From Artemia franciscana (taxonomy: Eukaryota > Arthropoda > Branchiopoda > Anostraca > Artemiidae), in contig NC_088879.1 of assembly GCF_032884065.1 (NCBI RefSeq), forward strand, positions 16,870,489-16,934,488: a stretch of 64,000 bases of DNA. The letters are read 5' to 3'. A program made the position numbers and the translations under genes. The first letter of the stretch is position 1. Each line of letters starts with the position of its first letter. The notes beneath the pieces were generated by a model. The model was given only the letters and a program-made list of their open reading frames with translations. It was not told the DNA's origin and did not search any database. This document shows, piece after piece, positions 1 through 64,000 of this stretch.

Positions 1-1850
1 AAATAAGGATCGATCCAAAAAAAATTTAATCCTTTAAAATAATTTTTCTTATTGTGGAATTCATTAACTTAACTGAAAACACTGCCAAGTAAAATTGTAC
101 TAAAGTAGCAAGACAGGGATTAATATAAGAACAAGAAAAACCGTGGCTCAAATGTGAATCAACCATGTATTGATAAAATTCTTCGTTTTTAGCTTGGATT
201 TGAACGCTGCGGAATCTGGAGTCCAACACAAGCCAATTGTAGCATCTAGACAACTACAAAATCCAGAACAGTCAAAAGAGTCCTGCTCGTGTTAAAATTT
301 TTCGTCATTCTGATCGGACTCTTATAATACTTTGTCTCTGGCGTGGTGACTTCGGTCTTAGGTTTGATAGCAGACTCTAGTCAAACTTTGTTGCTACCTG
401 CCTAAGAAGTGTTTACATTATTCTTTTTGTTTGATTAGAGTGGATTGCTTAAAACGTATTATTTTCTATTGTTGTGTCGATTAATTTTTTTCGCTTCTTT
501 AAATTAAACTTTGTCGAACCATGTTATGCAGGAATAAGGAGTTCAGTACTGCTGTTAAGATACGTGTCGAATTTAACTATACCTTTTAGATTTATTATTT
601 CAAATATAAATAATGATGCTTATGCCTATTGATGGTGGCTTTGGATAACTTTCGCAAATTAAATAACACGGCTTATTTAACCCTTGTGGCCTCGTTAATT
701 TCAAAATTCGCTTGTATGTGTAAAGCAATGAAGTAAAATTTGGCTGTTCACTTCAGAATATGTTAAATTTAAGCTGTTTGAATAAAACTGAATAAAAAAT
801 TATATCTACCAGTTTAACTTCAATGGACACTTCAGTTCATAATCATGTAATTTGAGGAATCTTAAAAGCCTATGCCAAAATCTAAAATTCGTATTGTGGA
901 TGAGATTCGAGCTAACTTTGGTATTCAAATCTCTCTCAAGTGAAAACAGTTAGGTTTTAATTGTGTGAACTAGTGTACGGTTCAAAACTTGAAATTTATA
1001 CTGGACATGTTTGGACTTGCAATAAAATATGTATTGCAAGTAATGAAAGTGTCTCTTGAGGGTTGTTCAGTTCTTGTAAATAGTCCTAATTAGTGTGACT
1101 TTTTTGATCAGATTTTGGCTATATTCGGAATTCTGTGTTTATTCTTTAGCTTTCCCCTTTTTGTCTTTTTTGTTCCATTCCAAAAATTTTGTAATATTGC
1201 TTTTCTGCTGTGTATTTAGCTTTGTTGAATAAATTATAGTATGATCTGTAAGACGTTCGTTTTATTTGAATAACTACTTCTGGAATGAACTATCAGCGCC
1301 GCTGAAAGCACAGCGTCATAAAGCAGAATTGAAAGATTTCAAAATCAGTCTGAATCTAATCTTAACTAGACCTACGTTGCCTGAACAACGTGAAGTGTTG
1401 CGGCAACCTTTGTCCGGCTTCGCCGAATAAAGTGCTGCGAGAGCAACACTTTGGTTTTCTTTCTTTTCTATCGGTTAAACGCTGAAGTTGTCAGCCTATC
1501 GAAGCTTTTATAACGTTATGTTCAAAGAAGAACGCGATCAGTAATCACATGATCAAAGGCTATGTTTCAGCGTTGAAAAAACAACAATAACAAAAGAATA
1601 TCGAAAGAAGGGACTAAATTGACTTTGCAGCCAGTTGAACTTTATCCTTTTCAATCGCAGACATCGTGACGGATCAAAACTTGGAACAATATCTTATATA
1701 ATCTAGTTGGTATTATAAAGCTATCCGTAACTTTTCAGGATCAAAATACCATAGATGACACTATCAATTATTACGAAACAACCTCGTTGTTTTACGTTAT
1801 CGTTTGTACCCGTTGCGTAAACACTTAATTCTAGGTTACAGTGAGTATGG
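1..1850. other. AT-rich sequence, no gene recognised
   Basis: No exon or protein domain recognised. Near 190-240 on the minus strand there is a weak tRNA-like block (GACTCCAGATTCC then GTTCAAATCC), too degenerate to call. A 23-nt block around 1429-1451 recurs in inverted orientation at about 2725-2747. Confidence 0.4.
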
Positions 1851-2115
1851 GTAGGCTACACCAACTAGCAAAAGTTATAAACCTCTCTTTACTAAAGATG
1901 ATTGTAGCCTAACAGACGATTAATACTTACAAGTCCCCTACATGTCTTACCACTGGAACCAACTCGGTCTTATCATCAAAAACACTGGAAATAAATAATA
2001 GGTACACCAAATAGCAAAATTTGCAAACCCCTCACTGCCGAAGATGATTATGAGCTAACAACTGACCTTTCCTTACAAGTCCCCTACGTGTCTCACAATT
2101 GGTATCGGCTTATTT
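1850..2115. repeat. Degenerate tandem duplication, unit about 148 bp
   Basis: Two diverged direct copies, about 1852-1962 and 1998-2110. Shared blocks include acaccaa-tagcaaaa, aagatgatt and ttacaagtcccctac.gtct. Function unknown. Confidence 0.75.
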
Positions 2116-3189
2116 TTGGTTTCAGTGTGTACTACTGAAGTTGTCAACCCCTTGAAACTTTCAAACTAGTATATCTCCTGAAGGAATTTTTGCATCAAAA
2201 AATGGATGACATACTTTGATCAGCTCATCAAGAGCTATCGATTGCCATCGAAAAAAAAATTCTATCTGTCTTAGTTCAAAAGTTGATTTTTTTTTTTTCG
2301 TGGGCCAACTTTCTAACGTCACCACTTAGAAAGGATAAGCTCCAATTTCTTTAGCAATGACAGAGCTTTTAAGTTTAAGAGGTACATCTGATGAAATTTC
2401 TCTACCTCAATCCCAAGTCCGAAAAAACAAATGATAAACCCAGCGAAAATCACGGCAGCACTTTCGGACCCGTGGGAAAATGCCGCTTTTTTGCTTCTGT
2501 AAATTTTTCTATTTATCACTCAATATATGTTGGCTGTGGGGCCGGGTAACTGCCGCATATTTTTAACACTTATAGATTTTAGTCTTCAATAGATCTTTAG
2601 ATTTAGTCGTTATAGATCTTCAATTTGAAAGTGGTGCCTGTCTGCTTGCCTGCTAGAACGGGGCTTTCCACTCGAAAGCAGAAACATGGTTTGATGAAAC
2701 GAAAGCTTGGCTGCACAAAAAAACGGGACAAAACCAAAGTGTTGCTCTCGCAACGCAGTTTCAACGAAAGGTACAAGTTTATCCGTAATCAACCAGAAAT
2801 TATCTGAAATTAGGTAAATTAATTTGTTTTTAAGCTTTATTTACTAATTATGTAAAATACTTAAAGCTTGGCATAAATACTATCTCTTTAGAACGAACAA
2901 TAATTATTTATTTATGTATGTATTTATTCGTTTTTTCTCGAAAACGGCTCCATATTTTTTCGGGAAAATTGGCATCCTGGGATTTCCTGGCCTAAAAAAA
3001 TTATCTATATTGATCAGAAGTTTGAGAAAATTCATTAAAAGCCTTAATTTTGGGAGGAAGATTCATGGCAGTGATGTCTTGTATGAATACATTCGAAAAG
3101 CATACATATATCGTATTGGCCTCAGTAGTGGTCGTATCGTTTTCAGTGTCTATGATGCAGGCAAAATTACACAAGAAACATGATTGACA

Positions 3190-3560
3190 AGAAAAATCAT
3201 GATTGACGTCATCAGGAACAGGCTAACGGCGTCTGCGGTTATAAGATAAGTGATAATGAGAATCAATATAAACAAGCCTATTGCGTAGCCATTCCGGGGC
3301 CCGGGATGAAAATCGGCTACATAGTTTTTTTCTTCTTAGAACTTGCGCATTGACATTTCTGACCACAAGAACGATCTAAATAGGTCACAACTTTAATAAA
3401 GAATTCCTACTTTTCCCAGGGTAGCTGTATCAAACCTGTGGTGAACTGTCATGACATCAAGAAAAGGTTCAAATTGCCTGCGGTTAGAAGACAAGCGACA
3501 ATGAGAATCCATATATAGAAGCGTAACGAGTGCCGGGGCCCAGCGGCGAACCCGCTGGGC
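3190..3560. repeat. Degenerate tandem repeat, period about 245 bp, next to Helitron
   Basis: Two related blocks (about 3195-3305 and 3445-3545) share tgcggttaxaagaxaag, aatgagaatc.atat and gccggggccc. The second ends in a GC-rich hairpin (cagcgg-cgaa-cccgctggg). It directly abuts the 5' end of the Helitron at 3570. Confidence 0.6.
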
Positions 3561-3569
3561 TCCCGGTAA

Positions 3570-3903
3570 TCTATATATATAAAAATAAGTTGTGTGTGTG
3601 TGTGTGGTGTCTGTCAAGTGACGTCATGTTTGTGTGTCGACTGACGTCATGATGACGCCGGGGGCACAGGGGGATACATAAATGACGACAGGGACACAGG
3701 GAATGTTCGATTAGCAATCACCATCAACAAAGCTCAAGGGCAATCATTAGAATAATGAGGTATAGATCTGAATACAGATTGTTTTTCCCATGGACAATTA
3801 TATGTTGCATGTTCAAGAGTCGGTAAACCTGACAATCTATTTATATGCACAGACAATGGGACAGCCAAGAATGTTGTACATTCGCAAGTTTTACGTAGTT
3901 AAA

Positions 3904-3983
<80 letters not shown>

Positions 3984-4058
3984 CAGGTGGGACTTAGGGA
4001 CACAACTACAATGGCGCGTAACGACTTGCGCGCGCTGTCGCGCCACCCCAACAGCTAG
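3570..4058 (+). mobile_element. Helitron, internally deleted, with remnant of helicase C-terminus
   Basis: The 5' end is TCTATATATATAAAAATAAG and the 3' end is CTAG. The element sits between host A (3569) and T (4059), the expected Helitron target. A subterminal hairpin (ggcgcg 4013-4018 pairing with cgcgcc 4039-4044) lies about 10 nt before CTAG. Inside, 3709-3900 translates as a Helitron/Pif1-type helicase tail: AITINKAQGQSLE, two consecutive stops, then CFSHGQLYVACSRVGKPDN and a terminal stop. The helicase upstream of that point and all of the Rep domain are missing. A (TA)n tract of about 75 bp (3907-3981) lies between the ORF remnant and the hairpin. Non-autonomous and dead as a coding element. 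Confidence 0.88.
3709..3903 (+). pseudogene. Helitron helicase C-terminal remnant
   Basis: The reading frame shows the conserved helicase motifs NKAQGQS and HGQLYVACSRV in one frame, interrupted by taa-tga where the family normally has two ordinary codons. Ends in TAA after SQVLRS. Confidence 0.85.
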
Positions 4059-4059
4059 T

Positions 4060-5973
<1,914 letters not shown>

Positions 5974-6066
5974 TCACTTCATTCCTTGAGATTGAGGTCC
6001 AAACATTGAATTAGCTTGTTTGCTAGCAGCTCGACTTGGCGTGAAACCCAACATTTTTTGAATATT
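5974..6066 (-). CDS. TMCO1: TMCO1 coding exon 5 (terminal)
   Basis: Thirty codons and a TGA stop. The acceptor is tgttttctag|AATATTC. The peptide begins NIQKMLGFTPSRAASKQA, matching the conserved TMCO1 tail, and ends in a lineage-specific MFGPQSQGMK. It is separated from exon 4 by a 9,358-bp intron that contains the nested LINE cluster. Confidence 0.93.
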   Translation of the reverse strand, partial: NIQKMLGFTPSRAASKQANSMFGPQSQGMK

Positions 6067-9000
6067 CTAGAAAACATAGATAATCATAGCACCTCTGGCA
6101 ATAAGAATCAATTTGAACTTTAATATTAAGTCCATTAAAAATAATAAAATCTAAAGTTTCTCAAAAACACAATAGAATCATTTGCGTCTCGTTTTATTTC
6201 TTGAAAAAAAAAAAAGTAAAAACACTTGTAAATTCAGAAGGTCTTTCGGACTTTAATAACTCTATTATTTTTCATTAAAAATTTGTAAAACGAACACTAT
6301 CATTTTATTTAAAATGACTTACAATCATCAAAATGACGCAAAATTTACTGAAAACCAATCAAGAAGAGCATACAAACCATGCGTGCAAATCAAGCAATGA
6401 GACTGGCAACGTGGCGTTTGTTCCGCCAACACTGGAGGTGCGGCGCTTGGATGGGCTGCATTTTATTGTATGATCCAACTAAAGTATGGGTTTGAACTCA
6501 TTGAGTTATTTGGTGTCCGTAGCGGAAATTTTTTGGGAAGCAGTCTTTTCTATTCTGCTCTTAAAAATGAATGACTTCAATTTCGAGTAACGGCGTGCTC
6601 AGTCTTCTATTGTGCTCTTAAAATTGAGCGGTAGGTCATCAATTTCGAGGTAGGTTAAAAGGGACTGTTTTGTCAAAATATTAGGTTTTTTGGCGGTCCG
6701 AGACATTTTCAGAAGGAAGAGAGTGAATTGAAGATTAACCACGAAGCAAGAGGCCTTCCTCTTCAAAAACCAATAAAATGTTGGCAGAATTCGGAATCAT
6801 CGACAAAAAAATTGTCCATCGAGGACAAACGGTCAATAAACACTTTTACACGGAGATTGTTAAAAATTGTTGCTCCGACAAATGAAGCCGACAATTCCGA
6901 GAAAGACTGTTTCCATTAAGAACTTAATGATCTAGTCAATTAAGCGGTAATAGCCATAGTTATGTACCTGAAGTGATTGGACAACATGGTTTGGGTGACA
7001 AATGATAAGGGGGTGCGATTTATAAATATTTGTGCTGACTGTGGCCTAATTGTTGGTGGCTCGTGGTTTCCAACCAAGAAATCCACAAGCATACTAGGAC
7101 TTCCCTCAGATGGAGTAACAAAAAGCGAAATTGACCACCTCTTGATAAGAAAGTGACACAGACGATGTTTGGAGGACGTGCGTCCCTTTAGTGGTGCCAA
7201 TTCGTTCTCTGATCACCAGCTAGTGATCGCCCGTTTCAACCTGAAGCTACAGACCATTGTGAAATACAAAAGAACTCTTAGAACATTTGATGTGCAGAAG
7301 CTAAAGGACAAATCATTCGACAAAACTATTGTCTATATCTCTCCAATAATTTTATCTAGCCTTGTTTGCGAGGAGAGGACAACATCTGCTGGTGAAACAT
7401 GGACCAAGATCGTGGAAAATATGCAAAGTGTAGCTGAAGAGACTCTTGGTTTTGCTAAAAAGAAAAGGAAACAGTGGATAAGTGATTCTTCTTGGAAACT
7501 CATGTCGGTGAGGAAAAGTTGAAAATTCAACTAGACTCCTGCGACCTCAGTGCCACCTCCAAATATAAAGACCATCTAGGGAATAAATACAAAGAAGCCC
7601 ACAAGGCTGTAAAAAGGTCAACTAGAGCAGATAGACGTGGTTTTTTCGAGGCCAAAATTGCCGAATCCGAAGCTGCTGCTAGTAAAGGCAATTGCCGGGC
7701 AGTTTATCGCATAACAAAAGAGATCACAGGAAATTTCAAAAAGCCTGCTACTGCAATTGAGAGTAAATCGGGACGACTGCTAACACGCAAAGAAGAAATA
7801 GATAATAGATGGAAAGAGTATTTCCATGAAATATTAAACTTTGCCCCTTCTGCAGATCCTGCAGACCCCCAGATGGTCGACTCCTTTTCCAATCAGACAT
7901 AAGTACAGAGCCAATTAGTTTACATGAAGTACACAGTACTGCGTAAACTAAAGAATGGAAAAGCAGCTGGCATTGATGTTATATATCCTTAACTATTGAA
8001 ATACGGTGCTGGTGTTCTAGCTGAGCCGCTTCACCAAGTGTTAATGCAGATATTGCGATACTGAGGATTTTCCCACAGATTGGAAGAAAGGGGTTATAGT
8101 GAAACTATTTAAGAAGGGTAGAACTACTGATTACAATAATTGGCGAGGTATCACCCTACAGTCTTCAGGAAGCACTGTCCTCTGCCAAGTACTTTTGAAT
8201 CGCGTCCAAACAAAAGTTAACGCCATGCTCAGGGATGAACAGCATGGCTTCCGACCAAGTAGGTCATGTGCTGACTTGATGTTTAGTCTTAGAATACTTA
8301 TTGAAGAATCAAATGAAAGATAGACAGAAATCATACTGGCTTTCATCGATTCCTTGAAGGCTTTCGACTCAGTCCATAGAGATTCATTGTAGAAAGTATT
8401 GCGCTACTCATGATGGGGGCTTGACTGAGTGGTTCAAAGTCAACTCGGGCGTTCCACAAGGGTGCATTTACAATACTACTACTACTACTACTAATAACTC
8501 ACTGCAGCACCAAGCCGCCTGAGGCCAACACAGCCACGCACGCTCCTCCTCCAACCTAATCTATTTAAAGCCTCCCTCTTTACACCCTCCCAGGAAGTTC
8601 CCATTTCCTTTAAATCTTTATTTATGACATCCTCCCAACCCAGACAAGGACGACCTGCTTTCCGTGTAGCCCTAGACGGTTGACCAAAAAGGACAATTTT
8701 CGGTAATCTGTCATCCTTCATCCGTAGAACGTGGCCTAGCCATCTCAACCTTTCTTTCATTATAGCCCCAGAAAGCGGGATTGAACCACACTTTTCGTAC
8801 AACCTACTGTTTGAAATACGGTCAGTCAGCCGGGTACCCAGAACAATCCGTAGGCAATTTTTCTGGAAAACATCTAGTAAATTTTCATCTGCTTTTTGGA
8901 GTGCCCATGCTTCAGAGCCATATATGACCACTGTCATCACTGTAGCTTCCAATATTCTAATCTTGGTATGTAGACTTATCTTTCTATTCTTCCAAACTTT

Positions 9001-12000
9001 TTTTAACTGTGAAAAAACGCCCTGAGCTTTAGCTATTCTACTTTTAACATCTTCACTGCTCCCACCATCTTTACTAATAATACTACCAAGGTAACTGAAG
9101 CTCCCAACCTGATCAATCTTTTCGTTACCTAATGTCACGTGTTCATCTTCACTTATTCCTATCCTTAGTGACTTAGTCTTCTTAAGATTAATTTTCAAGC
9201 CTATTTTAGCACCCTGAACTCGTAAAACCTCTAAAAATTCATTCATTTTGCTCACACTTTCATCTAATATGCTTAAATTATCAGCATAATCTAAGTTCAG
9301 GAGCGTTCTTCCTCCCCATTTGATTCCATGGTCTCCAATTGCCTTTCCTGTGCTCCCATATAAAGGGGGATAGAACACAGCCCTGCTTAACTCCTGATTT
9401 AATACAAAACCAGTTGCTAACCTCATTTCCTACCTTAACCGCAGCAGTATTATTCTCGTACATAGCGCAAATCACTTTAATGTATTTTTCTGGTATACCA
9501 TATAACGATAAGACCTTTGTTAACGCTGTTTTATCAACAGAATCGAAAGCTTGCTCATAATCGATAAAACTAAGGACCAAAGGTGTTTGACAACGAAGGG
9601 ACTTCTCAATTATTAACCTAAGAGTGAAAACATGGTCGACACATCCTCTACCTTTTCTAAAACCGCATTGTTCTTCCCTTAAAACTTTGTCTACAGCATG
9701 TCTCAGTCTAAAAAGTATCATATTACTCAGTAATTTGCTACCTACAAAGACCAGACTAATGCCTCGATAATTACGACACTCACTCTTGTCACCTTTCTTA
9801 TACAGTGGTTTAATTAAGGTTTTCCTAGAATCGTTGGGTACTTCCCCTTTTTCAAAAATCATGTTCATAATCTTCAGTAGCTTATTGCTAACCTCAGAGC
9901 CACCATATTTAAGAAACTCATTAATCATACTATCACCACCTAGGGCCTTATTATTTTTTAATCCTTTTAGTACTGTCGCTCATTCTTCCTCACTAAACAA
10001 ATCTTCCTTCACATCCAAGGTAGCACAAACTTTTTCATTTTCATCTATATCTTTTCCTGCAGCTGTATCTCGGTTTAGCACATTCTCAAAATGTTCCACC
10101 CATCTTTCTTTAACTTTTTCCTTATCACTAATTGTGGCCCCATTTCTATGGGTGCTACTCCTTTTCAATTTATTAATATGCCAGTATAATATTTTACTAT
10201 TATGTCGTCTAGCTGCATCTTCCAGATCCTCAGCAATTTTATCCATCGCCTCCACTTCACATCTCCTTAGTTCATATTTTACTGCTTTCTCCACTTTCTT
10301 TACATTCCTTTTGTTTTCATAAGACCTATCACTGAGATAATTCTTATACGAACCCCTTCTACTCTCTATTAAACCTAAAGCTTTTTCACTAATACTCCTA
10401 GTTGCAGTCTTAGCACTCTTCCCTAGGACACCATCAGCAACTTCACAAATTATTTTTCTGAAATTATTCCATTCATCTTCCACGTTGTCAAGATTTTAAA
10501 CCCTCAAGTTTAGTACTCAACTGTCCTGGAATTTTTTCTCAAATTTTCATCCTGAAGTCTACCAACATCATAACTTTCCGGGAGGGAGTTACCCTTCCGA
10601 AATTTCAGCTTTAAATTAACCTTAGACACTACTAGATGGTGATCTTTACTTTTAACATCAATAACGGCACTCCTATACACCCTAGTATCTTGTATTGATC
10701 CTGCTAGTCTTCTGTTTACAATAACATAATCAATAAGGTTTGCTGTCTTACCATCACGTGAATACCATGTCAACTTATGGGCCATTTTGTGACCAAACAC
10801 CGTATTGGTTATAACTAGTTTGTTATACCTACAAAATTGCAAAAGCCTATAGCCATTACTGTTTTCTTTTCCTACACCAAATTTACCTAAGCTAGGATAC
10901 CATCTATCCCTATTTCTACCAACCTGGGCATTAAAATCTCCTAGCAAAAACACCATATTTCTACCTGGTACCCTGTCTATTTGCTCCTGTAACTGTAAGT
11001 AAAATTCATCCGAGTCACTACTATCTCCATCAGTTGGTTCAATGGGGGCATATACTACTATAACTGATACCCTAAACTTTTCAGTCATAAAATGAGCAAT
11101 TGGCATTCTATTATTAATAATATGAAAAAAACTTCGTTTTCTTAAAGAGTTAAAGAGGCTGCGTCCCAAAGTCGAACCTTAAAACGTACAGGAATTAGAA
11201 GAGGCAGTTGGGGGGCTGCCGCCCCCCAAACCCCCAGCTTTTAAAGACTCTTTTGTACAGGTTTTTTGTGTTTTTGCTAACCCCCCGCTCTTGGCTTCGG
11301 AAAGGCCCTCTTTTAATTAACAAAAAATTGAAATGAATGAATAATGGAATAACTTCGAAAAATGTTAAACACAAGAGGACAGGAGAACCATTGCGCCGAA
11401 ACTAGTAAATAGTAACAATGAAGTCCCCCCACAAAAAAAAACCTGTACAAAAGAGTCTTTAAAAGCTGGGGGTTTGGGGGGCGGCAGCCCCCCAACTGCC
11501 TCTTCTAATTCCTGTACGTTTTAAGGTTCGACTTTGGGACGCAGCCTCTTTAACTCTTTAAGAAAACGAAGTACAGGTTTAATTTTTTTTTCATATTAAT
11601 TCTGTACGTTTTTCTACAATCCATGGTGGATGTAATTTAATAATTGTGAAAAAAAATCGCCCGTAAGGGACTTGAACCCTTGACCAGAGGATTAAAAGTC
11701 TCACGCTCTACCAACTGAGCTAATAACTTGCATGTGTGTAAATATAACTTCTCAATAGCTTTTAAAAATTTCAAATTAACATGGGCTCTTATGGAGAGAA
11801 ATCCGTTAATTTAAATAGCTAATGGGTGGTTTCTGGAAAACAGGGAAGGAGTTATCGGATCAAGCTGAAATTTCGCGGATAAGCTCCTGGGCCGTAGGGG
11901 ACCTTAACTTGTGAATTTCAGCCCGATCAGACAACGTTAAAAGGGGTGGGAAGGGTTGGAGGGTCGAAACTTTCGGGGGGTTAAGATTTTCCTACGAAAC

Positions 12001-15000
12001 TTTCATGGGCACTTACTCGGAGAATTCCGCATCGAATGAGTCTTCGTACACCCAGATCCGATGTCGGATGTGACCTGTAGGCGTGGCGAAAAAAAAAGTA
12101 AATGAATTTTAAGTGGCTATGCGTGGTTTCTGGAAAACAGGGAAGGAGTTATCGGATCAAGCTGGGCCCTATCGGATCAAGCTCCTGGGCCCTAGGGGAC
12201 CTTAACTTGTGAATTTCAGCCCGATCGGACAACGTTAAAGGGGGGCTTGGGTTGACAGGTCGAAACTTTCGGCCAGATTTTCCCCATGAAGAAAAAGTTG
12301 GAGGGGGATGAAATTTTGCAGGTTTCTTAGTTGGAGCTCGGGCTACGAAATGCATCCCTCCCCATCCGTCTGCGACCACTGGAACCGAAGATCGCTTAAC
12401 ATTGTCGTGTGTCGCCTCTTTATAGAGGCACGAGTGTGCCTCCTTGATACCTTCCCAGCCTAAACAAGACTTAGCAGCTTCCTTATTCATCATGAGCCCT
12501 ACTCCCTGTCTATGTACCCCATCCTTCCTGCCTGAGTAAACAAATTCTATGTCACCTAATTTCATGCTTCCTACCCCTGGGATATGAGTTTCTGAAACTC
12601 CTAATAAATCCAGTTCAAACCGTCTGAAGTCGTCAGTCAAAATGTCGATGCGATAGTCATTTTTTAACGTCGTAACGTTCCAAGTTCCAATTTTCATGTT
12701 CTTTAAATCTTTGAAATTATTTTGGCCTCAAGAAAAGCAGTGATCCCGGATACCACTGCAGGATGTGGACCAACATATCTTCTCAAGTCTACACCGAAGC
12801 GCTTAAGCCGGCTTTGAACCGGACAGCAATAAGTCCCTGGGACCTCCAGGAAGTTGGAGGCTTTGTGCAATCCTGGGCCCATCTTGGTCACAACATGGTT
12901 TTCAGCACTTGGCGATGCTCTTCTATCAACATGAGTCGAAATCCTGCACAGACAGTCCCAAGCCTATTACCTCCGACTCATTATATATTCATGCCTACAA
13001 ATATTATGCTACTATGGGGAGGCAGCCCATAGTAGAATAAATTAGCTAGGAAGAGGTTTTTCAGCCCGAAAACGCCCATCAAAACAAACCAAGACCAGAA
13101 TATGCTCACTGATTTTATCCTGCGGACGTGCAACTTCATAAGTGGCATCCAGTTGAATGAAAATTGCAGTTTATTTGATGCAGACTTCGCAGATGATATA
13201 GTGCTCCTTTCTCGAGAGGAGCTCCCGTACAACATAAATGAGCTCTCGAAAGAATATGAACGAATAGGTTTGGCAATAAGCACACAAAGGGAAAAATCAT
13301 GCGCAATAATGTGAAAATTGGTTGCTTCTATTACTTCCGCAAATAACAATTTCTGGTCAGATACTACTTTTAGAAAAAACTGGCAATCTTAGTTCGACAA
13401 GATTAAGACTCAATAGCCTTAAGTGAATATCCCTTTCCTTGGCAAAACCGCTGATCTTAAAATGTAGAATTCACTGATCAACTTAACTAGTTTTAACTTG
13501 GAAGATATAATTACTAGAGGAATACAAATATTGATTTTATTTGATCTGATGCGTGTCGCTATTACCCCCTTCCACCTCTCTGCCTCATTTAGTGATGGTT
13601 ATCATTCCCCTTTCTATCTGTCCACTAATGTCTCCACCGCCCGGTCTTGTTCTATTATCAAGCTGATTCATAGATCATTTAGTGACCATTATTGCAAAAG
13701 CTGGGACGACTTCTGCTAAAGAAGTTAACGGGGATCTTTAGTGAAGTAAATCTACATTATTATCATCATTGGTATTACTATCATATTGAAAACATTATTA
13801 GAGTGAAACAGAGATGGATATAATTGAGATCTAAGAAGATCCACTTATCTAAAGTATTTCATTAACTGGTCAAAAAAACCTGGAACTCAATCTGGGAGTA
13901 TTCTGATAAACCACTGTTTCAGAGGTTGCTGAAAAACTATCTGGAAATTAAACCTCAGGTAAACAGATCCAATTCTTTTGTCTTTGTTTGATATGTTAGT
14001 TCAGATGCCTTCCATTTTCGTTCGTGCTTAATTTGTAGCGCTAACGTAAGTCACTAGACATGTGCGCTTATTTTTAAGATTAAACATATTCGTGTTAAAA
14101 TAAAAACTTTTTTTGGGGAAGGGGGGGCTGGTTGCCCTCCGACCGCATTTGAATCGTAAAAAGGGAGCTAGAACTTTCAATTTTCAATCAAATAAGCCTC
14201 CTCCAATGTTTATGTGACCACCCCTTCCATAAAAACCTTTTGTGTTAACAACGGGCACCTTATATAACTTACAGCTCTTGCCTCCGAGCTGTGTAGGTTT
14301 TGTCAACCCCGGCGGCATAGTTATTTGATCTTTGGGCTATTTTGAACAAACTGGCTATCACAAAATTTTAACTGGATGCCTTCCAGGAAAAGAGAACGTG
14401 GAGGGGGCTGTTTGACCTCTGATCACTTTTGACTCTTAAAGAGGACACTGTAACTTCCGCTTCCCAATCGAATAAGCCCTCTCCAAAGTTTATATGACCA
14501 TCCCTTCCATATGAACTGCCTCTGGGGAAAATAATAACAAAAGAACACTGAAGCATTCCCTCAGATCTAAAGATCTCATGCTAAACAAGCTTAATTTAAG
14601 CTTCATTACAAATTTGACATTGTTCTTTGCTTTTTTTATTTTACTTCATTTGAAAGAATTTTATCACTTGTCTAGCTTCTTAGTAAGAGCTTAGTCAACA
14701 GATTCTGGTAAATGGCTGACCTTTCTTATTTGGGTTTATAGTTTTTAATTCGTTTTCTTTTATTTTACATGTAGTTTCATTCCGCGTTGTTAGCTTTTTG
14801 TTCCTTCCAATTTGGGTTCTTGTTTTATTTTGATCTCTACGTTGTTTGTTTTGTCCTTTTATATTCTTTTTTTCTGGTCTAAATCGTTCCCTTTATGCTC
14901 AGGAAATACGAGCCTGATTTTTTTAGACTTTTTCAATATTGCAAAAGACGAGAAGCAGTTGTCTTGGAAACTGGGAAAACTTTCGCTGAGCTAGGGTAAA

Positions 15001-18000
15001 GTAGCATTGATTTGAACAAATAATTACACTCCGTGTCTTTCATATACATTTTCAAATGATTAATTTATTTTCTCACCTTAAACACTTTTTAATCTCAGTT
15101 TCCCTATCTATATCTCTTCTTTTGTCTTTTATTTTAATCCTTTTAGTTATTTAATTTCACCTTTTTGACATTCGGACAGCGTGAAAACCCCGGATAATTA
15201 AGATAAAACTAAATTTCAGTCAAGTAAATTTAAATTTGTTTCTTTTTCTTAGTACAACCTTTCTGTCAAAGCATACTGTACTTTCAGGAAAATGTCAAAA
15301 AATAAAACAAAATAATTCTAACAGTTAAAACCAAAATTTCTGCCAAAATTTACCAAATCTACCAAATAAACAAAATTTCAAATTGTTTATAAACTGTAGA
15401 GGGTCTGAATGTTTGGTTACTCACCTGTCTAATTGACATTGTACATAGTATATACAAAAATATGAAGCTGCAATCATAGTAATTTTCTCCAGGTAAGCCT
15501 CTATGAGAAAGTCCTTGAATCCAGGAAATCGGCAAAAACGGTAATTTTGCTACAACTTTTCCTTCAAAACTGAAAAAAAAATCTAAATAGAGCAAAGTAA
15601 GATTTAGAAAAAGAACTTTTTCAATTTAATCGTTTCCTTCCAGTGTTGTCATTTTTGGACTTGAATTGTAAATAAGTTCCAAGATTAAATAATAGTAGAA
15701 ACGTAATAAAATCAGGAAAATTTTCAGCCCCAGTACGATTTAAAAACCTAGTTCGTAGACTCATTCTCGAACACTGTATCTGCTGATTTTAATGCAGAGA
15801 TCAAACAGTTCGTGGTAACGAACTATAGACTAAGAGCAGTATGAGCCCCTGCTAACCAAGATTATAAAAAGGTAAAAAATAATGCCAGTGCGTAAAAGCA
15901 AACCCACCCCTCGCCCCGATTCTTTCTAAAAAAAAATAAATAACGCCAAACTTTATTAGCGTTAATAATGTTTCCGCAGATGATCTCCTCCCCTCTGCAA
16001 CAGAATCCCAGCTTAGCAGGCATACTTATCTAGGTCAAGAAAATGCACAACATGATTTTTTTTTCATGCTTATATGCCATAGAAAGTGAATTTTTACTTG
16101 TGGAATTTTCGACAATTCCTCAATAAGTAAGATATTACGCTCAAAATGTCGAAATTTTACCCGAGGGCACTCTAAATTAATTTTGGGGATAACAATATCT
16201 CCCTATCTACTTTTATGTCAAGGCATGAACAGGACTGTCGGCCTTAGTGACTGATCTCAGTTCTAGCGGTTTGTTCTTTCCCCCTACGGAGCTTTACACT
16301 GTTTGACACGGCTTTACACGGTTAATTTACATATATTTAGCTTGTAAATTCTGTTTTTGCAGGCACAAAGACGAAAAAATTTGCTACTGAAATAACTTCA
16401 AGAGGGAAATATTGTCATTTTCGAAGCAAATATTTGGAAAAGCTGGTAATCAATGCGGTACTGACAAGAAAGCTGATTGAAGACAATGGCTTTGATTCTT
16501 GAGCACTTAAAAAAAAGGTGTGTTTGGTTTTGAAAAAAAAGGGAAGAAAACAGCTTTGATTCCTGAAGCTGTTTCTGGCTCTGACAAAAAAAAAACAATT
16601 GAAGGCAGCGGCTTCGACTTATGACACGTAACAAGCGTCTTTTTAGCCTACATACTCATTCCAAAACGTTTTCCCTCTCAAGTAATTACGGCGAGCAACG
16701 AATCTTTAAGATTAGTCTATTTCATGTTTTAATTTCATGTTAATAGAGAGGAGAAGGGGCATGTACAAGAACTGACAAGAAGTAATAGACCATATGAAAA
16801 CAAAAGCATTGTAAAGAAAGTGGAGAAAGCATTAGAATATGAACTAAGGAGGTGTGAAGTGGAGGCCATGGATAAAATTGCCAAGGATCTGTAAGATGCA
16901 GCTAGACAGAAATATATTAAAATATTGTACTGGCATGTTAATAAATCGAGAGGGAGTAGTCAATCTGGACTTAAAAATAGGAGCGGGGCCAAAATTAGTG
17001 ATAAGGAAAGAATTAAAGAAAGATGGACAGAAAATTTTGAGAATGTACCAAACCGAAATAGAGTTGCAGGAAAAGATATATAAATAACTTTATTCCTCAC
17101 GCCTCTTAATACAAAATTTCTATACAACTGACACCTTTTTAAAAGAAAAATGTTATGGCAGGGCGAAGAGCGGATCGACTGCGGCACGATTTCCATTTAA
17201 AGTCGTCCTACGTTAAAAGTCTCGAGATATGGTATGTTTATGTTTAGGCTGTTGGAGATAGAAGAACACGAAGAAGTTTGTAATACCTTGAATGTGAAGG
17301 AAGATTTGTCATGTAAGGAAGAATTAGCGACAGTAATAAAAAGATTAAAAAATAATAAGACTCCAGGTGCTGATAGTGTGGTAAATGAGTTCCTTAGATA
17401 TGGCGGCTCTGAGGTGATAAGAATGAGTGTGGTAATTATTGAGGCATTAGTTTGGTCACTGTAGGTAGAAAATTACTTAGTAATATGATACTTTTTAGAC
17501 TGAGAGATGCTGTAGACAAAGCTTTAAGAGAAGAACAGTTCGGTTTTAGAAAAGGTAGAGGATGTGTCGACCAAATTTTCTCTCTTAGATCTGAGGTCAA
17601 ATTTTCTCTGAGGGCCTTTGGTCCTCAGTTTTATAAACTATAAGAAAGCGTTAGATTCTGTTGATAGAAAAGTTATAGCAAAGGTTTTATCCTTGTATGG
17701 TATACCAGACAAATACATTAAAGTGATTAGTGCTATGTACGAGAATAACACTGCTGACGTTAAGGTAGGAAATGAGGTTAGCACCTGGTTTCGTATTATA
17801 TCAGGAGTTAAGCTGGGTTGTGTTCTATCTCCCTTTATAGGGACCATTTTGATGGATTTTTTCTTAAGAAGCACAGGAAAGGCAATGGGAAACCACGGAA
17901 TCAAATGGGGACGAAAAACTCCCCTAGACTAAGAGTATGCTAATGACTTAAGCACCATAGATGAAAGTGGGAGCTCAATGAATGAACTTTTAAAGAATTT

Positions 18001-21000
18001 GCGAGTTCAGTGTTCTAGAATAGATTTGAAAATAAATTGTTAAGAAGACTAAGTCACTAGGGCTATGAATAAGTGAAAACGAAACGGTGGCGTTGGGTAA
18101 CGAAAAGATTGATCAGGTGGACAAATTCACTTGCCTTGGTAGTATTATTAGTAAAGATGGGGGGGGAGCAGTGAAGATGTTGAAAGTAAAACAGCCAAAG
18201 CTCAGGGTGCTTTTTAAAAGTTAAAAAAAAAGTTTGGAAGAAAAGGAAGATAAGTCTAAAAATCAAGATTAGGAAATTGGAAGCTACAATGACATTGCCT
18301 ACGGATTGTTCTGAGTAACCGGCTGACCGACCGTATTCCAAATAGTGGGCTATACGAAAAGTGTGGTTCAATCTCGCTTTCTAGGACTATAATCAGAGAA
18401 AGGTTGAGATGGCTAGGGCACATTCTGCGGATGATAGATTTTTAAAGATTGTCCTTTTGGGTCAACCGTCTAGGACTAAACAGAAAGCAGGTCGTCCGCG
18501 GCTGGGATGGAGAATGTCAAAAAAAAGATTTAGAGGAAATGGGAACTTCATGGGAGGATGTAAAGAGGGAGGCTTTGAATAGATTGGGATGGATGAGGAG
18601 CGTGTGTAGCTGTGTTAGCCTCACGCGGCTTGGTTGCTGCTGTGAGTTGTTCGTAGTTGTAGTAGTGTTCCATGCTTTCTTAGGCCAGTATTAGCAGTAA
18701 AAAATAAAAATTAAGTTAAAAAAAGTAAAATAAATTAGAACTGAAAATACTTACATTGAATTAAAAACTCCAAGTAAGGCAGTAAAGGTGAAACCGATGG
18801 CCAACATCGACTTCATTTTCACAAGCTGCAAATCTCTACTGTTGGCTTTCAGTTTCTCCTCGTCCCTCTCCAGTCTCTTCTTATGTCCTTTATCTAATAG
18901 CTCACTTCCTTCCCTTTTCTTCTCTACTGAAAGAGTTTAAAATAGTATAATTAATTTCCATTTTGATTTTCTTCTTTGATTCTTAAATTTCCTATTCAGG
19001 GTGCAAGAATATATTGAAGAAACTATAGTCACTACTGTATTTTAATAGATTAGACAGAAACTATACTACCTCATTGTGCTATGATTGAACATTAGAAAAC
19101 ACATTTTCTTTTTATCAGGGTCGTTTTGAGTTTTAAAAATAGCCAGTGCACAACATAGTAATAAAAAAGCGTGTTTTGGAAGAGATGCACCATAAAAAAA
19201 AAACATTGGGGAGATACACCATCGAAGAGTCAATTAAGACAAAAAAAGGTTTAAGTCAAAAATTTTCAAAGACCTCCTAAAGCGATTTAACATTTTGAAG
19301 CTGAGATATTGGATTTATGCCCTTTTGACAATATGCATGCAAATAGCATGTTTTGATTTAGTCTAAAACAATCTCCTCAACACTCCCCCTCAGCCTTTCT
19401 GGTGACCCAGGAATCAAACATGTCACCATTTCCAAATAACAAAATGTATCAGGAAAACAAGTTTTTGTTAACCCTTTAGCAAAAACTTAATAGTTTTTTA
19501 CCAAACAGAAAAGAACAAGAAGAAAAATTTGGCCTGACAGGCATGAAGGTGGAACTAGTCGAAAATTGTGATGCTAAACTGGTTAAAATGCATGATGAGC
19601 CAAACACGGGATTGGCAAAAATATAGTTCACTTTCTTAGAGCCAAAATCTGCAGAGCAATCTTTTTTTTTTCGCCAATTCCATGTTCAGCTTATCCTCTA
19701 TTTTAATCTGTTTAGCAACATAATTTTCAACTAATTTCACCTTCACGCCTGTCGAGGATCTTTAATGGTAGTAAGAATGTACAAAAATAGAAGCAAAGTA
19801 AGTAAGACGGCACTAGACCCTTAAGGTCCAAACTGGCGGTGCTGATCTGGATCAAGAAACAATGATTTTTGGAGTAAAATTGTGCTTTTATAGATTCTAA
19901 GCGCGAAAACTTCTTTAAAGTGGTCTGCATTAAATTTTTAGGCCATGAAGATGCTCCAATTAAAACTTCAGGACCAAGGGTGCCTCAGTAAAGACAAAAG
20001 ATCAAGGAAGCATATCTAGTTGCATTGATTCGTAACGCCCTTTTTTAAACAACAAAGCAAAACTATTTTTATAAATGGCCTTGCCATGGATGTATTTAAG
20101 CAAACAAACCATAGCAAACAAAGTAACTACAACAAAGTAAACTATAGCAAAGTAATAAAGGCTTTGAATGGTGGATTGAAATACGCGTATATTCTTGGGC
20201 GTTTAGAACATGGGAGTCGGGATCGCTTCAGCCCAGTAGAACACAAAAAATTACACTGATTTTCAATTCATGTAAATGATAATCCCACTCTCTGGCCACC
20301 CAAATTTCTACTAGTACAATTATTATTATCAATCTAATTTTATTTGAATTTTGTCCCAGAGTTAAATTACAGTCCAACATCATGATTGTTAATTGGAAAA
20401 ACTGTAAAACAACTCTGAAAGCCATGGCAAATTAAAGCGACATTTTTTGGAAAAAAGAAATTGTCACAATATAAGATCGTTTTCTGTCAAAAATCATATT
20501 GATACTTCATTATGGAGCAGAGATTTGGGTCGCAAGGAAGCTGCTCATCTTGAATTATGTAATATGAACTGTTCAATAGATTGTATGGGCTGGATATGTA
20601 CGTTCACTCCCAGTATTTGAAGGGGGGCCAGGATCTATAGCCTCTAAAAAGTAATATACTCTTTTCAATTATATAATCTTGTTTAATTACCAAGAGATAG
20701 TTTACTTAAGATAATATATCAAAAGTGATAATAGTAATGTAAACTAGTCCCTAAAGTCCCCTAATTTAGCAATGTAAACTCAATTTCAATTCCAAGATTA
20801 GATAAGTAGAATTTATATAGTAAAATATGCATATATTAAACTAACAAAAATATAAAGTTATACTATATAGCTAGAGATTAAAGAACTTACACTTTTTGCT
20901 TTGCTTTTCAACTTCAGTTTTTAATCTCTGATACTTCTCTGTCCTATAAACCAAAAGCCATGTCAATCCTGTAAACAAAATCATTCTTGCAATTGTAACT

Positions 21001-24000
21001 TCATTCGAAGATATTAGTAAATATAATTCACAACCCTGAAATGTACTGTTAGTCAAAGCTAAAATCTATACTACAAAATGTTTTGAGATTCTGCAAGGTA
21101 ATATTGATGTCTCTGCAGGCCCCACCACATCCATCTTTCAAGAGAGGTCCAACCAAACTATCATTTATACATCAGCATTTCCTGATTTATCTGTGGGGTT
21201 TTTTGGATTTCTTATGTCTAGTCTAAAAATGCTCTTTTTCCATGCTCGCCTCTCATCATCCTTCAATTGGGATTTTTAGTAATACTCTCCACACCATCTT
21301 CTTTTTCAGGATACAAAATGAGATGCTATGGGACTCTACTCTGCAGACTAGATAAAAGTATTGAAGTCCAGATTTTAACAATGACTTAATATTGTTTTTC
21401 CCCATATTTTGTAATATACTTTCTGACAACAACAATGCAAACCAAGAATGCCACGGGGGGAGGACATTCTCAGGTGGTTCACAACTGGTAGGATAACGTT
21501 GTTTACAAAATGCGATCATTGCATGACATTTACATACAACTCTTCATGCTTAGATTTTCCCAAGTAGAAAAAAAGTTGTATTTTCTACCACTGCAAATCA
21601 TATAGCCATGCCTTCAAGAAGAAGAGTAAAAGTCCAAATTGAAATATTACTTGATTTTCACTTTTTGCACAGAGCAAGTAAAGTTAATATTTATAATAGT
21701 CTGTGTTGTAATTTTGACGATGCTCAGCTCAGAAATATTTTAATGTCATACACGAAAAAGGCAATCCATTGCAGGTGACGTTGATCTACATAACCATATA
21801 AGGAACGTTGTGTCTGTCTAGGATACAATCTTAAATAATCCTTTCTACATAGTTATTGATCCTGTATTTATTATGTGTCTCCTCACAGGCGTGGACTTGG
21901 ACACATGTCTTAACTCCGCTTGGCTTCTCTCCGCTTCGCAAATAATTATGATGTGTCTATCCGTGGACATTTTCAATTGACTACTCCCCGATAATAACCA
22001 TGCTTAGAAAGCAGAACTGATGGAAATAGAACTCTCTTTTCTTGGAACTTCAAGGAAGACCTAAGGCTAAGATGGAGAAGAGTGGATAACAGCAGGCTTG
22101 CTGACATTGACAATTCTATCGAACTGTTTGCTGAAGAACTTAACATAAAGATCTCTTTATTCACAAGAGTTCAAAGAAAAAAAAATCATGTTCCAGGTTG
22201 GACTGCCATGCATCAAAAAGCACACTTACAAAAAAAAAGCAAGAAACTTATTTAGGTGTAACCGATCCTGGAAAATATGTGCAAGAAAACACAGAAAACA
22301 TATGTGTGAGAAACACAGAAACAGAAAAAAAAGTTTTCTAAAAAAAAGTCATTAGGGAAATTATGGCTTTTTGGACTTCTCGTATTGGAGACAAGCTCAT
22401 TCTACAAAGCTCTGAAGAAATTTTCCCAAGCATACAAAGAAAAAGAAATAAGTTGCATACCCCCAGTATTCGACAATGGGTTTCAACCAGAGGTTGATGC
22501 ATAAACTAAGCTTAATCATTTTAAAGTAATTTTTCTTATAGGTTTGTCTGAACACCAAAAAAAAATACCTGGAGTAAGTCCAATAGCCCAGTTAGAACCC
22601 ACAGCTATTACCTCTGATAAAAACCTATAACACACAACTAGTCATAATTAGTAATAATCAGTTATGCTTACCGAATGTGCAGTGTCGGTGAACAATTTCT
22701 ATACTTCTTTTATATATATTTATTTCTTTGTTGCATAAAACACATCATGTGTTTAATAATAAATTGTAAAAAAAGAGCTTTATAGCATATGAGCTTTCGG
22801 AAATAAAGTATAATTACCCAAAATAAAATATTATCTCAGCAATATATATCAACAAAGGAAAAAGCTTTTGGCTTTTTCTTAGCAACAATCTAGTAAAGAA
22901 CGAACCACGTTGCCTTTTCTTTTACCCAAGCTGCTCTTTGAAGTAATTAACTAAGAAAAAAAAAACTTTTCCATAAAATAGGTTTTTCAAAGAAAAGTAA
23001 TGAGCTTCATTAGACAAAGAATTAAAAAAAATAGAATCAAGTAATCAAATAATGGGGCTCAAAACCCCTATGCCTTCCACGGGCAAAAACGAAATTTACA
23101 CTATACTGGAATTTTTTTTTTTAGTGTTTTTACTTTTATAACTTTAGCAAATCAAATATTATTAATATTATAAGGAATAAATATCACCATCTGTACATTA
23201 AACTAACAATGCACACTCATGTGAATTTTTTTCACATTATGATACACCCATATCATCAATCTGTATACAGATTAAATAAAAAAAAACTAATTTTTTTAGC
23301 TGAAAGTAAGGAGCGACATTAAAACTTAAAACGAACTGAAATTACTCCGTATATGAAATGGGTTGTCCCCTCCGCAATCCCTCGCTCTTTACGCTAAACC
23401 TCTTAATTGTTTTAAAAAGTAGAATTGTGGCAAAGAGTCAAACTTTAGCGTAAAGAACGAGGGATTGCGGAAAATTTTGATGCGTTGACTTTGGGAAAAA
23501 AATGAGCGTGGGAGGGGGCCTAGATGCCCTCCAATTTTTTTGGTCACTTAAAAAGGGCACTAGAACTTTTCATTTCCGTTAGAATAAGCCCTCTTGCGAC
23601 GTTCTAGGACCACTTGGTCGATACGATGACCCCTGGGAAAAAAAAAACAAACAAAAAAAACAAACAAACAAATAAACACGCACCCGTGATTTGTCTTATC
23701 TTGGGGAGTAATTCATCCCCAAAGACATAGTTATTATGATTTTCGACTATGCTGAACGAAATGGCTGTCTCAAAATTTTGATCCGTTGAGGGGCCTAGAT
23801 GCCCTCCAATTTTTTTGGTCACTTAAAAAGAGCACTAGAACTTTTCATTTCCGTTAGAATGAGCCCTCTTGTGACATTCTAGGACCACTTGGTCGATACG
23901 ATGACCCCTGGGGGAAAAAGATAATAAAAAAAAATAAAATAAAAAAAATAAACACGCACCCGTGATTTGTCTTCTGACAAAAATTACAAAATTCCACATT

Positions 24001-27000
24001 TTTGTAGATAGGAGCTTGAAACTTCTACAGTAGGGTTCTCTGATACGCTGAATCTGATGGTGTCATTTTCGTTAAGATTATATGACTTTTAGGGGGTGTT
24101 TCTCCCTATTTTCCTAAATAAGGCAAATTTTCTCAGGCTCGTAACTTTTGATGGGTAAGACTAAATTTGATGAAACTTATATATTTAAAATCAGCATTAA
24201 AATGCGATTCTTTTGATGTAGCTATTGATATCAATTTTTTAGAGTTTTAGTTACTATTGAGCCGGGTCGCTCCTTACTACAGTTAGTTACCACGAACTGT
24301 TTGATAGTATGTTTTGATTTAGTTCAACTTTCCCGTCAACGTTTCCTCAAATATTTTTTCAGTATCCTCAGCCTTACTAGTACTCGCTATAGAAGTAGAA
24401 GTTTTAGTGACGTTAATGGTAGTAGTTACATTAGTTAGGTAGCTGTAGAAGCAGCAGTAGTTGTAGTGTAGTACCATGCAAATATGGCCTTTTTGGTCAA
24501 TTGATCACCTGCCGTATCATTTCCTGAAAGTCCCAAATTAATATACTTAGTCATTCTTCAGTTCCATCTTTTGACATACCATATATTTAGTTCAAAACTC
24601 CCCTCAAAATTACCTGAACAACCCATCTTAGTTCCCTTCGTACCTTGGGAAAGTAGAAGTCAACCATGCATACCTTTTCATATACTATATGTGAACAATA
24701 AACAAATTGCCTTGCTTGCATCCCTAAACGCACAATTACTGAACTTTCCAACAATGCTGAAAAAATGATGTCTCAAAATTTTGTTTGGATGTTTGTTTTG
24801 GAAAATGATGTGTGTGGGGGTGGGGGAGGTTGCTCTAAAGTCACTTTGACTTTTAAAAAGGACACTATATTTTCCAATTTCAAATCAAATGAGACCCACC
24901 TAAATTTTATACAACCACCAATTCCACAAAGATCTTATATACCCCCAGGGCATAGCTTAAAGCCCTTTCCCTAGGGCTCTGGGGGGTTGTGTCAACCATG
25001 AAGGCATTGTAATATGTTCTCTGGACTATTTTAAACAAAATAGCCATCGCACAATTTCAATCAGATGCGTTTGGTAAAAAGAAGGGTAGTTAAGGGGGGG
25101 GGGGCTAGTTGACCTCCATCACTTCTGACTCTTAAAAGGGAATTATAACTTCCAATTTTAACCAAATGAGCCACCTCTAAAGTTTATAAAACCATCCCTT
25201 CCATAAGATCCTTAAATGCCCCAGGGGAAAAACTTACAGCCTTTGCTCCCAGGCTCTGGTGGTTTGTATCAAACCCAAAAGCTTTCTTATATAATCTTTG
25301 GACAATTTTGAATTTAAATACTGTCTTAAATTTCGATTGGCTTTAACTTAGGAAAAAACAACGAGTGTGTAGGGGGGGAAGGGTGTAGCTGGGGTCTGAT
25401 CATTTTCTCTCTTAAAAGGACATTTGAACTTCTGATTGTCAATCCAAACGGTCCCCTCCAAAGCATATACGACCTTGAACTTCTGATTGTCAATCCAAAC
25501 GGTCTCCTCCAAAGCATATACGACCACCCTTTCTATAAAACCTTATATGCCCCAGGGCATAACTTACACCCCTTGCTCCATGAGCTGGGGAGGCTGTCTT
25601 CCTCAAAGACATAAGGGGGTGGGCTGGTTGCTCTCAAATCCCTTATGAATTTTAAAAAGGGCACTATAACTTCCAATTTCAAGTCAAATGAGCCCCATCT
25701 GAAGTTTACACCACCGCTAATTCCGCGGTTTCCAAGCACTAAATATGATCTCTAGACAAATTCAATTATGAAGACTATGAAACAGCATTTATTTTATTTA
25801 TTATGTTTAATATCTCTATATTATTTTATTTATGATTTTAATTGGGTAACCACTACAAAATAAAATGTCTATTAGATAAAATAATTCTGAATCAAGAAAT
25901 TATTGGGAGCAACTTCTGAAAGCCTTATTAACTAATGAAACTAAAACTCCTTGATTACAGAAACTGGCTGGCACAAGTTAAAATGCAGATATATATCACT
26001 GTTTGTAGGCTTTGAGAAAAGCATATCAAAATCTCCTTTAATTAATAAATCCAGTTGCTTTGGTGTTCTCATTTAAGCAACCCTTTTAGCGTCTGTGATC
26101 TATAATCTCAATTGCGACTGTTGTAGATATTAATATTATCTTTTTTTTTATTTCTTTGTTTTGGATTTTATTAACTTTAAGTTCAGTTTAGTTTATCTTT
26201 GTTTTTATCAGTCTTGGAGACGCCTTGTTTCATACAGGCAAAATATCCATGTCATTTGAGTTATTAATTTTTTTGCTACTAGCCATAGTCTCAATTATTT
26301 GTTCATTGTTGAGATTTATTTTTTTGTTGTTCTTTGTCATGGTCTGAACTAGACAGTTCAGCTTTAGATTGCTCATTTTCTCTAAGGAGTATTCTAGGCT
26401 ATCCAGAGATACCAAGATGGGCCAGAATAATATCTACACATTATAGGCAATATAATTAGAGCGACTTAGTGAATCTTGGACAGAGGATAAGAAAATGTTA
26501 AGATTGAAAGCAAATACATTGCTGCTGTAAGTTTATGACTCTTGATTTACCCCTTTCCTTAATTGGTCAAAATTATATCCCAATTCCGTAGCCAGTATAA
26601 TATAGAGGGGAAAGAACTTGACTTTATGTTCTTGGACTTCCTGCTTTATAAAGATAATTATGCATTAAGGGGACCTACTCTTAATACATACTACAAAGTA
26701 CACAGATTATCTCTATTGCCTAAAAGACTTCTTTATAAAACAAATCCAGGTTTCCCATCAAGTGTTAACTAGCAGTAAGATGACAGTAACATATGCAAAA
26801 AGGCAAATCACCTAAAAGCACGATTGACTAAGACAACAGCAATTACTGTTTTTCATTTTTAAAGACTTTTTTAAACAAGTAAGGGTGCTTTGGATTGCTA
26901 TGTGACTGCTGAGTTGGTATTCTTGGTTTTTCCTGCTTAGTGTTCTCAGTTAGCAGACATTAAGTTGAGTCATAAACCAAAATATTCTAAAGAAACCTAT

Positions 27001-27114
27001 TTTTCAGAAGAGAAAATAGAAGCAACAGAACTGTGATTTGAAGTTATGCTTACCTTCTCCGAAAAATGCAGTACAAATTGAGATAAAGACAATCAGCAAG
27101 GTTTCACCCCACAT
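5974..27114 (-). CDS. TMCO1: TMCO1, ER membrane calcium-load channel / insertase-related protein (coding span, 5 exons)
   Basis: The joined exons (27054-27114, 20891-20968, 18755-18926, 15425-15569, 5974-6066) give 549 nt, or 182 residues plus stop, close to the roughly 188-residue vertebrate form. An N-terminal hydrophobic helix (about residues 4-26, containing LLIVFISICTA) is followed by a basic, Lys/Glu-rich coiled coil (about 30-85), a second hydrophobic stretch (about 85-103) and a third (about 133-148, CSFIFLYILCTMS). The C-terminal tail is basic and contains TPSRAASKQA. The landmarks WLLVYRTEKY, VVAKLPF and IQGLSHR are characteristic of TMCO1, which belongs to the EMC3/Get1/YidC-like superfamily. 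The known role is in the ER membrane: releasing calcium on store overload and helping membrane-protein insertion. All introns are GT-AG, with phases that join perfectly. Introns 1, 3 and 4 carry transposons or repeats. The start ATG at 27114 fits the family N-terminus. I saw no clear poly(A) signal within about 500 bp of the stop. Confidence 0.95.
6720..8470 (+). mobile_element. RTE-type LINE 'A', 5' part (endonuclease and N-terminal RT), interrupted
   Basis: Decayed non-LTR retrotransposon in TMCO1 intron 4, antisense to the gene. Translated fragments in order: APE endonuclease middle (VAPTNEADNSEKDCF near 6850), IGQHGLG, the SDHQLVIARFNLKL catalytic SDH box (about 7209-7250), a Lys-rich linker (7492-7902), the RT finger region (LKNGKAAGIDVIYP near 7950; NNWRGITLQSSGS near 8134; EQHGFRPSRSCADLMFSLR near 8240), and motif A with SKAFDS written as LKAFDSVHRD. 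It stops at the RT motif B segment SGVPQGCI (about 8447-8468), where LINE B begins. The frame is broken by several stops and shifts. Family assigned from architecture, not from a search. Confidence 0.8.
8475..8493. repeat. (ACT)n short tract at LINE B 3' end
   Basis: About six ACT units on the plus strand, read as AGT on the LINE strand. This marks the 3' terminus of LINE B. Confidence 0.9.
11131..11572. mobile_element. Palindromic foldback/MITE-like element
   Basis: The left arm (11131-about 11268) is an inverted copy of the right arm (about 11435-11572). Ends are acttcgttttct and agaaaacgaagt. Both arms contain gctgcgtcccaaagtcgaac and the G-rich run ggggggctgccgcccccc. The loop of about 165 bp is AT-rich. 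No coding capacity. Confidence 0.9.
11658..11729 (-). pseudogene. tRNA-Lys(TTT)-like sequence, pseudogene or SINE head
   Basis: The D arm (GCTCAGTTGGTAGAGC) and T arm (AAGGGTTCAAGTCCCTT) are perfect, and the anticodon loop is CTTTTAA. The 5' acceptor strand (aagttat) does not pair with the 3' strand (acgggcg), and the anticodon stem is poorly paired. It is therefore not a functional tRNA gene. It sits within the composite insert. Confidence 0.75.
11820..12285. repeat. Direct repeat, two copies of a module, offset about 300 bp
   Basis: The copies (about 11822-11975 and 12117-12285) share ggtttctggaaaacaggga, aggagttatcggatcaagct and ggggaccttaacttgtgaat. The second carries a small internal duplication of tatcggatcaagct. 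Confidence 0.85.
13084..13315 (+). mobile_element. RTE-type LINE 'A', continuation after nested insertion
   Basis: The LINE A reading resumes with LTDFILRTCN and the RT motif C box FADDIVLLS (about 13186-13212), then a palm/thumb segment ending at a stop at 13312. In this RT family the LDFILR block follows GC.LSP..F by only a few residues. The two ends therefore fit one element with a few codons lost at the junction and about 4.6 kb inserted. Confidence 0.78.
13320..14090. other. TMCO1 intron 4, nothing recognised
   Basis: AT-rich intronic sequence between LINE A and the modular repeat. No domain, RNA gene or repeat unit recognised. Confidence 0.5.
14090..14545 (+). repeat. Dispersed modular repeat, two modules of about 280 bp
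   Basis: Modules at about 14125-14240 and 14400-14525 share the order: ggctggttg.cctc, acttttgactcttaaa, aacttcc, caatc.aata.gcc, aaagttatatgaccat.cccttccat. The same module occurs at 23480, 23790, 24800, 25090, 25370 and 25610. Non-coding family; identity unknown. Confidence 0.75.
14545..15424. other. TMCO1 intron 4, nothing recognised
   Basis: T-rich intronic DNA without recognisable elements, leading up to exon 4. Confidence 0.5.
15425..15569 (-). CDS. TMCO1: TMCO1 coding exon 4
   Basis: Encodes residues 105-152, from FEGKVVAKLPFLPISWIQG through the third hydrophobic segment to MSIRQ. The acceptor is a poly(T) tract followed by cag|TTTTGAAGG. The donor is AGACAG|gtgagt. This is the most strongly conserved part of the protein family. 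Confidence 0.96.
15570..16740. other. TMCO1 intron 3, mostly unrecognised
   Basis: At 15798-15825 the plus strand reads gatcaaacagttcgtggtaa, the reverse complement of the terminus of the dispersed repeat at 24280. A minus-oriented fragment of that repeat probably starts here. The rest shows no recognisable feature. Confidence 0.5.
16740..18670 (+). mobile_element. RTE-type LINE 'B' copy 2, 5'-truncated
   Basis: Same family as 8474-13080, in TMCO1 intron 3, antisense to the gene. It begins in the linker region (EKALEYELRRCEVEAMDKIA near 16825) and runs through RT: LKNNKTPGADS, EQFGFRKGRGCVDQIFSLR, FINYKKALDSVDRK, GVKLGCVLSPFIGTILMDFF. The C-terminus follows (GRKTPLD, TCLGSIIS-type block, RLRWLGHILR). 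Motif C reads YAND (17936-17947) preceded by a stop, so the first catalytic Asp is Asn. It retains the ILMDFFLRSTGKA block that copy 1 has lost. The 3' end is a short gttgtagtagt tail near 18650-18665. Interrupted by an insert at about 17083-17252. Confidence 0.87.
17083..17252 (-). mobile_element. Short insert (about 170 bp) in LINE B copy 2, retroposed-sequence-like
   Basis: LINE B reads GKDI-DE.E at this point; here ggaaaagatata and ggagatagaagaa flank foreign DNA. Read on the minus strand, the insert has an open stretch ending in DPLFALP and a TAA. An AATAAA about 12 nt from its 3' edge follows, and gatata/gagata flank it. This resembles a truncated processed transcript or a small SINE. 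Source gene not recognised. Confidence 0.5.
18755..18926 (-). CDS. TMCO1: TMCO1 coding exon 3
   Basis: Encodes residues 48-103: the charged coiled coil (RLERDEEKLKANSRDLQLV) followed by the second hydrophobic segment (MKSMLAIGFTFTALLGVFNS). The acceptor is ctctttcag|TAGAG and the donor is TCAAT|gtaagt. Its donor lies about 85 bp from the 3' tail of an oppositely oriented RTE-type LINE copy in intron 3. Confidence 0.95.
18927..20890. other. TMCO1 intron 2, nothing recognised
   Basis: AT-rich intron. A short run at about 20508-20545 (YGAEIWVARK in one frame) resembles the YG.E.W block of LINE C-termini, but is too short to call. Confidence 0.5.
20891..20968 (-). CDS. TMCO1: TMCO1 coding exon 2
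   Basis: Encodes the end of membrane helix 1 and the start of the coiled coil (LTWLLVYRTEKYQRL, then VEKQSKK). The acceptor is gtttacag|GA and the donor is AAAAGT|gtaagt. The split codon at each end is completed exactly by the neighbouring exons (Gly21 and Leu47). Confidence 0.95.
20969..22980. other. TMCO1 intron 1, proximal part
   Basis: No gene recognised. Around 22010-22600 the three plus frames give weak, broken resemblance to the linker between LINE endonuclease and RT domains (Trp/Arg/Lys-rich, RLADIDNSIELFAEEL). Low confidence. Confidence 0.35.
22980..23240 (+). repeat. Dispersed repeat, copy 1 of a family also at 45640-45935
   Basis: Shares with the later copy, in the same order: tcaaagaaaagtaga/tgagctt, aaccccatgcct.c.., ataaatatca and a ..cacagtcat/..cacactcat end. 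Non-coding. Confidence 0.6.
23295..24300 (+). repeat. Dispersed repeat about 1 kb with short inverted termini and internal hairpin
   Basis: Begins with agtaaggagcgac (about 23306) and ends near 24278 with gtcgctccttact, the inverted copy of that sequence. Contains a 27-nt hairpin (about 23371-23397 pairing with about 23444-23470, one mismatch; core cgagggattgcgg). Two direct modules of about 300 bp follow (23505-23640 and 23790-23915), each ending gacccctggg plus an A-rich tract and cacgcacccgtgatttgtct. No ORF. Partial copies near 15800 and 35600. Confidence 0.75.
24765..25745 (+). repeat. Array of about four modular repeat units (about 270-280 bp each)
   Basis: Units at roughly 24810, 25100, 25370 and 25610 repeat the order described for the 14-kb copy: G-rich start, gactcttaaaaggg, acttccaatttcaa, atgagccccctc, tatacgaccacccctt, gcccagggcataact. 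Divergence between units is high, so it is old. Confidence 0.75.
25424..25526. repeat. 51-bp tandem duplication
   Basis: Two adjacent, nearly identical 51-bp units starting ttgaacttctgattgtcaat at 25424 and 25475. One base differs (cccc versus ctcc). A recent local duplication inside an old repeat. Confidence 0.95.
25745..27053. other. TMCO1 intron 1, distal part, nothing recognised
   Basis: AT-rich intronic DNA leading to exon 1. No element or domain recognised. Confidence 0.5.
27054..27114 (-). CDS. TMCO1: TMCO1 coding exon 1
   Basis: Encodes residues 1-20 plus the first base of Gly21: Met-Trp-Gly-Glu-Thr, then the hydrophobic first membrane helix. The donor on the minus strand reads GAAG|gtaagc. 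The upstream sequence (plus 27115-27240) should contain 5' UTR and promoter, but I see no clear TATA box or GC-rich element. Confidence 0.93.
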
Positions 27115-27509
27115 TCTCTTGGATATTAGTATGATTTATAATAAAGCCTTTGGGCAGCTTGGTTTGCCTCTTTTTATGATGTCTTGACTTTCTGAAAAAT
27201 CACTAGATTACAAATAGTACATACATTAACTGTAAACAAGGCATTGAGAGACAAGGTGGTCATTGATTATAATTAGCTGTTGATACCTCATTACTTAGCT
27301 ATTAATAATTGATAACTCTTTAGAAAATAATCTGTAATAGATTAAAACATTCACTAATAGTTGATGGTTAATAGTTACAGATGTATAAGTGCATTTAAGT
27401 AATTAGTGGCATGACACAAATAATGCTGCTGCAGTTAAGGGATAATAACATCAAATTTAAAGGTAATACTCTCCTAGACTTAGATCACATAGATGATTTG
27501 AATGAGATA

Positions 27510-28371
27510 AGTGAGATATTTATTTCAAAAAGAGCACTATCACAAGCCCTCAAAGGGCCGAATTCGGACTTCGGAGTCGACTAACAAAGCAAAAAAAGCA
27601 AAAAATACTAATAATAATGAATAATCAAATTATGAGTCAAAGAAAAAAAAAATCGGTCAGTCAAACTACACTTGAACAAATACAGGTCAGAAAAAAAAGA
27701 GAAGGGGACAAAATAATCAAATAATACAGAAAAGAACAAGAAAAAAACATGTATATCTACAAATTAAAAGGGACACTAAAAAAAAGTCCAAAAACTCACA
27801 AAAAAAAGAACAAAGCATAAAACACACAAAATATACACATGAATTAAAAGGGAAACTAAACCAAAAACAGCGGGGGGGCAAGCAAATTAGTGCAACCACC
27901 TAAAGCACCTCACATGAGAAAAAAAAGGGGGGAGAAACTAGTTGGCTATTTTATTTATTTTTATATCTGGAAGTAACGCAGTGGATGGGGGACAAAACTG
28001 AGAAAGGCTCAGAAACAGCTCGAGGCTGTCGTAATCTGGATGGCGAGTGACGTTTGGGGAAAATACTTGCCGTCTGAGGGTTCGTTATTGCATTTTTTGA
28101 AAAACGGAGGCACAACGACGACCTCCTTCGCTCAAGGGTTTCCAAACTAGCTTTTTTTTAGGAGCAGAGAGTAAGGCACCTTGCCTTCTTTGAAAATTAT
28201 TTGCAAAGGCTCTTTTTTGGATTGACTCAATTTTGTCTGATTCTTCACGGGAGATGCCAGGGTGCCAAACTGGACAAGCATATTCAAGATGCAGGCGGAC
28301 AAAAGACAAAAGAATGACCTAATTAAAGGTTTTTGCAAAATGGATGAAACTAGTTCAGGGCAGGGATACAC
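27510..28371 (-). mobile_element. LINE 3' fragment (RT C-terminus plus 3' UTR)
   Basis: On the minus strand, one to two frames encode the C-terminal region typical of CR1/L2/Jockey-like LINEs: VRLHLEYACPVWHPGISREE, SDKIESIQKRA, then ETLERRRSSLCLRFSKNA and a Pro/Arg-rich tail. One frameshift near 28190. A stop near 27951 is followed by a T-rich untranslated region and an AATAAA at about 27516. Lies about 400 bp upstream of the TMCO1 start. Confidence 0.8.
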
Positions 28372-28739
28372 ACAATTGAATAATTCCTAATTCCTTATAT
28401 TAAAAATAACCACAAGGAAATCATAATTATCTGTTTCTTGCAATTAATTTGACAATTAAATCTAACAAAAAATAATAAATTTTAGTGTGCTGTCATTGAT
28501 TTTATTTCTGCTTTGACACTTTTTTCCTTGAAACTCCAATTAACCCCAGAACAGAATATGCATACTATATTATCCCAAAACATACCAAGGGCATTGCAGA
28601 TTCAGGTTCAGGACTTGCTTCGAAGCTAATGTACAGACTTATGTGAAACTTTGAGTGTATATTCTAGGGAACATACTAAGTAAAGCATGCACACAATGAT
28701 TCATTTTTTCCCTTTTAACTGAAATATATTCATCACTGA

Positions 28740-31425
28740 ACTAGAAATTATTGTAACAGAATGGAACCTTACCTTTGACCTTAGATACCCCTGTGCCTTT
28801 GGAGGCGACCAGGACATTGTCAAAGAGACGCCAGTCGTCCCTCAAATAGGCTACTGCCATAACACCTACCCAATTGGGTTGTATAGATGTATTCCCATTG
28901 AGAAGGCCCCTCTGGTATGTCTTGTGTAGTGTGTTCTTTGGTTTTCCCTTTTGCTGTATTCTTGTTGGTTGCCTCTGGAGGAAAGACTTTGGTGTTTGGT
29001 CGTCTTTCATCCATACAAGATGTCTCATGTGTTTCCATCTTCAAATCCTGATCACCATTGATGAATAGAGGTTGCCCAGTAATTTGGCATATTGTCTGTT
29101 TCAAGACATGTGTCCAGTTTATGTTGAGGATTATTTTGCTGAAAATTGTTTTCAAAGGCTTGGAGTCTCTTCTCTTGCTGCCGATTTAACTTCCAGCATT
29201 TGCTTCCATACAGTATAAATGGGAGAACATTACTATTGGAAACACAAAGTTTTAGCTAGTTTGAGAACTTCTGTGAGCGCCAAATCTGTTTAAGTCTAGT
29301 AGATGAGCCACTAGCATGTCCTATACAAGAATAAATCTCTTTGCCTGTTGCTCCTCTGTGCTTCTCAAACATTTAAACTGAACAACCAGTTCTACAACTT
29401 TGTTGTAGCACTTTATGTTGAGGGCGGATCCTATGACAGCCATACTTTTACTTTTTGATGCATTTATCTTGAGGCTTCACCATAACGCATTTTTTCTCCC
29501 AGCATCCAAGAACTGTTACAGTTTCTGCTTGTCTAATTCAAGGAGACTAATATTGTCTACTAATTCTATATCCTACAATCCTCTTTTCATTTCTGATAGG
29601 GATTCCATAATTTGTACATCTGTGAAGGATATAATCTATTACCACTATGAAGAGAAAAGGGGACAGGACATATCCTTGCTTTACTCCAGAGATGATCCTG
29701 AAACATCTTCATTTGCCTTCACTTATATGTACACAAATTTCCATGCTTTTGTACAGGGCAATAATTAGCCTTACGAGTTCATCAAAGATACCATAGTACT
29801 TGAGGATTTTCCAGAGTGTATTTTGATGGACAAAATTGAATGATTTTCCAAAGTCTATGAAAATTAGATATAGCTTCTGTCTCCAGGCGTTTGTCTCTTC
29901 TAACATCACTCATAATGCAAAAATGAGATCTACAACAGAGCAGTTTGGGCAGAAATCATACTGTTTATCCCTTAAATGCTTGTCAATCAGGGACCAGATA
30001 TAGTGCAGAATTATGAGAGCAAGAAGGTTTCCCAGAATAGGGAGCAAGCTGATTCCTCTCCAGTTGTTGCACAGCATAACATCACCTTTACTGAACGGTT
30101 TCACAAGGGTACTGCACATCCAGTCTTTCAGGACAACCTTGGCAACCCATATCATAATAAACAACAGAATCCAGGTTTTGACACAAGATCTAACAGATGT
30201 TTTAAGCATTTCAGTGGAAATTCTATTGTTTCCTGGAGCTCTTCCGTTCTTCAGCTTCTTTGATGCTGAGATTATCATAGTTTCTGTAGGAGCATTGGTG
30301 TTGATTTCAAGAATAAGCAAAGGAGGCTGTGGTATACTGGGGGATTTAATCAATTCTGGATGGTTTGTGACACTTTTGAAATGGTTGGCCCAGACTTCTT
30401 CTATATCTATTTTTCTGTGACTGTTCTTCCATTTTTGTCCTAGACAGGACCATCAGTTTTTCACTGCTTGCAGATCATCTCGTTAGTGATCTTAGACCAT
30501 CTTGGAATCTCCTTTTTTTTTGCTGGCATCTCTGCTGCTGCCTTGCTCTCCAGGAAAGTCTTTGTCAGATCTTGAACTTTTCTTTACAACCTTGTCCTTA
30601 TCTCTATATGCCTGCATCTTCATCTCTACATTGTTCTGGAACCCTGCTGAATCTAAATGTTATTTCAGAGTTTGTCTTTCATGGATCAAGTTCCAAGTTT
30701 TATCAGAGATCCACATTGGTCTTCATGTCTCTTTTTATGTCCAATTGCTTCCTTTGCAACATCAGTGAAAGTGTTTCTGATGCTACTCCATATAGTGACC
30801 ATGTCTCCCTCTCTTTCACCAAGATGTCTAAGAGACTTAATTCTGTTGTGGAGACTCAAAAAAAAACTTCCTCCTGACCTCTGGTTCAGCAAGCTTATGA
30901 GAATCATATAGGGGCATCAAGGAGTCTGTCTTTTTTTTTCAGATTCTTTAGTTTGAGCACAATCTTGTGCTCACTGTAGTCTGAGCCAGCATCAACACCT
31001 CTGAGTGTCCTTATGTCTTGCAGACTTGATTGCCATTTCTTGTTTATAAGAAAGTGGTCGGTCTGAATTTCTTGCTGTAGCGTCAGGTTTGGTCCCAAGT
31101 GTACTTGTGGATGTTCTTATGATGAAACTTTGGTATGCCAATCAGGATATCATTTGCGGAAATGAGGTCTGTAAATACAGCTCCATTTTCATTACAGTCA
31201 CCTAGACCATGTGGGCCAAGTACTTTTGGGCAGTAGGATCTATTGTTGCCTACTTTGACAATGAATTCTCCAGAAAATATAACCATATCATGACACAGTA
31301 TATTCTTGAAGCCTGAGTGAAGAGTGTCATAGAAATGCTCTTTAACCACCTCTTCAGCATCAATCATCAGTGCGTAAGAGACAACTAATGTGACTTTAAT
31401 TGCAGTCAGAACTGAACAGCAATTA
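28740..31425 (-). mobile_element. RTE-type LINE 'C', 5'-truncated, decayed
   Basis: The minus strand, in order: APE endonuclease (HDMVIFSGEFIVKVGNN near 31290, GPHGLGDCNENGAVF near 31200, RTLRGVDAGSDYSEHKIV near 30990); linker; RT (ASKKLKNGRAPGNNRISTEM near 30240; CNNWRGISLLPILGNLLALI near 30060; KQYDFCPNCSVVDLIFAL near 29930; IFIDFGKSFNFVHQNTLW near 29850). The C-terminal domain is damaged: H.ETSCMDERRPNTKVF near 29000 and an end at about 28741. Many stops and shifts. The catalytic Asp of AFD reads as Asn (SFNFV). Confidence 0.8.
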
Positions 31426-31521
31426 CTTTAAAAAAGTTGTTACCAATAATTAATAAACCCTCAAGAGTACATCCCTATTTCAGCATGTAATAAAATATTT
31501 GAAAATCAGTGTTACAAACAC

Positions 31522-31682
31522 AATAGATTAAGAAATGTCCTGTGGTGGTGCAGTGGGTTTGACCTTAGCTTGGTAATATGGGACCCAGAGATCAAATCAT
31601 GCTGCAGGAATTCACTGCAGGGCCAACGCAGGGACCTTAGTAGTCAAGAAGCGTCGTTATTCCAATACAAATAGATTAAGAA
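31522..31682 (+). mobile_element. tRNA-derived SINE with 13-bp target site duplication
   Basis: The duplication aatagattaagaa (31522-31534 and 31670-31682) exactly flanks a 135-bp body. The body begins tcctgtggtggtgcagtggg, matching a pol III A box, and has a B-box-like agatcaaatc. An acceptor-like stem pairs tcctg at the start with cagga near 31610. A short unrelated tail follows (gtagtcaagaagcgtcgtt). Not a functional tRNA. Confidence 0.82.
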
Positions 31683-32004
31683 CAAATGAAGAAGTGATCT
31701 TAAATGAAAAAAATATAGACATTTTCATTTATAGAAAGCTGAATACAATAAGGAAACATAAAGAACATCCCAGATGCCCAACAAGCAAATATGTATAATG
31801 CAAGCTTGTCTTAGCTTAAATCCACTTTAAATTTTAGCCCTTATTGACTGAAGTTGAATCAAGGAAAAGATATGGCTAACTTACAATCTGAAAATGATCC
31901 TTCTTATGGATGCTTGAATCAAGCCAAATTAACAAATTTGCCACAAACAAAACATATACATGCAAGAGCAGCATGCCCATTTTTTCATCTTTAGGGTTCA
32001 TGTT

Positions 32005-32106
<102 letters not shown>

Positions 32107-32426
32107 GTTTATTACATAACTTTCATAGCTCTAGGCTAATTTACAGTTGCAAAACATTACATGTTAAACATAAATGCAAAGAAAACAGCACAACATTACA
32201 TGTAAACATAGATAAATATTAAAACATTACATGTTAAACATAGAAAAAAAGATGGCACAAATGCAGAGCTTTAATTGGATGAACATAGGCAGTAAAGTGG
32301 CCACCCTTTCCTCACAATAGTCCAAAACTTAAATTAATCATTGCACTTCTCACACATTTACTTTCTATTAATCAAATCCCCTAAAAAACAACTAGGCTAC
32401 GTTGTATTCATATATAATTTATAAGT

Positions 32427-32814
32427 CAACAAAGGTTGACTCTAGTTTGGCATTGTAGAGTGAAGTGCATGAGAGGTGTAGCATAAGTGGGAGATGGTAA
32501 CAACAGCATTGAAAGGGGTAAAATTAACCTTGACTTGAGGCCCACTTAATTGGACCATCTGTCTTGGCTTTTTCTACAATTGGCCATGACTTGACTTTTT
32601 CCACAACTATTCGATTTGAATTAAAAATTGAATAGTTGTGGGCAAGTCAAGTCATGGCTAATTGTAGAAAAAGCTCAGGCAGATAGTCCAATTAAGTGGG
32701 CATCAAGTCAAGGTTAATTTTGCCCCTTTCATTGCTGTTGTTACCATCTCCTACTTATGCTACACCTCTCATGCATGTTAATCCACATTGCCAAACTAGA
32801 GTCAACCTTGTTGA
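32427..32814. mobile_element. Palindromic foldback element, about 390 bp
   Basis: Arms of about 190 bp (32427-about 32620 and about 32623-32814) are inverted copies with few mismatches. Ends are caacaaaggttgactctag and ctagagtcaaccttgttg. The centre is cgatttgaattaaaaattg. A further partial copy of the right end follows at about 32888-32932. No coding capacity. Confidence 0.9.
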
Positions 32815-33597
32815 AGGGGTCTCCACAGGGAACACATGCTGGTTGACAGTAGTAGAGTTGAAAATTTTTGACTATACTTGAAAATTTTCCTCTCATGCAT
32901 GTCACTCCACAAAGCCGAACTAGAGTCAAGCTGTTGTTCTAACCAGCTAACTCATGCTGGGGGAGCAAATTTGCAATTATATTGACTGGTTGCAAATATA
33001 TTTGCAACTAGCCATGGCTTGAAGGCATCCATGCTTTTATATTTTATTCCTATAATTTCATTCATATTGTAAAAGCCTAACTTTTCCCTCAGCTTCAAAA
33101 ATCTGCCCCCTTTATAAATTTTCAGTTTGCCCCATGGAGCAGGGGGGTCAACAATAAAAGGATATGCTTCTAAAATTAGCATTTCTAAGTGCTATAATAT
33201 GGAAACTATGCTGCTTTGCAGCTTAGTTTCCAGTGTAGAGAGCTTGTGATGAAACTAAGGTTTTACCTGATTTTTAAGTAGTTGTAGTGGGTATTCCCTA
33301 TACTAAGCTTAAAATTAAAGAGAAGATAATTTTGCCATCTTTGTCTACACTCTCTGCAATGAGGATGCACAAGTTCTTTTTTCTGATGAATCAAGATAGA
33401 CTCTACTTAAATATAGATGAGTTCAATTTTTTAATTAATTTGCCAGCTAAAAGATAAATATATATTTTTTGTATGCCTTTTAAAACTCTTTCTAAATTTT
33501 TACATGGGAATATTTGCTAAAATAATGAATTCCATTTTGAGGGCTTAAACTTAAACCTTGTTCATAATTTCTTTGCAGGTAGAACAAAAGAAAAGAA

Positions 33598-34897
33598 ATT
33601 TATATGGTAAAATTCTAGTTAATTGACTTCTTGCTATCTTGGAAAGGGTATAGGTTAGGAAAATGAAACTTTCAGGGATGGGTCTATAGGCTAAAGTATG
33701 TCCTTGGAAGGTATTTTAAAGTACCCACCTCCATTCCTTTTCCCTCTAGAGGGCCCTGAAATTTGTCTACATGACAGGTCTATACCTATTGAAATTTTGA
33801 CAAAACAACATTTTACCTTGATTTTTAGTCACTAGTTGCTCTTTCTCTGCCTTTAGTTCTGAAAATGCAATTCCTGTTATTTGAGTAGAATTTTGGGTAA
33901 AATTGGTGCAAACAGTATTACTGGCTTTCACATAAAGTGAATATACTACTCAATACCTTTTTTAATTCTGTTTACAAATATAATAATTGCTTCTACTGCA
34001 AATTCAGATTTAAGGACTTTTTGACCTCTTAAAAATGACCTATATATGGGGTCATTACAAAACGGGGTAACAGTTTAGAAACAAATTTGGGCTATATATT
34101 TGCACATCAGGGGGGGGGGGGTAAAGCATAGCATATATTAAATACGTAAACTAACCATTACTGTTTTTTTGTTTTTGTTTTTTATGTGTTTGTGCTGTTG
34201 CACTGGTGATTTCTCTTCTCATTAAAATTCAATGTGCACAAACAAATAAAAAAAAAGAAAAAAAATACAGCAATGGTTAGTTTACATATTTAATATATGC
34301 TATGCTTTACCCCCATCCCCCTGATGTGCAAATATATAGCCCAAATTTGTTTCTAAACTATAACAGATTTGTGATGATCCCATATATAGGTTATTTAAAA
34401 GAGGTCAAGAGGTCAAAAAGTGCTTAAATCTGAATTTGCAGTAGAAGCAATTATTATATTTGTAAAGAGCATAAAAAAGGCATCAAGTGGGATATTCACT
34501 TTATATGAAAGTCAGTAATACTGTTTGCACCAATTTTTACCAAATTTTGAGCCATATCAATGTTTTTTTTTCAAAATTTAGGAATTGTATTTGTATATCT
34601 TTAAAACCTTATAAAATAGGATTGAGCAAAGTTATGAAGCTGAAAACAATTTTGTTGTACTTTAATTAAGCAGAAGATCTATTTTGCAAGATTTCACTTT
34701 TATAACACACATATTTTTAAAGGGTCATCAAAGGTCAGGGTCCTGTAGAGGGAGAAGGATTGGAGGTAGGTACTTCAAAATGCCTCCCCAGGACATACTT
34801 TAGCCTGTAGACCAATCCCTGAAAGTTTCATTTTCCTAACCTAAACCCTTTCCAAGATAGCAAGAAGTCAATTAGCTAGAATTTTATATTTATACTT
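33598..34897. mobile_element. Large palindromic foldback element, 1.3 kb
   Basis: The left arm (33598-about 34195) and right arm (about 34233-34897) are inverted copies around a spacer of about 37 bp near 34215. Matching blocks include aattgacttcttgctatctt (33624) with its inverse near 34865, caaacagtattactg (33910) with its inverse near 34520, and gtaaactaaccatta (34147) with its inverse near 34275. No ORF beyond chance. Related inverted units at 41950-42400 and 53721-54068. Confidence 0.92.
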
Positions 34898-36740
34898 TTA
34901 GTTCATTGAGTCCCCTAGTACTCAGACAGTACCTAACCTTGGACAAACATTGTGATTAGAATATAGGCCTATCTTTCATAAACATGGACAGTAGGATACA
35001 AATCTTGAATATGATGTAGATAGTTTTGAATAGGTCATATTGGACGACTAAAATCTAGGAATAGGCCTACTTCCTTTTTTAATACATATTTAAATAGCCT
35101 ATAGGCTATATGAACATTTAGGCTAGACCTATTTGTTTTCTAGTTTTAATATTTAGCCTGGGCCTATGTAGGGGATGGAGATGAATTGTCGCAAATACAG
35201 TTTTATCATAAAAAAGAGCATAAAATTAGCAATCTAAAAATGATTCCTCATAGTTCTAGCACACCTCCTTCTGAAGAGTCAGAGTTTCATGGATAAAAAC
35301 TCAGCAATGTCCTTGCAATTTGAATGTAGCACGGTAATTACGATGTTGCAAAATTTATAGTTATTACGAAGAAAGACTTCATGAAAAATCTTTTGGGAAT
35401 GTTGAGCAGTTAATGACTTGACAAATTACCAAAACCTTTGAAAAAGGCAGATTCAATATTTGGCAATATAAGGTTAATAATTGTCACTATGTTTAAAAAT
35501 ATGAAGTTTTCCTGACAAGATTACACATCGAATATAAAAGTAAAACTCCAAACTCTTATTTTACAGCCTACACGACATTGAATTAAAAAAAAAACAATTT
35601 CTTTTCAGCTAAAAGTAAGGATCAACATTAAAACTCAAAATGAACAGAAGTTGTTCCATATATGAAGCAGTTTCCCTGACAGTTTATTCCTGAGCATAAG
35701 GCCTTCTATAAAACAATAACCAACTAATATAAGTTTTAGGCTTCAAAGAAAAATAAGCGGTAATTTTTCGACGGACAAATAAGATACAAAATGTTTTTAA
35801 CGCTTACACCTTTCCCTAAACATCATATTTTTCTCTCCTTCCCATAATACTTTGGGAGGGTGAGACCCTTTGTTCTCCCAAAGATCTCTCTGAAAGTTTT
35901 ATTTCCATCCCCTAGTTGTACCTGATATTCAAAAGACAAGTCACTTTGATAGCCTAGGTGAATCTACTTTATTTTGAATCGCATCACTACTTAACCCAAA
36001 TAGATTTTGAATTATATTGGGTAAATTGCCGAGTTTCAAGGAATGAATATTGTTTTTCATTAATTTTTTTATTTATTTTCATTAGTTTTTTCCAGTCACC
36101 TTGATTATTATGGAAGTTTTCTGTTTAATTGTCATCGAGGGTTTGAAAAAAAACAACAACACTGTTTAAAATACGTACAGTTTTCATTGTTTACTGCTAC
36201 TTCAATAGTTAAATCACGGCCTCTAGACAAATAAAAACCAACACCCGTCCTAAATGGGCCTCTGCGTCAAACTTCAAAGGCATGTTTTAAGTCCACGTGA
36301 ACTTTTGGTTTTTAGATTGATTCAGTTAGTGAAAGTATGTTTGTGGTTTCGTCCTTCTTTCGTTCGCTTCTGTTGAAAGTAAACAAAACACTTTCATTCA
36401 GTTTAACAATATCGCATGCAATACCGATGTATTCTAACCTATCGATAGGCTCCACCCTCCAGCAGATCTATTTCATCAAGTTTCAACAAAATAATCTCTT
36501 TTTCTTCAGTTTCCAGAAAATATAATGACATTATGCTTATGGAGCAATTACCAGTTTTGACGTACTACCTAAAGGTGCAGCTTTTCAACTGGGTCCTTTT
36601 TAGTTTAGAATCGGCATGTCGTTACCTTCCTATTGGCTTATGAAACAAAAACGAGTTTTGTGACGTCAGGTCTTAAAAGTACCAGTATTCGACGAATTTT
36701 TCTTTTTGTTTAAAATTGGAATGACCGCAAGAAACCTCTG
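34897..36740. other. Intergenic sequence
   Basis: Contains a partial copy of the dispersed repeat at about 35600-35680 (agctaaaagtaaggatcaac). 36200-36720 is somewhat less AT-rich, but I cannot support a promoter or 5' exon call. Confidence 0.45.
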
Positions 36741-36769
36741 ACTCAATTCACGAGATATTATCACGCAAA

Positions 36770-37125
36770 GATCCAATGCTAATCACAGTAAACTAACTTT
36801 ATCTCTATTTCATACAAGAGTAAATACAGTGCTATATTATCGGCTGAAATCAGCTGCCCTACTTTTAAATAGCTTGTTATTTAATTGGAAGCTACATCAC
36901 TCCCCTTTATGCCGAGTCTGCTTTTCAGCAGATGAAACAATCCAGCATATATTATTTGATTACCAGGCTCAGAGTGAGGAGACTATTGCTCTTAAGCGTT
37001 TCTGCTCCTTGACTAAGATTCCAAATACTTTTACAGCTATCCTGGATTCTAACCTGCCATGGGAAATTGATCTTAAGATATTTAAGGCAGCAACTGATAT
37101 CTTAAAGAAAAGAAATATTGTTTAA
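36770..37125 (+). mobile_element. LINE C-terminal fragment with CCHC-like zinc motif
   Basis: The frame ending at 37125 contains HSPLCRVCFSADETIQHILF, the C-x2-C-x8-H zinc-binding pattern found after the RT/RNase H region of several LINE clades (zf-RVT-like). Upstream, LFHTRVNTVLYYRLKSAALL fits the preceding segment. No RT core remains. Confidence 0.65.
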
Positions 37126-37129
37126 TAAT

Positions 37130-40100
37130 GATTAAAGCTTGAAGAGGTCAATTTTTAGAATTATGTGATTTATCTATAGTTTTTGATTGTGCAGAAGAGA
37201 GCAGGAATGAGTAGGAAGAGCCGTAATAGTACAGGCCGGCCTAGTGGCCTAAACTGCTGGGAACAGGTAGCTCAGGTACTCGCACTTACCATAATCAATA
37301 ACAGTGTATTATTGTTCATAATTTCATATATTCATTGTTTGGAGACTGGAGGAGAATAGCGCTTCCAGTGGCTAGTTTTTCTGAAGAAGAAGTCAAAGAG
37401 GTGAAAGGACTTGTTGTTAGTCCATATACCTCCCTGCAATTTTTGGAACTGGAGCCTGTTTCTAACATGCTATAAGGTGGATGTGCTCGTTTTTATCCGA
37501 CCCACACTGATTATTAAAATTATTAAGTTGATTGTTAGATTATTAAATTGGAACTATCTGGGCACGAAAAAGGGATGTTGAACTAGACCAAAAAAGAACA
37601 ATGTGAATATTATTAGTTTTACTACGACTAATTCTACTACCAAATGGTATCCTTTACACTTGTTAATCAATTTAAGGTTTCTGCTGCAATGATACAAAAA
37701 ATTGTTGAGGTTTTCTGGATATTCTTTTTATTATCAAACCCAATGGATATTCAACAATTCTAATTTTATTTTTCAAATGCTTTCGAATTTAAAACACAGT
37801 CACTGTTTAAATTTGGCCAATGTTTCACAATATAATGTTTCACAATGTGGGTAAAACTTTGACTTAAACTGTATCTTTACTTAGACAGCTCTATTGCGCT
37901 GCCTATGATTTTTGTGTTGGCTTTGGTACGCTGATACCAATGCTATTTATTAATATAAATCGGCGGACATACACACAAATCAATTTACAAAAAGATCGTA
38001 AAAAATATTTTGTTCGATAAATCATTAATATTGTAAGTTTAATACAACAAATTAAATTGTACTGCGTCAAAATCCATTCAAAATTACGAGCAAATGAATA
38101 CACGATATCCAGGGCTGTTAAAGTAGACCTGGTTCAATTACAATATTTAGTATCCCGTGTTGGGCGTGAAGAGGTGGGAGAAGTGAAGGGGAAATATGTA
38201 CTGCAACATCGGTAGTGAATCTGGTTGAAAAAAGCTGAGTGTAACTAAATTCATCTTCCCCCACCAGAAGCTAGTTTACGCTGTACTACTTTTGCCTGCA
38301 GCAGCTCATTGCTGACAATTTTAGTAAAAACTGAGAACCAATACTTATATTTATGATTTTTTTATGCGTGTTTAATGTTTAAAACGTACTGCATAATGTT
38401 TTTAAATTCACCATGTAGTGTATTTGTTAAATATTTTCTTTTATTTATTACCATTTGAATAGCACCCGCGTCAATAGAACTTTTTCGTACCCCCTCCCCC
38501 AATAAAATATTGTAGCTACGCTCCTGCCCGGGTGCCGTTGATGTATTAAATAAGTAACTGTTTTCTCCCTCCCCTTTTTCAAAAATATGCGGATTTTATT
38601 TAGAATCTTTTTATTACGTTTCTTATATTCGTTTTTTTATATTAAGTTTTATATTAATTTTAGATACATGACTAAATTGGGTTTGTAGTTTTACTTGGTT
38701 TAGTTCATTTTGAAATCTGTAACAATGTTTGTTTTTTAATAATATGTAACCTGTTTGACATATTGGTATTTATTTCATTTTTTTTCATTTATTGGCTCTA
38801 AAATGTGAATTCAGCCGATATGTGCATGTAAACGACATTTTGTGGAGATAAATCCCATAATATTAATTTGGTACTTCAGTGGGCTTCGGACTTCACAAGC
38901 CCATAATGAGCGTAGAAGATATTGCGGTTGCAGGAAATATATCATAATGACAGAAATGTAAACTATTTAACTTTTAAATTCTATTTTAATATCCAACATT
39001 GGACATTATTTCACCCCAGAGTGCAGACTATTTATATGTAGCAGATTTGTGTCAAATCCGGGTCTGAAAACATGCAGCGCAGATTCAACACATGTTGGAG
39101 TCCGCTAATTGAAAATGAGGGATTTGATTTTTTGACGTGTCAAAGCTTCCAACTTCAACCGCTCATATTTAGGAAGAAAACATTAAAAATTGTTCGAATT
39201 TGACAGTAGCCTAGGTTCAATTTGAAAGTGACAGGCTTTAACTCATTTTAGTGTAGTTGTTGTGAATTTGACTTCTTTGCTGGACGGTATTGATTTTCCT
39301 AAAGATTGATCAAAGACAATTGAAAAATATATTTACTGATGAATCAGTTTCTAAATATATGCTTTGAATAGAATAATACATCAGTGGGAGTTAGAGGGTC
39401 TCCAAATTTTCCATTCAGAATAGGCCTACTTTGTTCTCTAAAAAGTGTTGGACACTATTCTGGAAGCTAGCTCATTTGCATTTGTTAATCTCTCTGGCTC
39501 TGAAAGTGTTCTTTCTGATCTAAAAAAATAGGCAAGGAAGAATAGCCTAATTCCAACCAGAACTCAATTCAATTTTTTTTTTTGGGGGGGGGAGACAGCT
39601 TACTGGCCTGACTCCAACCATTTACTTTAACATCAAAAGACTCAATCAATAGACTAATATCTTCCCAGACTTTATGGGTTAAAATAATTTGGGCTTCTTC
39701 TCATCAAGCCTAATGATTAAGGGTAATGAAACTTATGACAATATTGCAAAACAGGCTATTCACCACCCAATTTCTTGGAAGAAAGATCTCTCAGTAAATA
39801 AAATCTTAAAGCTGGCTAGGCTAATAACTTCTGTTTTAAATAACCAGAATTAAAAAAACTCATACTGCTGCTAGAATGACATACCTTTTGTCTTTTGCTC
39901 AGCATTTTATTCCCCACCACCTAATCCATCCAATAGGAACATTACCAAAACTGTTTTGTTTCAAAATTAAGAATGCAATTACCTTAAATTGAAGCTTGGA
40001 GCAATCTAAGGATTTCTACTTGTAAGCTTCAGAGTTGATGGTTTTATTTGTATTCAGTAATCTTTTGTGACCAGGTACACTGTTTTGATACATAACTTCT

Positions 40101-40150
40101 CAGTTGAGTTTACACTCCCTCAGCACCTGGTCTTTGTTTAGAGATTTCCA
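37130..40150. other. Intergenic sequence, mostly unrecognised
   Basis: No gene found. The block at about 38455-38526 ends gtagctacgctcctg; its complement, caggagcgtagctac, resembles a hAT-type terminus. A G-run lies at 39577-39592. Confidence 0.4.
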
Positions 40151-40439
40151 CAGATTTGGCAGTAATAGTTTCTTCAGAGAGGTTATTCCAACTATTCATG
40201 ATTCTTGAGGAAAATGATTGAGCATGTACTCTAAGATAGGGTAGTTAGTCTGGCTAACAAGTTTCAACTGATAACCTATAGGCCTAGTTTTTTAGTTAGA
40301 ATCAACATTGGGAAATAATGCTGGAAGTATGTTAGCCCTCATTAATTATAGGTTAAGATGACATCACCTCTATTTCTTCCATATACAAAAGTTAAGAGTT
40401 TCAGTTTTGCTAGTCTTGCAGGATAGGAAAGTTCCCTCA

Positions 40440-41640
40440 GGTTGTATATCACTGGTGGCACATATTCCAACATCTTTATGTTGTTATTTTTTTTTTAAAT
40501 AAGGACAAGCTAGAGACATCCTTAGGATGCAGAAGTCTCTTATACAGAAGACTGATGACTTGAGGGAATGGGTAGAAAGAGTATGCTTAATCACCCCCAT
40601 GGTTGAACTAGCACCAGCAGCAGACTTCTTAGCATGAATACTGAATTTCAATTCATTATTTATAGTGATTCTGAGATCTTGCTCAATATTTACAGAGGAA
40701 AGTAGGTGACCTGAGAGAAAATAAGAGCAACAAGGGTTCATTTTGCTAAAGTGAATGACAATGCACTTCAGAACATAAAATTTAAGAAGCCTCAGTCTAT
40801 TGATCAAGCAGTCTAAGGATTATTCTGTAGAAGGACATGACCTTCACAGGGCAAGGCTGGTTCAATATGCTTCAGGTTGTCAGCATAGAGCATTAGTTTA
40901 CTGCTTATACTAGAATGAACATTGTTGATAGAGAAATTAAAAAATATAGGACCCAAAACACTTTGTTGAGGAACTATATTCAAGACATTTTTAGACTAAG
41001 AAAGAATATGGCTACCAGAGTCTTCAAATAACCAAACACATTGAAGTTGCATATAAAGAAAATCAAGGACCCAAAGTAAGGACTTCTCTTCAAGCTTGAC
41101 AGCATGTATTTTGATTGTAAGTCACTTATGACAGACTCTGTCAAAAGATTTAGGAAAGTCAAGCAGAATCATGTCAGCAGGCACCCCTGTATCAAGCCAC
41201 ATAGTTGTATGGTCATATAATTCAAGGAGGCTGGTATCTACATATCTTGGAGTACACAACCATGCTATGAGCTGTGCAAGAGATTATTTGCTTCAAAATA
41301 TCTAATAACTGCAGAATTGATTATTCTTTTAACAGCCATAATAACTGCTGATGTCATGCTAATAGGTCAGTACTTTTCAACAAGGTTCTTTCTATTTTTC
41401 TGAAATATTTGAACAGTATAGGCTGTTTTCCAATCCAGCAGTAGTCTGAAAAGACTTGATAACTGAAAATGATAACTTGAACTGCAAGGAAAGAGGTTGG
41501 GACAAGACTGTCCAACATTCATGGAGGATAAAAGGATGAATGCAGTCTGGACCAGCAGATATTAAGCAATGACTGAACCATTTCAAAGATGTGCAAATAC
41601 AGATGAGACAATTGATTTTATCCTTTCAGAATTTCCTTAT
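40440..41640 (-). mobile_element. CR1/L2-like LINE fragment, decayed
   Basis: Minus strand, from high to low coordinate: RT finger SAGPDCIHPFILHECW.VLSQPLSLQF (near 41560, with stops); motif A DMILLDFPKSFDRVCHK (near 41150); FLYMQLQCVWLFEDSGS; motif B written VPQQSVLGPIFFNF (near 40960; normally PQGS); LMLYADNLK (motif C with the second Asp as Asn); then the thumb NIEQDLRITINNELKFSIHA (near 40690) and MGVIKHTLS. Several stops. Confidence 0.75.
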
Positions 41641-41934
41641 TTCATAACTGAGAGAAATATCCATAAAAGAAATATAGAATTATTAGGTCTGGAGATTTCC
41701 ACTCTGCTAGTTTTGGGTTTTAGTTGTTTCAGAAAAAAACAAAGGAAATAGGTGTATTTGTAGTTCTCTTTTCTTTGATAAATATCTACAATTGGTTGTA
41801 GTTTAGATATTGTTTAAGGAGGATATTTTATCAATAAAAAGCCTGAATTTTTCCAAATTATAATTACAAATTGATAGAGAACTGATATTTAATAAAAACA
41901 AATTTGGGGCAGTTTGTATCACTGACCTACAAAT

Positions 41935-42410
41935 AAAGTGAACATACCACTTGAAGCCTTTTTTATGCTCATCCCAAAATAAATATTGCTTTACTCAATA
42001 ATTTAATCTTAAGCCCTTTATGGACTCTCAAAGATGATACCTTTTTTCTCCCATTTTAGATACTGCTGTTTGCATCATTTTGTATAAACCAGTGTACCTG
42101 TAAGTTGAATCAACAGTGACAAAATTGAGAGCAAGAAAACAAATAGAAAATGTATAATTTTGGCTATATATTTACACACAAGAAAGAGTGGGGTAAAGTA
42201 TAATGAAGCTACTGTTAAAATTTGTTAAACAAAATTAATCTCCATATAAACAAGTAAGAATTGTTGTTTTTAGTCCTTTTATATAGCCAGAAATAGAGAA
42301 AAAGGCATCATCTTTGAGGGTCTATAATGGCCTTAGAATTGGATTTCCCAGTAAGGCAATTATTATATTTAGAAAAAGCATGTAATGATGCTCTTTCAAT
42401 ATAATACAAG
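41935..42410. repeat. Degenerate inverted repeat related to the 34-kb palindrome
   Basis: About 41960-42055 and 42298-42400 are inverted copies (ctcaaagatgat.cctttttt and its inverse; caataa.ttaa and ttaaggc blocks). The middle contains ggctatatatttacacac and ggggtaaagtataat, shared with the 34-kb element and with 53920. An old copy of the same family. Confidence 0.7.
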
Positions 42411-42699
42411 ATTCCATAACTGACACAAGGGGAAGGTGAATATACTATCAGTTTGGCTTTACATGCTCTTTCCAAAGATACTAATTAATTCAATTGAAAA
42501 TGCACTCCTTTTCCTAACCAATGGTCCTATATATGAAATAATAATGGGTTTATTTGTTACATCAATGCAGTCATTCCATTTAGCTCCTATATTAAATTAA
42601 TTGTCTTCTCAGTTTGCAATTTATCTCAGTGTAGGATTGACTGCATAATTTACCAAAATGTTATTTGAAATGATTGTTAAAAGTGTATCCTTCCCAGCT

Positions 42700-43120
42700 A
42701 ACAAAAATTAACAAAGAAGGTTCCAGAATACTACTGACTCTTGTTGAATCTGAAAGAAATATCAGCATTGTTGTGGACTTGAAGCTAAAATTTCACTGGC
42801 ACATTTAAAACATGATTTCTGAGGCATCAGACAAAGTTTCAAGCACTTAGGGAATCAGATTCTTGTACAAATCTATCAGGGGATTGTTGGACCTACAGTT
42901 GAGTATAGGAATGTGATTTGGGAATCCCACTATAGAACCAATTCATCTGTAGTACAAAAGTTTCAAAGAGACATCATCAAACTTATCTCTGGTCTTAAAG
43001 ACTTAAGCTTGGAAAAACAATGATTTAAGTCACTGAAAGGAAATGAAGTGCTTCTACCTCAAATGTAATTTCATTACAAATACAAAATTACTTATTATTT
43101 ATTGATTGCCCACTTGCCAT
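42700..43120 (+). mobile_element. CR1-like LINE C-terminal fragment
   Basis: The plus strand reads ISIVVDLKLKFHWHI, then YKSIRGLVGPTVEYRNVIWE, SHYRTNSSVVQKFQRDIIKL and ISGLKDLSLE, with frameshifts. This is the thumb and C-terminal domain. It ends about 260 bp upstream of the FARSA start codon, so it may lie in the 5' intron of that gene. Confidence 0.75.
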
Positions 43121-43362
43121 AAGTATACACTGGAAAAGGTATCCCAAGGATTGGCCTAAAAGAATTACTTTTTTTTAAATATATTTTTGAACATCCTCCC
43201 ACCTTAGGCTTGAACCTTCATGCAAACATTAACTTTATTCAATATAAAAGCCAAAAGTCCTTAAACAACCAGTGTGTATCCTGTCATACTTTTAGTATTG
43301 TCATTTCTAATGCATTCATAATGCCACTCTTATACAATTTTGTCTAATATTTACTGTTTTAG

Positions 43363-43377
43363 GTATACTTGAAGAAT
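43363..43377 (+). other. Putative 5' UTR part of FARSA first coding exon
   Basis: A pyrimidine-rich acceptor-like ttactgttttag ends at 43362. The 15 nt up to the ATG would then be 5' UTR, implying an upstream non-coding exon. Upstream exon not located. Confidence 0.55.
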
Positions 43378-43515
43378 ATGTCTGACCTTGTTGAAAAAGT
43401 CTTAAAAGAAATTGATAAAAATGAGAAAACCAGCTCCTTAGTGCTTGCTAAACAACTAAATGTTGACCATCAGAAAGTGGTTGGTGCCATTAAAAGTATT
43501 CTTTCAGCAGGAGAG
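43378..43515 (+). CDS. FARSA: FARSA coding exon 1
   Basis: Encodes residues 1-46 ([20 protein letters not shown] through LSAGE), a helix-turn-helix module typical of the eukaryotic PheRS alpha N-terminus. Ends phase 0 at GAGAG|gtaagt. The ATG was chosen because its product aligns with the family start. An upstream in-frame TTG at 43369 has no AUG before it within the putative exon (43363 onward). Confidence 0.94.
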
Positions 43516-45933
43516 GTAAGTAGTGTTGAAATAAAATTTGCTACTTTTTCAGTAACAACTTTTTAGTCAGTAAATCAACCTATCAATTCTTCTGTCAATG
43601 CTTAAAAAAAACAACTCAAGAATCTAGATAGGCTGACAAAAATACTATTTTTTTTCAAAATCATGGTGAACTCCACATAAAACTTTATCACATTATTTTC
43701 ATCTCCTATCAAGCAATGTAATTGTGAGATTTTTTCATGATTTTTGTGAATTACTATAGGTAATTACCTCCTTTATCTACTTTGTGTGTCATTATTTTTG
43801 AATTATTTCTTCATTGCAGCATTTGAGCAAAGCGAGATCATGTTGCTCTTGAAAGTTGGGATTTACCATGCTTAGCAAAAACTCCTTAGAAAACCCTTCT
43901 AGCTTTCTACATTCCCTGCATCAGCCCTATGATTTAGTGTTCTTGTTTTGAGCATCCAACCCAACCTTTTATTTTGTGTATCCAACCCAAGTATGTGCAA
44001 AATAGAACATTGAATGCATCAGTTTATGAAAATATATACCCAATTCTGGTATTTGATGAGTGTAGTCTATGCCTGTTAGAGTTTAACCAACAATAGCAAC
44101 TTTGACATAGCCTTGCTTTTACTAATTACCATCAGGAACAAACTTGTAGGGTGGATTATTTATTGAAAGGCCACTTTCACTAGCTAGATACCATGTGTAA
44201 CAGCATCTCAACCAAAATTAAGCCCACATCTTTCTTCTTTCAAATGTAAGATAACTGATTAGATTAATAACAGTAGTATCATTTTTGCTATTATTTCTAA
44301 TTTTGCTTAAAAACGAGTTCTAGATGCTTTTTAGCTCCTTATTAAGTACTGCTTTTATATAAAACAGAAAATAAAAGGGCTGATATATATAACACAAAAG
44401 ACAGTCTTGTTGATTGTGTTTGAGCTTTCTGGGACTATTATGGATAAAATAAGGGATAGTAATTAAAATAGGACTTGGATGTAAAAGAATAATCAGCAAA
44501 TTTGAATGGACAAATTGCAATGACTGATATGACATTTTCTTGTAAGTTGAATACTTTTTTGGATAGGTTATCAAGGCAGAACAGAAAAGTGACAAAAACT
44601 GGGAGCTAACCTCTGAGGGTTTGGAAGTTGCCTCACAAGGTAGTCATGAAGGACTGGTCTTCAGAGCAATACCTCCAGAAGGAGTTACTAAAGATGAGCT
44701 TCTGGTGAGTTTTTTTTTTTTCATAGTAATTATCTTTAATGATTCAGGTCCTTAAAAATGTACATTATTGACAATGAGAATATTATTGTTGAAGCCTTTG
44801 TGATACAGTAGAACCATTCAATTAATTAAATCTTAGAATAAGTGTATATTGCAGAAAGTGAAACATTCAACCTTGTAGTGAATTATGCTGTTCGTAACTG
44901 CCAACCAGTTAATTATTGCAGCTGATAGTTCAAGAAAATCGTTTCTTACATCAATTGAGTTTGATTCAGATTTTTGTTAAAAAAAAAAAAAATGGCCCCC
45001 AGTTTGTTCTTTTATTTTCTTAGGTTCTAAATAAAAGAAAAACACTCTGTTTCCAGCTTTCCTCTTTTTTTTTTCAGCTGAAATGATTTGAATTTTCTGC
45101 TTATTCATCATATAAATACTTGATGAGCTCTTTGGTTACCATTTACAAGCAATTTGTATTAGAAATTATGTCTAAAAAAAATGAATATTCTCCTACAAAT
45201 ATTACTCCCTTGATTTCATATTGAGGAGCGAACCCATGTGAATTTTTAATCAGTGCCAAAAGATAAATTGTTTTTTCTATTTAGAAAAAGCCAACACGAC
45301 AGAAAAAACAACATGTATATTGTAGTAAAATTTTGACATATTCTAATCTCTACAAAAGATAAATATCCTTCTCCTAAACAGCCAGAACTAGACCATTCTA
45401 AGCTCATTTTACTTTCATTTTTGAGCAAAAGAAACCGATGAATATACTTTTGGGCTCGGCAGGCATGCAGTAGCTTTTTGGGTGGGCTAGGGATAAAAAA
45501 AAGTTGCTGTTGCAGCTTTTTAGAGTTGTAAGGATACTCAGATCATTACACTTGGAAGATTTTTTAGAACGTTGATTTTTCGAGAATAGACCCACAAAAA
45601 TTGTTTAATGTAGATTTTTAAAAATTAATTAAAAAAATTCCTCCACAAAACAAGTTTGTCAAAGAAAAGTAGAGCTTAAATAGACGAATGAAACCCAAAA
45701 CGAACAAAAAATACAATAAATAACTAAGTCAAACTCTAAACAAGCAAAAATTGACTTGAGTATGGCTGGTAACCCCCATGCCTCTCAAGACCAAAACATA
45801 GTTTGTACTTTACTGAAAACAAAATACATATTAAACATTTTCCCTTTTTTTACTTTAATAAATAAAGAATTTTTAAAATTTTAAGAAATAAATATCAGTA
45901 TATGTATAATAAACTGGCAACCCACAGTCATAG

Positions 45934-46018
<85 letters not shown>

Positions 46019-49000
46019 GACATAAATCATGTACATATTCACTGATTTAAAGTAGAAAAGGGAACAGGGTTTAATTGTACAAACTAAATAACCTATGACC
46101 ACTAGGAGAAGAAGAAGACTATCTGATAAATATATATCTAAGGAAGCAAACATGAAAAACCGGGAAAATATATTCCCCAGGGAAATCTCTGAAATCCTGA
46201 AGGGCAAAACTGATTGTCAGATGTGTGCAATTCTCAGAAAGCGAAAACACAAATATCGTTCTTCATGAAATGTTTTTTGGAGATCACTTGAATTACTTTA
46301 AATTTGTATTGACTCATAACTACCACTGCTCTCAAGACCAAATATTCCCACTTGTAATTCCTTTGGTATTTTATGTTCACATATCAAACAAAGCACACTT
46401 TCAAGCATGAATCCATTTACTAGACAAGAAAACATTCCTGGTTTTTATCGTTATAAATATACTCATATTCTTCAAGATTGAAACAATCAGCATGTAATAC
46501 ACTAACCACTATAATATTCTTCTTAAACTCATCTTAAAAAATAATGAATTCCTCTGAAGTTTTTTTTATTTCTTTTTGACTGTTGTACTTAGGATTCCTG
46601 TATTTTTTGGTAAATGTGAGCTTGCTTCTTTTTTTTAGGAAATTATTTCTAAAGACAAAGTTGACATTGGATTAGGAAAGGCTATTTCTCTTGGCTGGAT
46701 TATGTCAGACAAAAACACTGGAACAAAGGCACCGAAATTTGAAAGAAAGGTTCAATTTATTGATGATAAGGTTCAAAAAAATTTAAATTCTTTTCAAAAA
46801 GGAAAGGAACTGGACAAATCTGTTTTATTGGAGTACAAGAAAAGAAAGTTGGTTCGAGAGGTGTAAGTTTCTCATTTTTGTTATAACAAAACTTCTTGGC
46901 AAGAAGAAATAATCTGAATTAGATATTAGCAAATATTTTGAAATTCAAAATGAGACAGTAGAGTGAAAAAAGGTAGCAACTGTTAAAGGTGAAAAAAGGT
47001 AGATATTAGCAAATATTTTGAAATTCAAAATGAGACAGTAGAGTGAAAAAAGGTAACACTGTTGAAGGACATATTTGTTGGCAAAAATAAAATCATGAAA
47101 AATTCTAAATAAAGAAAGCACTTCAGCGAAAAGAAAAAAACATAGAATGAGACAAGACTTAGTGCAAAAGAAAACTTTTACCATTCTAAATTCCCTACCT
47201 CAGGCCCATGATTTAGTATACTTGATTTAAAATTCAATGTTGGTTGACAAAAACTGTATTCCTGTATTTCGGTTCGCTTCAGTTTCAGATTAGATTTGAA
47301 AGATTGATTTTACAACAGTCTTAACTCCCTTTAAAAATATTTATTAGTTTTCTCTCTATTCTCCCACAAAAACTTACTTTTGGTGTTCTCTTTTTGATGG
47401 GTTTTCAACTATTTTTTTTTCTTTTCTTTTTTTGAACTTTTCCATAAGAGCGGCGAATTATGCGAACCTGAATTTACATAGTGATGTCTCTTAGACGTTT
47501 ATGCTTGACAAACTTACCATCTCCTTATAGAAGTTAGTTTGACAGTAAAATAGATGCAAAACTGGGAAATTAAAGACTCATTTGATTCAATATTGTGCTG
47601 ACAGCAATGTTACCCTCTACAAACTTAGTTTGGGCAGTAGATCTATTTATGATGAACCCTTTTTCCAGGTTCGAAAGGAGTACTTTGTTGTAAGTCAGGA
47701 GGCGAAAACTTGAAAAGCCTCACCGAGACCTAACTTAGGTGTCATACCTTTTTTTGAAATGCTCCGTTGATTCAGGATAGCTGAAATTTGACCTTTCAAA
47801 AATCATCTCTTTCTCCCTATTATGAAAAATTTCTGCCAGAATCGTAGAAACAGTTTGTCTGTTTTTTATTATAATTATTACAGGCTTCACGGCTCCATCA
47901 TAGATGGCAATATGTCGTTAGCCCTGGTAATTTCCTCATTTTCCGACACTAAGGTATTTGTTATTACTTCTTTTGAACGTGTCAAGGGAAGGATTTTCCA
48001 GGATTACTTCTGCCGGCAATCTATCCCACTATGGCAACCTATCACTGGGAGAAACTCGTTTTCAGTTATTCTTGGCAGGGAGTAACCTGCTAGGTAGTCC
48101 TGACGAGCTGTACTTTGGCGAGTTGATTGCTAGGGCTTCGCTCTATCTGGAACGAATTTCGATAGCTCCTCTGATGGAGGGAGCTATCCTTTGATTTAAA
48201 AAATTTGAATATTATGAGGCAGTAATTTACATTGAGCATTTCAGAATTTTTTTAGACCGGATTAGGAAATTAAAATAACAACGTTTAGGAAGCTTTTCTC
48301 TAGGAAACTTTTTATAAAATTACTTGTTTTAGACGAAATAAAAGAAAAAAAAAATCAGATTCTGTGCTCTTCAATATAGAATATATTTACATTTGGGGAT
48401 TGAAAGTATTTTCTATTATTTACAATTGTCATTGAAGTGAATTTCTTATATTGTATTTATTTGCATTCTTTTCAGACTTATAACAAGCTATATTGTGTCT
48501 AAAGGTTCTCAGTTTAGCACAACTCTCAGCAAACAAGAGACCGAGCTGACGACTGACATGATTACTTCTGGCTCTTGGAAGGAAAAAAGCTTCAAATCAT
48601 ATAATTTTAATGCTCTTGGTGCTACCTTATCTAAAGGACATCTTCACCCCCTTCAAAAAGTTCTAGAACAATATCGACAGATTTTCTTGGAAATGGGGTG
48701 AGTACGAGTAAAAGTATTTTTAATTGATAAATTAGTCTTGTTTGCTAAATCTAGTTTTCATCAAATACGGCACGAAAGAATGTTTTGTTTTTGCCTGTTA
48801 TATAATTGGTTATTTTTTTTTCAATAATTAAATAATTGGTTATTGCTTAAATATGATGTAACTTTGCTCATTGTAGGCTTTAGTTTAATTTCTTTTATTT
48901 TCACCTGTTTATTTGTCAATCTTGTGAGAAATTTGATTTTAGTAACTTTATTCTGATGAACCCAAGGCTTATGCTCAATGATCTTAATTAGTCATTTAGT

Positions 49001-51688
49001 GGCCAATAAAAAATATACCAAAGAGCGTCTTTAAAATGCTCCCGAAGCGAAATTAAGATTTGTCAATTTAGATTTTTTATGTGTTTATTCTTTTAAGAGA
49101 TGGTTTTCTTGTATTCTTTAGAGAATGCGCTATTATACTCTGCTTAATAAAAAGAATTATGTGTGTCTGAGATAAGTAAGGTGGGGTTAGCTCTTGAAAA
49201 AGCTTTTAGCACAAGAATACTAGAAAACATAGATACATTGGTTTACTTCAACGTTTTTGCAATTTGTTCTCGTTTTCTGCGTTAAAGATTATTTACGGTA
49301 TGATTTTCCTATCATACATTGTATATATGGATGTGGCGAGTAACTGGGCGAGTTACTTTTATACTAATTATTGAAAAATCCCGACAATTCAGAAAAAAAT
49401 CTCTCTTGCGAAATTACGCAATGTTTTGTTACTCACTTGTTATTGCCATCTAGTTTTTGATACTGGTCTGTCGCGGGATGTCCGTTGATTATGTTGCTGA
49501 GCATTTCCGCTGCTTGTGCGTCTGTTTTTCTTTTTTTTCTTGTTATCAGTGGTCTGTAGCTCTTAAGTCTCTTAGAGATGCTGACTCAGAATTTTTACTG
49601 GGTATGGGAATCGCGAAACGGGGGAAAAGATTCCAGCAAATTTCTAAGAATTTTCCGAAAAATAAAAGCCTTTTATATCCTCATGCTGTCAAGAAAATCT
49701 ATCATTGCTTGGAAAGTAGCCTTTTTCAGAACAATTTTATGTCGTCCTTCTGCAGGGCATTAAATTTTCTAAATGATGCTTGGTGTCTGTCCTAGATTTC
49801 TTGGAAATATATGCAGAAAAGACGGATCTCGAATGCCAAATTCCGATAACTCAGGTTATTCTTAGAAATTTGTATTTATTCCTTCTTGTAATTTAGTTGA
49901 TTAATACTGTGAAGAGTACATGAACTTTCTTAAAAATGAAATTACTTCGTTCACATAGGAATTATTTCCAAAGTGGTCGTGAAGCATCAAGTTGTTTATA
50001 TTATATTATATTAAATCTCCTAGCATTATACTCTGGGTAGCACCGGGGGACAGTCCCCTCATAATTGGACCAGAAAGACATAATTGGTCGACATAATTGG
50101 TCTTTCACCGGGGGACACTCCCCTCATAATTGGACCAGAAAGACATAATTGGTTTTTCTAAAAAAAAAATCTTTTTATCTTTCATGGATTAGAAAAAAAT
50201 GATCTTTTATTCATCATTTGCTTCTAGATATCACTAATATTCTCCATTTTTAATATTTCATTGTTTCTACAATTTCACAGGTTCTCTGAAATGCCCACAA
50301 ATAATTACGTTGAGTCGTCGTTTTGGAATTTTGATGCACTGTTTCAGCCTCAGCAGCATCCAGCTCGCGATGCACATGACACTTTCTTCCTATCTGGTAT
50401 AGTCTTAATTTATGCTTTGATTTTTTTTTCAATTAATTCCACCTCTTCTATTGTATATTTGAAGGCAAAGATTATTCTAAAGGAAGTAACCGCAGTAAAA
50501 AATGATTGTGATTAACTTGGATTTTTGATAGAGACAGTCGACTTACTGTTAGTATGCATCCTATTTTTGATCCATATATGATACAACATCTGGTCTTTGT
50601 TTTTAGAAGACCTTGTATTTTTGGAAATTAACGGAAAAGGCTGTACTGCCTTTCTACCAAAAAGTTATTTATCAAAACCAAAAAAAATAGCCCCGATCCT
50701 TACAGACAGCTGAATGGAAAAACTGAAAAGGCTTCCCGACATTTTGATTGTACAGTCGTAATCTTCACCAGTGTAAAATTTAAGTTGCCTTAAAATAGTT
50801 ATAACCTTGAGCATGGCTTTCCCTTTAAAAGCTTTTATTTTTCAAAATTGTAATTTTTTTTCGAGACACCAAGATCCTCAAAATTTCTGACAAATTTGCT
50901 ACGACATCAAACACTCTTTAAAACAAATGCAGTCACTTAAATGGAAATTTAATTAAAAAAAAAAAAATTATAGAATCTTGCCAAACTGTATAAAATTCAA
51001 GGCGATCGCTAAGCGATTTTAACGCTGCGTATGAAATTTTTCTGTGCAAAGTGATTAGATTACATTATGTTAAGCATAATTTTTCACACTTGAACAAGTT
51101 CTTTTACTCTAAGCTATTGTAAAAATCCCTGAAAACCATCATAACTATCGTCTAAATTCATCATAGTCATTATAAGCAAACTGCTTAAAAACTAAAAATA
51201 TGGAATGGAGACAGAAATTCAAGCTCTGATCAAGCGTAAAAGGCTTTCTAGGTAAGGTTGATCAAATATTTTCCAAAATTCATATCATTCAGGAGATGCA
51301 TTTTATTGCTGCTATGTTGGCTCTTCCATAACGTTGTTGCTGTTGTGTTGTGTTGGCTCTTCCATAAGATAAACGCACTTGTCGACCATAAGATAAACCT
51401 AACGGAAGATAAACGCACGTAATGTAACTTAACCTTCAAAGTAGGGCTCAAGTCCACTTGGGACTGCCCACGTTACGGACAAAATCTGCTCTGTAAGATT
51501 ATGTTAAGTCTTAATTTACAGTAGTATGTAAGGTTCTACGGCTTAGTGGAAAAGAAACAATCATATGTTTTTACTTTTGTTATTAGTGCCATTTACTTTT
51601 GTTAGCTACTTTATTTTATATTCTTATAGATCTAGATTGTTGTGGCCCTTCACTAAAGAACTGTGCAAGCGCACGTATGTGCTTGTGC

Positions 51689-51757
<69 letters not shown>

Positions 51758-51775
51758 CTCTCTCTCTCTCACCCC

Positions 51776-51818
<43 letters not shown>

Positions 51819-53548
51819 CTCTCTCTCTCTCACCCCGTCCCTCTCTCTCTCCCTCTCTCTCTCTCCCTCTCCCTCTCTCTCTCTCTCTCCCTCTCCCTCT
51901 ATTGCTCGTCAACGAATTTGTATTTGTACCATTTACTTGTTTTCGTGGTTCTACCTGATTTCGTGACCTAAAATCTCATTCAGACAGAGAGAAGAGGGAG
52001 GAGGCGCGTTTTTTTAGATACGATTATTACTTATTTCACCCGTTTTCATACAAAAAGAATACAAAAAAAGAGAAAAGTAAAAGAGCTATACAACTATAAA
52101 AATTTAACTAGTGTAGACGAAATGGTTCCAAGCATGTTTTGAACTCTTTCGGTTGTTTTTCTTTATAAGTTTAGTAATAGCTGCAGTAAAGTCTTCTGTA
52201 TGAAAATAACTGATGAGCTTTGAACTGTGTGTCCAAATTGGATATCTCAGTAAGTATTTTATGAAACAGAAAAACGTGCAGTTGATTTTCAATTTATCAG
52301 AATTCGCAAGAATCATCCAGAAGGGTGCATTATAGAGGATGTGGGGGAGAGCAGTTGATGTGCTCTGTTAGGAGATGACGAATGTTAGCAATTGTATTTC
52401 CAGTGGAATTACCAAGATAAACGTTTTGGTCAGAAGGAGCAGATTTTTGAATTTCCAAGTACAATTTTATATAGAAGTGGGTCTTTCCAGTTGAAAAGCA
52501 ATACGTCGGACTTTTCAGCATGGTATTGAAGGCCACATTTTAAGCATTCTCTTGGCATTTTTTGGAAAGTTTCTGAAATGTTGCCCAAAGCGTGGCTGAA
52601 GTTAAAATGTCAGCATAAGTGACTAAGAAGATATTGAGGTCAGAGAGAACGCAAAAATTTTGACACTGGTCCGTAACTTTGAGGATATATTTAAGGAAAT
52701 AAGTAGGTGAGGCAATGGCACCTTCCCCTGCTCCTTTCTTAACTGGTACAGTTCTATCCAGGGGCCTTGCCATTTCATCTTAACACGGTTTTTAAGTCTC
52801 ACTCGTAGCTGAGCATATATATATCCCTTTGAGATTCTATAGTAGCCGGATTTACTCCTCTTTTTACAGCCCTTAAAATTATAGGGGTTGGACCAGGGAG
52901 TCAAAGGCACGACAAACTATTGTTCAATGTTTAATTATTGAGCAAAATTTTAATCTTTCTGTTAAAATATATGAACATATTCTAAAAAAAAAATCAATTC
53001 GCTTTAGGCTGGGCATTATTTTGTTTGTCCCCGAGCTGCCCTAGTTTATTATTTCATATTTTAGTTAGCGACTTCAAAACTTTGTCATGTCGCAGAAGCT
53101 AAATTTTGTACTTTTTAGAGCCGAAATATGGTGACAATATACCACCGGAGTATATGGAAAAAGTTGAACGGGTTCACAGCACTGGAGGTTATGGTTCGAT
53201 AGGGTACAGATACGATTGGAAAGTGGAAGAAGCTAGGAAAAATGTTTTAAGGACTCACACAACTGCTGTTAGCGCGAAAATGTTGTATAAACTAGCCCAG
53301 GTATTTGCTTTTCTTGTGTCAATGCGTATTATAAAGTTATTCATGCTGATACCCTCGTGCTCAATAAAGGACGGAATAAGAACAAAGCAAGAAATGAGGC
53401 CAATATTTCAAGGCTGATCAACAAAAATGAATAAACGCACTTCTAAATTCAATATCCCCAAATACCAACCAATGAAACTATCCCCGCACAAAAAAATTTC
53501 AAGCAATGAAGGGGGATTGTATTTTTATTAATTTATCCGAAAACGAAA

Positions 53549-53620
<72 letters not shown>

Positions 53621-56600
53621 CGTTGTGAGTCTGACCTTCCCCATTATGACGAAAAAGCCTGACTTAAGGGAATAAAATACAACAAACTTGGCATAAGCCT
53701 AGAATGGGGGCTGCTAAAAAGGAAACATATTAAGAAAGCAATTCTTACTTCATAATATGCAGAATAATTGCAGTTTGTGTATTCCCTCCCAATGTCCCAG
53801 TTTATACTTCCGATATGTTTTTCCGTTCTATGCTTTCTTCAGCATTGAGTCAATTTAAGAGTACATGGGTTGAAACAAGTGTGATGCAGGGCAAAATGCA
53901 TGAAAAATATATAATTTTGGCTTTATATTTGCAGAATAGTGTGGTTGGGATAAAGTATCGCGGAATTGCAGTCAAAATATGTAAACTACTATTATTATGA
54001 AGTAAGTAAGAATTATGAAGTATGAAGTGCATATTATGAATTAAGAATTGCTTTCTTAAGATGTTTCCTTCTACTCTTATACCACAAACTCTTTGCATGT
54101 GTACAGTTTTTGTTTTGTTTTTTTCCAAGAAGTTGAATTTACAGTTTTTTCAGCCTCGTGCATAATTCGATGTCTTTCTATTTCATTCAAGATAGTAGTC
54201 CTCTTTTTTTCTTTGTTTTATTTCTTTGTGTATATGACCATAGGTCCAGAGATGCTAAAAAGTGATATGTCTGGCTTTTGATTTCTACAAAAAAATTAAG
54301 CAACTAGGAAAATTGAAAGTCTGCTTATAGTCCATAGGCAAATTCACAAGTTTTTTTCTTTTTTTTAGCCTTTTTCAACTAGCCCCTTTTCTTCCTATTT
54401 ATTAATTCTTTTCTATTCTAATAACTATTACTTTAATTTGTTATTTACCTTCACTGTAATAAATAGCCCCTTGTCTATAGCTACTGGTATTCTAACTTTC
54501 CTTTTTTTTTTCTTTTTTTTTTATCTTCTTCTTTCGCCGTGCCCAGTCTTTGTCAAGGGAACAATCTGATAAAGTCAGTGTATGCCTAAGTTTGTACAAC
54601 TGTTTAGGAGCTTTCAAAATGAATTTAACAAAGAGTAAAGTTTGAAGAAATCCGAATTATTATTTTTTAATATACAGTAGTTGCTGTATTCAAGGAAAAC
54701 GGTGTTGAAAGATGTCATTGATCAAAACATAGTGACTTCGAAATTTAACAAAAATCTCGGAAAACTAGATAATAAGCGGTTATTTAGATTGAAATCCTAG
54801 TTAGAATGTCAGCAAAATGTCGTCACCGTCCTGCCTAAAGGTTATATCTGAAGTTCGCACACTTTATGACGTAATCGCCAGAGTCGGTTGTAGTATAGAA
54901 GGGCTGAATCTCGGTAGTCCAGAAAAGCAGTTGGAGGACGTGCAGTTGCCCAGGCAGAAGGACAGTTTTAGAAGGATAATCAAGAGCAGGAAGATCAAAG
55001 CTTGATTAACATGCATTGCCCTGCTGACACTTCTAAGAAGCGATTAGTAAAGAATATTTGGCAGCCTGAAGTGTAAAAACAGTGGATATAACCTTTAGAC
55101 ATGGCAACGATAGCTGCCATATGCTATCGCATATGCTAATTTCATCTTTTGATCTAGCTCTAATATTGTTGACGTGATTTATTTTGTGGCATTACTGTTG
55201 TACTATAAAAAGGGAACCCCTTCCTTAGGGAGAATTCGTGAGACCGTTATAAAAGATGCTTTCTCAAGCCAAACACATTCAAAAATTTGTAGCATATCAC
55301 CTTTTGTATGCTGCGTGTCTTATATTGTGTCAAGTATTAGATTGTTGGATAGCTGATTATTTCAAATGAAACAGTTTGAACAGTTTTGTGTTTGATAGAT
55401 GTGGAGGATATAAAAGACTCTTGAGCTATCCATGATAGTATAAAGAGAGCCTACGGTCTTTTTATGATCTTGCAATATTTGTTTGCAGTATTTTAATGGA
55501 CTTTACTCTAAGGTACACAGTTAAGGCTATTGGACAGCAAAGAATCAAATGGGAAGGTATAACTCTCAAAGACTTAAATGCCCGAGATAAAATGTTAGCA
55601 AAATGAACGAATTTTGGAGGTTTTTGAGTTCGGGGTGCAAGAATAGATTTGAAAATAAATGTTAAGAAGACTGAGTTGCTTAGATTATGAACAAATGGAG
55701 GTGAAGAAGTGATGTTAGGTAACGGGAAGATCGGTCAAGTGGATAGCTTCAATTACCTCGGTGGAATTATTAGTTAAGATGGTGTGTACAATGAAGACTT
55801 AAAAATTACAATGACAAAGGCCGAGGGTGTTTTTTTTGCAGTTGATAAAAGTTTGGAAGGCAAGTTTGGGAACAAAAACCAAAACATTGAAAGCTAAGCT
55901 CAGATATGGTTCTGAAACGTGGGTGCTTCGAAAGGCAAAGGAAGATGTGTTAGATGTTTTCCAGATAAATTGTCTACAAATAGTTTTAATTACCCGTTTG
56001 AAGGTCGTATGTCAACAACAAGATATACGAAAAATATGCTTCCACTTCTACGGTCAAAGGAAGGTTGAGATGGCTAGGGCACGTTTTACGGATGAAGGAT
56101 GACAAATTGATAGAGGCTATTCTTTTTTAGCCGTTATCTTGGTTGAAAGGGAACGCAGGTTGTCTCTGAGTGGGGTGGGGAATGGGCAGGAAGGATTTGT
56201 AGGAAATTGGAACTTCCTAGGAGAAAGGCAAGGGGTGAAGCTTTGAATAGACTGGACGGGAGGAGGAGCCAATGCAGTTATTGTGGGCTAAGGCAACTTG
56301 GGGCTGCAGTGATTTGTTTGAAGTAATTGTTGCAGAATCATGTGTTCGTGAAGTATGTAGCTTTATCTAGGTAACGGAAGAATTATAAACTTTTAAAATT
56401 CAAAGTTATCACAAAAAACAAAGATCTGTCTCGAGCTATGAAAATTGTCTGTCTGATGACTAGCCAAAGAGAGTGTTGGACGAAAAGCATAAAAAAGATG
56501 GGAAAATGGGTGCTCTTTTTTTAGGGGGGGGGGCAAAAATATTATTTCCACCTCCCCTAAACGCAAAGTTACAATTCTACTTATCCCCCTCCGAGAAGAT

Positions 56601-57692
56601 TTACTGAAAGCTCCAGTACGATTCCCCAGCTGTAAGAGAAAGCGAGTCAGGCTTACCAATATGCCGCAAAACATTGAGACTAGATTGTTCGCTTTTCAAA
56701 GACACCTGTCCCTCACTGTATAGCATCGTGTGGTTGTTTTGACGTGGAGTAGCCATCGCTACTAATTATGTTAAGTAAAACTTTAAGTTAAAGATGCTTT
56801 CCGCCCTACTGACAGATTGCATACCGTCCTTGGCTGGTAAAAACAAAGTATCTGTAAAAGCTAGAATTGAGAACATAAAAAGGTTGTCGGAATCAGCTTT
56901 TTATCCTTTATTGCCTCATCATCCTTTGGTCCGTCTGTTCGGTTCATCTCATTGTAGCGTAGTGTTTTTTCTCTTTGTAGTGTATTTTATTTGCGTATAT
57001 TTCATTTTCTTTTTTTTTTCTCTTTTTCTTGTGCTACTCCACAAGTGCCATAACTTGTTATGGTGTGGGTTGTGAATAATTTATTATTATTATTATTATT
57101 TCTTGAATTTTTTGTTCCTTTCCATATCGCTTTGCCTTATTTTTCAGGAGCCAGTTTTTATGCCTGTGAAATATTTCAGCATTGATAGAGTCTACAGGAA
57201 TGAAACTCTAGATGCAACTCATTTAGCTGAATTTCATCAAATTGAAGGTGTCGTTGCTGATTATGGCCTTACGCTTGGTGATCTGTTGGGTAAATTTTTA
57301 CTTTTTATGCTACAAATAGATAAAGAGTCCAAAGAGAATTGAAAAACGTCACGCAAGAGTGCACTATTTTTTTTATTGTATTACTGATTAATAATCAGTA
57401 AGGGACTAGTAATCAATTAATTGTTTAATCCTTGTCAAATATATAGCAAAATATTTTAATAATACTTTCTTGTTTATCTCTCTTGATGTCCCTCAATTTC
57501 TTTCTGGAAAGGCAGTGGCATGTCGGGTCTTTCCAGTTCAATAATTTTTTTTCTCTCTTTTTTAATTCTATCCTGCTTTGTATGTTTCTCTTCTCTTCTT
57601 TTAATATCATTTTCAGCTATATGTTAAATCTCCTTCTAAATCTTCTATCTGTTAAATATCCTATCTGTTAAATGTCCTTGTCTTGTTCCAGT

Positions 57693-57728
<36 letters not shown>

Positions 57729-60700
57729 TATATATTTATAAAAGTGTTTTATCCTTTCACGAAAGGATGTCCTCCGTAACTTTCAAAATGTATCATATAT
57801 TTGTAGAATTTATTATTGTCTGCAATAAAAACATTACAAAGTTTTTACATACTCTGTAAATATTGCAATTATGATTATTTTTAAGTTCATGTTATGATTT
57901 CATTTGATTTGAACAAATTTCCTGGGTTAAATTTCAAATTCTTGATGAATTTTGACTTAAAGAAGCGGGGAATTTGGTTGTGTCCAGACCGGTTTCTTTA
58001 CATTTTTACTTAATTTCAGGTGTTATAAACGAATTCTTCAAAAAGCTAGGAATTGAAAAGCTACGTTTTAAGCCTGCTTACAATCCGTACACTGAGCCGA
58101 GTATGGAAGTATTTAGCTACCATGAAGGTCTCAAGAAATGGGTTGAAATTGGAAATTCTGGCCTTTTTCGACCTGAAATGTTACTGCCAATGGGACTGCC
58201 GGAAGGTGTAAACGTCATTGCCTGGGGACTCTCTTTAGAAAGGTTTCTTTACATTTTCTTTTTCAAAATTGCCAGGCCTCTAACCTTTTTTTAAGATATT
58301 AATGCTAGACATCAGATATATAATGGTTGAAAGAGCTTTGTGAGATAAGACACAAATTTTAAGAAGGTTGTAGATCTTTTAAAATTATCCTTTTATTACT
58401 GTTAATAACTGTTAATAATTACAGGTTGATTACACCTTGAAGTTACTGTTAAGAAGAAGTCTCATTTTCCAGTCATTTTAGGAAGAAAATAGTAAATAAA
58501 GCTCTTTAGAAAAAGTATAAAACTGAACCATGTCGAATATGGCCTTTTGAATTACTGCTGCCATATCTGATAACTCTAGCGGGTATACAAGTTAAATACA
58601 ATTCTTGCTGAATTTGGTGGTACTGACAGTGGCGGTTTTAGGGGGACAGAGAGGGCACTTGCCCCGGGCAAGTTCAAAATTTAAAATAAATAATTTAACT
58701 ACCATAATTATTTTTAAATTTTTGAAGTTTTATATTTATTAAAATAAAATAGAGGGCGCAGTTGGTAGTAGGTATAAGTAAATTGAATTCAACATTGTCA
58801 TTTTTTCTACGTCTTGATCGCCATTCCCTGATAACAAAAGCAAGTAACAGTAAAAGTAAAACATTGCGGTGATCCAGATCCCTTTTAGCTGTCCCACGAA
58901 CTCCAAGACATGGAGAAAATAATTCAACGTCTACACATTTTCTTAAAGAAGCCTATAAATGTGAAAGAATTAATTGCGGTATGTGGAGATGAAGCGGGTC
59001 TTCGCAAACGTAAGATCTGCGTATCAAATATTATTAGCATTTGCAGTGTTGGTGGCCCGTAATGAGACGTCATTTACCTTAGATCCTCCAGAGCCAGGAT
59101 TGGCTCAAAGGACACCTTCGAAATAGTGGCAAACACTGTGGTTGAAGAGACATCTACCTCTACTCAGATCATGTTCATACTGCCTTCGTAAGGCAAGTCT
59201 TGGACGGCCTGTTTTGCCCCCCCCCCTTCAGGGCACCAATCATAAAATGTACAGGAGAGTTGATCCTCTGGCACACGAAGGGTGTGGTCAAGGTACGCCC
59301 ACTCCTTACGTTTCAAAAGGTCAGTAACTAATGGTTGCCCGGTTTTAAGGCAAACTCCTGTGTTTGTGACCTTTTCCTGCCACGTTATGCTCAGTATTCT
59401 TCTAAGGTACGTGTTTTGAAAGGCTAGGACGCGTTTCTTCAGTTGGATATTTAGTTTCCAGCATTCACTTGTATAGCGGAGAATGTATATCGCTTAGCTA
59501 TTCCTGAGGCGGAGCTTCAAGAGTATAGAGTATTTTCTGCTGCGCCTAATTGGTTTCAACTTATAAAAAGCCGATGTAGTTTGTCCAATCTTCCTCTTAA
59601 TTTCCTTGGTTATCTCACCATTATTTTCAATCCCCCCAAGGTACTTAAATTCATTGACCTGTTCAATTGCTTTATCTTTTCATTTCAGTGCCAGTAGAGT
59701 CAGATGTTGCCATGCTCTTTGCCTTTTGACATTCACTTTAAGTCCCACTTTTTCAGCCTTTTGTTCTATGGTGTCGAGTAGCAGCTGCAGTCGCTGATTT
59801 GCTTCTTCGAGAAGAGCAAAGTCGTCAGCAAAGTCCAGGTCGGAGATCTTTCGGCTGCAAAACTTTACTTCAGAATCTGAAGACTGCCTTAGAATGTAGT
59901 CCATAACAATAAGAAACAGAAATGGGGGTATGACACATTCCTGTTTGACACCAGACATTATATTGAAGAAATATCTATCCTCATTTTCTGTGGGCGCACA
60001 ACATTCACTATCTTCATAGAGTGTGACTTTAATTTTGACTAGTTTATCAGGTGATCCGTAATAATTCGAAATCTTCGATAAAATCTTTCGATCAACAGAA
60101 TCGAACCCCTTTTCAAAATCAGTGAAGTATTTATATTTTTTTGTCCCATTCCCTAGATTCTGCAACCCTTAGTCCTACCAGTCCTACCAGGCCGAAAGTT
60201 GATACCTTCCAATTGTCAGAGATTAGTACATCGCCCTTCGTGAAGAGTTGGACCAGCGTGCCCCTGGTCCGTTGTTTTGGGACTTTTTTTCTTATTCCAG
60301 ACGACCACTAGGAGAGCAGTCCAAACAGTTATACAGACTCGAAGGCATTTCTTCAGCATATCTCTCGTGATCCCATCGACTTCAGATGCTCGTTTATTTT
60401 TCAACTTTTTACAGCTGTTGTAACTTTTTTGGTGCTATGGGGGTGGGGTCAGCACTTATGTCAATTAGTAAGAAAGGTTAGATTGGCTATGGTCCAAGAG
60501 TACCTAAATGATTTAGCCTTAATATGCATACAACGCAAAGAATTAAAAGCAAATAATTGGGACAAGATAATGAATGATTTTGGAGAGGCTAAAGTAAGAA
60601 AAGTTAGATTTAAATAAACGGAAAATTTTGTTAATAAATGAAAATTTTGTTAAAACTTGGCTGGAAAATTTTGGGAGGCTTGGGTAGGGGCGCTAATCAA

Positions 60701-61213
60701 GATGCGAAAGAGAGGACAGAGGCACAACTGGGTTCTGAATTCGTTTCTCTTTTGCACTCAAGAAGAATGCATTTCGCTATATACTTTCTTCTGAATTTTT
60801 ATTGTTTCGCTTTCTTCAGTTTTGTCAATTGAAGCCAAAAAAGGAAAAAGTGCCCAAATTTAAATCATTTTAACTTATCAAGCTAGCCGTGGAATTTCAA
60901 TATGTTTCGGATTATGTCGCTTTCAATCAATTTGATTACTAGTGTAGAAATCTCAATTGGACATTTAGTTTTTATTATTATTTTGTATTTTTACAGAATC
61001 CAGCTGTAAAAAAAAGTTGTATCTATAGTGTCGGCTAAACATATAACTGACATAAATACTTAAAAAATTGCTGTCTGTTGCTGTAAAATACTGTCTGTTC
61101 TTTTCAGGCCAACAATGATCAAGTATTGTATTAATAACATCCGTGACCTGGTTGGTCCTCGAGTGAATTTGGAGATGGTTCACGAAAACCCTATTTGCCG
61201 AATTGACAAGTAA
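43378..61213 (+). CDS. FARSA: FARSA, cytosolic phenylalanine--tRNA ligase alpha subunit (coding span, 9 exons)
   Basis: The joined exons (43378-43515, 44567-44704, 46639-46862, 48476-48697, 50281-50396, 53119-53300, 57148-57289, 58020-58242, 61108-61213) give 1,491 nt, or 496 residues plus stop; human FARSA is about 508. The enzyme is the catalytic subunit of the alpha2-beta2 synthetase, which charges tRNA-Phe with phenylalanine using ATP in the cytosol. The N-terminal 90 residues form winged-helix-like tRNA-contact modules. The class II catalytic core follows: motif 1 around residues 222-246 ([16 protein letters not shown]), motif 2 around 350-375 ([11 protein letters not shown], then EFHQIEG) and motif 3 around 453-464 ([11 protein letters not shown]). 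All splice sites are GT-AG with correct phases. The ATG at 43378 lies 15 nt after an acceptor-like ttactgttttag, so a non-coding first exon probably lies upstream. No frameshift or missing catalytic residue was seen. Introns 5, 6 and 8 carry LINE fragments. Confidence 0.97.
44567..44704 (+). CDS. FARSA: FARSA coding exon 2
   Basis: Encodes residues 47-92, including [20 protein letters not shown] and FRAIPPEG. The acceptor is ttggatag|GTT and the donor is CTTCTG|gtgagt, both phase 0. Confidence 0.96.
45936..46013. repeat. Poly(T) tract, 78 nt
   Basis: Uninterrupted T run at the edge of the dispersed repeat in FARSA intron 2. Could be the inverted poly(A) tail of a retroposed sequence lying to its left. 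Confidence 0.97.
46639..46862 (+). CDS. FARSA: FARSA coding exon 3
   Basis: Encodes residues 93-166 plus two bases of Val167. It includes [11 protein letters not shown] and the Lys/Arg-rich linker ending in YKKRKLVRE. The acceptor is tttttttag|GAA and the donor is GAGGT|gtaagt. Confidence 0.95.
46921..47072. repeat. 80-bp tandem duplication in FARSA intron 3
   Basis: The block beginning agatattagcaaatattttg at 46921 is repeated at 47001 almost identically. It starts 58 bp after the exon 3 donor. Confidence 0.95.
48476..48697 (+). CDS. FARSA: FARSA coding exon 4
   Basis: Encodes residues 168-240, including [20 protein letters not shown] and the motif 1 helix ([20 protein letters not shown]). 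The acceptor is cttttcag|ACT and the donor is ATGGG|gtgagt. Confidence 0.97.
50038..50152. repeat. Tandem duplication, about 68-bp unit, FARSA intron 4
   Basis: Two units share caccgggggaca.tcccctc and ataattggaccagaaagaca. Lies about 130 bp before exon 5. Confidence 0.92.
50281..50396 (+). CDS. FARSA: FARSA coding exon 5
   Basis: Encodes residues 242-279 with the invariant core segment [20 protein letters not shown]. The acceptor is atttcacag|GTT and the donor is TATCTG|gtatag. Confidence 0.97.
50397..51690. other. FARSA intron 5, first part
   Basis: Nothing recognised apart from short local repeats near 51310-51420 (tggctcttccataa twice; ataagataaac three times). Confidence 0.5.
51691..51901. 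repeat. (CT)n tract, about 210 bp, interrupted
   Basis: CT dinucleotides with two nearly identical interruptions (tttctcctctctctctcacc) about 64 bp apart. This implies an internal duplication within the tract. Confidence 0.97.
52090..52910 (-). mobile_element. LINE reverse transcriptase fragment in FARSA intron 5
   Basis: Minus strand, broken into three frames: [20 protein letters not shown], the motif-B-like [28 protein letters not shown] (motif C region, damaged), KKCQENA, then [19 protein letters not shown] and a C-terminal [11 protein letters not shown]. Family uncertain. Confidence 0.6.
53119..53300 (+). CDS. FARSA: FARSA coding exon 6
   Basis: Encodes residues 281-340 ([43 protein letters not shown]). 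LRTHTT is conserved among PheRS alpha proteins. The acceptor is ctttttag|AGC and the donor is GCCCAG|gtattt. Confidence 0.97.
53549..53619. repeat. (TA)n microsatellite, about 70 bp
   Basis: TA dinucleotides with one tg interruption, FARSA intron 6. Confidence 0.97.
53721..54068. mobile_element. 348-bp element with 41-bp terminal inverted repeats
   Basis: The left terminus (53721-53761) and right terminus (54028-54068) are inverted copies with two mismatches, beginning ggaaacat and ending atgtttcc. The interior contains ataattttggctttatattt and ggataaagtat, shared with the 34-kb and 42-kb palindromic elements. MITE-like; no transposase. Confidence 0.85.
54069..55480. other. FARSA intron 6, middle
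   Basis: No element identified with confidence. An open stretch at 54817-55005 ([18 protein letters not shown]) looks coding-like but matches no domain that I recognise. Confidence 0.4.
55490..56330 (+). mobile_element. RTE-type LINE 'B' copy 3, 3' fragment
   Basis: Begins at the LMDFTLR block (about 55495), then [69 protein letters not shown], and a damaged [10 protein letters not shown] (near 56065). Same order and wording as the copies at 8474 and 16740. Sense orientation in FARSA intron 6. Motif C itself is lost (LNARDK in its place). Confidence 0.82.
56760..57101 (+). mobile_element. LINE 3' end with (TTA)n tail
   Basis: The frame ending at 57075 reads [20 protein letters not shown], ending [13 protein letters not shown] and a stop. 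An (ATT)n tail follows at 57078-57101. The short frame with T-rich 3' part and trinucleotide tail fits the terminus of a non-LTR element. It finishes about 48 bp before the FARSA exon 7 acceptor dinucleotide. Confidence 0.6.
57148..57289 (+). CDS. FARSA: FARSA coding exon 7
   Basis: Encodes residues 341-387 with class II motif 2 ([31 protein letters not shown]). The acceptor is atttttcag|GAG. A LINE 3' end with a (TTA)n tail finishes only about 48 bp upstream. The donor is TTGG|gtaaat. Confidence 0.97.
57290..58019. other. FARSA intron 7
   Basis: T-rich intron with a 34-nt poly(T) at 57694-57727. No mobile element recognised. Confidence 0.6.
58020..58242 (+). CDS. FARSA: FARSA coding exon 8
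   Basis: Encodes residues 389-461: [20 protein letters not shown] (phenylalanine pocket), [20 protein letters not shown] and the first part of motif 3 (IAWGLSLE). The acceptor is taatttcag|GTG and the donor is GAAAG|gtttct. Confidence 0.97.
58243..59040. other. FARSA intron 8, first part
   Basis: At 58627 cagtggcggttttaggggga resembles the terminus of hAT-type non-autonomous elements. No opposite end found. Confidence 0.4.
59040..60420 (-). mobile_element. RTE-type LINE 'D' fragment in FARSA intron 8
   Basis: Minus strand: [17 protein letters not shown] (near 60400), a damaged block, [16 protein letters not shown] (motif A, near 60110), [37 protein letters not shown] (motif B, Gly-to-Glu in QGC), [13 protein letters not shown] (motif C intact, near 59835), GLKVNVK, and a decayed C-terminus to about 59040. 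Antisense to FARSA. Confidence 0.82.
60421..61107. other. FARSA intron 8, last part
   Basis: 60460-60620 in one frame ([20 protein letters not shown]) may be retroelement-derived, but no domain is identifiable. The rest is AT-rich and empty. Confidence 0.4.
61108..61213 (+). CDS. FARSA: FARSA coding exon 9 (terminal)
   Basis: Completes motif 3 (Arg462, then PTMIKY) and encodes the C-terminal segment [15 protein letters not shown] to the TAA stop at 61211. The acceptor is cttttcag|GCC. The C-terminus is about 12 residues shorter than the human protein. Confidence 0.96.
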
Positions 61214-61503
61214 TCACAGTTTTGGTTTTTGATGGTACTTGTATGTGCATGATTTTTTCATTTTTCAAATTCTGGTATTTGTGCTTGTATGATGTATGTT
61301 TAAAAAAGAGTTACCATTTCTAGTATTGTTTGAAATTCCCGTTAAATGGAAGTAATGCTTTAATGTTCTAGCTTCAACCCTTTGGTGGAGTCGTGTTTCA
61401 CTGTTGCGTTTCTGAGGCTATAAAGTTATATCCAAAAACTAACTCATTCAGTTACAATTCATTTCTCGAATTCTAGCTCGTTAAAAGAATTATAACAACT
61501 CCG

Positions 61504-61506
<3 letters not shown>
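61214..61506 (+). other. FARSA 3' flank / probable 3' UTR
   Basis: Follows the FARSA stop. No AATAAA before the poly(T) tract. The first AATAAA seen downstream is near 61832. Confidence 0.45.

Positions 61507-61581
<75 letters not shown>
61507..61581. repeat. Poly(T) tract, about 75 nt
   Basis: Uninterrupted T run about 290 bp past the FARSA stop. Confidence 0.97.
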
Positions 61582-61582
<1 letters not shown>

Positions 61583-61673
61583 AGAAACTAAAATGCACTA
61601 AAGTCCAGCTTGGCTTTGTTCGTCGAAATCCTACTAAGCAAAATGTAAATGGGATTTATATAATTGACAAATT

Positions 61674-61674
61674 T

Positions 61675-61770
<96 letters not shown>
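61674..61770. repeat. (TC)n microsatellite, about 97 bp
   Basis: Uninterrupted TC dinucleotides, 93 bp past the poly(T) tract. Confidence 0.97.
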
Positions 61771-61772
<2 letters not shown>

Positions 61773-62138
61773 TCTCACCTTCTTTATTTCTCTCTTTCGC
61801 TGTCTCTCTTTTGCTTTTACTAATTGTTATTAATAAAAATTTGTCAACGTGAATATAAAATAAACAGCTAAAACAAGCAAAAAAGTGATGAATAAAAACT
61901 ACATGCACAGTAAAAGCAGAGAAAAGGAAAATGAAACTTACATCTGAAAAACTATTTGAGTGGCTTTACAAAAATTCTGACCAACTCATAATAACAACAC
62001 ACTACGCAATCTCAATTAAGTTGTATCAATAATATTGCCAAGGTCTAACAGAATCAATAATATCCTGTTATTGAGTGGCTGGGGAGGCTCCTTTAGATAC
62101 GTAAGGATTACTTAAAGATTTTAGGGGTTCTTAGGCTA

Positions 62139-62141
<3 letters not shown>

Positions 62142-62235
<94 letters not shown>
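62142..62235. repeat. (TA)n microsatellite, about 94 bp
   Basis: Uninterrupted TA dinucleotides. Confidence 0.97.
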
Positions 62236-62237
<2 letters not shown>

Positions 62238-62489
62238 GAAAAGAGAAATCACCAATGCAACAGCACAAACATATTAAAAAAAAAGAAAAAAAAGACAGAA
62301 GGAGAAAAGGAAGACTGTTTTCCTACATTAGTAATTAATATAGATCAGCACTTGAATGAGGCCTTAACCCCACTCATCCAAACAATCACATAGGTCAAAC
62401 AGCATAGCCATACACAATCAACCATAAAGAATAATCCATTGACAGACAGTCGTGTCGTCAGTACGTATAAGTCGTCATTTACCAAACAG

Positions 62490-63735
62490 ATTATTTTTCA
62501 AAAAATCAGTATGGCTTTAGAAAGGGACATAGTACGCAGGACGCTATCCTGACAATGGTCCAATTTATTCACGAATGTCTTGATAAAAAAATGATTCCGG
62601 CCAGTATTTTTTTGGATCTTGAGAAGGCATTTCACACGATTTGTCACGAAATATTGTTGTTTAAATTAAGTCATGGCGGGATACGAGGACCAGCGCACGA
62701 TTTTATCCCATCGTTCCTAACAGGTCGATCCCAAGTAACAACTATCAATAAAACAGTTTCGGATCCATGCTTATTGCCCAATATTGGTGTTCCTCAGGAT
62801 TCAATTCTGGGACCACTGCTCTTCCTAATATACATAAATGACCTTCCATCAGCAACAGAAACCAACAGCCTGAATGTCCTTTTCGCCGATGATACCGGAT
62901 CAACACTTGCAGGGAAGTTGGAAGATGATGTCAAAGAGAAGCTGCAAATCGTGTTTTCCCAGCTGATTGTATGGCTAAAAGCTAATCTTTTGTCATTGAA
63001 TGCCGCCAAAACGAAATTCATCATTTATAGTAGACTTGGACACAAAGCAAAAGGAATTTCAACTATAATTGATCAGGCTACAGATATTCGAATTTAAAGG
63101 GTAACTTCACTCCGGTATCTTGGTATAACTATTGATGAAAATCTATCTTATAAAGAACATTGTAATAGATCACGCGTTAAAATCGCCCAAGGAGTTGGTG
63201 TAATGAGGAGGCTTCAGCATTTTTTTTTCCCTATGAAGTTCTACGACTCACTTATTTTGCCTTGGTGCATTCCCATCTTACGTATTGTCCCCTAATTTAT
63301 TTAGCAACTTTCAAATATCATATAAATCCAATACAGGCTCTTCGAATTTTGCAAAGATATTTACCGTCGCCTTCTTCCTATCCGAATAAATCTAAAACTG
63401 AAACTATATATTTATTAACTAATATTTAGCCTGTTTCAGAATTATTCACTCTTCATTCTTTTTTATTCAAGGTAAAATATAACCGCTCAGAACTGTCTTC
63501 GTACTTTCGTACGAGAAATTTTTCCCTGAGCAACCTGACCATGTTTATGAAACCCGTAATAAATGGAGAATGCAGCACCTGAAATTAACCACTGAGAGAT
63601 CACGGTTCTCGCCATATTTCTCGATCATGGCTTCATGGCATTTTTATCTACCATATATTGACCACAGTAAATCTCTCCCACATATTAAAAAGCAACTTCA
63701 TTCTATCCTTATAAATAAATTCAAGAATCAGTAAT
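62490..63735 (+). mobile_element. CR1/L2/Jockey-like LINE, RT to 3' end, 5'-truncated
   Basis: Reads QYGFRKGHSTQDAILTMVQF (62506 onward, one frameshift), motif A SIFLDLEKAFHTICHEILL (the usual AFD is AFH), motif B IGVPQDSILGPLLFLIYIND (PQG is PQD), motif C VLFADDTGS (intact, near 62880) and LKANLLSLNAAKTKFIIY. After a stop at 63096 the same frame continues (SLRYLGITIDENLSYKEHC) and then decays. It ends near 63735 in an A-rich tract. Relatively young compared with the other LINEs here. Confidence 0.85.
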
Positions 63736-64000
63736 AAAAAAAAAATCTTAAAGTGAATATTTGTTTGTTTGACATTGATAAGGTGGGTTCATTTTTTTTT
63801 TTTTTTTTTTTTTCAAATAAGTTGTCAGTCATCGGTCACCCTCGCTTGCACACTGTTTATGTTTTGTTTTTCGGATTGATATTTGCCGAGTGTCAGTTGT
63901 TTTGTGGGTGGGTTCCCGTCTAATGGTGAGTCGTGGATTTATTTGTATTTATTTTATGCATTTGTTTCTTTTTTCTGTCAAATAGGTGTGCTATATTGTT
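63736..64000. other. Window end, nothing recognised
   Basis: T-rich sequence with a 22-nt poly(T) at 63792-63813. No gene recognised. Confidence 0.5.

What the first reader, a model, noticed from the sequence alone, without database searches (positions are those of the whole stretch)
6066..15425. Four-level nested insertion inside TMCO1 intron 4
LINE A (plus) breaks at its RT motif B (SGVPQGCI, 8468) and resumes before motif C (LTDFILR, 13102). LINE B (minus) fills the gap. LINE B is itself broken inside its endonuclease after GWEGI (12447) and resumes at INNRMPIAHF (11125). That gap holds a palindrome, a tRNA-like sequence and duplicated modules. The order of insertion can be read directly: TMCO1 intron, then A, then B, then the composite insert. 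This gives a relative clock for the families.
Basis: partly seen in the sequence, partly recalled or inferred. Interest (0 to 1): 0.72.

Follow-up and report, generated by a model that had tools for sequence, protein, structure and literature searches.

The report
Flipping-end mobile element inside nested retrotransposons
In a brine shrimp gene's intron, one old jumping gene was split by a second, and that one by a young, protein-less jumping DNA of a large near-identical family whose one end is a long palindrome found in both orientations; the nesting is ordinary, but the flipping end hints at an unusual copying step.

Summary
The nesting is real. In Artemia franciscana (identified by assembly statistics), TMCO1 intron 4 holds LINE A, split by LINE B, itself split inside its endonuclease by a third element. 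It inserted between A and T without target duplication; joining its flanks restores the LINE B frame. Its ends fit Helitron2-type rolling-circle elements in part: the 3' end does, but the 5' hairpin is enlarged into a ~468-nt palindromic cap and the 5' repeat lies deeper. Two things I saw in no paper searched: (1) the cap occurs in both orientations (30:18 of 48 copies), scattered over the family tree, and some arm variants are shared by both arms; (2) the 3' end, only with its hairpin looped out, matches the target motif learned from 43 insertion sites (top 0.08% of A^T sites); a second family's does too, more weakly with its full predicted stem. I propose that the transposase reads one motif at target and 3' end, and that the cap is re-copied or inverted during transposition. 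The autonomous partner was not found; the flipping mechanism is inferred.

The parts
15425..15569 (-). TMCO1 exon 4
   Evidence: (PDB 6w6l); splice sites by eye
5974..6066 (-). TMCO1 exon 5 (last coding exon, NIQKML...MK stop)
   Evidence: stop position by eye
7157..8469 (+). LINE A, left part (endonuclease end to RT motif B); its 5' start, probably upstream near 6940, not fixed
   Evidence: genomic copies tested for 7500-8465 only
13099..13315 (+). LINE A, right part (before RT motif C onward); similarity to other copies fades after ~13315
8474..11117 (-). LINE B, 3' part (second part of endonuclease, RT, 3' tail of GTA-type repeats)
12448..13084 (-). LINE B, 5' part (first part of endonuclease and 5' leader); the boundary with LINE A is uncertain by some tens of bases
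11118..12447 (+). whole Helitron2-like non-autonomous element, 1330 bp, internal deletion of ~400 bp relative to L003
11118..11572 (+). 5' palindromic cap (flop orientation); exact arms 11131-11267 and 11436-11572, loop 168 nt; in other copies the inner arm also runs to the terminal sequence
11151..11159 (+). 5' copy of the asymmetric subterminal inverted repeat TAAAGAGGC, 33 nt from the 5' end
   Evidence: found on L003; position in the window by eye
12414..12422 (+). 3' copy of that repeat (GCCTCTTTA), 25 nt from the 3' end
   Evidence: as above
12425..12442 (+). 3' hairpin GAGGCAC-GAGT-GTGCCTC, followed by CTTGA and host T
11664..11723 (-). tRNA-like relic inside the element; present in 43 of 43 copies tested
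   Evidence: no ARAGORN call in window or in 42 copies
11810..12272 (+). two modules, 11810-11976 and 12108-12272, 86% alike; each query finds a match in 43 of 43 copies, though the two cross-match, so a copy with one module counts for both
23273..24304 (+). copy of a second family of similar ends (13-bp inverted repeat at 32 and 26 nt from its ends, 3' hairpin, TTTGA); its palindrome is incomplete here
   Evidence: palindrome of the family seen in L079

Best explanation
Three successive insertions lie in TMCO1 intron 4: LINE A, then LINE B into A's reverse transcriptase, then a non-autonomous Helitron2-like rolling-circle element into B's endonuclease. The third belongs to a young, high-copy family. 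A transposase supplied in trans (inferred) nicks at A^T with a pyrimidine box about 11 nt upstream (shown as a target preference). It recognises the element's 3' end in the same way once the 3' hairpin is extruded and brings the subterminal CTTT box to the right distance (shown as sequence match, inferred as mechanism). The 5' end is a palindromic cap whose two arms are kept alike and whose loop is found in both orientations (both shown); this most likely arises during transposition, when the cap folds and one arm is copied from, or exchanged with, the other (inferred).
For: Nesting. One element: 28 of 28 palindrome-selected loci hold both ends (27 independent, L024 duplicates L023). Of 30 loci chosen by the 3' end (three of them copies already held), 17 show a complete palindrome, 12 are cut by the locus edge, one (L053) is internally deleted. 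No target duplication: 43 sites, longest flank match 4 nt, 5 of 43 with 3 or more against 2.1 in shuffled pairs. A^T: -1 A 41 of 43, +1 T 37 of 43; box: -11 pyrimidine 40 of 43 (P 4e-10 against A^T sites of the window), -10 T 31, -9 T 26 of 43. Exact frame restoration at one empty site. 3' end with its 18-nt hairpin removed: top 0.08% of 11,638 A^T sites, hairpin kept 58%; second family, not used for the matrix, 20-nt stem removed: 0.12% against 63%. Inverted repeats at nearly equal offsets in two families. Flip 30, flop 18 of 48, window copy flop; at least 11 changes on the body tree against 12.5 in shuffles. Derived states in both arms of one copy: 8 cases at 6 sites, 0.03 expected.
Against: No autonomous partner was found: one 10-kb locus of the genome's abundant Helitron holds neither end. 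The 5' inverted repeat lies 33 nt inside, not 0-2 nt as defined for Helitron2. The 9-bp repeat alone is weak (2 of 300 permutations reach it). In family 2 the folding program's own stem is 22 nt, and removing that scores only in the top 2.7%. Which end is 5' is assigned by analogy; read the other way the element begins with TC. A further insertion into a known repeat (L017, in the second family) is not exact: three A where the relative has one G (read). Most arm variants (25) are in one arm only; one (column 121 C) is in one arm of two copies, and two columns in the homopolymer and terminal parts, left out, differ in a single arm of 7 copies each. Polishing of the assembly with short reads could have altered arms.
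Confidence: 0.7

Rival explanations
1. The cap flips after insertion, by ordinary host recombination or replication template switching between the 150-bp inverted arms; it has nothing to do with transposition.
For: Long inverted repeats are known to invert and to be corrected towards each other in cells (general knowledge); orientation is close to random on the body tree, as repeated inversion in place would also give.
Against: 25 arm differences stay uncorrected in one arm, so correction is not continuous in resident copies. Two pairs of loci with identical flanks, so duplicated after insertion or haplotypes (L023/L024 and L041/L042), agree in orientation, but this is only two pairs and they are recent.
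Confidence: 0.35
2. The gap in LINE B was filled by separate small insertions (a foldback MITE, a tRNA-derived SINE and satellite-like modules).
For: Each part resembles such an element taken alone.
Against: The same two ends occur in 28 of 28 palindrome-selected loci, the tRNA-like stretch and a module in 43 of 43 copies; the flanks rejoin in frame.
Confidence: 0.03
3. The element is moved by another enzyme that leaves no target duplication (IS200/IS605-like HUH single-strand transposase, or a tyrosine recombinase), not by a Helitron.
For: Target box beside one end and its mimic at the other recall IS200/IS605 (recalled); no Helitron partner with these ends was found.
Against: Asymmetric inverted repeats with the 3' copy directly upstream of a terminal hairpin are the published Helitron2 signature; this genome is rich in Helitrons (8.81%).
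Confidence: 0.15
4. Flip and flop, or the nest itself, are assembly errors.
For: High-copy near-identical repeats are hard to assemble; the assembly was polished with short reads.
Against: PacBio reads from 20-kb size-selected libraries should span the 468-nt cap and the 1.7-kb element; the 43 sites have different flanks with a shared target motif; LINE B's frame rejoins exactly. No raw reads were seen.
Confidence: 0.05

Closest known systems
Non-autonomous Helitron2 elements (Bao and Jurka 2013, PMC3627910; passages seen)
   Same: Asymmetric terminal inverted repeats, 3' copy 20-30 nt from the 3' end directly upstream of a hairpin; 5' repeat lies in a 5' hairpin; T at the 5' end; TTTT | T/C target without target duplication in Helitron-1N1_CRe.
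   Different: 5' repeat 33 nt inside; the 5' hairpin is a ~468-nt palindrome with ~150-nt arms in two orientations; pyrimidine box 9-12 nt upstream of A^T, not directly at the junction. (The paper's CRe-1, 2, 3 families do have target duplications.)
HINE / DINE-1, non-autonomous Helentrons (PMC4067079; passages seen)
   Same: Subterminal inverted repeats, 3' palindrome, tandem central repeats, no target modification, T-rich targets, high copy number.
   Different: A^T rather than TT; large palindromic cap; variable T number at the ends not noticed here.
FoHeli elements of Fusarium (PMC5148889; passages seen)
   Same: Asymmetric terminal inverted repeats, hairpins at both ends in two subgroups, precise empty sites.
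   Different: Fungal, with coding members; small hairpins; insertion between TNAT and A or T.
Rolling-hairpin replication of AAV/parvoviruses (PMC5714925, passages seen; flip/flop recalled)
   Same: Terminal palindrome in two orientations with arms kept alike.
   Different: No capsid or Rep gene here; a genomic transposon with the large palindrome at one end only.

Membership tests
Helitron2 (non-autonomous) | Short inverted repeat (8-15 bp), 3' copy 20-30 nt from the 3' end, immediately upstream of a hairpin | tested here: met
   9 bp at 25 nt, two bases before the hairpin; second family 13 bp at 26 nt, one base before it (gaps by eye). The 9-bp one is reached in 2 of 300 permutations
Helitron2 (non-autonomous) | 5' copy of the repeat 0-2 nt from the 5' end | tested here: not met
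   33 nt (and 32 nt in family 2) from the 5' end
Helitron2 (non-autonomous) | 5' hairpin involving the 5' repeat | tested here: met
   The repeat lies in the arm of the 468-nt palindrome; far larger than those described in the passages seen
Helitron2 (non-autonomous) | No target duplication, T at the 5' end | tested here: met
   43 sites, longest flank match 4 nt; one exact empty site; T first in 28 of 28
Helitron2 (non-autonomous) | Ends shared with a RepHel-encoding element | tested here: inconclusive
   Of 150 scored Helitron_like_N matches 20 were cut out as 3.5-kb or shorter loci and one more as 10 kb; neither end found in any; the 3.5-kb loci may not reach the element ends
Helitron1 (canonical) | 5' TC, 3' CTRR with hairpin 10-12 nt upstream | tested here: not met
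   5' TAATATG, 3' CTTGA with hairpin directly before it; in reverse orientation TC is met but CTRR is not
Helitron1 (canonical) | A^T target without duplication | tested here: met
tRNA-derived SINE | Pol III head at the 5' end, target duplications, 5' truncation | tested here: not met
   tRNA-like stretch is internal and degenerate; no duplications; both ends in 28 of 28 loci
Rolling-hairpin replicon | Terminal palindrome in flip and flop | tested here: met
   30:18 of 48 copies
Rolling-hairpin replicon | Covalently closed hairpin intermediates | not testable with these tools
   needs DNA from cells

The most novel reading that the evidence does not exclude
A eukaryotic rolling-circle (Helitron2-like) lineage has evolved a terminal palindrome that is resolved by hairpin copying at each transposition, as in parvoviruses, giving flip and flop ends; and its transposase uses a single recognition code, a pyrimidine box plus A^T, presented linearly in the target and by hairpin extrusion at the element's own 3' end.
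Probability: 0.25. Interest if true: 0.75.

Novelty: new variant of a known kind. Interest (0 to 1): 0.5.

Why it matters
Nested insertions are commonplace. The element is less so: if the cap is re-copied at each jump, rolling-circle transposition and rolling-hairpin replication meet in one eukaryotic transposon. The target/3'-end match gives a concrete, testable rule for how a Helitron2-type transposase might find both its target and its own end. A large near-identical family in an animal that is easily cultured makes it testable.

Tried and rejected
Rejected: SINE/MITE composite; a link to the genome's abundant Helitron, as far as looked at. Relatives were sought in plasmids (8 records, all over the tRNA-like stretch only), viral contigs (none) and phages (none). 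Rfam gave only the tRNA-like match above gathering threshold in the window; a SNORD20 match was below it. The near-palindromes at 32426-32814 and 33889-34547 showed no match to this one. LINE A's right piece and LINE B's C-terminal piece show no significant protein similarity. A script on the ends timed out and was rewritten. LINE B in other genomic copies, and hence its exact 5' end, could not be tested: the requests did not complete. A random sample of copies by pattern was sought and not answered. Arm test: one search counts only columns 15-135 of the arm alignment (119 columns used); outside them one search shows, in single arms, column 7 and column 138 (7 copies each) and a few singletons. 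One of the six both-arm sites is a one-base gap (L034). Rows dropped before the flip count: of 58 loci, 2 duplicates (L024, L042) and 14 without a complete palindrome in the stretch held (L001, L029, L031, L035, L039, L040, L044, L045, L048-L050, L052, L053, L056); the six loci added are 6 of 11 listed and not fetched before. After checking, I lowered the probability of the novel case from 0.27 to 0.25, because the folded stem of family 2 gives a weaker match than the stem I had typed.
Full report
Where it is. The tool places the window at C17:16870489-16934488 of a 1,270,528,402-bp assembly of 6,468 contigs. The lengths of C17 (45,252,357) and C2 (67,337,973) equal the N50 and the longest scaffold given for the 2024 Artemia franciscana assembly (PMC11492255, passages seen). 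Not all agrees: the paper gives 1,270,721,445 bp in 6,486 scaffolds, and C1 here (71,465,782) is longer than its longest scaffold. I take it as the same assembly or a version of it. The paper reports 12.75% LINEs and 8.81% Helitrons. TMCO1 runs on the minus strand with five coding exons in the window; the finding lies in intron 4.

The nest. LINE A (+) and LINE B (-) are endonuclease-RT retrotransposons by their Pfam matches, several of which are weak; a piece of A's RT is 43% identical to B's over 82 residues. I did not test their clade. That A was one element is shown by other genomic copies: 24 of 39 scored copies of its right piece have its left piece upstream on the same strand within 3 kb, 11 within 170 nt. 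In the five closest, 22-25 nt lie where the window has LINE B, and no target duplication flanks B, so B's insertion, or later decay, removed about that much. A second, 81-85% identical LINE B-type copy lies at 16740-18670 and a 69% one near 55490-56340. Removing 11118-12447 rejoins LINE B's frame without any extra base.

The third element. The 442-bp palindrome has 1,295 first-look candidates in the genome, of which 40 were scored, all (near-)full length at 99-100%; the 3' end has 1,074 candidates, 40 scored, all at 99-100%. In all 28 loci first fetched, the palindrome is one end of a 1.2-1.75-kb element with the same other end. In 42 complete copies and the window copy the tRNA-like stretch is present in 43 of 43, and each module query finds a match in 43 of 43, though the two modules cross-match. 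The window copy is 1,330 bp with an internal deletion of about 400 bp. Its body is 92.3-98.1% identical (median 96.1%) to 39 others aligned over more than 500 nt.

Ends and target. There is no target duplication: over 43 sites the longest match between left-flank end and right-flank start is 4 nt, with 5 of 43 at 3 nt or more against 2.1 in shuffled pairs. -1 is A in 41 and +1 is T in 37 of 43; -11 is a pyrimidine in 40 (null 0.48, P 4e-10), and T-richness extends over -11 to -9. The ends carry TAAAGAGGC as a subterminal inverted repeat, 33 nt from the palindromic end and 25 nt from the other, two bases before a 7-bp hairpin. A second family, with a copy at 23273-24304 and one in L079, has a 13-bp repeat at 32 and 26 nt, a hairpin and TTTGA at the same places, and its L079 copy has a palindrome at the same end. 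The 13-bp repeat is not reached in 300 permutations; the 9-bp one is reached in 2 of 300.

Shared code. A matrix from the 43 upstream flanks was used to score the elements' own 3' ends. With the hairpin in place they look like any A^T site of the window (58% and 63% score as high). With an 18-nt (family 1) or 20-nt (family 2) stem-loop removed they score in the top 0.08% and 0.12% of 11,638 sites. Of 297 block deletions tried in each family, the best are 20-nt blocks that overlap the hairpin; the 18-nt and 20-nt stem-loops rank sixth and third. Against this: the folding program draws an 18-nt stem-loop in family 1 but a 22-nt one in family 2, and removing 22 nt scores only in the top 2.7%. I read the match as the hairpin bringing the CTTT part of the repeat to the distance that the enzyme requires in a target. 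It is a sequence match, not a biochemical test.

Flipping cap. Among 42 complete, non-duplicate caps, 27 have the loop in one orientation and 15 in the other; with six more, 30 and 18; the window copy is of the second kind. On a tree of the rest of the element the orientation changes at least 11 times, against 12.5 in shuffles (108 of 500 as low), so it is near random with respect to descent, though only 4 of 39 inner branches are well supported and those force at least 2 changes. Eight derived states at six arm sites occur in both arms of one copy, against 0.03 expected; 25 occur in one arm. L032 and L037 share two both-arm variants yet have opposite orientation. This fits arms that are made alike, and loops that are turned, before or during transposition, with decay in single arms afterwards. 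Against it, one variant (column 121) sits in one arm of two copies, and columns 7 and 138, outside the counted range, differ in one arm of seven copies each; these look like run-length effects but were not resolved. Host-mediated inversion in place is not excluded.

Classification. Features were compared with papers of which I saw passages (PMC3627910, PMC4067079, PMC5148889, PMC5714925). The 3' end fits the Helitron2 description; the 5' repeat is farther inside than defined, so I call it Helitron2-like, not a settled member. The genome's abundant Helitron (7,436 first-look candidates, 150 scored) shows neither end of this element in the one 10-kb locus read. Searches for papers on flip/flop ends, rolling-hairpin transposons, Helitron palindromes and end recognition listed none that, from titles, abstract starts and the passages seen, describes these two features; most of the listed papers were not opened, and subscription journals are mostly not held.

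Limits. The assembly was made with PacBio reads from 20-kb libraries and polished with short reads, which could blur single arm variants. The exact 5' end of LINE B, and LINE B in other genomic copies, were not tested because the search machine did not answer.

Noticed in passing
L079:2315-7303 (G000:C4:41848049-41858040): An open 1,663-codon Helitron frame, 150 of 150 scored Helitron_like_N matches (of 7,436 candidates) are over the cut-off and 148 have no stop inside the match, which suggests a very recently active Helitron in this genome.
   Followed up: partly
window 16740-18670: Second LINE B-type copy (81-85% identical) in intron 3 of TMCO1, itself interrupted by about 174 bp at 17081-17254.
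   Followed up: no
window 32426-32814 and 33889-34547: Two further large near-palindromes (88% and 84% self-complementary, the second flanked by 158-nt inverted repeats at 33608-33765 and 34729-34886), without match to the cap.
   Followed up: no
window 14121-14531 and 24816-25724: Dispersed and tandem repeat modules (67-82% alike), unclassified; tandem repeats on L079:8200-9990 look similar by eye.
   Followed up: no
L017: One copy of the element sits in the 3' hairpin region of a family-2 element, that is in a sequence that resembles the target motif.
   Followed up: partly
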